64,000 bases of DNA from Polytrichum commune. Lineage: Eukaryota > Streptophyta > Polytrichopsida > Polytrichales > Polytrichaceae. Positions 1 through 64,000 of this stretch are shown here, piece after piece; positions within the stretch are counted from its first letter, which is position 1; the number at the start of each line of letters is the position of its first letter. The stretch lies in the NCBI GenBank assembly GCA_950295325.1, contig OX485804.1, positions 23,312,001 to 23,376,000 of the forward strand, written 5' to 3'. The position numbers were made by a program, and so were the translations under genes. A model generated the notes under the pieces. That model saw only the letters and a program-made list of their open reading frames with translations, did no database searches and was not told where the DNA came from.

Positions 1-1614
1 ACTTCTACCTATCACGGTCAATCAAGTGGAAATAAATCGCGTGTCATTGACATTGACATTTTCTTAGATTCTAGCACACACACAAATTGTACTCTACTTA
101 AACTACACGATCCTAGTTCTAACCAATGAGCTAGCATTATGGTCTAGGGTTTCACTGGACGATTCATCACCCGAGTCCATTCATTTAAGCGGTTGGTGGT
201 CGGGTCGGGTCCCGAACAACCTAGTGAGGCAACGGTGACTCGTAGACGTGGTTCGTGCCCGGTTTTGGAGGCTCGGGCGTGTGCTTTTGCACTACATGTG
301 GAGATTGTAATTGCATAAGGGATGGGAAATATGATTTGGCCCGACGTTGGTGGTTGCCAATCTTGGTCAAAGATTTGTCCGGTGCCATCCACGTCTCCCT
401 TCGTGATGCTCTGGGGTAGTAGTGCACCCAACTACGGTATCATAGTAATGGTAAATGTAGGCTCTCGGTTTCCTTCATTTTTCTTCTTTTGCCCCTTCTC
501 TTCATTGCCCGCCTCTATTGACACACTTTTTGCTTCAACTTCAACGATAGGTGCAACTCCGCCACGACACGCGCGGGACCTCGTATGCGTCCGTGGGAAG
601 ATGTTTGTGTTGCCTTGTTATTGCCTCGTGCAGTTTGATCTAATTAAGTTCCGAGGCAATTTTGGAGAAACACTCGAAACCCTTGCAGGATTTGTGCACT
701 AAGGAGAGTGCAAAGAATAATTCAAAAGACTTTTGAATATGGTAATTGCTACAAATTTTGAAGCAGTAGAGTTAGGGTAACACATAGTCAATCTATAGGT
801 TAATCCATAATCGCTCATCTAAATTCCAAGGCTTGGCTACGACAGTTGTCTAATCTCTTATGCGGGTCATCAATCACAAGTTGGGTCACCACATAAACCT
901 TAACTCCATCCATGTCAACTCTACATAACCATAGTGAGTGGTTATATATCCATAGTCAACCGTGGATCCCTCGACCTTATATATATATATATATATGATA
1001 CATCCCTACTTTGCCAACTGAAAGAAGAAGAGACTTATAAACTTAGTGGCAATTCAACACTTCCCTTGGAAGCAAGGAACGGGGAGAGCCAACCGTTGAT
1101 TACAAATGAACCGGTTGAAGTCCAAGACCTCAGGAAAATCACAGATCATCTTAAGGGAATGTATGGAATATGCCTCAAATTAATAAAAGAAAACCCAAAA
1201 GATCACAACATGTGACCGGTTGGACTTGGAAACACTCGGATTTTGTCGAATGGTGCCCAAGAATTTGTGGCCAATTATTGCAACCAGAAGCAGTTCACCA
1301 CACTTGATCGATCACATGGAGGGCCGCCGGCCTTGTTTATTCGGGAAATCGTGAGGTTTGGAATGCCAGCGCTTGAGATGATGAGTTCGAGGATGTCATT
1401 GCAAAGAGGGTTCCAGTTGCATGAAAGCCCTTCACGAGTTGAGGTAGAAAGCCTGGCCATGGCACAATTTCCAGGCCCAGAAATCGGTTCTATATCCAGT
1501 GTTCCGTTCTGAATTATTGAAAGAGGTTTCGTATAGAAAGAGATAAGGAATTATCGTATACGAACGTACACGTGTCATCCATCCATCCACCACATGGCTT
1601 GTGTCACACCCATT
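1..1614. other. no supported gene; low-information start of window
   Basis: Several short open frames exist on both strands, but none shows a recognisable domain, splice pattern or codon continuity. A short (TA)n run lies at about 978-996. The stretch at about 1,075-1,235 recurs in the same orientation at about 27,065-27,260, so at least that part is dispersed repeat DNA. Confidence 0.5.
1075..1235 (+). repeat. dispersed repeat, copy 1 (partner at 27,065-27,260)
   Basis: The segment shares long matches with 27,065-27,260: both have a CAAGACCTCAG block followed by a block ending GATCACAACATGT and then TTGGACTTGGAAACACT. They differ by many substitutions and small indels. No coding potential is conserved between the copies, so this looks like a piece of an unidentified transposable element. 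Confidence 0.6.
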
Positions 1615-2725
1615 CATGGTATTGAGTGTCACATTCACTATTTGCGAAGGGCCTAAACTAGAAGTCTAGAGGTCTCAAAGTGTCACACGCACTGATTGCC
1701 AATATGATTCCAACTTTGTCAAGTTAACATTTGTACATGCATTATAACATTCAGAGCAGCACATTGGGGTATGTTCGATGATAGTCTTGCATTTTTAGTG
1801 TCCAAGTGGAAAATTTTCTTGAGCATACTGATGGCAAGTGTCATTTGTGTGTACACTTTAGTCAACTTGTAGGTCATTGTGTAACATAGGCATGCACCTC
1901 AAAACATTATTGAAGATACTCATGCCAAGATGCTAGTAAGCACACTAGTTGAATTACACGTGTCATGAGGTGACACTTATTGTGAAGTTGTTAACCTAGC
2001 ATACTCCTCAAAATAGGGTAAGTGACATTTTTATGCATGTGACACTAAATACCATAGTTGGTGTAGACTAATGTGGGGTCTTTAAAACTAATTATGGTGT
2101 CAAACCAACTATAAATAGTAATATCCAATCTAATACTATTTTAGAGATTTTATATGTGAATGAAAGCGAGATATGTTCTTATGTGATATTTCCTTATAGC
2201 CTGACGACACTCTTTTAGCATGTTAATTAATTGAACTCTTAAGAAAATTTGAATGGCTTTTGTGGATTAGTTCTCAAACTTACATTTTAGCCAACCCGGC
2301 CACCTGAAGTTTGATCCGGAGACTCTACAAGAACTCTACGTTGTTTATGGTATTCAATATCACGTACACTATTTATGAACGGCCTAAACTAGAGGTCTAG
2401 GAGTGGTACATCCACTGAATGTCATCATGGAAAAAATTGACTAGTAGTGAACAATTAATTACATCATGACATTTGGCGTAGCACATTGAGATGCTTAAAT
2501 TGATACTTTTGCAATTGAACATACAAGATGGTAATGTGACCACATCAATGACAACTTCCATAAAATGACAAAACATAATAGAGAGAAACACGAAGAAATT
2601 CATAACATGCAAATAACAAGTGTCATGTGCTTACACTAATAGTCAACCTTGTTGACCATTACTGTAACTTTAGATAGCCCCTAGAATAGGGTAAGCGACA
2701 TTATTAGTCACGTGACACTAAAGAT
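1615..2725 (+). repeat. degenerate direct duplication (about 1,615-2,055 and 2,345-2,725)
   Basis: Both blocks start with a TATGGTATT/CATGGTATT stretch followed by CACTATTT and GGCCTAAACTAGA. Both then carry a GCAGCACATTG/GTAGCACATTG stretch, CAAGTGTCAT, and end with AATAGGGTAAG, GACATT and GTGACACTAAA. The order is kept but the copies are strongly diverged. It reads as an old tandem duplication of a non-coding element; no family is recognised. Confidence 0.55.
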
Positions 2726-2815
2726 CTCAAGCAGTGTAACACTATATTGCAAATCTATAGAATTGTTGGCTTCTACTTCGACCCGGATTTTGACAATCAT
2801 CGCCATGTTAAGGTC

Positions 2816-3041
2816 TTCACTAAACATTGTATTTTGGTGTCACCTACTATTTGGATTTATGCAATGCTATAACTATTTACTCTATGTTTCCTTTTGTGCC
2901 AACAAAGGTCACGTTGGTTGTTTGGACATTACGGAACTCTAACATCTCCACTTGGTCAAAATTTACTGTGATAGTCACAATATGTATAGCATTGTGAGAC
3001 TCCGAACAGTAAGTGACACCAAATATCGCATTCTTTGTGGT
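2816..3041. mobile_element. MITE family M, copy 1
   Basis: A ~225-bp element whose ends are inverted: the left end carries GGTGTCACCTACTATTTGGA and the right end the reverse complement of a near-identical string. The inner part (CCAACAAAGGTC, then TTTGGACATTA, then AACATC) is shared with 49,693-49,918 and with the split copy at 12,131-12,178 plus 25,989-26,168. No coding capacity. The superfamily is not certain. Confidence 0.7.
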
Positions 3042-3405
3042 ACCTGGTTCTTCTTTTTCGTGGAAGGCTCAACATACAGCTTCGAATAGTTGCTGAGTCA
3101 TTTAAGTAGAAAATTTGCACTATCATAGATCATGATGGCTTCATGGCCCCTCTGTTCATAAAGAGGATAATCAGACAAGAAATCTGAAAGGCTTCACACC
3201 TTTACAAGCGCGCCGACACTCATGGAATCGATATAATTCATTCTCTTCGTCTCGCATGCTGTTTGATTCGCTCCATTTTTCTTCTTCTTCTTCTCCTCCT
3301 TCTTCTTGGGAATTTCTGAAACTATTCTCCAAGTTGCACCATGTCAGAGTGTTGGAGTACAAGTGAGAGTTATTGTCATGTCAGCAAAAGGAGGAAAGGG
3401 CATAA

Positions 3406-3937
3406 GGGCCGCTTTACACTTAGAGGCCGGGCCAATTCGTTGTGTAAGAGGCTTGAAATCCTCATTTGTGATTGGTCAAAAGGCTCAAATCGGCCCCAAC
3501 CCCTTTACATCTAGAGGCCGGGCCGATTTGGTGGTATGATTTTTTAAATTAAAAAATGTATGTTATGACATGGCCCGAGCTCGTTGAATTGGGTGCACCC
3601 AAAATGGAAGGCCAATTCTTGGCCTAGAGGCCAATGTCATATTCCACTAAAAAAATCTTCTTAAATAAAGTATAATTTTTTAAAGTGAACTAGATCCATT
3701 GGATTATGTGGAATCTAAAGGCTCTATCTTAGATTATGCTACATCCGTTGGATTAGGCTAATTTTTTTGAATCAGCTTGGCTTCTTGGCCCGAGGGCCTT
3801 TACATATGGGAAAATTGGCCCCCGGTATAATCTTATTATAATGTGTAGTAGAGGCCGGCCTCCAACCCAAAAAAGGCTGAAATTTGTGCAATCGGCCTCA
3901 AGGGAAATTGGCCCGGCCTCTAGGTGTAAAGCGGCCC
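3406..3937. mobile_element. Tourist-like (PIF/Harbinger-type) MITE, family A copy 1
   Basis: A 532-bp non-autonomous element with terminal inverted repeats starting GGGCCGCTTTACAC and continuing as a ~33-bp imperfect inverted repeat. It is flanked by the 3-bp duplication TAA at 3,403-3,405 and 3,938-3,940. A TWA target site and GGGCC-type ends are the PIF/Harbinger signature. A second copy in opposite orientation lies at 50,892-51,930. Confidence 0.88.
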
Positions 3938-4215
3938 TAAGACATTTCCCCATAAGAAAAAAAAAATTCAGTACATAACAGTATTCAGATTCATAACAGT
4001 GTTCTGTGAGACTGACAATATTTCACAGAATATTCTCCATGTCAAGAATAGGTATGGGGGAATATCCAATGAAATATTCTCGGTCACACAGAACAATGTG
4101 TTGGATATGAATAGTGTTATGTACTGATTTTCAGATTACCCTAGCCAAAGCGACTTTCAACTGGGGTCCCTCGCAAAATGAACCAATTTTTTTCTAAACA
4201 AAAATGAAACTCTCT

Positions 4216-4243
4216 AACAACAACAACAACAACAACAACAACA
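4216..4243. repeat. (AAC)n microsatellite
   Basis: About nine uninterrupted AAC units. The surrounding 3,941-4,700 stretch shows no gene. Confidence 0.9.
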
Positions 4244-4714
4244 TGATCTTGCTTCTAAGGAGGAAAAACCAGGTAATTCGAGCGGGCTCAAACTGCTTGA
4301 TAATCCTGTCGACTTCGTGAATCTAGTCAAATTTGTTGGTGAACCATAGATGGTAATTACTGATTGCAGCTTACTCAAGAAATTAAATGAGTATTTCAAA
4401 ACTGAGGAACGGGTTGACATTTGACAAGGTCTTACATTGAAAGCCATGTTCGCGAACCCGGTCCAAATGTTGTAATTGGCACCGGTCTCATACTTATCAT
4501 GGTGGGGTCGTGATTACCACAATCGCACTAAATTGTAGAGAATATTTTCATCACGTGTTGCTAAATGAGCCTCTTTGAAATTGTATCATATGATTTCTTG
4601 AATTTAGGAATATGGCGCACCTCTTGACTTTGTTAGCATTGGATACGCCCGGGTGAGGTGCTTGGGTGAGGTGCTTTGAAGGTTGTATGTGGGACTTCTT
4701 CATACCTTCTATAG

Positions 4715-4905
4715 CCCATTAGCTAGTTGGGCTAGCTCATATTTTGCAAGCCTCAATCTAGCTATAACTGGGTTAGTTCATATATTTTAGGCCTCGATCC
4801 AGCCATAGTTGGGCTAGCCCATATTTTTTAAGCCTCGATCTAGTCGTAGCTAGGCTAGCCCATTTTTTTCAAGTATCGTTTTCAACCACATAGTTGGGCT
4901 AGCTG
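4715..4905 (+). repeat. ~42-bp tandem repeat block, left of hAT fragment
   Basis: About four to five diverged units of ~41-42 bp. Each has GGGCTAGCCCATATTTTT, AAGCCTCGATCTAG and a short linker. The same units reappear in the same orientation at 5,395-5,640, on the other side of a hAT transposase remnant, so they may be subterminal repeats of that element. Confidence 0.7.
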
Positions 4906-4995
4906 ACCTAAAAGGTTAGCTCAACTAGCTCATATGTTGAATTCAGGGAGGCGTCGTTTCATCAATAAAATCACATTTCATGTCAATTGAAAAAA

Positions 4996-5344
4996 TCATT
5001 CATCATCATCGATGTCTAATTCATGTTGCTCGCCATTCTCTACCAATGAACCGTCATCATCCTTTATATGCAGCTCCCCGTCGAAAATAAGGCGTTTCGG
5101 AATGTGATTCTTCCAATCAGAATTGTTCAGCAAGATCAAATTTTTCAAGATCGTATGGCATTAGATGTTTGTTCAACTTCAGCATCATCCACGCCTCTGC
5201 AAATCGTCCCCCAAACGATGATCTCTTTGGGGTGATAATATCATTTAGACTGCCAATGTCACATTCTAGCCCACCTGATCTAGGCTTGGATGCTAGCAAA
5301 GTGGCAATTGCTTCCGCCAAGCAAGGCATTCTAGGTTTTAGCAT
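4996..5344 (-). pseudogene. hAT-type transposase C-terminal (dimerisation) fragment
   Basis: On the minus strand, an ORF of 75 codons reads through a conserved-looking stretch with GGLECDIGSLNDIITPKR and MMLKLNKHLMP. This matches the pattern of the hAT C-terminal dimerisation region (small-residue loop, aromatic or Cys, then TPKR, then hydrophobic helix). It continues after a frameshift near 5,117 into an acidic tail that ends at a stop at 4,996-4,998. In-frame stops lie just upstream of 5,344. Only the last ~110 codons of a much longer transposase are present. The family call rests on pattern only. Confidence 0.5.
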
Positions 5345-5394
5345 TTAAAACCACAACACCTTAAAGTCAGGTGTGGCTGGGCCTTAGCTTGAGA

Positions 5395-5640
5395 CGATTG
5401 AGCTACTTGACCTATATGTAGCTAGCTAATAGTTAGTTAGGCTAGCCCATACTTTTTAGGCCTCGATCTAGCTATAACTAGGCTAGCCCATATTTTTCAA
5501 GCCTTGATTTAGCTATAACCGGGCTAGCCCGTTTTTCTCAAGCCTCGATCTAGTTATAGCTGGGCTAGCCCACTTTTTTGAGGTACCGTTTTCAGCCATA
5601 ACTCTTAGCTATTGAGTCAGCTGCTAGCCCAAAAAATTTG
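5395..5640 (+). repeat. ~42-bp tandem repeat block, right of hAT fragment
   Basis: About five units of the repeat seen at 4,715-4,905, with GGGCTAGCCCATATTTTT-like and AAGCCTCGATCTAG-like segments. Each unit contains the palindrome GGCTAGCC. The two blocks are direct, not inverted. Confidence 0.7.
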
Positions 5641-5644
5641 TGGG

Positions 5645-7230
5645 CTAGCAAATATATAAGGTCTTGACTTCTTTCACCTTCACTAGAAGGTGTCTTCTCC
5701 TTTAGGCAACTTACCAAACATGCTTAAAGTTTCCTTCACAAGGGAAGCGGATTAGATAGTGGGTGGCTCCTTCCCTTTTGCTTCTATGCATTTACTTCAA
5801 AACAAAATCCGGGTTTAAAATATAAAGTAAACTTTATAAAATAAAAGAGTACACCTCTTTGAGAATGCGTTTGTTGACGATAGGTACATATTCGGCAAAA
5901 GCCTAGCTTTCAAAGCCAAGTTGCTAGATGGGGATGCAAATGAAGCTAAATGTGTATGGCCCCTTACATTGTAGGGAAAATAGTGTACCTCTCATTCATG
6001 AAACATAAATGCTATGTAACAATATGTAGGTTGGAGATTACTTATTTAATATATTTGATGCTAAAATTAATTAATGCTGAAAATTTATGTTATGTAGAAA
6101 AATACACTATGTTTTCTTCAAATCCAACCATAGGGATGTGAACTAGACTACCATGTATTCTTGCTGTGAAATTTTGAAGTCAACCGGATCACATTTACTA
6201 GGTCAACTTCACATATGAACAAGGCCTTCATCCGGCCGCCGGGGGGGGGGGGGGGGGGGAGGGGGGCAACCAAAGAAAACTTTGCATTGTTTCATTTCAT
6301 GACCAATTATGTCATGCCACAAATTTTAGAAAGTTGGCAACTTCGCCATAATATGTTACGTGAATAACAAATGAGGTACTCTAAAAAACTTGAATTATTT
6401 TGAGCCAATATAGATGAAGTCCATCACCATCAAAGGTGGAGGAGCCACATGAGGTCATACCGGGAGATTTCCCCTATTCCACGGAGTAAGCAACATGTGC
6501 ACTAAGTTTTTATCCAAATCCATCTGATCAAGTTGTGCACAACCGTCACACCTTGTTGTACGGGAAGAAACCCCACCCCCAATTGGGCATTATATTGTGA
6601 AAGATACTGGCTCCTAACTTAGGATCCCAAATTTGGATCTTGTATTTAAGCAACACATGGAGCTGCCTCCCAAAGAAAGCAATGCCAACCTAACAAAAAA
6701 TCCTACATGCTTGGAGTATGAGATTTTTATATATTATTTTGACCCACATGGTAGTGGACGCCACCCTACACCAGTAGATACTCTTCCATCCACTTAAAAT
6801 TGCCACCTAGTGGGTCCCGAACCCCAATATAATATTAGATGGCGATCCATTTTGGGTTGCTTGAGCACTTCAAGTACTTCGCTTGCTACGAGGATAATCA
6901 AACAAAGTTATCGATAAACATTATACCTTGATTTCGACCTAGAATAATTTGCATTGCGTGAAGAGTCAACCCATTGACTAGCTCAACCTAATCTAATTGC
7001 ACACGTGAGTATACACAATTTATCTTGGCTTCAAGAACTTTGTGTGTTGCGACAATGAATAAGTTACAAGGTTCATCTCAAATTCTGCAAGTGGTCTCGT
7101 GTTGCAAATTCTGCATGGGCTACATATATAGAAGGAGGTGAGTGGAATCTACAACACTAATCATGTGCATTTACAACAAAATTCATCATTCCATGTTTGG
7201 GAATTGTGTCGGTTAGATACCAAACATGCA
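5645..7230. other. no gene seen; contains a 19-bp poly-G run
   Basis: A/T-rich DNA without coding signals. The one striking feature is a G homopolymer at 6,241-6,259, followed by A and six more G. Confidence 0.5.
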
Positions 7231-7618
7231 ATACACCATACATGTATATTTAGTGTCACCAATTCGACTTTGTCTTGCTCAATACTAATTATAAACCACC
7301 CGTCTAGTGTCACCAACACTAAATGTGAACCCAACATTATTTGTCATTCCTTGTAAGAAATGAATTGGCATCATAGATTTACAATGTTGCAATTGTTGTC
7401 AATTACTATGTTTTTCTTCATCCAAATTCCAATCATCCATGACAGTATTTCATTACATACATGTTAGGATGTAGAGTATACCAAAAGCGGATGAACTAGA
7501 AGTAAGTTAGGGTGACAATATTTGTAAACTTATTCATAAGAAGTGTCATTAGAGAAGTTACCATAATGATATAAATATTGTAAGAGACAAAGTCTAAGAT
7601 ACAATATTTAGTGTAGTA
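7231..7618 (+). mobile_element. dispersed element family R, copy 1 (diverged)
   Basis: Contains TATTTAGTGTCACCAA near the left end, GTGTCACCAACACTAAATGT and ATTATTTGTCATTCCTTGT inside, and ATTTAGTGTAGT at the right end. The same ordered blocks are at 42,755-43,109 (same orientation) and 26,736-27,038 (opposite orientation). Non-coding; the ends resemble those of family M. Confidence 0.6.
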
Positions 7619-8002
7619 TATGTGGCCATGTTGTGGACACATCCAACTCCATGTGCATGTCAAGTAGTTGGATTAGCTCGGGAACCACAAAGATTGTCAA
7701 TTTACGTTTTTCTAGGTAGAACATAGTTGTTCACGTAAGAGTTACAAGAGTTCAATGGGAAGATTTTGTTACTCTTTACATGGTCACACGGGTCCTTCCA
7801 ATTGTGTTCACTATTGATCCAAGTGAGTATAATCTATTTGTTGAGCACATTCTTCATTTCCATTATGACATATGTCTTTTTGGTGTTGGTTATTTAACCC
7901 TTAAAAGACGTAGGGTCTCAATATACAGCCAAATACACAATTTATACATGCCTCACCAAGTTCATATATATCATATTTCTATATATTAATGGGTTTGAAA
8001 TC

Positions 8003-8389
8003 TTGTATTAAACAAGAAAGAAAGAGAAACTCCGGTCTACAAGGGGCCGGCGTGAATAAAGTGTCCGTTCGTAATGCCAATGAACCCGATGGCCACTGGA
8101 CAAGGGGACACTGGGACAATACTACTCTCCCCTTTTGAGGATGGACACTATAGTGACACACTATACTAGTTCCTAGCTAGCCACTAGTGCCTTGAAGATA
8201 CCGGACATGGTATCCCCCCAAAGGGCTTTGAGGTACCCATACAACAAGGTCCAAGGACCCCCCCACCATAGTTGGGTGGACTAAGGTGGTGAGCACCACG
8301 CCGGCATGGGGAATAGAACCCACAACCTCCTCATTGGGGGCCATGAGCCTAACCACCAAGCCAAGGCCCGTGGTGCTTTGTATTAAACA
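8003..8389 (-). mobile_element. tRNA-derived SINE with 12-bp target site duplication
   Basis: The element proper is 8,015-8,377 on the minus strand (~363 bp). It is flanked by the perfect direct repeat TTGTATTAAACA at 8,003-8,014 and 8,378-8,389. The minus-strand 5' end has an RNA polymerase III A box (TGGCTTGGTGG, 8,353-8,363) and a B box (GGTTCTATTCC, 8,310-8,320) at tRNA-like spacing. The 3' end is a pyrimidine-rich TTTCTCTTTCTTTCT tail. Box spacing, tail and duplication together support a SINE mobilised by a LINE. It does not fold as an intact tRNA gene. Confidence 0.85.
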
Positions 8390-10598
8390 TTGTCATATGT
8401 CAAGAAGAAAACAAGAATATAGTTATACTTTACATTTATTATGAAAATCCACCATAAAGTATTTGCATCCAAGACCACTTAGGCCTCATATTTGTACTTC
8501 ATTTTTCACTAACATGCAGATATTTAACCGAACATAAAGTGAACTTGAACAATGAGTTTCGTCTAGAAGGTCACTTTGACATAATTAGCTTAAAATGGAT
8601 ACATGTGAATCAAATACGCATAGGTGTGCATGAAGAGACATTGTATGGGCCTCTTGGACGCCTAAGGGCTAACTACAAGCCTTGACATATATTACTCAAA
8701 TATAGCGATCCGATTCAAAATATTGACCACATAGAACTTAGGTGTCATTCTCTTTCTCCCCCTTTTTATCCCTCCTTGAATGAAACTTCATTGAATGTTC
8801 TAGCAATATGGTGAGTAGTAAAGTTAATGCATTCGTGTTAAAATTGTGCTTCCCTAGAGGATTGTGGTTGCTTCATTTCAAATGCCAGTCAATAGCGTGT
8901 CTTTGTGGTCTTTAAAAATCATATGTTAAAATAGCTAGAAGTTGTTTTTTCCACCAACTAACCATTTATATTGTGTTTTTGTTGCATGCATGAGAGGTAG
9001 GCTCATGTGCAACTATTTCCTCTTACGTACCCTCTTGCAAGTTGCCATGCAATATGTGAAAGTACATCATTACATGTTTATTATTTTTGAAATTTTAAAG
9101 ACAAAGGGAATAGTGAACAAGATACTAGCACATTTCTATGCCTCACATGAGGAGCTCCATTCCCTCAACCGGGTTGAAAGCAACTCTCTGTATGCTTTGT
9201 TTAATATGTGAGACCAAAGTTTCAGACATCATCTGTCGGCATCTCCGGCTGTAATAGTGTGAAAAGTGATGGGCCAACATCTATTTCTGAACATAATCCC
9301 CAACAATTTCACGGTTGGAACTGGACTGAAATTTTGGTGTGATTGGGGCATGCAAGCCAATTGAAGAAAACACCCACTTGGAAGGCTACGACTAGACCCC
9401 CAACTCTTTTGGTTGGGACCCATCCCTCTTACCGAGGCAAAGAGATCTAGTAAAAATGTATAGCTCGTAAATTTGTGGCTAATACATCTCAAGTATATTC
9501 CTTTGTAGTAATTTGGCGCCTTGATGTTTATTCTAAAGTCAAATCATCTAAAAAAGGTAACATACAAGCTATAATATGACTGACTTTATTTTCACCTTGA
9601 GTAAAGTTGGTGGGGCCCAATTGACAAAGGTGGGTGTCAAACCTTGGGGTGGCGGGGAGGCGAAATCACAAATCCTCATTCAAAGGTAGGTAAGGTAGCC
9701 GACCCATCCTTGATCAATTAAGCAATTCAAAATGTTTGTGGTTTAACTACGATCAAAAAAAAAGTTCCTCGTGTAGACAAACGGAATTTAGAAGCAATCA
9801 AATTTATTTTTTCATAATTGTTTTTGCAATAACCAAATTATTGTGAACTTATTGAGTAGATATTCTTTTCAACCCATACTCTTGATACCGGCTACCCTAT
9901 TTCCAATCACCGACCGGTGACAAAACCAAGAACGCTTGATTCCCGTAATCAATAATTGTGGCACCTACTATATATGCTTACAATCTAAACCTAGCCAAAC
10001 TAATTTGGATTTTGACCATGACATGTTAGTACTAATTGAACATTGACATTTTGTTGCACGGAAAGAGGTTGGCCTAAGTTGTTAAAATGGGGTGGTGCCC
10101 GGGAATGGGTCGGTACCTTATACCTTTGTAAGGCTACTCAATAATTCACCCTTTGCATTGAAATTCCTAGACTATTTAAGGTAGACAAACCCATTTCCAT
10201 TACATGTAAGCAATTTCACATAATTAAACTACAAGTGTGATATTGGTGTGAATTTTCATAGGTCTAGAAATTGATATCATAGTTACAAGTTTAACAAAAA
10301 GAATCTCAATTTATTTCCAAGTTTGGAAAATATCGTAAACTTCTAATGACAATATTTTTCTCTCTCAACCCATATTCACACAATAGGTCAACCTATTTCG
10401 GATGAGTGGAAGATAAAGACTCGAGTATAGTGAATGCCTTTTTCAAGGGACCCAAATCCATGCCCTCTTAACTAACATTTTCTAACATGCTAAATGTGAC
10501 AAGAACATGTGTGATTGTTCATAGGTTTTCCCCGTAACTTTAAAAAATGACAACTACATGTGTGGAACTTCACGGCTTCAGGGGACTCTACGTATTAA
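8390..10598. other. no gene seen
   Basis: Short random open frames only (for example 8,942-9,211 plus and 9,229-9,492 minus). None has a recognisable domain. Confidence 0.5.
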
Positions 10599-11094
10599 GG
10601 GCCACTTCACACATGAGCCAAGAGACATGACCATGAAATTGTGAGCGCCCAAAAGAAAGTGTCCAAAGGTTGTCCCAACACACCTCCAAAATTAGGAAGT
10701 GTGGTAACGGACCCTCAGTGTAGTGGGAAGTCACATGTGACCGGGCCCTCAACCTAATGCTATTTCACTGCATGTCTAATCATGCAGACCCTTACACATG
10801 ATAAAATATAATAAATCAACGGTTGTGAGCGTTTGGAGTGCCATGGTCTTCCGGTTTTGTGTTAGGCCTACCTCCAATAGGTGGTTTTTGAAATATCCCA
10901 AGTGACCATGACACATGATCCATTCGATGCCATGAAGGAATCCATGTAGACTTTACATCCATCTTGCATTCACATACTCCGTTGGTCCCTCAAGCGTAGC
11001 GTGAAGCGAACTTGTACCGGCTCTGCCTTTTCCACCAATGAGAGTGCTTGAAGTGTAATGATCCGGGCTCTCAATTTTGTGTGTGAAGTGGCCA
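10599..11094. mobile_element. Tourist-like MITE, family B
   Basis: A ~496-bp element with inverted ends GGCCACTTCACACA / TGTGTGAAGTGGCC, flanked by TAA on both sides (10,596-10,598 and 11,095-11,097). This again points to PIF/Harbinger. Its right ~110 bp is repeated as a truncated copy at 51,944-52,045. Confidence 0.78.
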
Positions 11095-11097
11095 TAA

Positions 11098-12130
11098 GGT
11101 GGGAGTTTGATATGAAATGGGTGTGTTTGACATACCGTAGTTCTCTAGCAGTTTGGGCAGAAAATAACTAATTTTGAAGGTGCCTAATTTTCCGAGAAAT
11201 TAATTTCGTTGAGTGTCAAAAAAAAGAGGAAATAACATTCAAAGAGTGCCTAAAATCACAACAATTCAAGTGGCATAGTCTCCCACAAAGACCACTCTGT
11301 ATAACTCTCACACAAAGCAAGACCGTGACATACAAGTAACAGACAAAGTTTAGGGTAAGGAATGTTGGTTAAGGGAAGTGTTTAGGTTAATCATAGCTAC
11401 TATCGATGAAATTAGGAAAACCATTCATGAATTATAATAATGACTTCGATGAATGTCTAACTTATTGTAAATTACTTTTTGAATTTGCCCGATTTTAGAA
11501 TATTATTTTCAGGGCTACCTAACTTATTTTCACACTTTAATTAATTATCAAGAAAAAAAGGTGCCCAAGCTGCTAGAGTATTTAAGTTAGATGAAGTTGA
11601 AATAAGTTCACAGAGTCATACATATATACCTTGCCAACTAGGCTGACATTGCCTGTTGTGCAAGTAATAAAGTTATTACTCTTCCTATGTAACTGTGTGT
11701 GTTAATTAATTGGGTGCCCTAAAAACCCAGTATTTTAATTATTAACATTTATAGAAAATTCATGTTGGCTAATTTATGCACGTGACCAAATCCAAGAGGC
11801 TGCAACTTAAAGAATAGCAAGGCCTAGCTGGGCGGCTGGCTCCCATATATTTGTGTTATTATTATTTTAATTTATATATTAGTTTATTTTTGTAATTCTC
11901 ATGTTCTATTATTTCAAAGGGAGGCAGCAGCTCATGAGTACAAGGTGGGGTGCCCTAGGGGTTTGCAATAGCTTGAGTGCATTTCATGCTCCCATAATTA
12001 ATGCTGCATACAGGTTTTATCCTACAACAAGCACTTCATTCTCCAAATAACAAATCAACGTGCTCTATTTATTGTAATATTCATGTTTATTTTACGCATA
12101 TTGCATAAAATATATGCACACGTGAACATA
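11098..12130. other. no gene seen
   Basis: A/T-rich sequence without recognisable coding or repeat structure. Confidence 0.5.
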
Positions 12131-12178
12131 CTACACCGTTAGTGGATTTCGTGTCACTTATTATTTGAATGTACTTTG
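12131..12178. mobile_element. MITE family M, copy 2, left part (split by gypsy insertion)
   Basis: Carries the family M left end (CTACACCGTTAGTG, then GTGTCACTTATTATTTG) and stops at CTTTG. The matching right part begins at 25,989 after the same CTTTG. Together they make one ~220-bp MITE into which the outer Ty3/gypsy element inserted. Confidence 0.72.
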
Positions 12179-12351
12179 TGTAACAAAACTTGAATTCTTT
12201 GTTGGAAATCTCTTTGGCATGAAGATCGTTTAGTTCCAACATTAAAAGAGACTTCACATCTGTTTCTATCAGCATTGGACATCTGTCTATTCTATACTGC
12301 TAGCAAATGCATCTTAGCCTCTTGCATAAAACTAGACATCGATTGTACTAA
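12179..12351 (-). repeat. 3' LTR remnant of the outer gypsy element
   Basis: The first ~45 bp (TGTAACAAAACTTGAATT, then GAAATCTCTTTGGCAT) match the start of the better preserved LTR at 25,730. Similarity fades after that, and the copy is interrupted by a Tourist MITE at 12,352. Confidence 0.6.
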
Positions 12352-12687
12352 GGGCATCGCTAGCCCATTCCCGGCAACGGTAACTACCGGGAACAGTGAG
12401 CCCGGGCTCGGGCCAACGGGCTCGGTACCCAGCCCGTTATGCACAGGGTCCCTGTAAAGCTACTCCCGCTCTCGGCACATTTTTGGAGTTTGCTGAGAGA
12501 AGTTGTCCTCCCGCTACACACTGCCTTATCCAAAAGTACCTTGTGAAGCTGGGACACCTGTGTGCCGGGGGGCCCTTGCCGGGCAATGGGCTGGACCCCC
12601 CTCCCGCCAAACCCTCCCTCCATTGAGCAGGGCTCCCTGCATCCCGCCCTGCCGGGAGCTGATGCCGGGAATGGGTTGGCGATGCCC
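12352..12687. mobile_element. Tourist-like MITE, family C (GC-rich)
   Basis: A 336-bp element with ~26-bp inverted ends GGGCATCGC...CCCATTCCCGGCA, flanked by TAA at 12,349-12,351 and 12,688-12,690. It is far more GC-rich than its surroundings. Open frames inside it on both strands are by-products of this composition. Confidence 0.88.
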
Positions 12688-12789
12688 TAAGTCCTTTGCA
12701 GGAGGGACATAACACCCGTTGATCCCAATATTCAAAGGTGTTAAGGGATGCTAACCATGATTCAACATAAAACGAGTGGTTTGAATTGA

Positions 12790-13055
12790 TTTTTGTCAAG
12801 CATTATTGTATGCAAACTCAACCAAGGATAAATGAAGATCCTAGTCATCTTGAGTTGGACTAACATGATGCCTTAGCATATCTTCTAGAATCCTATTAAG
12901 TCTCTTTGTCTACCTATCTGTTTGAGGATAAAAAACTATAGACATAGCTTGTTTTGTGCCCAAAACATTACATGGTACAACCCAAAACCGACTAGTAAAT
13001 TGAGTATCTCAATCACCAATTAGCTTTTTAGGAAGGCCATGATGCTTATATATAA
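12790..13055 (-). pseudogene. gypsy integrase core fragment (outer element)
   Basis: Minus-strand translation gives the C-terminal half of a Ty3/gypsy integrase catalytic core: HGLPKKLIGD, DTQFTSRFW, then a YPQTDR stretch, then RLNRILEDMLRHH and LVEFAYNN. Several stops interrupt it. It resumes almost exactly where the plus-strand integrase piece ending near 23,830 stops, which is the basis for proposing an internal inversion of the outer element. Confidence 0.7.
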
Positions 13056-13060
13056 AGTAT

Positions 13061-13914
13061 ATGAATAATCTTGATGCAATAATTGTGGTCACTTTGATAG
13101 ATTATAGAGTTTTGAATAAACTAGCCATAACGAATCGATATCCATTGCCAAGAATTGAAGATCTATTTGATCAATTGATCGGATTTCGTGTATTTAGTTC
13201 ATTAGATTTGGCTCAAGGTTATCATCAAATTCGAACTTATATCACAAGTGAACAAGGATCAACAGCCGTTGTGCATGCCTTACGAACATGGCGTTGTTAT
13301 TTAGAAGGTTCAGAATGTATAGTGATTACAAATCACAATCCATTATACTATCTAAAATCACAACATAATTTGTCAAGGCGTTAGGCTTAGTGGTGAGAGT
13401 ATTTGGAGCAAATTTTTCATTACCCATGAGAGTATTTTCATGGGAGAAGTAATGTCGCCGATCCATTAAGCAAGAACCCACTAGATGAAAAGTGGATCAT
13501 GTTAGCCTTACTAACAAGAAGCGCTTCGAGTCGTAACTCCAACCAGTGGCGGCCGACACTGGGAGGAGTGCTCCCATGGAGATGACCAACACTAGAAAAA
13601 ATCACCTTGGGTTCGACAATAAATTCTTTAATAAAATCATTGCATATTATGCTTTAGACCCGTGGTTAGAGGACCCGGTTATTTTAACAAAATTAGTCTT
13701 CAAATATATCATTTGGTGATACCAAGATGCAATTGTGATACCTCCTGTGGGTTCCCTTCAGATATTTATACTTTTTGAATTTTATGATATTTTTTATAGT
13801 AGACATATACGTATTACGAAGATCTTGAAACAAATTGAGACCAATTCTTGGTGGCCAAAATTGAGGGATGATGTCAAGACTTATGTGAAGACATGTGATG
13901 TATGCCAACATAGT
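13061..13914 (+). pseudogene. gypsy RT / RNase H / integrase zinc-finger remnant, inverted segment of outer element
   Basis: Plus-strand reading begins in the reverse transcriptase palm ([35 protein letters not shown]). It jumps by internal deletion to the RNase H end ([18 protein letters not shown]) and then to the integrase HHCC finger (WWPKLRDDVKTYVKTCDVCQ). It is cut at 13,914 by the inner gypsy element and continues in the same frame at 23,597. Confidence 0.8.
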
Positions 13915-14249
13915 TGTCACGGTATGCGGTGTCAACGGCCGCACCTTATCCGTTGGGTTTCATCCATCTAGATTTGGATGGATGAATCTTAGTTGTGGAG
14001 AGGAAGGCTCCTAAGTGAGAAGCCTCCTCCTTGGCTTGGCATTCTTGCCAAGTCAAGTCTTGTGAGTGACTGTGTGGAGAGAGCTTGTGTGAGGTGAACA
14101 TTGCATGTGTGTGCAATAAATCTTGAGTTCTTCTCTCATTTCTTACACTTTTGGATTCTCCCGTAGTGGAGTAAGATATAGCTTGACTTATTGTGTGCAT
14201 TTGAAGAGAGATTAAAGCTCTTATGAGTGTTTGACTCTCTTCCTTCTCA
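13915..14249 (+). repeat. 5' terminal repeat (B1) of inner gypsy element
   Basis: Starts TGTCACGGTATGCGG and is about 85-90% similar to 23,161-23,490 (B2), with shared landmarks GTTTCATCCATCTAGATTTG and TTCTTGCCAAGTCAAGTC. It ends near TTCTCA and has LTR-like TG...CA ends. The copy lacks the 106-bp A unit that flanks B2 at the 3' end, so the two ends of the element are not simple identical LTRs. Confidence 0.7.
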
Positions 14250-15700
14250 TTTGGCAAGAATGCTTCATTTTTTAATTTTAATTTTCTTGATTCTTGAGAT
14301 TTAACGCGCAAGGGGCTCGTGGGGGCATGGAGCGATGAAGTTCCGGAGTTTTGGAGTGGAGAAAACCACAAATTGTAGAAGCAACAAGAAGAAAAATATT
14401 TTCTTGTCAATGTCACATCAAGTTGAAGTGTGGTGACAAATTTTTGAATTTTCCACGGAATGTCATGTTATTTTGCTCACATTCAAGCTTGAATTCGTGA
14501 CATTGAGCTTTGGAAGCGGAGTTGTGATTCTAAGTGGAATTTTTTTTGACACAAAAATCAAACACAAAAAAAACAAATCAAAAAGGGGGGGGGGGGGGGG
14601 GAGAATCCTTTGGGAGTCGGAGTCCCCTGGCTCCTCCCTGGCCCGGACCCTGCTGGGTCCGCCGGCGTCTACCAGCGTCGGCCGGCTGTAGGCGGGCAAC
14701 TGCAGTAAGCAGTTGCACTGAACAACTGTTGCTGCATTTTATTTTTATTTTTATAATTAATTAATTAAAAACTAGATTTTTAATTTAATTTAATTTAATT
14801 ATTTTATGTTTCCTTTCAATCTCTAATTTTTTCTTTTGTCTCTAAGAAGTTAATTTCTTGGGATTAAGAAAGACGGATTTTTGCGGAAACTTTGTTTTCA
14901 TTAATAAAAAATACAAGGTGGAAAACCCAAAGCTCTTATGAAATATTAAGGTACTTAGGATTTCTTTTAGGGGTTGTGTTGCACGAAATTTCCGAGGGGG
15001 TGCCATTGGAGATTAGGTGACATGTGGAATTTTCGTTCAGCCTAAAATAAATTATTATTAGGATCGAATTGTGTTTGTCAACGCATATTCTCGGCATTGT
15101 AATAAGGAGGGATTCTTAGGTAGTAGTGGGGAGATGAGAGATGTGCATAGCTGCCATTTTCTTTTCATGGCAAATGAAACCCTCATTTTTTACCACCAAC
15201 CGTATGCAAGCGCCAGTTGGATGCGGTCAAATTCTGTTTATGCTAATGCGTTGTTTGGGGAAGAGGATCTAGTGCTGAAAATTGCATTGTTTTCTGTATT
15301 TTATTTTGTTACCTTTCCCCGTGGCAGGCTGTATTGCTGGCCGTTGTCGGCATTGCCCCATTTCTTGTTGTATTTGTTTGTGACAGGGTATTGTGGGAGT
15401 GAGGTCGAAGTAATGAGCGACAGGACGTTTGTGTGTACACCAAGTGGATGGTGCTTGTATTTCCTTATGGTGAGGCTGGGTTGGTGACCATCAGATCATA
15501 AGTTTGGTGGTGTTTGTAGGTGTAGGTTGTCTTTCACCTTTTGACCCTTTACCTTGACACCACATTAGTTTAGATTGTTGGCTCTAGTGACTGAACCCAT
15601 TGCGGGTTTATGGTTATAACTCGGAGCCAACATTATCCTTTTCCGTCTCCGGATCATCGGACCTTTTGGACGTTGAACCAGTGGTAGCATCCGACGAGGC
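14250..15700 (+). other. untranslated leader of inner gypsy element
   Basis: No retroviral domain is visible. It holds a 17-bp G homopolymer at 14,585-14,601, a GC-rich patch to about 14,720 and an A/T-rich patch with TTTAATTTAATTT repeats near 14,780. An open frame at 15,071-15,487 resembles nothing I know. A clear tRNA primer site was not identified. Confidence 0.5.
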
Positions 15701-15969
15701 TTTTCAGCCTACTTCTGCGTAGGGGACTGCCATTCGGTCTCACGTCCTTTGGATGGGATCCTTTGACGCGAGATGGCATCTGAGATCGATTTTCTAGTCG
15801 ATCGGGGACCATTTCTCTGCCTGATTGGAAAATTCAGTTCATAACATGGATGAGGGAGAAACGTCAATACAATACCAATTTTAACAACTGATATGCGTTC
15901 GAGCTTCTGCCTCAGCATTTAGAACACAAAGCTCTCCAGACCTATTAGCAGTGGACGGAGTCTCATTGG

Positions 15970-17175
15970 ATGGAGCTACGTCAGATGGAGCGGTACTGGG
16001 AGACTGAGGTTGAGTTGGTATCCGCATTGAAAAAAGGCGCAACTTCTACTTTGATGGTCGTTCCTGAAGTTAAGTCGGAGGTACTGGAGGGAGTATATGT
16101 GGTGGATGTGGAAGATGTTTGTCCTGGTGAATCCAAAGATAAGGGTTCTGCTCCCGCTGTGGAGAGTATGTTGAGTCCAATTGTTCCACTCTCCTGTTAT
16201 GCCAAGGCTACCCAGACGACATTAGCTTCTTTAGAAGCTCCACTAGATTTTGATCCTCTGTAGGAATTCCAACTCCATTTTGAGGAGGAATATGGAGGTT
16301 TCCGCCGAGATCAAATGCAGCGTATCGAAGACTTTCGACGGGAGAAAGAAGACACACCTCGTACCATGTACACGAGGTTGGCGAGCTTTGTCAGGGAATC
16401 TGGAGGTATTTTTGCAGAGAGCCAAATGGTGAAGGTTTTTTTGTAAAAAAATTGATAAACGTCTTATTGACTTAGCGCTGCCCATGATCATCATGGATTA
16501 TGGTGGCCGTGTAACACTTGCAGAAGTTTTCACCATTGTTGAGCAGTGTGATCGTGCCTTGTGTTAGCACGACGCCACTAACTTGATGTCCATGTTAGTG
16601 GATTCTAGCAAATTCCAAAAGGTTCCGGCTGCGGGCTTGGCGGAGGCAGAGGTGGATAAGATCTTGTATTGTTGGTCTTGTGGGCAGGCAGGCCACGCTA
16701 AGAAGGATTGTCCTTCGAAGCAAAGGCAAACCAGACTGTAGTTAATCCGAAGAGAAAACCATTTGTTCCCGCTAAGGATTCGCTGAAGGTGGCGGATAAA
16801 TATTTATCCCAGCAGTTGAAGTGTTCCCATTGTGGGCGGAACAATCGCGCGGTGGAGAACTGCTTCGCTCTCCATCCAAAGAAACGTCCTTCTTCTGATC
16901 GGAAAAAGATGTTGGAGGTGAAGATTGGAACATTGGAGGAAATGTTCAAAAGTTTGCCGTCATCCAACCAAATCTTGGACTCACCGTCCTCCTCCGGCGC
17001 TAAGGCTTGTTCTTCCACTCTGGATTATTATATGTTTGGAGCCTCAGGGGATGTGGTGAGTTCCGCAATGGTGACACGTGCTCAATCCGTGTCACGGGCC
17101 ACGTCTTCGACCACAGGGGAGTCTATGGACACCTTACAAGCTTGGGACAATGGTCGCACAGATCAGATTGGCTAG
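15970..17175 (+). pseudogene. gag region with two CCHC-type zinc knuckles
   Basis: Packages element RNA in the virus-like particle. After an acidic N-terminal part, a stop at 16,261-16,263 interrupts a capsid-like stretch (FEEEYGGFRRDQMQRIEDF). A perfect CX2CX4HX4C knuckle lies at 16,670-16,711 (CWSCGQAGHAKKDC). A second knuckle at 16,822-16,863 has Arg where the His should be (CSHCGRNNRAVENC). The knuckles are in different frames, so there is a frameshift near 16,715. The frame ends at TAG 17,173-17,175, although gypsy-like sequence continues in frame. Confidence 0.78.
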
Positions 17176-17629
17176 GCTCGTCTGCCATTATTTTTTGGCT
17201 TGGCGGATGGTGTCCAATTTTGTAGGTGATCGTCTTCGAACTTGGAGGCTTCGAATCCGGCGACTAACGTGGTGCACACTTTGGCATCCAAAATGTTGCA
17301 CACACATTTGTTTACCGCAATGGAGTGGGCATCATCCGGCATCCAACCCGCTAAGGTTTTTCACCTAGAAGGTAGAATTTTGGAAGGAGAGGCATCCCGT
17401 CTTCTTTGATTATGGCTCAAACCACCGCTGACGTTCCTATCATGGAGGATTTGGAGGAAGCGGGTAGACGATGAGCGAGGTTTGCAACAGAGGCCATTGT
17501 GTCTTTTGACGCATACGCCTCGGATGGCCAAAAACCCACTTCATCTTATGATTCACCAGCCTCTTATCTCTCAGATGTAGCTGCTCAACCTGCTCGCTAG
17601 CGTCGAGGCATTCGATCTGGCGTTGTACT

Positions 17630-18070
17630 TATGGTGAATGATTATGGCATTTTGGTGGTCAGTCAGGCTAGGGGTAACCCTATTCGAGTTGCTCCCCAGT
17701 GTGTGATGATGGATTCAGGAGCACAACCTGTTATGATCGGCAAAAACTTGCACAAAAATTGCGGTTGACGGCCGACAACTTGGCTCCTTGCCCATTTACC
17801 ATTGTCACATCAGTTGGCCTCGTGGAGCGGGCCATAGGTTATACGCGGGAACTATTATAGCTTAGCTTCCGAATGAAGCTTGGGGATCCACCTGCACCTC
17901 TTCTTCTTAGGTGTGCGGTGACGGATGCGACCAACTATGACATTTTAATTGGTCAGCAAATACTTTACCCTCTTGGTTTTGGTTTGGACAACTGGACTGA
18001 GGAGGCGTGGATCCGACCAGGTTGGTCGGCTGGGGATGGCCGCATGGAACTCATTCCTGTGGCGTTTATG
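17630..18070 (+). pseudogene. gypsy aspartic protease
   Basis: Processes the polyprotein. The catalytic DSG triplet is in MMDSGAQPVMIGKNL (DSG at 17,713-17,721). The later ILIG-type strand is in TNYDILIGQQILYPLGF near 17,930-17,980, in another frame. At least one stop (TAG near 17,862) and a frameshift separate them, so it is not functional as it stands. Confidence 0.75.
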
Positions 18071-18089
18071 GCGGCCGCTACCTTAGCAC

Positions 18090-19317
18090 CATTATCCATG
18101 GTTTTGGATGTGATGTTATTGTTGACACATTGCCCTATGGGTCCGCATTATTGGAGGAATCTTTGGCATTTATGGGGAGTATTGAGGATAAACGAGAGAT
18201 GGCACCTCACAGTACATTGGTGCGCGATTCACATGATCCTCATCTTCCTTGGCGCGATTCCGCCGAGCTATTATGGCGATGTGAGGACATTGTCCTCTCT
18301 CTCGCCTCTACGACACCGGTCATACCGGATAGCCCATCGGCGTTGGTACACCCGATTTTGTGGCGCCCGCCAAACGCGGGGATCACTTTGGTGGAACTAT
18401 TTGGGGACATTGGCACGGGTTTAGCGGCCGTATTGGAGGTTGGCCTCACGGTCAAACAGTATGTCTATGTGGACAACTCTCAAGTGTCTACCCGTGTGGC
18501 TCGTTACCATCTTCACCAGTTGATGGTATTGTACCCACAACAATTACATCCAACTGCCATTCGTAGGTGTTTTTCACGTCTCCCTCGTGATGTCACCCTC
18601 ATTAGTGAGGCCGATTTACGACACTTGGGTTTGGTGGATATGATATTTGCGGGATGGCGATGCCAGGGCCATTCACATGCTGGAGCAGGCCGAGGTCTAG
18701 AGGATCCCAGGTCTAGTCTATTTTGGGACCTCATCCGCCTCATGCAGTGGTGATTTTCCCACCAGCCTTCCCCTCCAGGGTATATCTTTGAGAATGTACA
18801 TTTGTTGAGAGACTCTCAGAACAAGGTGTTGGAAGGCGGTCATTATGTTCGTCAACACCTTGGAGATCCCAGTTTTGTGGATGCCGCGAGCATTGGTTCT
18901 TATGCCCACCGGCCTCGGTGGATTTGGACCAACCTCGCACCATCATCTACTTTCGCTGCAGCATTTTCTGCAGTGCCTCCACCTTTTGATCAGAAGGTAG
19001 ATGACATTTTGGATCCAAACCGAACCTCTTTGCCAATTGTTCGAGATGATTTACCCCCATTGGCATTGGTCAACAAAATGGGGGCACCACAGAGGGCATT
19101 TCCCACCTTTATGACGTTTCCACGGTTATTCGCTTTCCGCGATCGAGGGCCGGGTATGGTGTGGGATGCTCACACCAAAACCCACAACGAACCATTGGCT
19201 GACGAACGGGAGCGTGCAATGGGATTCCGCACTGGCACCACTGCAGCTCCTGGCCTTTCTGAGGGCCAAGGACGCTTCGTGTTGGGCCAAGCCATGGATC
19301 TTCATACTATAGTGTGA
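18090..19317 (+). pseudogene. C5 cytosine DNA methyltransferase domain fused into gypsy pol
   Basis: Catalytic domain of a DNA (cytosine-5) methyltransferase, ~312 codons from 18,379. Motif I: LVELFGDIGTGLAAVLEVGL. Motif IV: AGWRCQGHSHAGAGRGL, with the catalytic Cys at 18,661-18,663 but Arg in place of the usual Pro of PCQ. Motif VI: FENV at about 18,787-18,798. Motif VIII-like: HRPRWIWTNL. Motifs IX-X: ERERAMGFRTGTTAAPGLS, then FVLGQAMDL. Motif order is linear I to X, unlike plant DRM enzymes, which are circularly permuted. One in-frame TGA (18,751-18,753) breaks it, and the frame closes at TGA 19,315-19,317. The reading frame is the same as the downstream reverse transcriptase, so it belonged to the polyprotein between protease and RT. 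The subfamily (DNMT3-like or other) cannot be settled by eye. Confidence 0.92.
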
Positions 19318-19338
19318 ACTGTTGGTTTATGCCTTGCA

Positions 19339-19641
19339 TTGCAACGGCATCATGATGACAGGTTGTTGTCTCTGGGGGCAGAGAATTCTGGTCAGGGGGC
19401 ACAACAGTTCACATCTATGGAGGAAGGAATTGAGGTCATGGTTGGAGAAGCCGAACGAATCTTTCGATTCGAGCAGCAGGTGATGAAAGAGCTCCGAGCT
19501 CAACGGGTCTATACTGCTTTGGCTTCTCCACCTCCAGTGGTTGCTCCATCATCACATATTGGTGGTATTGAAGAGGGGATGGACTCTATTACTAGCACGG
19601 AGGTTGGGGGCATGGTTAATGCCCCCTCCTCTCAGTAGTAG
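19339..19641 (+). pseudogene. linker between methyltransferase and reverse transcriptase
   Basis: In the same frame as both neighbours, ~100 codons with a charged, helix-prone segment (EEGIEVMVGEAERIFRFEQQ) and a Pro/Ser-rich tail. It ends at tandem TAG codons 19,636-19,641, after which the same frame continues into the RT. No domain is recognised. Confidence 0.6.
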
Positions 19642-19650
19642 TTAGAGTCC

Positions 19651-20770
19651 GTGCCAGCACCAGGTGGCTCTCTTCTGGTGGAGAGGGAGACCATAGAGTT
19701 TGATGATTGGCCATTGGAATTGGGCCCTCATCTCACTGGTGTTGAGGTATGGAAAGTACGAGAATTTATTCACTCGTACCGTAGGTGTTTTGTTTTAAGC
19801 CTTCAAGATCTTGAAGGTTATAAAGGAAAACCCATCCACATTCAGTTGGAGGACGACCATTTCATTTTTTGGAGACCTTATAGGCTCAGTGTTTCCGAGC
19901 GGATTGGCGTTCAATCTCATTGCCGAGAGCTCTTGGCAGCAAGGTTAATCGAACTGTCCAACAGGGAGTATGTTTGTGCTACGGTTATGCCATCGAAGAA
20001 GGATATCTTTGGCAATTGGACGAAGAAACGGATGTGCGGGGATTACCGTCCAGTTAATCAAAAGACCAAGTCGGATCGGTATCCCATGCCAATCCCGGAG
20101 GAGTTGTTTGATGCCATCGGATTTTCTTAAGTCTTTAGCACCATAGACTTGAGATCTGGCTATCACCAGCTCCCATCACTTGCGGGAGATCGAGTGAAAA
20201 CTACATTTTGGGGAGTTGATCATGATGGGAATGATCAATTGTATCATTGGAAATTTCTTCCATTTGGCCTAAAAAATGCATCTGTTGAGTATCAGAGAAT
20301 GATGGACCAAGTTCTCTCTGGCTTGCCCTTTGCTCAGTGTTACATTGATGATGTAATCATTTTTAGCAAGACACCATAGGAGCATGTAAGGCATCTGAAA
20401 GCCATTTTTGAGCGGTTGCGGTGGTGGGGATTGCGTTTGCACCATGGCAAAGTACAAGTTTTTCCATGACCGACTAGCATATCTAGGTCATATGATTATT
20501 CTAGGAGGTCTTGGAGTGCAGCAAGCTAAGGTGGACACCTTGCAGAAGATTTCAACACTGGTCGATGTGCCGAGACTTCGTGCTCTCTTGGGCTTGGCGA
20601 ATTACTATCTTCGATTTGTCAAGAACTTTAGCTTGATCACCAAGCCTCTCACCATTCTCACGAGCAAAGACCAACCGTGGACTTGGGGTCGTGAGCAACA
20701 ACAAGCATTTGAGACATTAAAGCAGAAATTGGGTACGGCTTCAGTGCTTCGACGTCCAAATCTTTCAAGT
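19651..20770 (+). pseudogene. gypsy reverse transcriptase
   Basis: RNA-dependent DNA polymerase. Fingers: MCGDYRPVNQKTKSDRYPMP. Palm: FSTIDLRSGYHQL. Catalytic box YIDDVIIFSK, with YIDD at 20,341-20,352. Thumb: ALLGLANYYLRFVKNFS. Stops at 20,128-20,130 (TAA) and 20,377-20,379 (TAG); the thumb lies in frame 2 after a shift near 20,440. Motif spacing is that of Ty3/gypsy. Confidence 0.92.
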
Positions 20771-21200
20771 TGCATATGGACTAGAGTTCCTTGGGTTTTG
20801 GAACACTTTTCACTCAGAGTGATGACTTTGGCCGGGAGTATGTTGTTGCTTACGTATCGCGAAGTAACAACACGGCGGAGGCCAATGATTCGTCCTATGA
20901 GGGAGAAGCATTGGTGGCGGTGTGGGCTATTGCCCATTTCCGGCCATATCTTTATGGTCAGCGCTTTACTTTGGTGACTGACCATCAACCGTTACGGTGG
21001 CTCATGAAGTTGGATAAACACACTGGCAAGCTCGTCAGATGGGCTTTGTTGCTCCAGGAGTACGACTTTGAGGTGGTACATCATGTTGGGATTACCAACC
21101 TGGATGAAGATGGACTCTCACGCAATCCAAGTGCTTCGGATGAGGACTTGACCGGGGCCATGTGGCATAGAGATTGTGATCGAGAGGCGGTTCCAGGTTG
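20771..21200 (+). pseudogene. gypsy RNase H
   Basis: Removes the RNA strand after reverse transcription. It returns to frame 1, with SSYEGEALVAVWAI, then FRPYLYGQRFTLVTDHQPL, then RWALLLQEYDFEVVH, and ends with the usual gypsy tail containing GLSRNP. A stop and shift affect only the first catalytic strand near 20,775-20,800. Confidence 0.88.
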
Positions 21201-22590
21201 GTACGCGGTTGCTTACCTCATTCTATTTTCTGGTGCAGCTGTTGAGGTTCTGATGCAGGGCTCGAATGATGAGACTGATCGACCTCAAGTTATTGCGGAT
21301 ATACGGGAAGATCTTCCCGTATTACATAAGCTCCAGCAGGGAACCTTTCCTTCGTCTACCTCGGCAACGGAAAGAGACAGGATTGAACATCGAATAACAA
21401 GGTTCCGTTGGAAGAACGGTTTGTTATTTCGATTGTGGTCGGATAAGACAAGGCGTATTGTCCTTAGACCAGATCAGAGGGTCTCCTTGGTGCGACAAGT
21501 GCACGAGGAACTTGGCCATTTTGGGATACGCATGACACATTCAATGTTGCGTGGCCAATATTGGTGGACTGGCATGTATTAGTAGGTGGCTGCTTATGTC
21601 GGGAGGTGTGAAGTTTGTGACCGAGTCAGGTCTAGCTTTAATACCTTGTCACCTCAGTTACAACCCTTACCTATCATGGGATTGGACTACCGTTGGTCGC
21701 TGGACTTTGCGGGATCGTTGGTTGTTACGCCACATGGAGCAAAGTACGTGTTGGTGATGGTGGAGCATTTTAGCAAGTGGATTGAACTTGTTGCTTTACC
21801 CCAAAATTCTGTAGAGTTGGCTGCGGCCGCCTTTTTGGATCGTGTGTTGGCACGTTTTGGAGCACCGGCTGAGGTATTGACGGACCAAGAGAAGGAGTTC
21901 ATCGATGCTTTTGAGGAGTTGTGCACTAAGGCGCTCATAGATCACCGCACCACCTTTCGGGATCATCCGGAGGCGGATGGCTTGGCTGAACGGGTTGTTC
22001 AGACAACCAAGCGTGGCTTGAGGAAGTATGGATTATTTTGGGGGAGCCACCGGGATTGGGATCTTATGTTGCCTTGGATTGCTATGGGCTATCGATTTAG
22101 TAGGCATGCCTCTTTGGTGTCCTGCAGCCCGTATTAGTTGTTGTATGGACGTGAGCCTATACTCCCGAGTTCTATTCAGGAGAAGCTAGCTCTTGTTGTT
22201 GACTTGGATGACCCAAACATTTGGGCAGAGTGTTTGCAAGAGCAGGCTCAATTATTCCAGAGGGCCATGCCTATGGCCATGAAGAATTTGTCCATTGCTC
22301 AGCACCGTGACACATTGTGTTATGCACGCATTCGCAGTGGTGCTTACCGACCTCAGTTGCAGAGATTCCGACAAGGGGACTATGTTTATCTCCAACATGA
22401 GGCGCCTATGACATTGGATGTTAGGGCGGGGCGCACTATCCTTCGGGTGAAGGAGGTGTTGCCGAGTGGTTTGTTGTTGTTGGAAGACAAGGATGGCAGG
22501 GAATGTCGCAGGCATTCCAAAAACTATGCCCCATGTCATCTACCCATTGAGGGTACAATTCATCTTGAATTGGCCGTCGTGCCAGAGGGT
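21201..22590 (+). pseudogene. gypsy integrase
   Basis: Inserts element DNA into the host. N-terminal HHCC finger: HEELGHFGIRMTHSML, then CEVC. Catalytic core with Asp in SLDFAG, Asp in VLTDQEKEF and Glu in ADGLAERVVQ, giving a D-D-E triad. C-terminal barrel-like part: FRQGDYVYLQHEAP. Stops: tandem TAG at 21,580-21,585 and TAG at 22,135-22,137, otherwise one continuous frame. The chain then runs in frame into the PHD-like module. Confidence 0.9.
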
Positions 22591-22596
22591 CTTCCA

Positions 22597-22731
22597 TGTT
22601 TTGTGTGTGGAGATAAGAAAGGAGCGGCTACTATACTCTTGTGTGACCAGTATCAACATGGTTGATACTTGGCATGCTTGAGGCCACCCTTGACTTCTCT
22701 ACCATCTGAACAATGGAGTTGTCCTCGCTGT
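22597..22731 (+). pseudogene. PHD-finger-like module at integrase C-terminus
   Basis: In the pol frame after integrase: CFVCGDKKGAATILLCD, then GWYLACLRPP, then WSCPRC. Spacing and the LLCD, GW, CLRPP and W.CPRC landmarks are those of a C4HC3 PHD finger, a reader of histone tails. Two zinc ligands are changed (Cys to Tyr after LLCD, His to Tyr after GW), and the Trp codon before the latter is TGA (22,663-22,665). The pol frame ends at TGA about 22,774. It sits where chromoviruses carry a chromodomain. Confidence 0.75.
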
Positions 22732-22774
22732 CGAGGATCTTCGGTACTTGGTGCTTCCACCAATCGTATTCAAT

Positions 22775-23052
22775 GATCATGTGTGGCTTTCATCTTGTAC
22801 CCAAATGAAAAATAAGGAATTATGGCTTAGAGACGCAATCAACATGAGGCGGTGGATTTAATTATTTGGTATTTGATGCCTAAACATCAAAGGCGATTAA
22901 GGATAGGGCTCACATTGCACCCAACCTACAATTCCTCATAATTATGTTTACCATACTAGTTAGTTGCGGAAAAATCCTTCATTACCCATGTCCTTTGGAT
23001 TGGCATTGGTCCTAGCTGCTTGGCGGAACTCCATATTTAGCTGAGGGGGGCA
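22775..23052 (+). other. 3' untranslated region and polypurine tract of inner gypsy element
   Basis: Non-coding stretch ending in the purine run GCTGAGGGGGGCA, followed directly by TGTCAAGG. This is the usual layout of plus-strand primer and 3' LTR start. Confidence 0.65.
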
Positions 23053-23596
23053 TGTCAAGGTATGTTGTTTATGTGTGACTTTGCTATGTTTTAGTGTTGT
23101 TTGTTAGTGGTGGTTGGTACTCGAGTTGCAGTGACACATGATCGCTATTTACACGACAACTGTGACGGTATGCGGCGTCGATGGCCGCACCTTAACCGTT
23201 GGGTTTCATCCATCTAGATTTGAATGGATGAATCTTAGTTGTGGAGAGGAAGGCTCCTAAATGAGGAGCCTCCTCCTTGGCTTGGCATTCTTGCCAAGTC
23301 AAGTCTTGTGAGTGAGTGTGTGGAGAGAGCTTGTGTGAGAAGAACATTATATTTGTGTGCAATAAATCTTGAGTTATTCTCCCCTTTCTTACACTCTTGG
23401 ATTCTCCCGTGGTGGAGTGAGAGATAGCTTGATTCATTGTATGCATTTGAAGAGATATTAAAAACTCTTATGACTCTCTTTCTTCTCACATGTCGACGTG
23501 TGTTGTTTATGTGTGACTTTGCTATATTTAAGTGTTGTTTGTTAGTGGTGGTTGGTACTCGAGTTGCAGTGACACACGATTGCTATTTACACGACA
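23053..23596 (+). repeat. 3' terminal region of inner gypsy element: A1-B2-A2
   Basis: Three parts. A1 (23,053-23,158) and A2 (23,491-23,596) are near-identical 106-bp direct repeats with TGTC/GACA ends and a shared GTTGTTTATGTGTGACTTTG. B2 (23,161-23,490) starts TGTGA and ends TCACA and matches B1 at the 5' end. The simplest reading is one 544-bp LTR with an internal direct repeat, starting right after the polypurine tract. Other readings are a recombinant LTR or a solo LTR with a duplication. Confidence 0.6.
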
Positions 23597-23840
23597 TAGT
23601 AAAGCCTCTATTATAAGGATGACATGACTATTGCAACCTTTAGAAATTCTTGAAAAGAAATGGGAATGTGTTAGTCTTGATTTTATCCTTAGACTAACTC
23701 CCACAAAATAAGGGTATTATGCAATATTGGTGTGTGAGGATAAATTGAACAAGATGGTTTATGTTCAAGATATACCAAATCAAAAAATTTCAAGTGTTGT
23801 TGAAAATTTATATTCATCACCCCTTGGGAAAATTGCAGGT
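23597..23840 (+). pseudogene. outer gypsy integrase fragment, continuation across the inner insertion
   Basis: Continues in the same frame from 13,914: the finger end CDVCQHS is followed here by KASIIRMT, a stop, then EKKWECVSLDF and DKLNKMVYV, the first strand of the integrase core. This shows that 13,915-23,596 interrupted a once continuous integrase gene. Confidence 0.78.
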
Positions 23841-23859
23841 ACATTAGTCAATTCAAAAT

Positions 23860-24350
23860 TCAAAACTTTGAATTGATAATGGCCAAAAGGTATTCTGAAT
23901 GCAGTCTTGGGTACATCTTCTTCTAAAATTCAAATTTGATGATAACCTTGAGCCAAATCTAATGAACTAAATACACGAAATTCAATCAATAGATCAAATA
24001 GATTATTAATTTTTGGCAATGGATATCAATTCTTTATGGTTAATTTATTCAAAGTTTTATAATCTATCACCAATCTTAGTCCACCATCTTTCTTTTTAAC
24101 AAATAAGCTTGGTGATTCGTAAGGTAAAGAACTTGGTTTTATCCACCCCTTGTGATATATTTTGTAAGTTGCATTTTGGCTTTTTCAATCTCCAAAGGAT
24201 TGAGTCTATAAATAGGTCTAAAAGGTGGTTGATGACATTTTTCTAATGATATAGTATGGGCCATCTCTCTCTCTCTCTAGTGGAAGCCGTGCAAATATGG
24301 GTTGAAATATATCTTCATATTCCTTCACCAAAGACTCTATAAGATTATTT
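23860..24350 (-). pseudogene. gypsy reverse transcriptase fragment (outer element)
   Basis: Minus-strand translation gives [15 protein letters not shown], then YPLPKINNLFDLL, then [16 protein letters not shown], with stops. It covers the same part of RT as the plus-strand piece at 13,061, so the inversion in the outer element also duplicated this segment, or two related copies recombined. A short (CT)n run is at about 24,269-24,283. Confidence 0.72.
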
Positions 24351-24387
24351 TTCAACCTTGAAGATGGTTTTTAATTGTGCACATTTT

Positions 24388-25023
24388 TCAAATGAATGAA
24401 TAAAGGTATATATATTTCTTGACTGCTCTCTTAAATTGTAAAGTTGATAGCATGTTGCTTTGAGGCATGGACTTCTTCTTGCTTGTTACCACACTTTGAG
24501 TACTAATTTTTTTATTGCCCTTATGCAGTATACAAGCTTTAGGATCATAATCAATGTGGGCCTTATACTTATTCAACCAATTATCTCCCAAAATCAAGTC
24601 AAAGCCATCACTTAATTTGATAACCAAACAAGAGACTTGAGATTGGTATTGTTGAATTTTCACATGCACATTGATGGTCCCCTCCATATCAACTTCCAAT
24701 CCATTTTCCAATACCACTTTACCATTATTTTCTTTCACATGCAAACCAATGCGTTTGACATATTTTGTACATAATTAACAATGACTAGTACCAATATCTA
24801 CTAACATATGCCCATCTATTCCAAAGACTCTCCCTAAAAATTGCATAGTTAAACCATTAGTTAAAATAAAATTCAAGAGTCTAGGTTGAGGTGGATCATA
24901 ATACATTTGCCATATGATTTTTTTTGTCTGTCTAAAAGCATTTACATCAGTGTGTTTATACTCATGTAACAATTGAAATCTGGACAATATTCTATTATGG
25001 CCTTGACCATTTTCCTTTTCCAC
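24388..25023 (-). pseudogene. gypsy aspartic protease (outer element)
   Basis: Two open stretches. The upstream one ends with GIDGHMLVDIGTSH, where the usual DTG/DSG triplet is DIG. The downstream one has SDGFDLILGDNWLNKY and HIDYDPKACIL, typical of the C-terminal half of Ty3/gypsy proteases. It is decayed. Confidence 0.75.
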
Positions 25024-25715
25024 TAAATTGCAACCACTAGTTACTTATATGAATTAATTAGTAAACAATGACCAAAAACCTTGAAATCTTCTTTAAAAAG
25101 TGTATCTAGTGAACTTCAGAGATAAGAAAATTGGTTCAAATGAATTGCCTATCTTGGACTCTAAAATTTGAACAAGATAATCAAAAAAATCCAATCTTGA
25201 TCTCTTTTCTACCTCAACAATCTCCTTTCTCACCGTATTTAATAGATGCACTTCTTAACCCATACTTAACTTGTTGGAAATTAATGTACAAAAACAACAT
25301 AGCTCACTAGTCTATGAAAATCCTTCCAAGTTTGGGCATCATTCAATGGATCCACTTGGTTTATTTCTTTCTTTAATCCATCAATAAAACGGTGAATCTT
25401 ATCACCAACACTCATGGGTAAAGTAACAATTTATGCACATAAGCTCTAAAATTCATTAGCATAACTTTCAATCAACAGGTGTTGAGATAGTTTACCAAGT
25501 TTGACATGGGCATGCTTACACTTCATTGGTTCTTTTAGTACATTGGCTTTCAAAATCACCAAGTTCACCTCATTGTGCTCCTTGGCCTTTTTCAATTCTT
25601 CCATCTCCAATATAAGGTTTTGAATAGTACTATTATTATCTAATATATTTTCCATCTTTGGGGATACTGAACATTTGTCTCAAGAGATGTCATCTTTGTT
25701 TTGAAAATAAAACTT
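25024..25715 (-). pseudogene. gag remnant of outer gypsy element
   Basis: Open pieces such as 25,446-25,655 encode Lys/Glu-rich helical sequence (LEMEELKKAKEHNEVNLV) typical of a gag N-terminal region close to the primer site. No zinc knuckle was seen, and stops are frequent. Confidence 0.5.
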
Positions 25716-25727
25716 GCTCTGATACCA
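25716..25727 (-). promoter_or_regulatory. primer-binding site (initiator tRNA-Met type)
   Basis: Minus strand TGGTATCAGAGC, the standard complement of the plant initiator tRNA-Met 3' end, two bases from the LTR end. Confidence 0.85.
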
Positions 25728-25729
25728 AA

Positions 25730-25988
25730 TGTAACAAAATTTTAATTTTTTTGTCAGAAATTTCTTTGGCATAAACCACCCAACCACAAGATAAGAGAAA
25801 AGACCTTTACTCTTGCACAAGAGCCTTTTATATACCTCCCTACCATGCCCGGTTGTCTTAAGTTTAACCAAAGTAAAAGCATAATCAATATTAGCAAATA
25901 TAATGAACTCTATGTTTTTACTTTAAACTCATTCTAGACTACTGTTATCTTAAATCTAGTCAGCATGTACCAAATGGCCCATGTTACA
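25730..25988 (-). repeat. 5' LTR of outer gypsy element
   Basis: A 259-bp LTR with inverted ends TGTAACA/TGTTACA, adjacent to the primer-binding site on one side and the CTTTG duplication on the other. Confidence 0.82.
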
Positions 25989-26168
25989 CTTTGTTCTATA
26001 CTTTTTTATTAGAGATCTCTTTTCTTCACCAACAAAGGTCAAATTAGTTGTTTGAAAATTATAAAACATTAACATCTATATTCAGTGCAAATTCACATTA
26101 ACAATAAATCCTTATAGCAATGCGTAAATCCAAATAGTAAGTGATACTAAATACCATAAGTGAGGTAG
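25989..26168. mobile_element. MITE family M, copy 2, right part
   Basis: Continues the MITE begun at 12,131. It contains ACCAACAAAGGTC and ends with the inverted terminus around AAATAGTAAGTGATACTAAATA. Confidence 0.7.
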
Positions 26169-26223
26169 CGCACTGCATGTGACATGTAATTACTTGTAAC
26201 ATGTACATGTGGGTTAACCATCG

Positions 26224-26577
26224 ATGATGTCCCGGGCTAGATCACATCTTCATTCGGCTGGGCCCTCCCACGCCTCCTTCACTGCCCATTCTTCCTGCCC
26301 GCACCTGTGTGGGAACTCTTCCTCGTTGGGAACCAATGTGACAATATCCGGTCACTTAAGCCATTAAGCTCCTTTGACATGTGAAGGAATTCCATCAATT
26401 AACTTGAGAATAATAAAAGTGATGTTAATTTGAATGTTTGATCGAGTATTGTCACATTGGTTCCCAACGAAGAAGAGTGCCCACGTAGGTGCGAAGAGGA
26501 AGACCGGGCAGTGAAGGAGATGTGGGAGGGGCGGGGCCCATCCGAATGAAGATGTGATCTAGCCTGGGGCATCCATG
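26224..26577. mobile_element. fold-back element with ~115-bp inverted repeats
   Basis: The left arm 26,224-26,350 and right arm 26,443-26,577 are inverted copies at ~85% identity, sharing GGCTAGATCACATCTTCATT and GTTGGGAACCAATGTGACAA. The spacer is ~90 bp. Long arms fit a Mutator-like MITE, but no target duplication could be confirmed. Confidence 0.75.
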
Positions 26578-26735
26578 ATCAATCATGCCTATTTTGGCAA
26601 GACATTGACCGTGAAATTGGATCAAATATAGAACCTTAGCTTATGCACCCATAAGATGAGCCCCCATAATCATGGAAATGTTTGGAAGGTGGGTAGGTTG
26701 GGATTGCTAACTGGTGGGTAGGTACCAATTAGGTA

Positions 26736-27038
26736 CAATAAATATGTTATTTAGTGTCATATGGTATTTTAATGTCACTATGGTAACTTTTTGGATGACA
26801 CTTCTCATGAAGAAGTGAAGAAATATTGTCATGGATGATTGAAATTTGGATGAAAAATCATTTGGTAAGTTACGGTAATTGCAATCCTGTAAATTTGTTA
26901 TCCCCAAAAAAATCTAGAAGGAGTGACAAATAATGTTGGGTTAACATTTAGTGTTGGTGACACCATACCGTGGTTTGAATTTAGTATTAAGCAAGACAAT
27001 TAGAATTGGTGACACCAAATATCATATTTAGTGTAGTT
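26736..27038 (-). mobile_element. dispersed element family R, copy 2
   Basis: The reverse complement carries CTACACTAAATATGATATTT, GGTGTCACCAATTCTAATTG and GGATGACACTTCTCATGA in the same order as 42,755-43,109. Non-coding. Confidence 0.72.
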
Positions 27039-27064
27039 ACTAGTCCCTTCTCACACATGGACTT

Positions 27065-28001
27065 AAACTACGCTAGGCCAATGAGTAGGGAGAACTGACT
27101 GCTAGTTACAAGTGAACTGGTTAAATTTGAGGAATAACCAGTTGATGTTCAAGACCTCAGAAAAATCGACCATCATTTTAGAGGGATTTAGATAATATAT
27201 CTTAGATTAATAAAGAGAAACCAAAAGATCACAACATGTAACCTGTTGGACTTGGAAACACTAGTATTTTGATTGATTAAGCTCTAAATCTCCCCGGACA
27301 TTGCACTGGGCATGGAAGTTTAGGACCTTGGAGCATGTTGGGCACTGAATCCAACTTCACATAAACTTGTAATGCAAGCAGGTCTTTATATTTCAAAACT
27401 TATTAGTAAACATACCTAACTTCAAGACTCGTCCATATACCACTCACATAGATGTGTCCAATTAAGAAGAGTAGCCTAAAAGGCCTACGTACATTGGTAA
27501 ATAATTGTATCGTACTTTGTATCACCTATGATACATAATCTATATGTATGTCTATCATCAAGAGAACCGAATATTCTCATCCAGAAATGTAATGTCCCTA
27601 ATGAGATTATCATTGTGTTGTAATCTTATGCTATATGATTGTGGGTAGTCTCCCTCCTTACAATGGTTGTAACCTAATAGTCTACCAACATGCCATTTAT
27701 TTGTGTCATCATTGAAAATATCCACCATCTTCTCAACTAATGAACCATCGTTGCCATTTGGTCCAAATTCTGATTTGCCTCTGGTCAGTTTTGAAGCACT
27801 ATGTATCCTATATGAGGTGGAATCATAACTAGATGAATTTATATTATGGTCTTTGCATATACTGCATTTTTGTTAATCAACCTTTGGAAACTGGACCCAC
27901 TTTTATTTCTCGTTGATTTTTGTATTATTTGGTCTTGGCAAAATTTCCATACTTACCTCGGTTGTAGCAAAGGGTTGGGTGATATCATCTTCCATGGTGA
28001 C
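27065..28001 (+). other. dispersed repeat copy 2 (to 27,260), then no gene
   Basis: 27,065-27,260 is the partner of 1,075-1,235. The remainder up to the CACTA element shows no recognisable gene. Confidence 0.5.
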
Positions 28002-28030
28002 CACTACAACAGATTGGGTATTTTGTGACT
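28002..28030. repeat. CACTA left terminal inverted repeat
   Basis: Begins CACTACAACAGATTGGGTAT and matches the reverse complement of 42,012-42,040 without mismatch. Subterminal TATGACT-like motifs follow to about 28,280; from there to 28,656 nothing else is seen. Confidence 0.92.
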
Positions 28031-28656
28031 AGGGAAATATGACTGGGGATGACTGGTGACTACATGCAATCACATTTTTCCAGGCCTCGACCTTTGGGGT
28101 GTACGAAATTCAAAAATATGACTCGCAGTCATATTTTACTGTCGTATTCGGCAAATGTACTGTATACGGCGTATGGGAACGACGACTGCCTTTATAGGGA
28201 ACGACGGGGAACGTGTATGGTGGACGCACAGTCATATGTGGTAGTCACATTTTTCTGCGAGTCATATTCTTCAGTCACATTCTGACTAGGACCATTTTTT
28301 TCCTTTTTTTGGGCAGCCCTTGATAATTTAGGCTGCCCTAGACGGGCCTCTTGTGTTTTTGCCCCATGACTCATTATCTAGTATTATGGTTTGGATTATT
28401 TATTTAATAATGAAAGATTTTGGTCAAAATTAAGTACTTTGTGTGTTATAGTATGAACGGCAATGAAAATTGGGAATGGCCCATGTTTATTTAATGAATA
28501 ATTAATTGATTGATGTTTTAGGGAGTATAGGGGGGAAATTGGGGAGGAAATTTGATTCTTACTATTGCCAAAAGACTAATTGAACATGTATATAATTGAA
28601 CTTAAATATATATCCACCTAAGTTTCATTTATACAACTTCTTGCTCGGACGGGAAG

Positions 28657-31600
28657 TCAATCACCGTCCGAGTCGCAAAGCTCGGAGTCATCTACCGATG
28701 CGTCGTCCGGTCCCTCTAGACATTCTAATGCCTTGGCAACCACTCCTGGCCCTACTTCCACTGCATCGCCCAATACGGGTGTCTTCGGTACGATATCGTC
28801 ATGTAAGGCCATCACTTGTAATCCGGGAAAATCAGAAGTCCTACCTAGTGCTATGCATTGTACTTCATCCGTTCTTTGTTGTTTGGAGAATACCCGAACC
28901 CCTCTCGGTTCCTTACGCAAAACAACTTCCCATCCACTCTTCGCGACGTCAGGTGCAAAAAAAACTTGTTCGATATGGAGAAGAAAAACAAATGATTGTG
29001 CTGAGTAAGGAATCAATCTGTCAAAGTTTACAATGGTGAAACCATAGTCATCGCGCTTCATCGTCGCCCCATCTCCCGTAATGTTTGCAACGACCCAATT
29101 GCAATAGAGGACCACCACCTCGAAGAATCCATAGTCCACAGAGAGTATTTCCTCAACCCAACCCACATACTCCAACTCCGCTGCCTTTGGATTTGTGTCC
29201 TTCAGGCCCGAGCGACATAATTGTCGAAATGTTGCGGCCACCCCAGAGTCCATCGTTGTCAATTGCGCCTGTGCGCTTCGGACACGGATGTGGTTTCCAA
29301 ACGCATACATGGATCGATACGACTTCGCTGCATCCGATGGAGGTAACATCAAGGCCCTAACGTCTTCTTGTACCTCCTCAGTCCCTTCTTCTATGGCGCG
29401 CACCACTGTTTTTGGAAACCAAATGTGGAAATCCTCGTCGCGCAACTCCGTTGGGTACATTACCCGCGCCTTCCGCTTCTTGTGCCTGTATTCGTGCCGC
29501 TCACATTCCCGCCGTGACATGTCATCCTCGTGTTTCCTGTATTTTGGATACAGTCCAACACATCATTACCCGTGACATTCTGAAATCACTAAGGGCAGTC
29601 ATATTATGCATACAGCAGTAGTCGTACAGTGTCGCGATAACTACAACGAAATGCATATTTTACGACTACATTTTGTGATTGTACTCAGTCATATATCCCA
29701 AAATATGACTGAGTGTAGTCATGAATTTTGGTCACAAATGATGAGTTTTGTTGTAGTTCGTATGGATTGGACTGTTGTTCTAAGAGAGGTCATGCATTTA
29801 AGGTTCTTCCACTAAAATGTGAACTCATCTCCTCCACTCTTCCAGTGGTGCCGCATTGTTCACCACGAACTCATGTATCCATTGTCGAAGGTCAGATGGG
29901 AGATGACGCGCCCGCCTGGCACCTTCGAGGATCTCATCATACATTGATGGGTCTTCTTTGTCATCCCACACTCTTCGAGTGGTGATTGTAAATTCTTGCA
30001 TATATTCCGTACAAAATCCCAATGCCTCTACTATGGCGTAGCCTTCAGCCATGCAACCCTCTGGTCGAGTACGGTTTCGGACATACCCTTTGAGAGTCTT
30101 CAGGTACCTCTCTATAGGGTACATCCAACGTGTATGTACGGGTCCACAAATTTCCACTTCCTCCACGAGATGCAGGACCAAATGGCTCATGATGTCAAAA
30201 AATGATGGCGGGAATTCTTTTTCCAACATGCATAGTGCTATGGCCGCTTCACACCTCATCTCATGTATTGTTGCGGGATCAATGGACTTAGCACACACCC
30301 TCCTGAATACACGGCTCAACATTATTATTGATGTCCGCACTTCCTTTCCCATTGTGCAGCGCACACATAGTGCCAACACTTGCTGCATGAGGACATGGTA
30401 GTCATGGGATTTCAGGCCTTTCATTGTCCCATCCACGTTTATGCGCTTCTTCAACTGTCTCACAGTCCCACAGTCCCACATAGTAAGTGGGGGTTCGCAA
30501 TGCACGCACTTGCTCCACAAAGACTTCACACTCTTCTTTCGTCATAACGTAAGAGGACCGAAGTAGAATCACGCTACCGGGTTTTGTTCCTGCTACGGGC
30601 CAAAGATGCGGGCGTATACCCGCCTCCTTCATGTCTAGATGAACTCCAATTGTATCCTTCTCTCCAAATATGGTTTTCATCACATTCTCAGCGATGTTTT
30701 TCTCACAGTGCATAACATCCAGTGTGTGTCGAATTAGAAGATCCTGCACAGTGACTCGAGCCAGTGAGAAATTTGCCGGCGCGAATTACAATATCACTAC
30801 GTGCAATCATGTGACTGTACATGACTACGTCCACTCACATAATACTCATAAGCAATATTACTATATGCAATCATGTGACTACGTCCAGTCACTTAATTCG
30901 GCTAATAATATACACGTACTTTCCAGTATGGAAGGTCATATAGACATGTCCTCCTCTTCACTCCATGATTGTGTACGGGGTCTGTCGTCTGCCCAGTTTG
31001 GTTTCTGTAGTGTTTTTTTGTCCACTCTTCTCGCTCATTCGCATATCGCAATTACTCTCGACCACTCATCCTTCTTGGCGGTGGTCTCATCTCCGGCTGC
31101 CCATCAAAATTGGACCTCTGTCGTCTCCATTGGTGGGTCATTGGCAATTGTCGTCTATGTCCAAGGTAAACATTCTTTTTTAACGCTTTGGAACGCCGTG
31201 TTGCCACGTTGGGGCCACACACGGGGCAAGCCCTATGTCCTTTTGTTACTTGCCCGGAAATCAAGCCATACGCCGGGAAGTCGTTCACTGTCCACAAAAG
31301 CATGCCATGTAGCTTAAATGTTTTCTCTTTGGAGTTTCCTTGCGATCCGTCCAAGCAGTCGATCCCTTTCCAAAGCTCTTGGAGCTCCTCAATCAAAGGT
31401 GTCATGTACACATCCACATTCCTGTCCTTCACACTCTCTTTTCCTGGTATGATTAGCGCAAGCATCATGAAGAAGTTTTTGGTCACTAACCAAGGGGGGC
31501 GATTGTAGTTCAGCATGACCACGGGCCAAGTAGAGTGGCTGAGACTTTGGTTCCTAAATGGATTTACGCCATCCAGTGCAAGGCCAAGCCTAACGTTCCG

Positions 31601-33896
31601 TTCATCTTCCGCAAACCACGGCCACCTATTATTTACGTGGTCCCAAGCCTTCGAGTCCACCACGAACCTCATCACCTTGTCCTTACTTTTCCCTCCTACA
31701 TGCCACTTCATTAGCTCCGCGATCTGTGTGCAGCTGTACATCCTTCGCAAACGAGGAATCAAAGGAAAATGTCTCAAAACTTTGACTGGAATTGTATTGG
31801 AGTTCTCTACAAAGGGCAATTTGTGGCATGTTGGACACTCCGTTGCATTCTCCAATTCTTTTCGAAACAAACAACATCCATCTCTACATGCATGTATTGA
31901 GTTGTAGGACAACCCCAACTTCATCAACAAGCCTTTCGCCTCGTTAAATGATTTCGGTAGTGTGTTGTCCTTGGGTAAAATTGTCTCCTTCAACAACTTC
32001 AACAACTCATCCACAAAGTTGTTTGGTACGGCGAAGGTGGTGCAACACAATAGTATCAAGAGTGTCGATGTGAGACGGTTCGAGGGGCTTCCCTCATATA
32101 GTGGAGTTCCAGCTTCGTATAAGAGATTTTGGTGGTCTACCCCACTGGGGTCCTCACTGTTCATGGTACTCCCTCTTGTTTCCATGGGGTCATTCATTTC
32201 TTCCCTTTCCCCCTCGCTACCATCACTGTCCCTCGTTGTGAAACCATCCTCCCCTTCATCGTCTTCAACCAATGCATCCCCGAGTCCCTCATGTATGGTG
32301 GCTTCGGTTTCGTGTCCGCCATAATTGAGGCCATCGTACTTGCCGAAGCACTCTGCCACCATACGTAGAACCTCAACTTCTCCATCATGTCCATCGTTTG
32401 TGTTAGGGTATGTCTGGCTTCTTTGCCCAGTCCGCGGTGCATGGGAGAACAAGTCAATCGGGCTGTACTTGTTCTGCAGAGAGTGATAAATTTGTGCGCA
32501 CGTTATATATTTTCGCTTTGGCAGAAACATACGACAAGGACTCATAACAATGACAAACATAGACCACGGATTGTATATAACATGGACATATTATATACAA
32601 ATGTATGAAAACGACAAAGAGCAATCACAAGTAGTCTTGTATCACATGGACGAGTCATAAATTTGTGACTTCTGTGTTATATGGTTCTGTCATAAAATGC
32701 GCGCTGTATCTAACGAGGGGCAATCATGAAACGCCGAATATAACATGAACGTGTAACATGCGTGGGGGGTGTTCATCGATTATGAAGACAAAAGTGTGTC
32801 AGGTAAAAGAAATTTCATGCAACATACAACAGAAAACCAATGGATGTAAAAAATTGGTCATGTTCCACGTACACATGTATACCGTGGTCCGGACATGTAT
32901 ACAAAATTTTGTCAAAACAAAACATGACTTGGTGTAGTCATGTTAGTGAACACATGGCACACTTACTCATTCCTAATATGGACTAATGGGTGTCAGCCTA
33001 CAATGTGGTGTGCGGGTTCAAAGAATAGTGTACATATAACTTTTCTCCGACCAAAATGTCCTTTGTGGCTAAGGTGATTACATACCCCCATTCATGTTTG
33101 TTCCAGGGTTTTGGCAACATGCGAAATTCCCACACCACATTTCCTATTTCTTTGCGTCCTATGGAACTATTTATGAAGCCAGTGACATTCCCCTTCATTA
33201 CATCTCCATCGATGTACAAGTCCGGCTCAACTTGCATCGCATATGACTTCACTCGAGGTTGTGCCTTTTTCAAAGCTCTGTATTCTCCCAATGTGTATTG
33301 TGGTCCTACAAATGGAAGCAGTTCCTCTCCCTCTTTGGCGGGTTGAAGTGCAAAGAGACCCCAACCCATGAATGGGAAGTTGGACACCCTTACTTCCCAT
33401 TCTCTATTCCAGTATGAAAACTTTATAAGTTTTGGGATGGGCCCGTCACACCACTGTCCGTCATACACGTTTGACCCCCATGTCTGCAAGGCTCGTACTC
33501 TTGCAGACGTTGTGTTTGGCATTGACTGTGAAGGCGTTTCGTATCCTCCTAGAAACTTTCTCAGGGATGTCTGGCAAGCAGCTTTTACAATGGGTCTCCA
33601 TTGGGCCTACAAAATTCATGTACACAAAGATGAAAACTCGCTCATAGCAAGACCACCCGCTTACGCTCATTCAAAAGTCGTTTCATGGAATGAGTCACCA
33701 AGATAGACGCTGTAAACACAGGGTCCCTTTTTTTGCTGCGAAGATGCTTTCGGATTGTGGCTCGATCGAGGACTTTCCCTCCTGCACACTCCATGCATGG
33801 GCATGGGTACTTGGATAGCCGCATTGCGTCTGCTTGGACCTCTTCTTCTTGCCATAACTGTAGATGCTTCAAGCTTTCGACCTCCCCTCCTGCCAT
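28657..33896 (-). pseudogene. CACTA tnp2-family transposase gene
   Basis: Cut-and-paste transposase. The N-terminal exon (33,657-33,896) has a zinc-binding transposase-associated domain (YPCPCMECAGGK, ATIRKHL). The main exon, 32,473 to 30,920, has the tnp2 core (CRDGCCLFRKELENATECP, RFVVDSKAWDHVN, LTLGLALDGVNPF-like, LLWTVNDFPAYGLISG, ACPVCG). An exon from 30,743 begins DLLIRHTLDVMHCEKNI and runs into DUF4218-like LKSHDYHVLMQQ and HTRWMYPIERYLKTLKGYV. The last exon, 29,536 to 28,657, has DUF4216-like DYGFTIVNFDRLI and FFAPDVAKSGWEVVL. Defects: in-frame TAA at 31,052-31,054 and a frameshift at 30,458-30,482. A SET-domain exon lies between the first and main exons. Confidence 0.85.
32998..33606 (-). 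CDS. SET-domain exon inside the CACTA transposase gene
   Basis: An uninterrupted minus-strand reading frame of ~200 codons. SET-domain landmarks in order: FMGWGLFA (cofactor-loop G.GLFA), GEELLPFVGP, KSYAM, IDGD, then GFINSS (position of the NHS motif), GNVVWEF, and TLATKDILVGEKLYVHYS (I..GE.L...Y end). SET proteins methylate lysines, usually on histones. The His of NHS is replaced, so activity is uncertain. The frame is open upstream to a splice acceptor at 33,606 and is in phase with the zinc-binding exon (donor near 33,656), implying fusion. It ends in TAG at 32,998-33,000, before the transposase exon, so it could be an alternative short product. Confidence 0.75.
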   Translation of the reverse strand, partial: AQWRPIVKAACQTSLRKFLGGYETPSQSMPNTTSARVRALQTWGSNVYDGQWCDGPIPKLIKFSYWNREWEVRVSNFPFMGWGLFALQPAKEGEELLPFVGPQYTLGEYRALKKAQPRVKSYAMQVEPDLYIDGDVMKGNVTGFINSSIGRKEIGNVVWEFRMLPKPWNKHEWGYVITLATKDILVGEKLYVHYSLNPHTTL

Positions 33897-34019
33897 CCTG
33901 TGGTGTGCACGGCATACGGGGCGGGTCAATTTGTGATATGAGGATACCTTACAAGGAGTGAGTGCTCACATGCGCGCAGTCACTTGAATATGTGGATACA
34001 TACAAAAGGGGAGTCAAAT

Positions 34020-34145
34020 AACCCAAGGCAGTCATATAACACACATGAGTCATATAAGACATGGTAGTCATATAACACACAGGAGTCATATAACACATGG
34101 CAGTCATATAACACACGGGAGTCATATAACACATGGAAGTCATAT
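34020..34145. repeat. ~18-bp tandem repeat AGTCATATAACACATGG
   Basis: About six to seven units of an ~18-bp repeat built on AGTCATATAACACA. It lies just upstream of the transposase gene start. Confidence 0.8.
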
Positions 34146-36010
34146 ATTGATGGTAATTGAATAATTATTTATGATGTCCCTAAGTTTACACAGAATTCAA
34201 GGAAATTCAAAAAGTTGAAGCCCAAACTATATTGGGTTATGAAACTTACGCCCATAACCAGATTTACCCTCTTTTCTTTTGAGCATTAAATTTAGGGATA
34301 AGTTTTCATAATCTCATTTAGATATTCTAAATTTGAGTACTTAACAAAAATTCCGATTCAACCCGAGCTGACTTTTCACCTTGTTTGCCTAATTTTAAGC
34401 GGCCCCTAAATATATCGTAATCGATTCGGCCTGATTCATATACCCCAGTTATACGTAAGTGTGGTGAAGCCCATACTTTTTTGGGTAAAAGTAATTTCAA
34501 TGGGGCCCTAAGTTAATTCCATTAATTAAAATTTAGGGTTAATTAGGCATACTGGATATAAAAATTGAGTATTGTAATTACTGAGATTCCATTTTTATAA
34601 TTTATGAAAATCTCTCTCTCTCTCTCCCTCCCTCCCTCCCTCTCCCTCTCCCTCTCTCCCCCTCTACCTCCCTCTCTCCCCCTCTACCTCCCTCCCTCCC
34701 TCTCCCTCTCCCTCCCCTCCCTCCCCGCGCTCTCTCCCTTCCTCGGACATCTGTCCTGTATCGCCGACTCTGTCTGTCTCCCTCCCTCCCCCCCCCCGCC
34801 TCCCCTCCCTCCCCGCGCTCTCTCCCTTCCTCCACGGCCATCTAACCTGTATCGCCGAACACCTAAAGCTCTCGCCTTCTACCAGATTCGAATTCGGCAG
34901 TGCTGTTTGAAGGATTCCGGTGCAGTGTTGGGTTCGGAGCATCAGGTAAGTGTAGGGTTCGGTGCTGCTTGAAGGATTCCGGTTCAGTGTTGGGTTCGGA
35001 GCATCAGAGCCATGTAGGGTTCGGTGCAGTGCTGGGTTCGGTGCTTGAAGGATTCGGTTAACTTTTTGGGTTTGGTGATGCTTGAAGGATTCGGTGCCAC
35101 AACCAAGTTCGGAGCTGGAGATAAGTGTTGGGTCCGTTTCTAAGTTAAAGGATTCGGTGCAGTGCTCACAAGGAGCATCAGACAAGTGTTGGGTCCGTTT
35201 CAAAATTGATTATGCAGTGCTCACAAGGAGATTCGGTGCAGTGCTGGGTTCGGTGCTCTATTCGGACAGTGGCTACTCGGTGTTGTATCGGTGTGTGGGT
35301 GCCCTTGTGAGACTGCATGAAGTGTCTCTAGTTTCGGCCACAGCTAAGTTCGGTTCAGTAAAGGTTCGGTGCTGGGTTCGCTGCAGTGTCCTCCATTCTT
35401 CTACTTCGGTGCAGATCCGGTGCTGGGTGCACTTTGATCCTTCGGTGGTGGGTGTACTTCCATCCTATGCTCTGATCGGTGTGTGGATACTTCGGTGCTA
35501 GGTCTACCCGGCAGCACCTCTTAACTTTTTGGGTTGAGGGTACCCCTAATTTGGACACTAAATCTCTCTCTCTTTTCGGATTCTCTCTCTCTTCAAGATT
35601 GAGAGGGAGGGCTCTCCCTCTGACTACCCTTTTCTCTCACTCTCAAAGGTTGTGCACTCTCTCATCTCCAAGGCTAAGATTTTAGGTTAAATATTAATAC
35701 TTCAAAAATCTCAAAACTTGTACTTTGAAAGACGACATGTAAATTGTGTAATGATCAATCCTAATTCGGACACTAAATCTGGTTTCGGAGTGGATTCCTC
35801 TGGATGGCTCATACTAATACCCCACACACACAAAGTAATACAAAGAGGAGAAATGTGAGCTCACTTGAATTCGCAACTTCCGTGTCGTTCAGTTGTGGAG
35901 GTGCTGGTTGTTCAACACCTCCTCCGCTCACATGTAGCTGGAACAGCAGCAATGGGGACAGCATTATTGTCCTCAATTAACACTAATGTGCATTTGGGTA
36001 TTGTAGAATC
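34146..36010. promoter_or_regulatory. bidirectional intergenic region of the CACTA element
   Basis: Separates the two divergent genes. It contains a 230-bp pyrimidine tract (34,608-34,838, CTCTCTCC/CCTCCCTC units with a duplicated GCGCTCTCTCCCTTCCTC). Next, 34,890-35,530 is filled with short degenerate repeats of GGGTTCGGTGC, GAAGGATTCGG and GGAGCATCAG. Further CT-rich leader sequence lies at 35,560-35,680. Open frames here are artefacts of the repeats. No TATA box was assigned. Confidence 0.5.
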
Positions 36011-38279
36011 ATGGAGGAGGAAATTCCGGAGTATGAGAGGATGCGGAAGAAAAACATCAAGGCCAACAACCAGAAGCTGTGGGAACTGGGTCTGTCACCG
36101 ATTGGGACTTCTCATTTCAAGAGGCCTGAGGACCTCGGGTATGTATGACCAAACCCTAATACAACGGACCTGCTACAGCTAGGGTTGCTTATGCATTTTG
36201 AAACTTTTAAGAGTCCTTGTAGTCATAAATTGCATACAACTTGCTGAAGACATGACTGTTTGCAGTCATAGTTCAGAATATTATGACTCACTGTAGTCAT
36301 ACTTTAAGGTCATTATGACACAGTCCAGTCACATTTTTGTGTGTATGACTCTTCCCAGTCCTAAAAATATTGTAACTTCTTCCCACATCCATGTTCTTGT
36401 GCATCGGATGTGGCTTCTATTGGTTTTCTATGATCGTGCATTTATGATCATGTATATGAACAATGTTTTTGTTTGATATCACATAATGAATGAATAATTC
36501 CTGACTACCCAACAGTCCAGAGTTACCAAATTTGAAAGGGAATTATGTATGTGTATGTGTATGTGTTGACAATGTGTATGTGTTGTCAACTTAGCAATAG
36601 GTTCTAACAATAACAATGGAATCCTGAACATAGTTCCAGTAATAGACAATCAATTTCAATTTTTATTTTCAGCCAATCTCATTACATGTTGTGAACAATT
36701 TCATGATTGTGATTCCTCCCAGTCATACTAATTTTCACCCACATGACTCATTTGAGTCATGTTTCAGCATTGGCATGTGTTGGAGTCACAATTTTTGTGA
36801 GATGTAATATCCGTCTAATAACCCCCGCTCGTACTGAACAGTGTGGTTCCCGCGACTTCCACCAAAAATACCGAAATGAACAATGTACTAGTCAATTTAA
36901 TAACAAAAATAGCTAATCTGCCTGATGGCATGCAAGTGGAAGTATTTCGCACAATTGCTAGTTTCCCGGCAATTTCATTGCCGGTTTTGGATATGACTTC
37001 GAATGAGGTTGCGCGTGTTTTTGAGAGTAGCCGTGGCGTGCCTGTGGGAGAGCCGGGCCCATCTCTAGAGCAGGGTGGTGGCTGGGGTGTGACCACTCGA
37101 GCGAAGGGAAAAAAACAACTTCCTGAAACGGACCTCGATGATGACGAGGACGAAGAGGACGAAGAGGAGACTTCTGAGGACGAGCGGCCCAAACCAAGTA
37201 GGCGGAAGGTAAAAACATACATCTCCGTAGTTTCTTGCATTTGCTTCCGCATTCAGTCGTTCACGTTATATGACTATAGGTAATCATATGACTTTGTCCA
37301 GTCATATTATGTAACTTAGTGCAGTTATGTAGGGTGACTCCATGCAGTTATATAGTGTATTGTACGTTTGGGTGTGTAGGGAAATGCAAATGAACCCAGG
37401 TCATGGCCGTTGCAATCTAGCGGAAAGAAGGGCAAGGCGGTCGATGAGGAGGATATCCTGCTGTCCCAAGACATGCAAGATACTCTTCGGGCTTGCGAGA
37501 TGGACGCCGATGATGCATCGGCGGACAGCGAGGAGGAAGAGGATGGCGCAGGGCATCGTAACGAGCTCCTTAACGAGTTGGAGCTCCGGGAAGTAAGCAT
37601 TTTGCGGCGTATGGCTCAAAAAGGAGCCGATCCGACACAACTTCGCGAGAAGGTGCGTTGCTTTGGCCGGACGGCAGAGGTTCAAGGCGACGACGGAAAC
37701 GCGTGGCATCGACAGTCGAAGTTGAAGAACCTTAGGCGGTCCTTGAAGAAAAGTGACGAGCTGCACACTTCTAGTGGTGGTCAGCGTTTGTGGGTCGACG
37801 TCGACGAGGCCGGGTGCCCGACAGGGATACACAAGCCTGATTGGCTGACGCGACTACGCGGGTACTCTCGCGACCTCGACTGGAGCGTCGACAACTTCAG
37901 GGCACACCCACGGCCCTTGTTGTTGGCGATTAAAGACAAAATGGCCGCACAGTTCGAGTACCGTGGTGGACTCGGAGACGTGCCAGAAGATGTTTTTTTT
38001 TAGATGTTGCGCCAACAGATGCGGATTCGCAGGTCGAACATGAAGAAACTCATAGAGAGTTGTGGCCCGCTCCCACCGTATGTGAAGAAGGCGCACGTCG
38101 ACAACTTCAAGCGCTTAATTGCCCGGACGGACAAAATCGCGGAAGCTACGCGCATGAAAGCCGCACGGCAGACCGTGCAGACCTTGTCGTATTTTGGAAG
38201 GTCCGAGGGGGAGGTGCGCTCTAGACTGGTAAGTGATTTTGTGTGCAAGTCATTCAAACATAAATAGGTGACAACCTAC

Positions 38280-38520
38280 AGTCATACAATTCAGTCATAT
38301 AATGAATGATATCACTTTACATAGTCATATCGTGAGTCATATGGCCATACATAGTCACATGTGACCTGAATATGACTTCACCTAGTCATATTGTGAGTCA
38401 TATGACTTCACCTAGTCATATGTTGAGTAATATGACTTCAGGTAGTCATATTATGAGTAATATGACTTTAGCTAGTCATATTCTGAGTCATATGACTTTA
38501 CCTAGTCATATTTAGTATGT
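38280..38520. repeat. TATGACT/AGTCATA motif cluster in accessory-gene intron
   Basis: About ten inverted pairs of the 7-bp motif, many in units of ~33 bp such as AGTCATATGACTTCACCT. Similar clusters fill 39,300-39,480 and 40,460-40,740. In En/Spm elements short motifs of this kind bind TNPA, but those are subterminal; here they also crowd the introns. Confidence 0.8.
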
Positions 38521-40454
38521 TTACGTATTTTTCATGGATCCACAGTTGCTCCTTTCATAGGCCGCAGATTTAGAGCGGCCCCTGACGCAGCTGGAGGTGG
38601 AGACCGAGCTAGCAACACCCGGGAAATCAGGACGGGGCCGGTCATCGTCGTCCAGAGGGCCACTCCCAAATGCAAGAGCGGGAGATAGAGCCCTCTTTGT
38701 TACGCGGAGCAAGCTGCACGACTTCCAGGATAGTATGAAGGGGGAGATGGAAGATGTGAAGGCTATGGTGAAGTAGCTGCTGCTGGAGGTGCAGAAGCGA
38801 ACGACGGCCACGGACATGGAACCACCAGCCACGGTGGAAGCGGGAGTCGACGTGATCCAAGTAACCGCCGAAAAGGTTGCGTCTGTATACCCTCTAGTAC
38901 TCACTTCGAGTACATGTATGGAACACCTTTGCTTCAGCAATGTTGTATGTCATGCATGAAGATCGTTCACTAATACACGCCTCATGTGGATCATTAGAAC
39001 ATGCAGGCAACTGGGAAGTCGGCGGAATCCGGGCATACTGGGTCGACTGCGGCATTGGAGCCCCTGCGTAACACCCTAGTAGATATGGGTTGCCAACCCG
39101 TAATTCAAAAGAAGAAACCCATAGCCAAGAAGAAGAAGGGCGAAGCAGAGAAGCTATTGGCGGAACGCGATGCACGGCCTACCCGGCGTGCAATGGCTCG
39201 ACAGAAAGAGATTGGCATTCATGTCATATGCACATTATACTTGTTAGATAGTTATACTTACGTGCAAGCTTTATGTCTTTAATTTGGCCTCAACATTGGA
39301 TAGTCATATGACTATGTCACATAATATGACTGTAGGCAGTCATATAATATGACTTTAGGCAGTCATGTTATACGACTATAGGCGGTCATACTATATGACT
39401 CACTGCAGTCATAAAACATGAGAAGTAGCAGTCATATAACATGACATGAGGTTATCACAAGCAGTCATGTATGACAGGGCCGAGTCATAATCTAACGCTA
39501 GAGTGTTACTGGGTCGTGGCCTTCCAGGTTATGACGGTTGGAGCGAGTCAGGATCAACCCGTGGACTTGCAGGAGGACGAGGACCATGAGGAGCCTGCGA
39601 CGAAGAGGCCGGCAAAACGGGCACATAAAGGAGGCAGTCCACAGAAGAAGAAGAAGAAGGTTGGCAATGCTCTGAAAATCCAGCCGTTAGCTGCGAAGGT
39701 CCCCTCGGTAAAAATGTCGGACTCCGGGCGTAGGAAAATTATAGTGTTGAATGTTGTAGGACTTCTTTGCGATATCAGACCTCTGCACGATAGGAGAGAG
39801 TGGGGCCCGGATCTAGTGATCCACCACGCAAAGGACCTGAATGTAAAAATCAAAAAAAGAACCGACTGCGACAAGTTTTTGTCGATGTTGTTATCTAATT
39901 TTGATGTCGGGATATGGTCCCCCGTAGAGCAGAACGTACTAGAGGTTGTAGGTGCATTTCTTGCATCGGGAACGACAGCTCAATGGAGCTTTCTGTGGGG
40001 GAGGATTTACCCCCTCCAGAACCCAATAAGAGACCTCCGCAATCTATTTGATATGATTCCGGACCCCACGCACAGTTCAACACGATGTCTCCAAATCGAT
40101 TGGGATACAACGGCGACAGCGCGTTCCCCCCCCCCTCAAATGTCCTAAACTTTCCGCAATGGGATCCCCTAAACCCCAACGATGACTTCCTCCGCAGAAT
40201 CTACGGGCCATTCGAAGCATTGGCCCGCAAGCAATCCGATATTGAATATTGCTTGGTGTATCTGACCAAGGAGGTCCATCTAGCGTCGGTACCTGCGAAC
40301 CTGGTAGGTTCATCGACACAGGTAAGCTGCTCTTGGATATTTTTTGTTTCTATTTGGTTCTCACTCCAATCGCAAACAAGGAAAATGCTGATAACATATG
40401 TCTGCATAGGTATGTCACTCCACGAAGTAATATGAGGACCCTAGGTGAATATGT

Positions 40455-40745
40455 AACTTATTATGGTCATACAATATGACTATGTCCAGTCATATGACTA
40501 TGGTCAGTCATAGGAAATATGACTATGGTCAGTCATAGGAAATATGACTATGTTCATTCATATGACTATGGCTACTTATGGGTTGTATGACTATGTTCAG
40601 TCATATGACTATGGCTACTCATGGGTTGTATGACTATATCCAGTCATATGACTATGGTCAGTTATAGGTCGTAATTATATTACTCATTGTTGTCATATCT
40701 GATGACTACGGTGCATTATATGAGTATGTCCTGTCATATTATGCA
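40455..40745. repeat. TATGACT/AGTCATA motif cluster, second intron
   Basis: Repeated ~30-bp units containing CAGTCATATGACTATGG, with a few mutated copies. Confidence 0.8.
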
Positions 40746-41222
40746 ATCGTAGCCTAGTGTGAGGTCATATATTGAGTATTGAAGCTCCAGTAACTCTATG
40801 CGGATTGTTTTGATTGTTGATAATTACGTTTTCTACTGCAGACACAAGCAGAAGAGGTCACTCTCGTATTGTCAGAGACGGCTAATGCGTTGGTGGAGGA
40901 TGCACCCTTGCCGTTGGCCACGAGGTCCAATGTCAAATTGTTTGACTTGGACGAGGAGAACAAGGCCAAGGCGAACGTAGTGGCGCAAAGCATCATCGTG
41001 AGCCTTGCAGGAGGCTCACTCCACGGGCGCCTCATTGAGGAGGGCAACATATCAGTTTGCGTATCCTCAATCGAGCCGGGAGCAAAGTCCGTGTTGTTGT
41101 ACGAGGGCCACAACGACGACGATCCTCCGATGCTGCGTCTGGGCGATGCACTGAAGTCCATCACCAAGTGGCTTGTGGAAGCATTGAAGGCTATCCCGCC
41201 GGAACCTCAACAAACCACTTAG

Positions 41223-42011
41223 ATTTCGGTAGTTTACGCATTTAGGGATCATGTAGGAAAGATGAACACATTTGGATATCCTTGGAGACATGGACTACAT
41301 AATATCGTTCAAGTTATTGAAATTTATCTGCTCAATTTGTGTGCTCAATTTCTTATTTGGCTCAGTCATGTAGCACATTACTTGAATGTATCGTCATTGC
41401 TTGGAATGTGCCACGAAATATGACTGACATTCAGAATTGCAAGTAATACGAATCTAACTCAATACAGTTACAACAACGCACAAAGAACTACGCAATGTGA
41501 CTCTCCATCTACGCGAATATCACTCCATCATGTCACATTGTGCATCGCATGTTATTAAGAATATGACTACCACACGTCATATAATAATGTCATCCCCGCA
41601 GGAAATATGACCAACGCCCCAAAAAACATGACTACAAGCAGTAAAAAAACTAGCAGTCACATTCCACGTGGCCTGCCACGTCGGCAAAATTATGACACAT
41701 GCAAGTCATATTACACGTCAGCAAAAAACATGACTACATGGAGTCACATGCCACGTCGGTTTGGTATTTTTTCTGCCCGGGCAGGTCAAAAAAGAGCACA
41801 GACTCCAAGGCTAGTCAAGGTATGCCCCACGTGCAGTGGGGATCGTAGACTCTGTCCTTTTATACGCCTCCACAACCGTATATATTCATATGACTCATGT
41901 CCGAAGCGACTCGTCGGTAATGACTAGACCAGTCACCGCGTGCGTCATCCTCATCCGGAGCCTCGTCAATCATATTTTGGGATTTTATGACTTAAGGCAG
42001 TCATAAATTAC
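41223..42011. other. CACTA right subterminal region
   Basis: Non-coding; scattered ATGACT/AGTCA motifs increase toward the right end. Confidence 0.6.
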
Positions 42012-42040
42012 AGTCACAAAATACCCAATCTGTTGTAGTG
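42012..42040. repeat. CACTA right terminal inverted repeat
   Basis: Ends ...CAATCTGTTGTAGTG; exact reverse complement of the left end. Confidence 0.92.
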
Positions 42041-42754
42041 ATTGTTTCCCCTCCCCTCCACTTCTTTCCATGACCAAATGTTGTCCCAATTGAGCTAATA
42101 CCAAACATAGACTCAACAATGAACTTGACTGTGGGGGTGTAAACAATCATGAAGTAAGAAAGACAATCTTAACTTTGCACAATTTGAATTCGCTAATCAT
42201 CTTGCACTCATATACTTTGACTAAACATAGAATCTCATCTATCCAACTTAAAATTTCAACACCCTTTAGGCTTCTTGTTGATTCATCTCAAATGACATTT
42301 AGAAGACTGATGTAGAGTCTTTAAAAGACTCTTAACTTCGGTGTCAACTTAACAATAGGAACCTCCATACTACATATTGTTTTAGAACTTGTATGTTGGA
42401 TGAGTGAGAGACACGTTCATATTCAATAAATTCCCCCCTTCCATTGGATCCGCTTGACTTGCATATCTCACTTGAGCAACAAAAATACAAGATTGGAGAT
42501 TTAAACAAGAAAAAACCGATTGTGCGAGAGGGCTTATGTAATCATGACAAATTAGTTTCACTTAGTGGCAAGTTGGAGTTAAAGTTTGAGCGTTTTTGAA
42601 GATTTCATGAGAAGGGACTTAATCCCTACCTAGTTAGTACCTCCCGACTAATTAGCAATCCCAACCTAACTACCTACTAGCAACCTAGGCCTACTTCTAC
42701 TATAATGTAGTCCACTCTTGAGCCACTTAGCCCTGATTATTCTCGGGAAGCTAG

Positions 42755-43109
42755 CTACATTAAATATGATATTTAGTGTCACCAATTCTAATTGTCTTGC
42801 TCAACACTAACCTGCGGTGTCGTGTCACCAACACTAAATGTTAACCCCACATTATTTGTCATTCCTTGTAAATGTTTTGGGGGATTATAGATTTGCAGCG
42901 TCGCGATTACTTTCACTTACCAAGTGATTTTTCATCCAAATTCCAATCTTCCGTGACAATATTTCATCACAAGTTGCTGACAAGAGAAGGTAAGGTTTTG
43001 GCCAACGGATGAACTCATCCATCATCCATGACAATATTCGTAAACCTATTTATGAGACGTGTCATCCAAAAAACTACCATAGTGACATTAAAACATCATA
43101 TGACACTAA
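42755..43109 (+). mobile_element. dispersed element family R, copy 3 (best preserved)
   Basis: Begins CTACATTAAATATGATATTT followed by AGTGTCACCAATTCTAATTG, contains GTGTCACCAACACTAAATG, and ends near CATATGACACTAA. The near-palindromic terminus (TAAATATGATATTTA) is shared with family M. Confidence 0.7.
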
Positions 43110-43889
43110 TGCCCCCTCCCCATCTGACTTTAGCTAAGCCTAAAGCTTGGTTCTAAGAACACGGTCTTCACACCATCGACATTATCTAGTGCCGAGCCTA
43201 GTTGACAAATGACGTGGCATGTTTAAAAGTGGAGGTTTTAATCCTCAAGCACTGACCGACCTTCCCATCGGTAAGTAGACATGAGGTAAGAATGTAGGAC
43301 CTTTAAAAGTGTCGCCTCCCGCCTTTGTCATTGGTTGCTTTTAGTCTTAGCTACGAGGGCACGAGGAGCTTCATTAACAAAAACCGATGGTAAGATAGAT
43401 GAGTAATAAGGCATTTGGGGATGGGACAAAAACTACCCAACATTCATTGCTTGGTAGATAAAAAAAAAATGACCATGTGCGAAAGCTACTTAACTAAAAC
43501 CTACTCACCAATCTCCAGAGCAAGTTCTTGTAGCCGGTGCATTGGGATAGCCAGACGCCTCCGCAATAACCGAAGGAACTTTACCTGGTTTTTAGGAAAG
43601 ACTTTCGTTATTTGGTGGGGAGGGGGCATTATAAATATCATATCTAGTGTAACCAACTACTAAACCCGGCATTCCCGGCACACATATCTCGGTAACCCAT
43701 GCCCTCGTACAAGCCCATCTCCTCCGTCATGGCCCGCCCCACCCATCTAGGTGGCAGCCAATGAGGACCACCGAGGCCCTTGGATGACCTTGGTGGATGG
43801 ACGGCCCAGATGCACCATGCCTGCGACCACATAAGGTCCATTCTGAGAGACACAGTGGAGCTGAGGCTACACTAGAGCTCATCCTACGT
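43110..43889. other. no gene seen upstream of peroxidase 1
   Basis: Short frames without domain signals. TATCATATCTAGTGTAACC near 43,637 looks like a stray family R end. Confidence 0.5.
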
Positions 43890-44334
43890 ATTGGTCAATG
43901 CTTGGGAGTCTGTCAGCAGGACCGTAGGTCACCATAGCTCATCCTCAATCATCATCAATCGGCATTAGCGGAAGCACGCCGCCGGAAGCAGGCTGATCAG
44001 TTGCTCCCCAATTTCACTCTCACTCCTCGGCAGCCATAACAGTAATTAAGATCAGGATCATCGAACAGCCGCGTCCGCGCGAGGAATCCTCTGGGAAGTT
44101 CGTTAGCTTGGCCTCGTCACTAGCTAGCTGCAGCACAAAGGAACTCCTGCATGCTTGGAATTCGCAGCGTCATTCCCCTTGCCACCAGCGATCATGAGTA
44201 TTTATAAGACTAGGTGCCAGACCCTCAAATTCAAATTCACTTCCAAACCTACCTGAAGCACACAGAGAGGATCGATCGAATCCACTTGTGAAAAAAGGTT
44301 AGGCCAGTGGGATCATCGATCAGGTGGGTTCACG
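43890..44334 (+). promoter_or_regulatory. promoter and 5' leader of peroxidase 1
   Basis: A TATA-like TATTTATAAG lies at 44,199-44,208, followed by ACTAGGTGCCAG and a ~125-nt leader. The leader ends GATCAGGTGGGTTCACG before the ATG. The leader, the TATA position and an upstream 20-bp block (ATTGGTCAATGCTTGGGAGT, 43,890-43,909) are conserved upstream of peroxidase 2. Confidence 0.7.
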
Positions 44335-47215
44335 ATGGGGAGCAGAGGGTGCTATGGAGGGAACATTAGTGGGGTGGTGCTAGCTCTACTGGTGGCGGCT
44401 TGTGTGGTGCAACTAGTGAGTGTGGGTGATGCGCATTTCATCGTTCCCAGAAACATCAGGAAGCTGGCAGAAGGTCCAGGGAGTGGAAGTGTGCCTGAGT
44501 ACCTTGCGCCTCCTTTGAAACTGCATTACTACGAGAAGCAGTGTCCTGAGCTGGAAAGCATTGTGCAGACGGTGGTGGCGAAGTACTCCAAGTTGGACCC
44601 CACTAACCCTGGGCCTCTGCTTCGGTTGTTCTTCCACGACTGCTTTGTGCAGGGTTGTGACGGGTCCGTCCTGTTGAACTCCAGCCGGACTATTGTGGCG
44701 GAGAAGGATGCCGCCATCAATTTCAGCCTGACGGACTTCAACATCATCGACGAGATGAAGGCGGACTTGGAGGCGAAGTGCCCGGGGGTGGTGTCGTGTG
44801 CTGATGTGCTGGCTGTTACCGCTGTCTACTCCGTCCACCAGGTGAGCTGGGATGGGGTCATTTTGGTAACCAATCCGATCCTAATGATGCGACAGTGTTT
44901 AAGTGAGCTGTTCAGGTTTTTTGAGGGTCTGATTTCCTCATCAGATATTGATGGAACTGCGTGGTCTGGAAATTAGTGCAATTCATCATGAACACTGTTA
45001 TAGTGTTTGTCAAGGTTTTTGTCATGGAGGGCTAAGTCACTCTCTTTTTCATGGAATGTTGCATTGTTTTGTGCCTTTCCCAGTCAATGGATCTTGATGG
45101 AAATGCTCTGGAAGTAAGTTGCAAGTAAGTTGAAATCATCATGACATAATTGTATGAAATATTTTATTGTAATGGTTGTAAGGTCTTGGAAGGTTCATTC
45201 TTTGGTCTTTCCGAGTCATGAGATCTTGATAGAACAGCTCCTGGGGCATGAATCCAATTCATCTTTAATCATCCAATGAATCCAATTAATTTTACTCGAT
45301 TAATACTCTCTTTCCCTTCGAATGCAGTTGCATACTTTTGTTTTGCCTCATCTGGTCTAGACGGAACTGCTCTGGCAAGGAGCTCTGGAAAGGATTAGTT
45401 TAATAAAGCAAGACGTTGAATTGTTGTCTTAGAGGATTAGCTGTGTTTTTTTACCAAGGAATTTGGAATGTTGTTTTGTCTAGTTTCCTCGGATCTCGAT
45501 GGAACTGCTGTCTGGCAACCTAATACTCTGGAAAATATATCGTACTGCAAGTAGGAGCAAAGGCATGGAGGCATTCATTAAATTGGAACTTAAACCCTTT
45601 GAATTAATTGGGGGAATATTGCCTTACTTGACTCTTTTCAATCGATTGTTGCAATGCTCTTTTTCATTGATTATTACAATGCTCATTTTCCAGCTCGGTC
45701 AATCTGGAAAGTTATATTTAAACTGACGGATGAGGATGAAATTTCGTCTGGGGCTGCAGGCGGGTGGTCCACTGTATCCGATTGAACTGGGACGTAGGGA
45801 TGCACTCACTTCCTACGCTCCGAGCTCGGAGACTCAAATACCCGCCTTCAGTCTTAACGTGTCCGGCCTTTTGGAAGACTTGCACAATGTGGGCCTTGAC
45901 CTTGTCGACCTCGTCACTCTCTCCGGTGAGTAAGCTGAATGACCTAACACCCTACCTGCTGTTCTAATCTGTCTTGCCTGCTTTGTCGATCGGTCATTGA
46001 TTGCTTGAAGATTTTTCCCCATCGAACATATCCAAACTCAAATTCTTGGTTTTCTCGAGTATTTGCAAATCCGTGGGTGGTTACTCTCCCCCCAATCACT
46101 TTCAATGCGTGGTGTAGATTGATGAAATTTAGTTATTTCACAAAAGACGAGGGGACTGGTGTTGAGAGGAATCCATGGCTACCATTTGTGTCTGAATTAG
46201 AAAAGCCTTACCCTGTCGAACATCAGAGGCACTTCCACGATATATTTCTAAATTAGGGGTACTAACCACCCAGTATTAAAATTGAACAGTCTTAAATCTT
46301 TCGTGATGATGTGAAAGCACCTCCAGAACACCTACATCACTGTTACAGTAGCTATTAAATCGTTGCAGCAGCTCCGAATGGGGTTGTACTATAAACAATA
46401 ATCCATGCACGGGGTGCGCCAGCTATGTAGAGTATATAAACTGGTGTGCCATGTGGAGTAGAGCACCCAGAGGTAAATAATCAGAAGTGGTGTAATTGTG
46501 TCCTTCGCAACCGTTTCCTGTGCCCATTTGATTGTTACTGACTTTATGGTTTTGAGTTGTATTAGATAATTGTACTAAGCGTTGAACATAATTGGTTTTG
46601 TGTTATGTGTTAGGATTGGCTCGGTATGCCTATCTCAGTAACTGTTGCTTCGTACCCAAACCCAAATTGAGTCCTGATGTTGTTCAGTATTTGGGGTGAC
46701 ACCCTCTGCCAAATTGACTGTTACTGAGTAATTTGTGGTTTGGATTGTTGTGGTGTATTTGCGCAGGTGCGCACACAATCGGCCAAGGTCATTGCGCCAG
46801 CATTGTCGACCGGATCTACCCACACGTGGACCCCCAATACCAGGAACCTTATGGACGCGAACTCCTCGCCAACTGCACTGACAACGGCGCCCTCAAGGCC
46901 CCCAACTTCGACCCCAACACCCAGTTCTTCCAGGACCCCGTGACACCCCTCATTTTCGATAACCAGTACTTCAAGAATCTCGAGACCGGCTTGGGGCTGT
47001 TCACATCCGACAAATCTCTGTTCAATGACCCCCGGACAGTAGAACTGGTGAAGCGATACGCCAAGGACCAGAAGGCCTTCTTTGAGCAGTTTGGAATCTC
47101 ACTCAGGAAGATGGGCAAGATTGGGGTCCTCACGGGCACCCAGGGCCAGATCCGCAAGCAGTGCTGGGTGAGGAACTCCCACAATCAGGACCCAGCCATG
47201 GATCCCATCTCCTAA
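44335..47215 (+). CDS. PRX: class III secretory peroxidase 1 (3 exons, 373 aa)
   Basis: Haem peroxidase (donor:H2O2 oxidoreductase) of the cell wall or vacuole, acting in lignin/phenolic oxidation and defence. Exons 44,335-44,841, 45,760-45,925 and 46,767-47,215, with GT/AG borders and no stop. A signal peptide covers about residues 1-33 (VVLALLVAACVVQLVSVGDA). Distal haem pocket: RLFFHDCFVQGCDGSVLL. Proximal His: SGAHTIGQGHC. All eight structural cysteines of the family are present (QCP, HDC, GCD, KCP, SCAD, GHC, NCT, QCW). Normal length is 300-370, so it is complete. Intron 1 (918 bp) holds degenerate repeats. It is the tandem paralogue of the gene at 53,286. Confidence 0.95.
44937..45515 (+). 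repeat. degenerate ~130-bp repeats in peroxidase 1 intron 1
   Basis: The motif GATCTTGATGGAACTGCTCTGG or close variants recurs at about 44,945, 45,090, 45,230, 45,350 and 45,490. Each is preceded by TCATC/TCC-like and followed by GTGCAATTCATC-like text in some units. The same motif family is in intron 1 of peroxidase 2. Confidence 0.65.
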
Positions 47216-48084
47216 ACGTCATGCGTCAAATACTTAGTATGGACTATTAGGATTTCGTAAAACCTTGGGAAGGGAATTTTAATTGCCAAGGTGCGACATT
47301 CTTTTGGGAATAAAGCATCTGGATTGCCTAGATGAAGGCCTAGTATACAAGATAAGAATTGTCATCCCCGGCCTTGCTTAGAATGAGAGGGATATCATAT
47401 ATATAGTGCACTTGGATCAGAAAATGGCAAGAAGTTTAAACCTGGGTACTACCAAATTTTTGGTACCGCCGATCGTGTAGCCATATTAATGTTGTGAGTA
47501 TGGATGTTCTGAATATCAATGTAACTTACTTTGTGCTATGAATTGTGTTCTACTTCATCCAAATCCAACTTTGGACTGGTTTGGCAGACATCTCAATCCT
47601 TATTTTCATGTTGTGATGATGCTATGCTCTTGGGCCCGCGTTTGATGTGGAGTTAATACTGATTGGATGCCTCTCCCACCAAAGCCACCCAATTATCCTC
47701 CAGAAAATCCGCATACATTTGAAAATCCTTGGCAACGACACTGCCGATAAACTCGCCAAAATTTGGAGCTAACAAACCACCACAACGTATCACTCCTACG
47801 TAACGCAATACCACCCTCTTCTAGGACTCTAAAATACTCATCGGAATACTCACATACCACACCCATCCGACATCTGAATACCTACATACCAGAAAATTAT
47901 AATCGCCAACCCACGACCACAATCCTTCCCAATATCCATACGTAGCAAAATGGTTCAACAACCCCCTTGTCCACTCAAGCATGTTTAATTGCTTATGGTT
48001 ATCACCCAAATGCGCAAACGCTAAAATTACACAATCACTCGAACATTTCGAAGTGGGTTGGGACCACCAAAATGGCTAACTCAT
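47216..48084. other. 3' flank of peroxidase 1; no further gene seen
   Basis: A likely 3' UTR, resembling that of peroxidase 2 (GGGAATAAAGCATCTGG / GGGAATAAGGCTCTGG), gives way to unrecognised sequence. Confidence 0.5.
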
Positions 48085-48930
48085 TGTTGGAAATGTTGGA
48101 GACTACTTTATTCTACGACTTAGGGTTTCATCCTAGAGTAGTTCAGTCATTCAACAGTGTATATACAGTTCATCCGCAACTTCGAAGTCTAGACCCAGGA
48201 TGTGTATAAGAAGGAAGCCCCTTCTCCTTTTAATGTCACTCAATTTGATACACACGTGCCATAGAGCATAGTTGTTCTCAACATGGTATTAGAGCAAAGG
48301 AATCCTTGAAGCCTTGATTAGATAGGCGTAGCCATCAAAGTGTCGCCTCTTGGATCGAACTTAGTAGTTCTCAGTTTTTGGATAGGCATAGATATCAGAG
48401 TGATTGTGTCAAGTACCTCATAGTTCTAGGAGAAGGTCCTAGCTGTGGATTGGACAGTAAGAGACGTTTCAGAATCTATGAAGTTAGAAAGAACTTCTAA
48501 CTACGTGATCTGGAGCTACAAGATCAAGCTCATTTCTCATGCAGGGAAATAAATCCATGGAAGTACACTAAACCCACTTCAAGCGAAGCATCTGAGGGCA
48601 CGAGTGCTGGTTCTGGAGCATTAGGAGACGACATACTAATGCATAGGATACTTAGGATATCACAAGGACACTACGATGCTTCATCAACCCACACAATTCT
48701 CCAGCGGTAGACGTGACTACCACTGCACAAAGAATATCAGGGCATGTAGGATCATCCATGGAATGGTAAAGGGCTCGATCATTCTTCAGATGATACATTT
48801 TACAATGCCTTCAGTTGTTTGGAGGAAACTTCAAAGAGGGATGATCCTACAACGTTATCAGTTGTGTCATGTCTTTAAAGTGGTCACTGGTAAGATAAAA
48901 TGTTACCCAATTGACTTTGCATTTTAGAAT
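48085..48930 (+). mobile_element. Ty1/copia-type LTR, primer site and start of internal region
   Basis: A 199-bp LTR (48,085-48,283) with TGTTG/CAACA ends is followed at once by TGGTATTAGAGC, one mismatch from the initiator tRNA-Met primer site. That spacing is typical of plant copia elements. The following ~650 bp looks like eroded leader/gag. No protease, integrase, RT or second LTR was found, so the element is truncated. Confidence 0.72.
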
Positions 48931-49692
48931 ACCTATAATACAAGTTGGTCGGCACCTCACAACCATATGTTGCCTCCTAATTTCCCACCTTGTCCACAAA
49001 AATCAAGAGTTTCGTAGCTTAGTGGATAGCACTCCTCATTATGGAGGATGGTCAGTGTAGTTTAACTTTTGCAAAGGTGACTAACCCAATTTCATCAAGG
49101 TGGTGGCTCATCACCATGTCTTACTCACCCACTGAATTAGGACAATTGTGATGCCAATTAGGAACCAAAAATAGGTGGTTACCAATAGATCAAGGAAGTT
49201 AACTGAATTAGTCTCATGAACCTTAGGTCAATTTGAAGGGCAAAAAACTAAATGTAAACACTTTTAATTCTTTCTAAACCTTGACAAGTAAAAATCTTGT
49301 AAATCTATGGTAGCTTGCTAACTTGAAGGTTTGAATGTGAAAATATATCAATACTCAACATAATTTGGTCACACAAATAAGGGAGATTGTGTCCTTCAAT
49401 TAGAGATCAAGCCATACGGTCCTTGGTTGTTTTCCAAATCACAAAAATACTAGCCCATTCCAAAATAAATAAACTTATTTGACAAACAATCTCTCATTGT
49501 GTTTTGAAGTCTCTCTCCTTGTAAAAATGGCCTGATCAAAACAACACCAACACTAATGGATATGTTGCTATTGCCACACGATTGAAAGTGAGAACAGGAA
49601 AAACAATATTTACGATATGATACATTGCGGTGGACATCCCACTCGTGCCTAGAATTTTGATCATATTGTATCCACCTAGTCCAAAGCCATAA
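48931..49692. other. no gene seen
   Basis: A/T-rich sequence, possibly decayed retrotransposon, without recognisable motifs. Confidence 0.45.
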
Positions 49693-49918
49693 ACTACACT
49701 AATTATGATATTTAATGTCACTTACTATTTGGAACCACGCAACGCCATAATTGTTTACTGTACATCTCAGTTTTTTACCAACAAAGGTCGAATTAGTCTT
49801 TTTGGACATTATAGAACACTAACATCATTACTTCTTAGAAATTTAAATCAATAATAAATGATATAGGAATGTGTAACTCCAAATAATAAGTGACACTAAA
49901 TATCATATTTAATGGAGT
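49693..49918. mobile_element. MITE family M, copy 3 (best preserved)
   Basis: ~226 bp with ~40-bp inverted termini: left CTACACTAATTATGATATTT then AATGTCACTTACTATTTGGA; right is its inverse with few mismatches. Interior CCAACAAAGGTC as in the other copies. Confidence 0.82.
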
Positions 49919-50891
49919 TGGGTGCAAGCATGGTAAAGAGGACAACTCTTGATCTTTGCACAAGTCTAAGTGAAAGTGATTTAAAACAATGCGTATTGAC
50001 TTTGAATTTTGTAAAAATAAATCATTATTTTTTCTAAACGCATTGAATTACAAAACCAAATAATTTATGTAGACAAAATCAATCTCAAAAAAGTATACAT
50101 GTTTTAAAAGACGGTGCAAGTGGGTGTGCAAGTGGTGATATTGGACAAGTAATTGTCAAATTTTGCTTAAAATATGATAAAATTACATTGACTTCATGAG
50201 TTTTTACAAAAATATTTGATGATGACCTCGAGTGTACACATAATTAAAAGGAATAAAATAAAAGTTCAAACTAGTTAATGTCATGAAATTTATATCCAAA
50301 AGTAAATCTAGTCTTTTGCTTTTGAGCATTACTTTTTATTCATAATTTTTGAAGATCTCATCTTGGTGTACTACATTTTGAGTACCTAAAAAAATGATAG
50401 AGGTCACCATGAAACTATTAAATTAAACAACATCTTGCAACTACATCTAGACATTTGACCAAAAAATTATGGTTTAAAGATACCGGAGCACTTTTTTGAT
50501 GCACTTTACCATGCTTGCACCTAGCTAGTACAAAAACTTGTGAATCCCACTCCATGTAGAAAAAAGCTTGAGGAGATGCTTAAATGCTTTATGACAAATT
50601 ATTAAATTAGGTTCAACTTTGAAATGAAATTGTAGTTCAATTCAAACTTAAAGTTGATAAAATAATGTGAGTTGTCTCGGGCTACATGTTTTAGATGATT
50701 CGATGTCAAGATTACCTTCAAAGACCCAAAAACTAGAAATGAGTTAATCACATACCTATAGGAGGCATGATACATACAAATCAACATGATGGAAGAGAGA
50801 TACATAACATTATCAAGCATTGTGCATTTGTTCGTGTGAGCCTTAAGAATATAACCATGGAATGCCCCAACCTAGTGCAAATTCATACTTA
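49919..50891. other. no gene seen
   Basis: A/T-rich intergenic DNA without recognisable elements. Confidence 0.5.
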
Positions 50892-51930
50892 GGGCCGCTT
50901 TACACCTAGAGCCCAGGCCAATTCCCCTTGAGGTTGATTGCATGAAATTTCAGCCCCTTTTGGGTTGGAGGCCGGCCTCAACTACACATTATAATAAGAT
51001 TATTATGGAGGCCAATTTTTTTTGTATGTAAAGGCCTTAGGGCCAAGAAGCTAGGCAGATGCAATAAACTCAGGGAGTGCACTATTCATTAAAACCAAGC
51101 ATCACGTGCGTGCATGCCCCTTATTAAAATACCCCTGTATACATTTTATTTTTGCTAAAATCAAGCAATATACTTACAAATCTCATTGCTTCAAAATACA
51201 TTTCCATACGTACACAAAGGTCCAAAAACAAATACAGAAATTGTATATAACATGTGTACAAATGTTTGGAAATGCAAAAATATGGCCCTATTATATGTAT
51301 AATATCAAATCATGGATTTTTAGTTATAAAGTCGTTACTTAGTGGATGAAAAAACACATGATTCTTGGTCCAGGTCTGAGTTGAACGCGTAAACGCGTAA
51401 ATGCGTACTTTACATATATTTTTCTATAGCCTCATGTATATCTACTTCTTGCTTAATAGCAATATGTCTCTTGTACGTACATTTTGTACATGCTTGTTTT
51501 AAATAATACCCCTTTTGTGCACCCACGTGTATAAATACAATACTTGAACAGTGCACTCCCTGGGGGAATAAATCTAGCATAATCCAACGGATCTAGCATA
51601 ATCTAGCATAGAGCCGTTCATGTTTCCACATAATCCAATGAATATAGTTCGCTTTAAAAAACATATTTTATTAAAAAAAATTTTTTATTGAAATGTGACA
51701 TTGGCCCCGAGGCCAAGAATTGGCCCTTCATTTTGGGTGCACCCAATTCAACGAGCTTGGGCCGTGTCATACCATGCAATTTTTTGATTAAAAAATTCAT
51801 ACCACCAAATCGGCCCAATCTCTAGGTGTAAAAGGGTTAGGGCCGATTTCAGCCTTTTGACCAATCACAAGTGAGAATTTCAAGTCTCTTACACAACGAA
51901 TTGACCCAGCCTCTAAGTGTAAAGCGGCCC
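50892..51930. mobile_element. Tourist-like MITE, family A copy 2, carrying a nested MITE
   Basis: GGGCCGCTTTACACC at the left and its complement at the right, with TTA duplicated at 50,889-50,891 and 51,931-51,933. In reverse orientation it aligns with 3,406-3,937. The extra ~500 bp are explained by an insertion at about 51,069-51,565. Confidence 0.88.
51069..51565. mobile_element. MITE nested in the Tourist-like element
   Basis: Inverted ends CAGGGAGTGCACTATTCA (51,071) and TGAACAGTGCACTCCCTG (to 51,562), one mismatch. AATAAA flanks both sides a few bases out. The insertion is absent from copy 1 of the host MITE, which marks it as a separate mobile unit. hAT-like ends (CAGGG) are possible, but an 8-bp duplication is not clear. 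Confidence 0.78.
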
Positions 51931-51943
51931 TTAATAAGAGTCT

Positions 51944-52045
51944 CCTTGCACTCCGTTGGTCCCTAAAACATAGCGTGAAGCGAACTTAGACCGGCCCCCA
52001 CTTTTCCGCCAATGAGAACGCTTGAAGTGTAATGGCCACAGGCTC
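51944..52045. mobile_element. Tourist-like MITE family B, truncated copy
   Basis: Matches 10,975-11,075 (ACTCCGTTGGTCCCT, AGCGTGAAGCGAACTT, GCTTGAAGTGTAATG). The terminal inverted repeats are missing. Confidence 0.75.
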
Positions 52046-52644
52046 TCAGTCCCTTAAGGATCAAAAATGGATGTCACCAAAGGAAAGGTGTTACACTAAA
52101 GGCCTGAGTACCTTATTAACACAAGCCTTTCTATTCAGCAATACATCATGATTCATGCCTTGTGACAGCTCCTGGATGTGGCGCATAGCATTGGTCCCTT
52201 TCAGGCATTTAGCTAACCTACCTTATTTTAGGCAATCTTATTTTAGGCAATTGCATTCATGCGCTTCGAGCACGAGCACTCGTTCAGGGTGAAGTTATGA
52301 ATAAAATATCTAATCAGCAAGGTGCCTGGCCGGAAACATAGGTGCTAACACTCTTATTAATGGTTGTAACCCTGAAGGGCGTGGAAAAGTTTATTCAAGA
52401 AATCCATTCTCTCATGCCATAGCCGGCATGTGCTAGGCTTGCACCGTGCATCTTGCTTCCTGTTGTATGTAACTTAAATTAACTTCTCTAGCTCATCAGG
52501 AAATTTGAGGTCGTATATAGGTCATTTCCATCGGTGCAGTTTGGCAGCAATGTTTGCTCAACAATTCCTACTCAACTTATACACAAGCAAGTTTCTGCTG
52601 ATCAGTGCACTCTGTCCACCGGTGCTCATGATCATACTAAAACT
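52046..52644. other. no gene seen upstream of peroxidase 2
   Basis: Unremarkable sequence between MITE debris and the peroxidase 2 upstream region. Confidence 0.5.
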
Positions 52645-53285
52645 ATTGGTCAATGCTTGGGAGTTGGAGTAATAGTAGCAGGAGTGTAGCTTGGATCATT
52701 ATCGTCATCGTCTCCCTCACAACACTTTTGTCTTGAACATTGGAGGAAGAATTAGCTGAGTTTGCAGGCCAGATTCACACCCAGTCCTACCACTACGAGG
52801 TCAATGACACCCGTAGAATCTTCTTAAAAATTAGGTTAGCTTCAGCACCTAGATCAAAGTCTAGGACTGTATGTTAGCTCATCAGTTTAAAGTACATCTG
52901 TACGACAACTCCTACATACATTTCCCAACTTGTTCCTGCATTTCTTCCACCAGGGATCATAAGTGTTGATCAATAGAAAATATTTCATCATCAGGACTCT
53001 CCAGCTCATCTCATCCAACAAACTTTGTGGCTTTCTACGTCTTCTTGGCGAGTTTTCGCAGCACATTGTCAGGTGCCTTATCAGGCAGCGAGTTGCTGCA
53101 AGTTTTCGAGATTGGTTCCATCCTGTTCAGTGCTGTTCCTGCAGGAATTCGTATACATAAGTCTAGGTGCCAGAACAGATCCCCTAGTTCACTCCCGGTC
53201 CTACCCAGAGCACACCAAGAGGACCAATCGAATCCATTTGTGAAAAATGTTGGGTTAGTGGGATAATCGATCAGGTAGCTTCACA
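52645..53285 (+). promoter_or_regulatory. promoter and 5' leader of peroxidase 2
   Basis: ATTGGTCAATGCTTGGGAGT at 52,645-52,664 is identical to the block upstream of peroxidase 1. TATA-like GTATACATAAG begins at 53,151, followed by TCTAGGTGCCAG and a leader ending GATCAGGTAGCTTCACA. The leader is homologous to that of peroxidase 1 throughout. Confidence 0.68.
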
Positions 53286-56200
53286 ATGGGAAGCAGTCGG
53301 TGCTGTGGAGGACATATAGGTGGGGTGGTTCTAGCTTTAGTGGTGATGGCCAGTGTGGTGCAACTAGCGCTTGTAGCTGATGCGCATTTCATCATTCCCA
53401 GAAACAACAGGAATCTGGCAGAAGATTCAGAGATTGGAAGTGTGCCTGAATATCTTGCGCCCCCTTTGAAGCTACATTATTACAAGAAGCAGTGTCCTGA
53501 GCTGGAACACATTGTGAAGAAGGTGGTGAGGAAGTACTCCAAGTTGGACCCCACTAACCCTGGGCCTCTGCTTCGGTTATTCTTCCACGACTGCTTTGTG
53601 CAGGGTTGTGATGGGTCCGTCCTGTTGAATTCCAGCCGGAGTAGTGTGGCGGAGAAGGATGCCGCCATCAACTCCAGCCTGGGCGACTTCAACGTCATCG
53701 ACGAGATGAAGGAGGAGTTGGAGGAGAAGTGCCCGGGGGTGGTGTCGTGCGCAGATGTGCTGGCTGTCACCGCTGTCTACTCCATCCATCAGGTATGTAT
53801 GCGATGATCATCTACTTCATACCCAATGTAATTTTACAGCAATGAGAGTATTCAGTGGTGAGCTGAAGCTGCAACTTTTTATAAATTTTCGGGAGTCTAA
53901 TGTCCTCATCAGATCTCGATGGACGTGCTGGAGAAGTAGTGCAATTCATCAAGATATTACGTAAGAGTGACATTGCAATGTTGTGACCCTTTGTGTTGGG
54001 CAGGTTTAACTCGATCTTCTTTTTATCGAATGTTGCATTGTTCTTTCTGTGTCTCTCCGAGTCATCAGATCTTGATGGAGAAGTTGCTGGGAAATCAATT
54101 AGTGCAATTTGATCATCAAGACAGTACTCTTCTTTTTTATTTTTTCCTCATCTGTTCTTGACGAAACTGCTCTGAAATTCTTCGAGTGAAAATCATCAGG
54201 ACATTACTATGAGTGACATTGAAAAGTTAACCTTTTCTCTGAGGGTTGAATTCCCTCTTAATCTATCGGAAGTTGCATACTTTGTTGTGTTTGTGTCTTT
54301 ACGAGTCAGATGATCTTCATCGAACTGCTTGCTCGAAATGAGTGCATCATTAAGACATTATAGAAGATATTGAAAGGATGTTTACCCTAATTTCTTGTCT
54401 TGGAGGCTCTGTCAAGTTACTCTCTTATCCGTCCGTTGAGGTTGGATTGTACTGGAAGTAATTTCAGTGCAATTCGAATGCTGGAATGTTGACTGGAATG
54501 TTAGCCAGCTTCGCCTTGTTTTCAACGAATGCTGCAACGTGAATCCTTTTCTAGCTCGCTCGATCGATCTGGATATGGAAGTATAATTAGATCTAAACTG
54601 ACAGGCGATACTTTAATTCTCTTCCGTGACTGCAGGCGGGTGGTCCACTGTATCCGATTGAGCTGGGACGCAAGGATGCACTCACTTCCTACGCTCTAAG
54701 CTCCCAAACTTTCTTGCCCGCCTTCACTCTTAACGTGTCCGGCCTTTTGCAAGACTTCCAAAATGTGGGCCTTGACCTAGTCGATCTCGTCGCTCTCTCT
54801 GGTCAGTGATTTCATTACCTAATGCCCTAAACCTGCTGCTCAAATTCCTCTCACCTACTTTCTCAGATGCTGGATATTCAATGTCGCTCATTCTTGCTTT
54901 AAACGAGTGATTTGCACCGGATCCATTCATTTCCAAACCCTAATTTTTGATGTTCTGGAGTGTTTGCAAACCCTCTTCTTTAGCACTGTATTTGTTTCTG
55001 ATTCCCTATCAATGCTCATATATTGAATTGATGATTTGTTATTTCACAAAAGACAAGCAACATGGTTGCGAAGAAGGTGCATTTAAGAGGAATCCATTGA
55101 TAATACCATTTGTGTCTGAATGAGAAAAGAATTATCACAGTGCTAATTGTCGTCTTTAGAGTTGGTTAGAAGCTACTTCCTCTAAAGCAGCAATGTATAA
55201 GCAAATCTACTATAAATCGCCACCCAGTGATTGCAAGATTTTTTATGTAGGTGGTTGATAAATTATTTCATGCTCCACACTAAATCAGATGTAGGTAGTG
55301 TACTTGTTTCATTCCTAAACCCAAACTCTTGATGTTCTTGAGTAGCCATACCTTTGGGGCTTCAAATGTATGGTAGAGGTACATTGTGTTGCATACCTTC
55401 AACCAGGACCAACTCCATCCAACACTACGTATGGCTCCACATGTTAAATACATAGTGTTTTTTTTTTAAGGTTCTCCAACTTCGACATTCAACAACGAAA
55501 CACAGTGTTGCATTAGGAAATGTGCGATGAAGCATCAGCGGAAATTGGATAGGAAATTGGACCTCTCATTTTTTGGTTATGGTTCTCGGAAGTGCATGTT
55601 TGTTCATTCCTTAATTGAATGCATGAGTCCTCCCAGTTGTGTTCACTATTTAGTGTGGAGTAATGGTTGAAATTTGAAGGAATGGTATAATCTATTTTAA
55701 ACGTGCGTCTTTGAATGGTGTTTGTTCTCTGATCCTCACCTTACCACCCACCAATCTAACATAGGTATTTGATTGAGAACACCCGTATACCTTATGTGTT
55801 GAGTTTGAGTATGCCTCAGTAACTGTTGCTTCATTCCCAAAACCCAAATCGAGTCCTGATGTTGTTGAGTGTTTGGTATGAAACCCTCTGCCAAATTGAA
55901 TGTTTCTGATTAATTTGTGGTTTTGGATTGTCTTGGATGAATCTGCACAGGTGCGCACACAATTGGCCAAGGTCACTGCTCCAGCATTAGCGACCGGATC
56001 TACCCACACGTGGACCCCCATTACCAGGAACCTTATGGACGCGAACTCCTCGCCAACTGCACTGACAACGGCGCCCTCAAGGCCCCCCACTTCGACCCCA
56101 ACACCCAGTTCTTCCAAGACCCCGTGACACCCCTCAAATTCGATAACCAGTACTTCAAGAACCTCGAGACCGGCTTGGGGCTGTTCACATCCGACAAATC

Positions 56201-56399
56201 TCTGTTCAACGACCACCGGACAGTAGAACTGGTGAAGCGGTTCGCCAAGGACCAGAAGGCCTTCTTTGAGCAGTTTGGAATTTCACTCAGAAAGATGGGC
56301 AAGATTGGGGTCCTCACGGGCACCCAGGGCCAGATCCGCAAGCAGTGTTGGGTGAGGAACTCCCATTATCAAGACCCCGCCATGGATCCCACCTCCTAA
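53286..56399 (+). CDS. PRX: class III secretory peroxidase 2 (3 exons, 373 aa)
   Basis: Tandem paralogue of the gene at 44,335. Exons 53,286-53,792, 54,636-54,801 and 55,951-56,399 are exactly the same lengths (507, 166 and 449 nt) and all borders are GT/AG. It keeps the signal peptide (VVLALVVMASVVQLALVADA), distal RLFFHDCFVQGCDGSVLL, proximal SGAHTIGQGHC and all eight cysteines. Differences are scattered substitutions (for example SSSVAEKDAAINSSLGDFNV), most in exon 1 and exon 2. Intron 2 is longer (1,149 bp) and contains a ~320-bp dispersed repeat. The protein appears fully functional; role as for its neighbour. Confidence 0.95.
53900..54560 (+). repeat. degenerate ~130-150-bp repeats in peroxidase 2 intron 1
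   Basis: Variants of CATCAGATCTTGATGGA recur near 53,910, 54,063, 54,150 and 54,305, as in peroxidase 1 intron 1. The repeat array therefore predates the gene duplication. Confidence 0.6.
55450..55775 (+). repeat. dispersed repeat in peroxidase 2 intron 2 (partner at 63,395-63,705)
   Basis: Shares GTGTTGCATTAG, GATGAAGCATCAG, AAAGTGCATGTTTGTT-like and TTGATCCTCACC-like blocks, in order, with 63,395-63,705. Non-coding, same orientation. Confidence 0.72.
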
Positions 56400-58749
56400 A
56401 CCCAATACCTATAATTATATTTGGATACTTTCTGACTACTTAGGTAACCTGAGAGTTGAGTGGAATTATTGGACATAACCATTTGGATATCCTCTTTTCT
56501 TGGTCCTTTGATGTACACGATTGAAGGTCTAGACTGAGGTTGGCAGAATTTGGCCAAGGGTTGTCATCCTCAAGGGAATTCACCCTTCTACTATGGCATC
56601 TCCGAATGCCACGCATGCATCAGCCGAATGGTTATGGACTATTAGGGTTTGCATCAGCCAAACCTAAGCCTAAAACCTAAGGTACAGAAGTCTTTTGGGA
56701 ATAAGGCTCTGGCCTGCAGAGATGCAGGCCTAGTGGACAAGGAAAAACTGTATTTGTTATATCTTCGGCCGTGCTAAGAATCATAGCGATCGAAGATATA
56801 CAGTTTCTTTCTGTCAGAAAATGGCATAAAAGCCAGGGTACAATTTTCTTTAGTACTGCTGATGTAAGAAGATATTCTGAATGTCACTAGAATTTGTGAC
56901 ATGAATAAAATAATCCCCTCGTATTGCCAGGCTTCCCTTAAGTTGTGATGCTGTTTTAAGTTGTGCACTTAGCCAAGTGACCAGCCTTGAAATGTGGAGT
57001 GATGAATCCTGGTCAGAGTTTGCTATCTTTTCAGTCCTGACTCTGTTTCATTGAGCATTGATTTAACTCAAAATGCAACCGTTGAGGTCTTGCAACTATA
57101 AAATATTGAAACAAAATACCAAAATATGCAATCTAATTCATTTGGTAGGCATTGATCTCTTCAATGTGTAAGTTTGCTGTGACTGGAATATTGTGCATCA
57201 ATGTTGATATATAAGTTGAGAGGTTTGTAATGTAGGCCTGCCCTCCTCTTACTGAACCATTACTCAAAACCCACAGCCACAATAGCCATTACTGTGGGCC
57301 AGCTCGCCCACAACATAAATTCCTGAGCTGAAACGAACAAGTACAGGAAATGCTGACACCAAATGAGCACAAAAACATATTCAAATACACTACAGCACAT
57401 GTGTGATAAGATACTCGTTTGGTAAGATGACTTCACATAAGTGCAAACTCAATTTCATGATGGCTCCAAGCAAGTTCATGAATCTTTCAACCAATGTGAC
57501 CATAATGTTCTACTAATTTCATGAACCTTCTGAATTAGTTCATAATTCTTCTAAACCGACTTGACAAGTGGCACACCTCAATTTCATCATAATGGACCTT
57601 CATGAATTACCTCTAGAAACTTCATGAATCTTCCAAACCAATTTCATAACTTTTTTTGCACTTGAGGTTTCTGTATTCTCAACATCTCGCCTCCTCATTT
57701 TGCATTCTTTCCCTTCTTGTTGTTCATTGGTTCCTCTTTGTTTTGTGTTCACTTGGAAGTCACTAGCCTTGATATTGGATTTTCTTTGGTCTTTCATTAC
57801 AGTACCTCAAAGTTGGAAGCAAGTAATGTCAAGTTTTCTATAGTATTTGATATTGTAAATCAAAGCAAGCAACACGAGTCCAATGTAGTTGGAGTGTGCA
57901 ATCTTGCGGTAATGAAAGTGTGGTTGTGGATTTGATTGTGAAAGAAGTGTTGGCTGCATGAGCAAAGCACAAAACATGTTTGGAGTGCGGTGTCCAATTG
58001 TGTGGCATCCAACTATTGTAGCAACCAGTTGTTGGTGAGAGCCTCTAAACATTGTTCTTGTACTACAATATGTTTGACAATAGAATCAATTTGGAAGTGA
58101 TTCATGATAATGTAAAGACCATCATTACAAACATGATCCAAAGTTGGATAAGAGAGGTCAATCAAACTTTTGGAACAGATAGTCGTGGGAAGTGATTAGG
58201 AAAATCTTATACATGATATACTGTACTTCATGGAATATAGATATACAATTCATAAAATTGATTTTGTGAAATTACAAATATGGGTACCAAACCGTGAAAT
58301 TGTTCACAACAAGTAGTGATATTGGTTGAAAGTTCAAGTTACATTGGTTATCTATAGCGATCTTGGTTCATGATTCATGATTCTGATGAAATTGGTAGAA
58401 AATTGGTTCATCATTCTCTAAATTGGTTTGTGAGATCATAAATTTCAGTTGGACTTCTGTGAATTTATCTTACCAAAGAAGTACTGAAGACCAAAAAAAT
58501 CATTCAAGGAATAGAATTATCACAGCAATGGTGTACATCAATCAAAATACAGAAATTCTAAAACATGTATCTGACAAAAGTTTGCAGGCTTTGCAAAACA
58601 ACAGCAGACTGCATCTATGCATTCAGATTACTCAACTATATCATACAGAAAATAGTGCCTATTATGACTGGCTACATAAAAATATCCAATGTAATGGTTG
58701 GAATTGGAGGGCACTATGAGAAAGAAATAATAATAAAGGTTTTGAAGTA
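56400..58749. other. convergent 3' flanks of peroxidase 2 and the phytyl ester synthase
   Basis: 3' UTRs are expected at both ends. 57,420-57,660 contains several imperfect TTCATGAATCTTC/CATGAACCTTC repeats of unknown origin. No further gene was recognised. Confidence 0.5.
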
Positions 58750-61700
58750 TCAAGGTTTGAAAGTAGGTGCTTGGCGATGGCCACCACCAGTTTGTTCATA
58801 CAAGAAACGAGGTAAAAATTCTCGGTATGCATCCTCTTGCCGCTTCCACTGCAACCAAGTTATGGCAAGTAATCAGTACACTCAAAAAAAAATTCAATAA
58901 ATACTAGCTTCTAATTTATGGTCAGTGTACTTACCAGTGTTAGTTTAGTACATAGGTGAATGCATAACATCAATAATCAACATCGATAATGGAAGCAAAG
59001 AACCTACCCGTGGGTATCAAAAAAATAAGTACCAGTCAAATATTGATATTTGGTGGGCATGTCAAGGCAAGAAAATCTTTGTATACCCAAGTTATTATTT
59101 GGGTCAGTAGCATTCTGAACCATATTGACACTACAGCAGTTTTTCCTAGATCTGAAGGTTCTTGCATGGTGTATAGACCCAAACGATATTGACAACAAAA
59201 AGGCCCGTCAAATACCTATACCCTACTGGTATCAAAAGATGTGAATCCTCATTATAGATACCCAAACGGTATCAAAAAAAGGTAATAGCAGACCAACACT
59301 TGTTCTTACCTATCCAAAATATGAAATAAGTGTATGAAGCTTGGTATATAGCTCCATTGTATATCAAATGCATGTCTGCAAATTCCAAAACTTACCAAAT
59401 GTATGCAAAATAACAAACCATACACGATCCACAATGTCCAAAGGAAGTACCTGAAGATATTCAAGACCCCTCTCCACCTCGCCCTGCACATGTTTGTATA
59501 CAACATCTGCGTTTTTCTTGACTTGCAACTCCTTTTCTCTTCCTGCCAATTTTTGCACAACAAATTTAAGGCATACATAAAAAAAAAAGTGGAATTCACT
59601 CTTGTACGTTCAAAATGTTCATCAATTAAAATCATCTGAAATTATAGCAAGAACATCAACACTATCAAGAATGTCAAGGAATACACACCTGCTGTTATAA
59701 TAGGCTTGCCAAACTTTACATACAATCTTCCTGGAGTCAATTTGGGCACTGCAAACGGGAAATGTATAACCTGGTCTGCTACTTCCCCCTGTAAGTCTTG
59801 CCTGTCGTTGAAAAATGATCACATATTAATTATAATAACAATAATGGAGGGAGTCAAATAATTGTCCAAATGCCACAGTTGTAACATTACAAAAGTTGGA
59901 ACCACTACTAACCGAATGTTTATAGCAGGTAATGTGAATCTCTCTTCAAAGGATGGAATGTTCCTCAGATCATTCAGGTCCAGCACAATCTGCAACACCA
60001 TAAGAACATTTTTGAGAAGTCCTGGCCGAAATGGTCCATATAAGTATCTTTTTCAACAAAAAAAAACTTGATAACTGAGTATATAACTCCATTGTCAAAT
60101 CTATAAAACCTGCCGCGACTATGCCAATGTGTCGGGGGCAATTTATTAGTTGTCCCAAGACAATAGTAATATGGGCATCAACTTCCCGCATTTTAGCAGA
60201 CTAATTCATGCAATAAATATTTTTTGGATCTTTCGATGAAATGATAAGGAAGAGGAGATTACATCAAGGATATCATCTTCTCCAACTGTCGATACAGGGA
60301 CTATGGTATGGCCAAACCTTGCGGCCATTCTGACAAATTCTGAATTCTCTGGCCAGAATATTTTATGAGTCTCTCCCTGTTATTCACAACATCAGAAACA
60401 GGTGAGAGAATTAGCCTTCCATTCCAACCCCGCTGGTTTCCATAATTGTACACAATTTGATTTGCAATGTTGATTTCTTTACTTTCAATCAATCTTTGAC
60501 TATATAAGATCACTTGAATAACACAATTAGGTGTACCGTATCTGTATCTATAGAATTTATCCAATAATTTAAATACCTTGCGGTGAAGAGCCTCCCTGGC
60601 ACCTCCCGGATATAGCAAAGTTGAGCACCCCATTTTCATGAGCTTATAAAAAACTCTTCCGGATACTGGAACTGCTCCAAAATTCCGAAACAAATCTCCC
60701 ATAGAGGCTTCCTGGAGGCAAAGAAATCATTTCCTAAGAAAATTGCACCTAGAACTTCACCAAAAACATCAAATAACATCCAACATTATATATGATGCAT
60801 ACTCAAAAAGAAGCACTGAGAATCTTTGGTCTAGGGCTTGATGTAGTTCCACATGAAAGTCCAGCCCTCAATGTCCGAGAAGCCCTTTCTGGTTCTCAAG
60901 ATGTCATACAGTGGGATTTGAAATTACTTGTTGAATTTTCAGCTAAAAGTGTCCTAAAGTTAGCCCATCAATTACATGCATTATTCCAATTGAAGCATAC
61001 GTCTAATCACCATTGTCATATATGTGCTAAAGATGGACTCAATACCATAAACTAAATATAATATTAATTCAATATCCGTTGGGGGTTCGTACAAAACGTC
61101 ATATGTTAGCTATAAACACACCCTTGGTCCTTTCAATCAACAAGAACACAATTATGGTATATTTTTCAAACCTGCAAATCTTCCTCTGCTTTGGTACTGA
61201 AAATGGCTGGATGAGCTAATCCGCGAACCATGATACCCCTTTGCATATAAGCTTCTCGTATCACACAGCTCAAGTCTAAGCCCATGTACATATGATTTCC
61301 AACGAACAAAACCGGACGGTCATTAGGGATGTTCGAGAGACCCTGTGCCACATTACTATCGTCGGAGGTTGAGAAAAATACAGGACTAAAAAGCTGATAA
61401 ATAACCCTGCATTAATCCACCAATACATATATCAGCAAGGTGTTAATTTACCTGCGTTTTGACAATCATCTGACTTCATAAATTTTATTATCATTGTCGT
61501 ATATTAACTGTTCAGACATAAGTGTTCAACCAAAAGAAAGACATGACGTTTAATTAGGAATGTTCAAATTGAAGATGAGAGGGGGAAAGGATTTGGTGAT
61601 TCACTTTGCGCTATTAGAATATGCTGTCTCAAACTCCTCTCTGGTGGGAGTAACAAAATCTGATATAGGGTCCCAAGCTTTTCCATGCCGGTAGGAGCCA

Positions 61701-63875
61701 GCTCCCTTTATAATTGTAGCTAAATTCAGTCCACCTTCCTGAATTGCTCACCAAATTTAATTAATTAGTTCCAGGTGATCAAAACAAAAGAGAACAGCCA
61801 ACCAAGTCATATGCTTATTCTATTGTAAATTCAAACTCATCTAAATTGTTCAACATATAATTTAACCTCCTCTAACTTCTGAATTTGATGAGGGTTTAGG
61901 GTTTAGAGCTATCAGGTATGATGTCAAAATTACACACCCAGAAGACAGATTTAAGATAAGAAACATTTGATTACTCAGACGTCTACCAAGTGTTAGAGGC
62001 AACTCACAAGTAAAAGCGTGTGACCACTGTCCTTGAAATATCTTGTGCGGCAATTTGGCAACACTTTCCGCAATCTCTTACTCTCATCTGCACTGGGAAG
62101 CATCTGGTCCTTTCCACTGCAAAGATTGATGACATACAAAGTCAGCTCACATATTTCACTTTTCCCCTCCATAAAACTAAATCAAACTGTATGAAACTTT
62201 TCCTCTTGACTATCATTGATCTGACTCGCTATAAGTCACTGAACAGTGCCCTAGTGGGTTTTTTTCACTCATCTCGAAGATCTCTACACAAGCCAGTAAA
62301 GGGTGGCTTAAACCCAAGGCCTTACCCCAAATCCGAGGTTAAGCCTCCTAAGGCTGAATAGTACTCATCCTAGCACTTCAGTTCTGGTGCACTCTACCAC
62401 CTATGATCCGCCCAATCATAGTGGGGTATCCAGGTAAACCAGATATTTTTAATCAACCATATGGGAACCTAGGGGCTTGCCTTTGGGAAGGGGATAGGTG
62501 CCAGCTGGCTTGTATGCGCCTATTCAAGGTGTTCACCTTCGAAAAAAGACAATAGTCTTTGGGGGCTGTCTAAATTTTGTAATACCCGTTTCGGGATTAC
62601 ACAGACTTAGACCAACTCAAAGATGAAGCATCAACACCATAAGTCACGAGAGAGGCAACATCAGAGTCGACTGTCTTTCATTCTTTCCAAACCAGCACAT
62701 TTGGCTTACATTTTGGAAAGAAAAATGCCAGTTGCAACAAAATGAGTGTCATCACACTTTTGGAAGAATGATGGACAGGGTTAAGGGGTTAAAAATAACC
62801 TAGCAAGTACCAACACTTCAGCTCTAACAGCATGTAGCCGAGAATTTGTATACAATGCTGCTGAGTGCAGTAGCTTCAATTTCCACAGAAGCGCATCCTT
62901 CGGCACCACATCTGCTAAAGTCTACACAAGTAAAATATTGTCAACACAAAAGATCAAGTGTGTCAAAGATCCAAGTACAATGGCACAAACTGATCTGTGC
63001 TGGTAATGTTCATTCAAAAAAGGTGATTTTAAAATCCATACTACACTTGTAGCGAGGATAACGTGTTTAGGTTACAATAAACACGAACAAATACAGATGG
63101 ACCCACACAGAAAATCGGGCCACCAGAATTCTCAGGAATCAAAGTCCATAGTTATGCAGATAAAATGGGGGCTGGGAAATTACTGGTAAAGTGGGTAATA
63201 ATGTAAGAAGTGACTCCCGGAGTTGTAAAAGTCTGTCAACGGAAGAAGCATTTGCTTGCACCTTCCCTTCTGCCATCCTCAGTGGGTCACCTGATAAAAC
63301 ATAAAAACAATAACCATCAATACCACTTCTCCTGCATGAGCACTTAAATAAAGAGTTGCAAATTAAGCAAATAAGGTATGTGGGTGTTATTCGGTTTTTT
63401 TTTCAAGTTCTTAATCTTCTACTGATTAGGTTAACATGACAAAACTTGTGTTGCATTAGCAAAGCTATAATGAAGCATCAGTAAATATCGGACCTCCCTT
63501 GATTTAGTTATGGTTATCAAAAGTGCATGTTTGTTGATTCCCTAACTGAATATATAGGTCCTCCCAATTGCGTTCACTATTGAGTATGGAGTAGATAATG
63601 AAATTTGAACGCATAGTCCAATCTCTTTTAAACAATGTGTGTCTTTATAGTGTTTGTTCTTTGATCCTCACCACACATCAATCAAATATAGATGTCCCAC
63701 TGAAGAAAAGTAACCGCATAGCACCCACACACCTGATCACTTTTCAAGTATTAGAAGTTGAACTACATACCCATTATGAAACTGAGAAGATAGGGCACAG
63801 CAGTAAACAAGGATGCTGGTGTTGCTTGTAGTAAAGGGAATAAGGGTTGCAGTTGGGATCTGTCAAATGAAGTCG
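58750..63875 (-). CDS. PES: phytyl ester synthase / diacylglycerol acyltransferase-like (PES family), C-terminal 472 aa
   Basis: PES proteins of plastid plastoglobules esterify phytol and diacylglycerol with fatty acids during chlorophyll and membrane breakdown. Twelve in-phase exons (minus): 63,771-63,875; 63,184-63,290; 62,800-62,921; 62,008-62,116; 61,605-61,738; 61,172-61,385; 60,577-60,711; 60,263-60,376; 59,913-59,989; 59,689-59,801; 59,451-59,542; 58,750-58,848, with no stop until TGA. The hydrolase-like part has LQPLFPLLQATPASL, DALLWKLKLLHSA, ASGKDQMLPSADE and FKDSGHTLLL. The acyltransferase part has VLFVGNHMYMGLDL, RGLAHPAIF, FGAVPVSGRVFYKL and LLYPGGAREALHRK. The family is about 650-700 aa, so ~200 N-terminal residues and the transit peptide lie beyond 64,000. 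Confidence 0.93.
62200..62620. repeat. probable transposable-element relic in PES intron
   Basis: Lies in the intron between exons 62,008-62,116 and 62,800-62,921. Its composition differs from the flanks, with blocks such as GGTGGTAGAGTGC on the minus strand that faintly resemble a polymerase III A box. No B box or target duplication was found, so the class is unknown. Confidence 0.3.
63395..63705 (+). repeat. dispersed repeat in PES intron (partner at 55,450-55,775)
   Basis: Homologous to the repeat in peroxidase 2 intron 2, in the same plus-strand orientation. It is antisense to the PES gene. The remaining sequence to 64,000 beyond exon 63,771-63,875 is intron. Confidence 0.7.
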
Positions 63876-64000
63876 CTGACATTATCCAAGTTCAACTGTG
63901 TTAGCACATTGACCTCAAACATGAGAAAAGAATAGCACCTTATTTACCCACAAAAAAATAACTAAAAAGTAACTACCACAACAATGCAATCTTTGTTAAA

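Follow-up and report, generated by a model that had tools for sequence, protein, structure and literature searches.

A decayed Ty3/gypsy-type retrotransposon of Polytrichum commune carries a DNMT3-like cytosine methyltransferase and belongs to a large land-plant family

The window, i.e. the whole stretch of DNA analysed, comprises 64,000 nucleotides of Polytrichum commune (assembly GCA_950295325.1, contig OX485804.1, positions 23,312,001 to 23,376,000 of the forward strand). Positions 13915-23596 are occupied by a whole, decayed Ty3/gypsy element, in which a DNA cytosine-5 methyltransferase (MTase) domain is preceded by a protease and followed by reverse transcriptase (RT), RNase H and integrase; leaving the MTase aside, this is the PR-RT-RNase H-DDE integrase order of Ty3/gypsy elements. 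Its features are listed below; L017 is a related element from another source, F1 and F2 are two groups of genomic copies, and A and B are the repeats of the element.

13911-13914: left target-site duplication; TAGT is found at both sides.
13915-14249, plus strand: repeat A1, left end (TGTCACGG...), 89% identical to 23161-23488.
15784-17397, plus strand: gag, with several stops and frame changes (tblastn of L017 ORF1).
17382-18142, plus strand: protease region, broken (tblastn, L017 ORF1 residues 413-666; PF13650 in relatives, below the cut-off in L017).
18379-19302, plus strand: C5 cytosine methyltransferase, DNMT3-like, with one internal stop (PF00145, relatives, alignment, structure profile).
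19636-19644, plus strand: conserved-stop site between MTase and RT; TAG TAG TTA here, TAG CAA TTA or TAG CAA TCA in relatives.
19648-20767, plus strand: reverse transcriptase, broken (tblastn of L017 ORF2, 76-79% identity).
20785-21065, plus strand: RNase H (PF17917, E 4e-26).
21472-22137, plus strand: integrase H2C2 and DDE (rve) core, with a stop inside (PF17921, E 6e-9; PF00665, E 7e-14).
22597-22743, plus strand: C-terminal PHD finger of the integrase, interrupted by the stop 22663-22665 (18.2 bits, below the cut-off of 24).
23043-23052, plus strand: G-rich polypurine-like tract (GAGGGGGGCA) directly before B1; similar in F1 and F2 copies and in L017.
23053-23158, plus strand: repeat B1 (self-comparison).
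23151-23168, plus strand: B/A junction, ACACGACA-AC-TGTGACGG in the window; ACACGACAGCTGTCACG in L017 and in the first sample's 15 A-coding-B-A-B copies.
23161-23490, plus strand: repeat A2 (self-comparison).
23491-23596, plus strand: repeat B2, right end (...ACACGACA) (self-comparison).
23597-23600: right target-site duplication, TAGT, pairing with the left one.

The element is in decay: in a tblastn comparison with L017, gag is scattered over several pieces and frames, and MTase, RT and integrase are interrupted by stops. The piece 19642-20130 of the RT region has by itself no Pfam match, the Rfam scan of the window gave 0 matches, and NCBIfam gave a generic dcm model under its cut-off and one weak protease row. 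When the flanks are joined with a single TAGT, what we read as an older gypsy integrase continues in frame, with ...KTCDVCQHS and KASIIRMT meeting at the join; this uninterrupted frame and the TAGT at both sides indicate that 13915-23596 entered precisely, as a single insertion that duplicated 4 bp of its target, and thus that the element opens with A and closes with B. The insertion is old, since A1 and A2 differ by a K80 distance of 0.10, and B1 and B2 by 0.07. The host site (13095-13914 and 23597-24142) reads as the integrase of the older gypsy element; inverted gypsy RT fragments are found beside the MTase element at 13095-13238 and 23822-24142, and a long G run is present in its leader, at about 14586-14602.

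Other features lie farther along the window. On the minus strand, 28657-33606 is a CACTA-type transposon (tnp2 transposase, DUF4218, DUF4216), and directly upstream, on the same strand, an ORF at 32998-33606 contains a SET domain; a DNA transposon may here have captured a histone-methyltransferase-like domain. Two peroxidase genes, at 44198-47217 and 53151-56401, form a direct tandem duplication and are 79-93% identical in blocks; a peroxidase exon has 1105 relatives, and those with names among the best 120 are from seed plants, at about 60% identity. Of 42 dirigent matches 41 score above the family cut-off, and 14 control genomes give no signal; dirigent proteins are a land-plant family, and these matches, the peroxidases and a permuted DRM-like gene (see below) agree with a land-plant host.

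The earlier note on this DNA, made from the letters alone, had read a C5 MTase domain inside a Ty3/gypsy element, and the profile search that it proposed bears this out. Translation of 18001-19314, with X at the internal stop, matches PF00145 over the domain at 18379-19302 with 42.2 bits (E 9e-11), the cut-off being 22 bits, and a protein search found 42 relatives. The first piece (18001-18750) by itself reaches 32.9 bits (E 6e-8), and the second (18754-19317) has by itself no Pfam match. The canonical order of motifs, I-IV-VI-VIII-IX/X, which the note had also proposed, was recovered by alignment and is unpermuted. The frame consists of two parts, 18001-18753 and 18754-19317; a TGA at 18751-18753 interrupts the domain and another, at 19315-19317, ends the frame, while motifs I and IV are altered with respect to the relatives, motif IV reading WRCQG, and the catalytic motifs are thus not intact. 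Because of the two TGA codons and the altered motifs, the MTase copy in the window is a pseudogene.

The element in the window is a dead member of a large land-plant family of Ty3/gypsy type. The genome (407.8 Mb in 64 contigs) was searched with the 187-aa C-half of the window MTase; of 494 first-look candidates 150 were scored, all matching and the window included, and these are spread over seven chromosome-size contigs of 42 to 78 Mb. Identity to the window is 75-90% for most of them (F1) and 61-63% for a second group (F2), and a few are intermediate. An uninterrupted frame of at least 1340 aa was found in 26 places, namely 15 of the 150 matches and 11 more among 149 matches obtained with a DNMT3A query; these were counted by hand, with no stop allowed within the match, and one broken copy was omitted from each list. 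Twenty copies, picked for long frames (some of them shorter than 1340 aa), were retrieved: ORF1 and ORF2 share a common frame and the MTase lies between protease and RT. A typical F1 copy has an ORF1 of 1366 aa, a stop and an ORF2 of 1048 aa in the same frame, and in F2 the lengths are 1386 aa and, where open, 1047 aa; the family coding order is Gag-protease-MTase in one open frame, a stop, and RT-RNase H-integrase-PHD in the same frame. Hence the younger copies that the note had suggested looking for, with open frames and the protease-MTase-RT order, are many, and neither of the outcomes that it named as contrary, lack of a profile match and lack of other copies so flanked, turned up. One F2 copy, L049, has an internal duplication inside its A repeats and yet a matching 4-bp target duplication, ATTG.

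Outside this genome the nearest named MTase relatives are from liverworts, with annotated Marchantia and Calypogeia proteins that contain the domain (6 named rows of 33); of the 42 protein relatives, the first has 76% identity and covers 83% of the query, and the second has 85% identity and covers 67%. Scans for relatives gave 16 loci in IMG/VR and 6 in GTDB; the sole match to the whole query is L017 (89%), the others being short stretches. L017 is contig CADCWO010000201.1, filed as a cyanobacterial MAG, and its positions 1-9285 read as an entire gypsy-MTase element, so that it is probably a mislabelled eukaryotic contig. Its ends overlap by 127 identical bases, which fits a circular assembly path and is not proof of circular DNA; ARAGORN on L017 reported none, and the junction pattern had 0 matches in IMG/VR. 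More divergent gypsy-MTase proteins vary in arrangement: in P0190, P0192 and P0193, all with PHD, the MTase precedes the integrase, and in P0190 and P0192 it follows RNase H, while P0036 has the order RNase H-MTase-G-patch; the Pro of motif IV is replaced by Glu in P0036, P0040, P0184, P0188, P0190, P0192 and P0193.

A profile of the MTase compared with solved structures scored highest with DNMT3A/B/C chains, at 58-72 bits (DNMT3A up to 72), followed by DRM chains at 35-45 (4onj 44.5), HhaI at 36, HaeIII at 35 and DNMT2 at 16.5; 4onj and 4onq are taken by us to be DRM structures, the former of tobacco DRM. No chain named DNMT1 or CMT occurs in the best 60 of the 61 structure matches, and the MTase ranks closer to DNMT3 than to DNMT1, CMT, DNMT2 or bacterial enzymes. 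In a tree of 40 rows the family and fragments of DNMT3A/B split from three bacterial or viral rows (99/97), with long branches (3.3 for the DNMT3 branch). Direct descent from permuted DRM enzymes had been excluded in the note on the ground of motif order, and indeed the family MTase is linear and so not a simple DRM descendant; a separate DRM-like host gene, named from its permuted motif order, is located on the same contig as the window (C2) at about 4.703 Mb. Its exon is the only host gene recognised in the rows inspected among the 149 DNMT3A-query matches, where no host DNMT3 was seen.

In motif IV, WPCQG is present in 48 of the 56 relatives with a script-readable motif IV (73 relatives in all), and both WPCQG and FENVP are found in L017 and in nine of nine listed F1/F2 ORF1 frames, from copies picked for open frames. 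Within F1, for copies also selected for open frames, dN/dS is 0.238 for gag, 0.238 for protease, 0.464 for the linker, 0.245 for MTase and 0.863 for the tail that follows the MTase (10 copies, 45 pairs); for 7 copies (21 pairs) it is 0.047 in RT, 0.118 in RNase H, 0.233 in integrase and 0.417 in the C-part of the integrase; the PHD finger gives 1.6 on few changes (7 copies, 21 pairs). Between F1 and F2, where synonymous sites are near saturation, the values are 0.12-0.13 for MTase, about 0.04 for RT and 0.11-0.14 for PHD. These ratios suggest that the family keeps its MTase under selection. The PHD finger is evident at the end of L017 ORF2 (PF00628, 44.7 bits, E 1.4e-11), and its full ligand pattern is kept in five of seven F1/F2 copies, L036 and L040 having lost a zinc ligand. 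CpG depletion is not seen in the coding part of the window element, with an observed/expected ratio of 0.71 against 0.50-0.71 in other parts of the window (0.38 in A1 alone); thus there is no sign of self-methylation there.

It had been proposed that the MTase lies in the RT frame, between protease and RT. Frame and position stand, but the coding region is not one open frame: a stop interrupts it at 19636-19638, and the same stop occurs in intact relatives. Its context was found in 17 of the 20 retrieved copies, as TAG CAATTA in 12 F1 and TAG CAATCA in 5 F2 copies; the script found no such stop in the other three, L032, L043 and L045, and L017 has TAG CAA TCA at the same point. Within 10 kb of each of five copies tested, in-frame TAG-CARYYA is unique to this stop. 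Among 20 relatives longer than 1200 aa, 13 stop at the same place after the MTase, as judged by eye; P0169, P0180 and P0181 also terminate downstream of the MTase, their tails being different, P0184 is uninterrupted from MTase to RT, and the gene model P0183 extends into RT. UAG-CARYYA is described, in a passage of PMC5382211, as the type I readthrough signal of tobamoviruses, and the motif of the family is identical to it; here, however, it lies between the MTase and RT of a retrotransposon, and its leakiness is predicted from the motif. Given a stop in this context between MTase and RT, the MTase should be produced at Gag level. The MTase had been called part of a polyprotein; it is indeed encoded by the element, but a probable leaky stop places it with Gag and not in Pol proper, and the window copy is dead.

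The integrated ends of the family are unusual for Ty3/gypsy elements, since identical LTRs at both ends are not found. In 17 of the 20 retrieved copies the ends are TGTCACG...ACACGACA (TG...CA), with matching 4-bp target duplications that are all different; 15 of these copies have the form A-coding-B-A-B and two, L038 (ATAC) and L041 (GAAT), the form A-coding-B. The ends of L046 and L047 were not resolved, and in L032 the only match, with an altered start, is 913 bases away and was not counted. A B end before the A1 start is absent in all 18 copies with a start. A second sample consisted of the next ten copies by score whose match has no stop, the right end being read first: five end in B-A-B (one with B2 cut short), three end after B1 and in two no repeat was found. 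For seven of these eight the left end was read, and in six it matches the duplication predicted from the right end. The remaining one, which has the form A-coding-B, agrees at 3 of 4 bases. A-coding-B thus accounts for 5 of the 25 copies with a readable right end in both samples. When one mismatch is allowed, the junction ACACGACAGCTG... is found in every one of the 15 A-coding-B-A-B copies in the first sample. ACACGACAGCTGTCACG, searched as a pattern with 14 of 17 letters fixed, occurs in 15 matches and L017, the window and L093 deviating from it; the core of the junction, GACAGCTGTC, is perfectly palindromic and lies within the LTR-like repeat.

In L035, L037, L040 and L048, A1 equals A2 and B1 equals B2 within each copy, while between L035, L037 and L040 the A repeats have 1, 6 and 7 differences in 332-333 sites, and A of L048 differs at 4-8 of about 430 sites from that of L045 and L050; in older copies, L031 and L043 among them, there are 7 differences within and 8-23 between. 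Since the repeats are alike within and unlike between copies, both appear to derive from one template per round, as in LTR elements; gene conversion between repeats would have the same effect on A1 and A2. Among the A-coding-B copies, L038 is 0.37% and L041 0.41% away from its closest kin, so that both are as young as other copies; recombination between B1 and B2 is a possible alternative source of this form. A G-rich tract precedes B1 in F1, F2 and L017. No clear tRNA primer site, with no conserved TGG, was found after A, where the sequence starts ACTTGGCAAG in F1 and ACTTGACAAC in F2.

The overall explanation that we favour, with a probability of about 0.7 and as read from sequence, is that of a gypsy family with its MTase at Gag level through a leaky stop, with self-methylation, tethering by the PHD finger and circle integration. 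Most ribosomes would stop at UAG, giving Gag-PR-MTase, and few would read through to make polymerase and integrase; the DNMT3-like enzyme would thus enter particles at about Gag level and would methylate the new double-stranded DNA of the element, CpG first, before or at insertion, and the PHD finger would tie the integrase to histone tails. The note had likewise supposed that the element might methylate DNA of its own or of the host, which stands as a hypothesis. Reverse transcription from a site after A, with the purine tract before B, would give a B-A repeat at each end; the DNA would close into circles with one or two repeats, and the integrase would cut the palindromic B/A site within the repeat. 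We infer integration from such circles, opened at the palindrome, which would explain both integrated forms. A cut at GACAGCTGTC would leave 2-base extensions, usual for retroviral ends. That a DDE integrase inserts circular DNA through this internal palindrome, and that an MTase packed at Gag level could mark or protect the circle, because CpG sites flank the cutting site, is a tentative proposal to which we give somewhat less than an even chance. Circle integration was once proposed for retroviruses and given up for linear DNA, according to a passage of PMC11054761.

Elements of the PAT/DIRS type have split direct repeats in the order A-coding-B-A-B, with an internal junction that equals the joined ends, and use a tyrosine recombinase without target duplication; end-to-end copying of the full RNA is the route proposed for them. 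The family shares the split direct repeats and the junction equal to the joined ends, but has an rve (DDE) integrase and 4-bp duplications, and PF00589 was absent from the ORFs scanned. Its permuted ends might arise without circles, from an A1-to-B2 RNA copied end to end, with A-coding-B produced by recombination of the B repeats, which are 106 bp direct repeats able to recombine; the repeat order and the five A-coding-B copies of 25 agree with this. However, A1 equals A2 in young, mutually different copies, for which end-to-end copying needs gene conversion, L038 and L041 are as near their kin as the A-coding-B-A-B copies are, and the tyrosine recombinase of DIRS/PAT has no counterpart in the ORFs scanned with Pfam, a DDE integrase being present instead; we consider this route rather unlikely. 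Less likely still is that the MTase has ceased to be a DNA methyltransferase and has RNA as its substrate, serves to bind nucleic acid or is carried along as a passenger: constraint on it is weaker than on RT (0.245 against 0.047) and some related proteins have Glu for the motif IV Pro, but its dN/dS is well below 1 and equal to that of gag and protease, and WPCQG and FENVP persist in all the listed open frames and L017. A bacterial or viral Dcm-type gene, or a contaminant merely near gypsy debris, was rejected on the genome search and structure-profile scores. A relative, P0007, is annotated as a bacterial MAG protein and the L017 record is labelled as a cyanobacterium, but L017 itself reads as a gypsy element on what is probably a mislabelled eukaryotic contig, the 150 scored matches lie on seven chromosome-size contigs, the retrieved copies share the ORF1/ORF2 frame with the MTase between protease and RT, and DNMT3 scores about 36 bits above bacterial enzymes; the chance of such an origin is negligible.

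The closest known systems are the gypsy elements of Klebsormidium with a Dnmt3-like MTase and A-coding-B-A-B repeats (KnitGypsy-Dnmt3), reported in the relevant passages of de Mendoza et al. 2018 (PMC5890265). The present family resembles them, as described there, in its gypsy domains, in the unpermuted Dnmt3-like MTase within the coding region, in the repeat order and in purifying selection on the MTase; a homologous K. nitens protein, P0041, has 35% identity. Accordingly, the element could be of that kind in every respect, with the host as sole novelty. We regard this as rather unlikely, since P0041 groups with P0191 on a long branch, and the passages of PMC5890265 on this element place its MTase in the Pol polyprotein ORF and make no mention of a leaky stop, a PHD finger, target duplications or a repeat-free form. 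Compared by description with that text, the family differs in being found in a plant genome with 150 scored matches, in the MTase on the Gag side of UAG-CARYYA, in the PHD finger, in TG...CA ends with 4-bp duplications and in a second form without repeats. The same passages report that no methylation was seen in yeast with the sole gypsy enzyme of Klebsormidium to have been assayed, a result that the authors call inconclusive, and that SymbioDIRS-Dnmt3 and SymbioLINE-Dnmt of Symbiodinium are also C5-MTase retrotransposons, the DIRS repeat order being similar; these differ in being a DIRS element with tyrosine recombinase or a LINE, and are separate captures (PMC5890265). A general mention of DNMT3 members in streptophyte retrotransposons occurs in a passage of PMC12344493. 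The integrase tail of the present family calls for a further comparison: it carries a chromatin-reading module at the integrase C-terminus as chromoviruses do, but this module is a PHD finger (L017 ORF2) and not a chromodomain. Chromoviruses are Ty3/gypsy elements with an integrase chromodomain.

The earlier note held that a land-plant gypsy copy would extend what was known; this agrees with a review (PMC6338049, in the passage concerned) according to which land plants lack transposon-encoded methylases, but databases already contained annotated proteins of Marchantia and Calypogeia that have the domain. In titles and abstract starts of the open-licence PMC literature we found no land-plant gypsy element with a C5 MTase, no PHD finger on such a gypsy integrase and no circle-type integration of the family; as far as searched within that literature, novelty lies in the plant family and the data on its copies and repeats, in where the stop is placed, in the PHD finger and in the two integrated forms with their precisely defined, permuted ends.

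Cytosine methylation is a main silencing mark against transposons, and yet a plant transposon encodes its own C5 MTase, the activity of which is predicted; the family that carries it, with the MTase apparently under selection, occupies at least 150 places of one genome. The position of the MTase before a probable leaky stop makes a measurable prediction on dose, and with permuted ends in two forms the integration of circular DNA by a DDE integrase becomes testable. Copies with identical repeats suggest recent activity, and thus the response of host methylation to this family may be observable in living plants.
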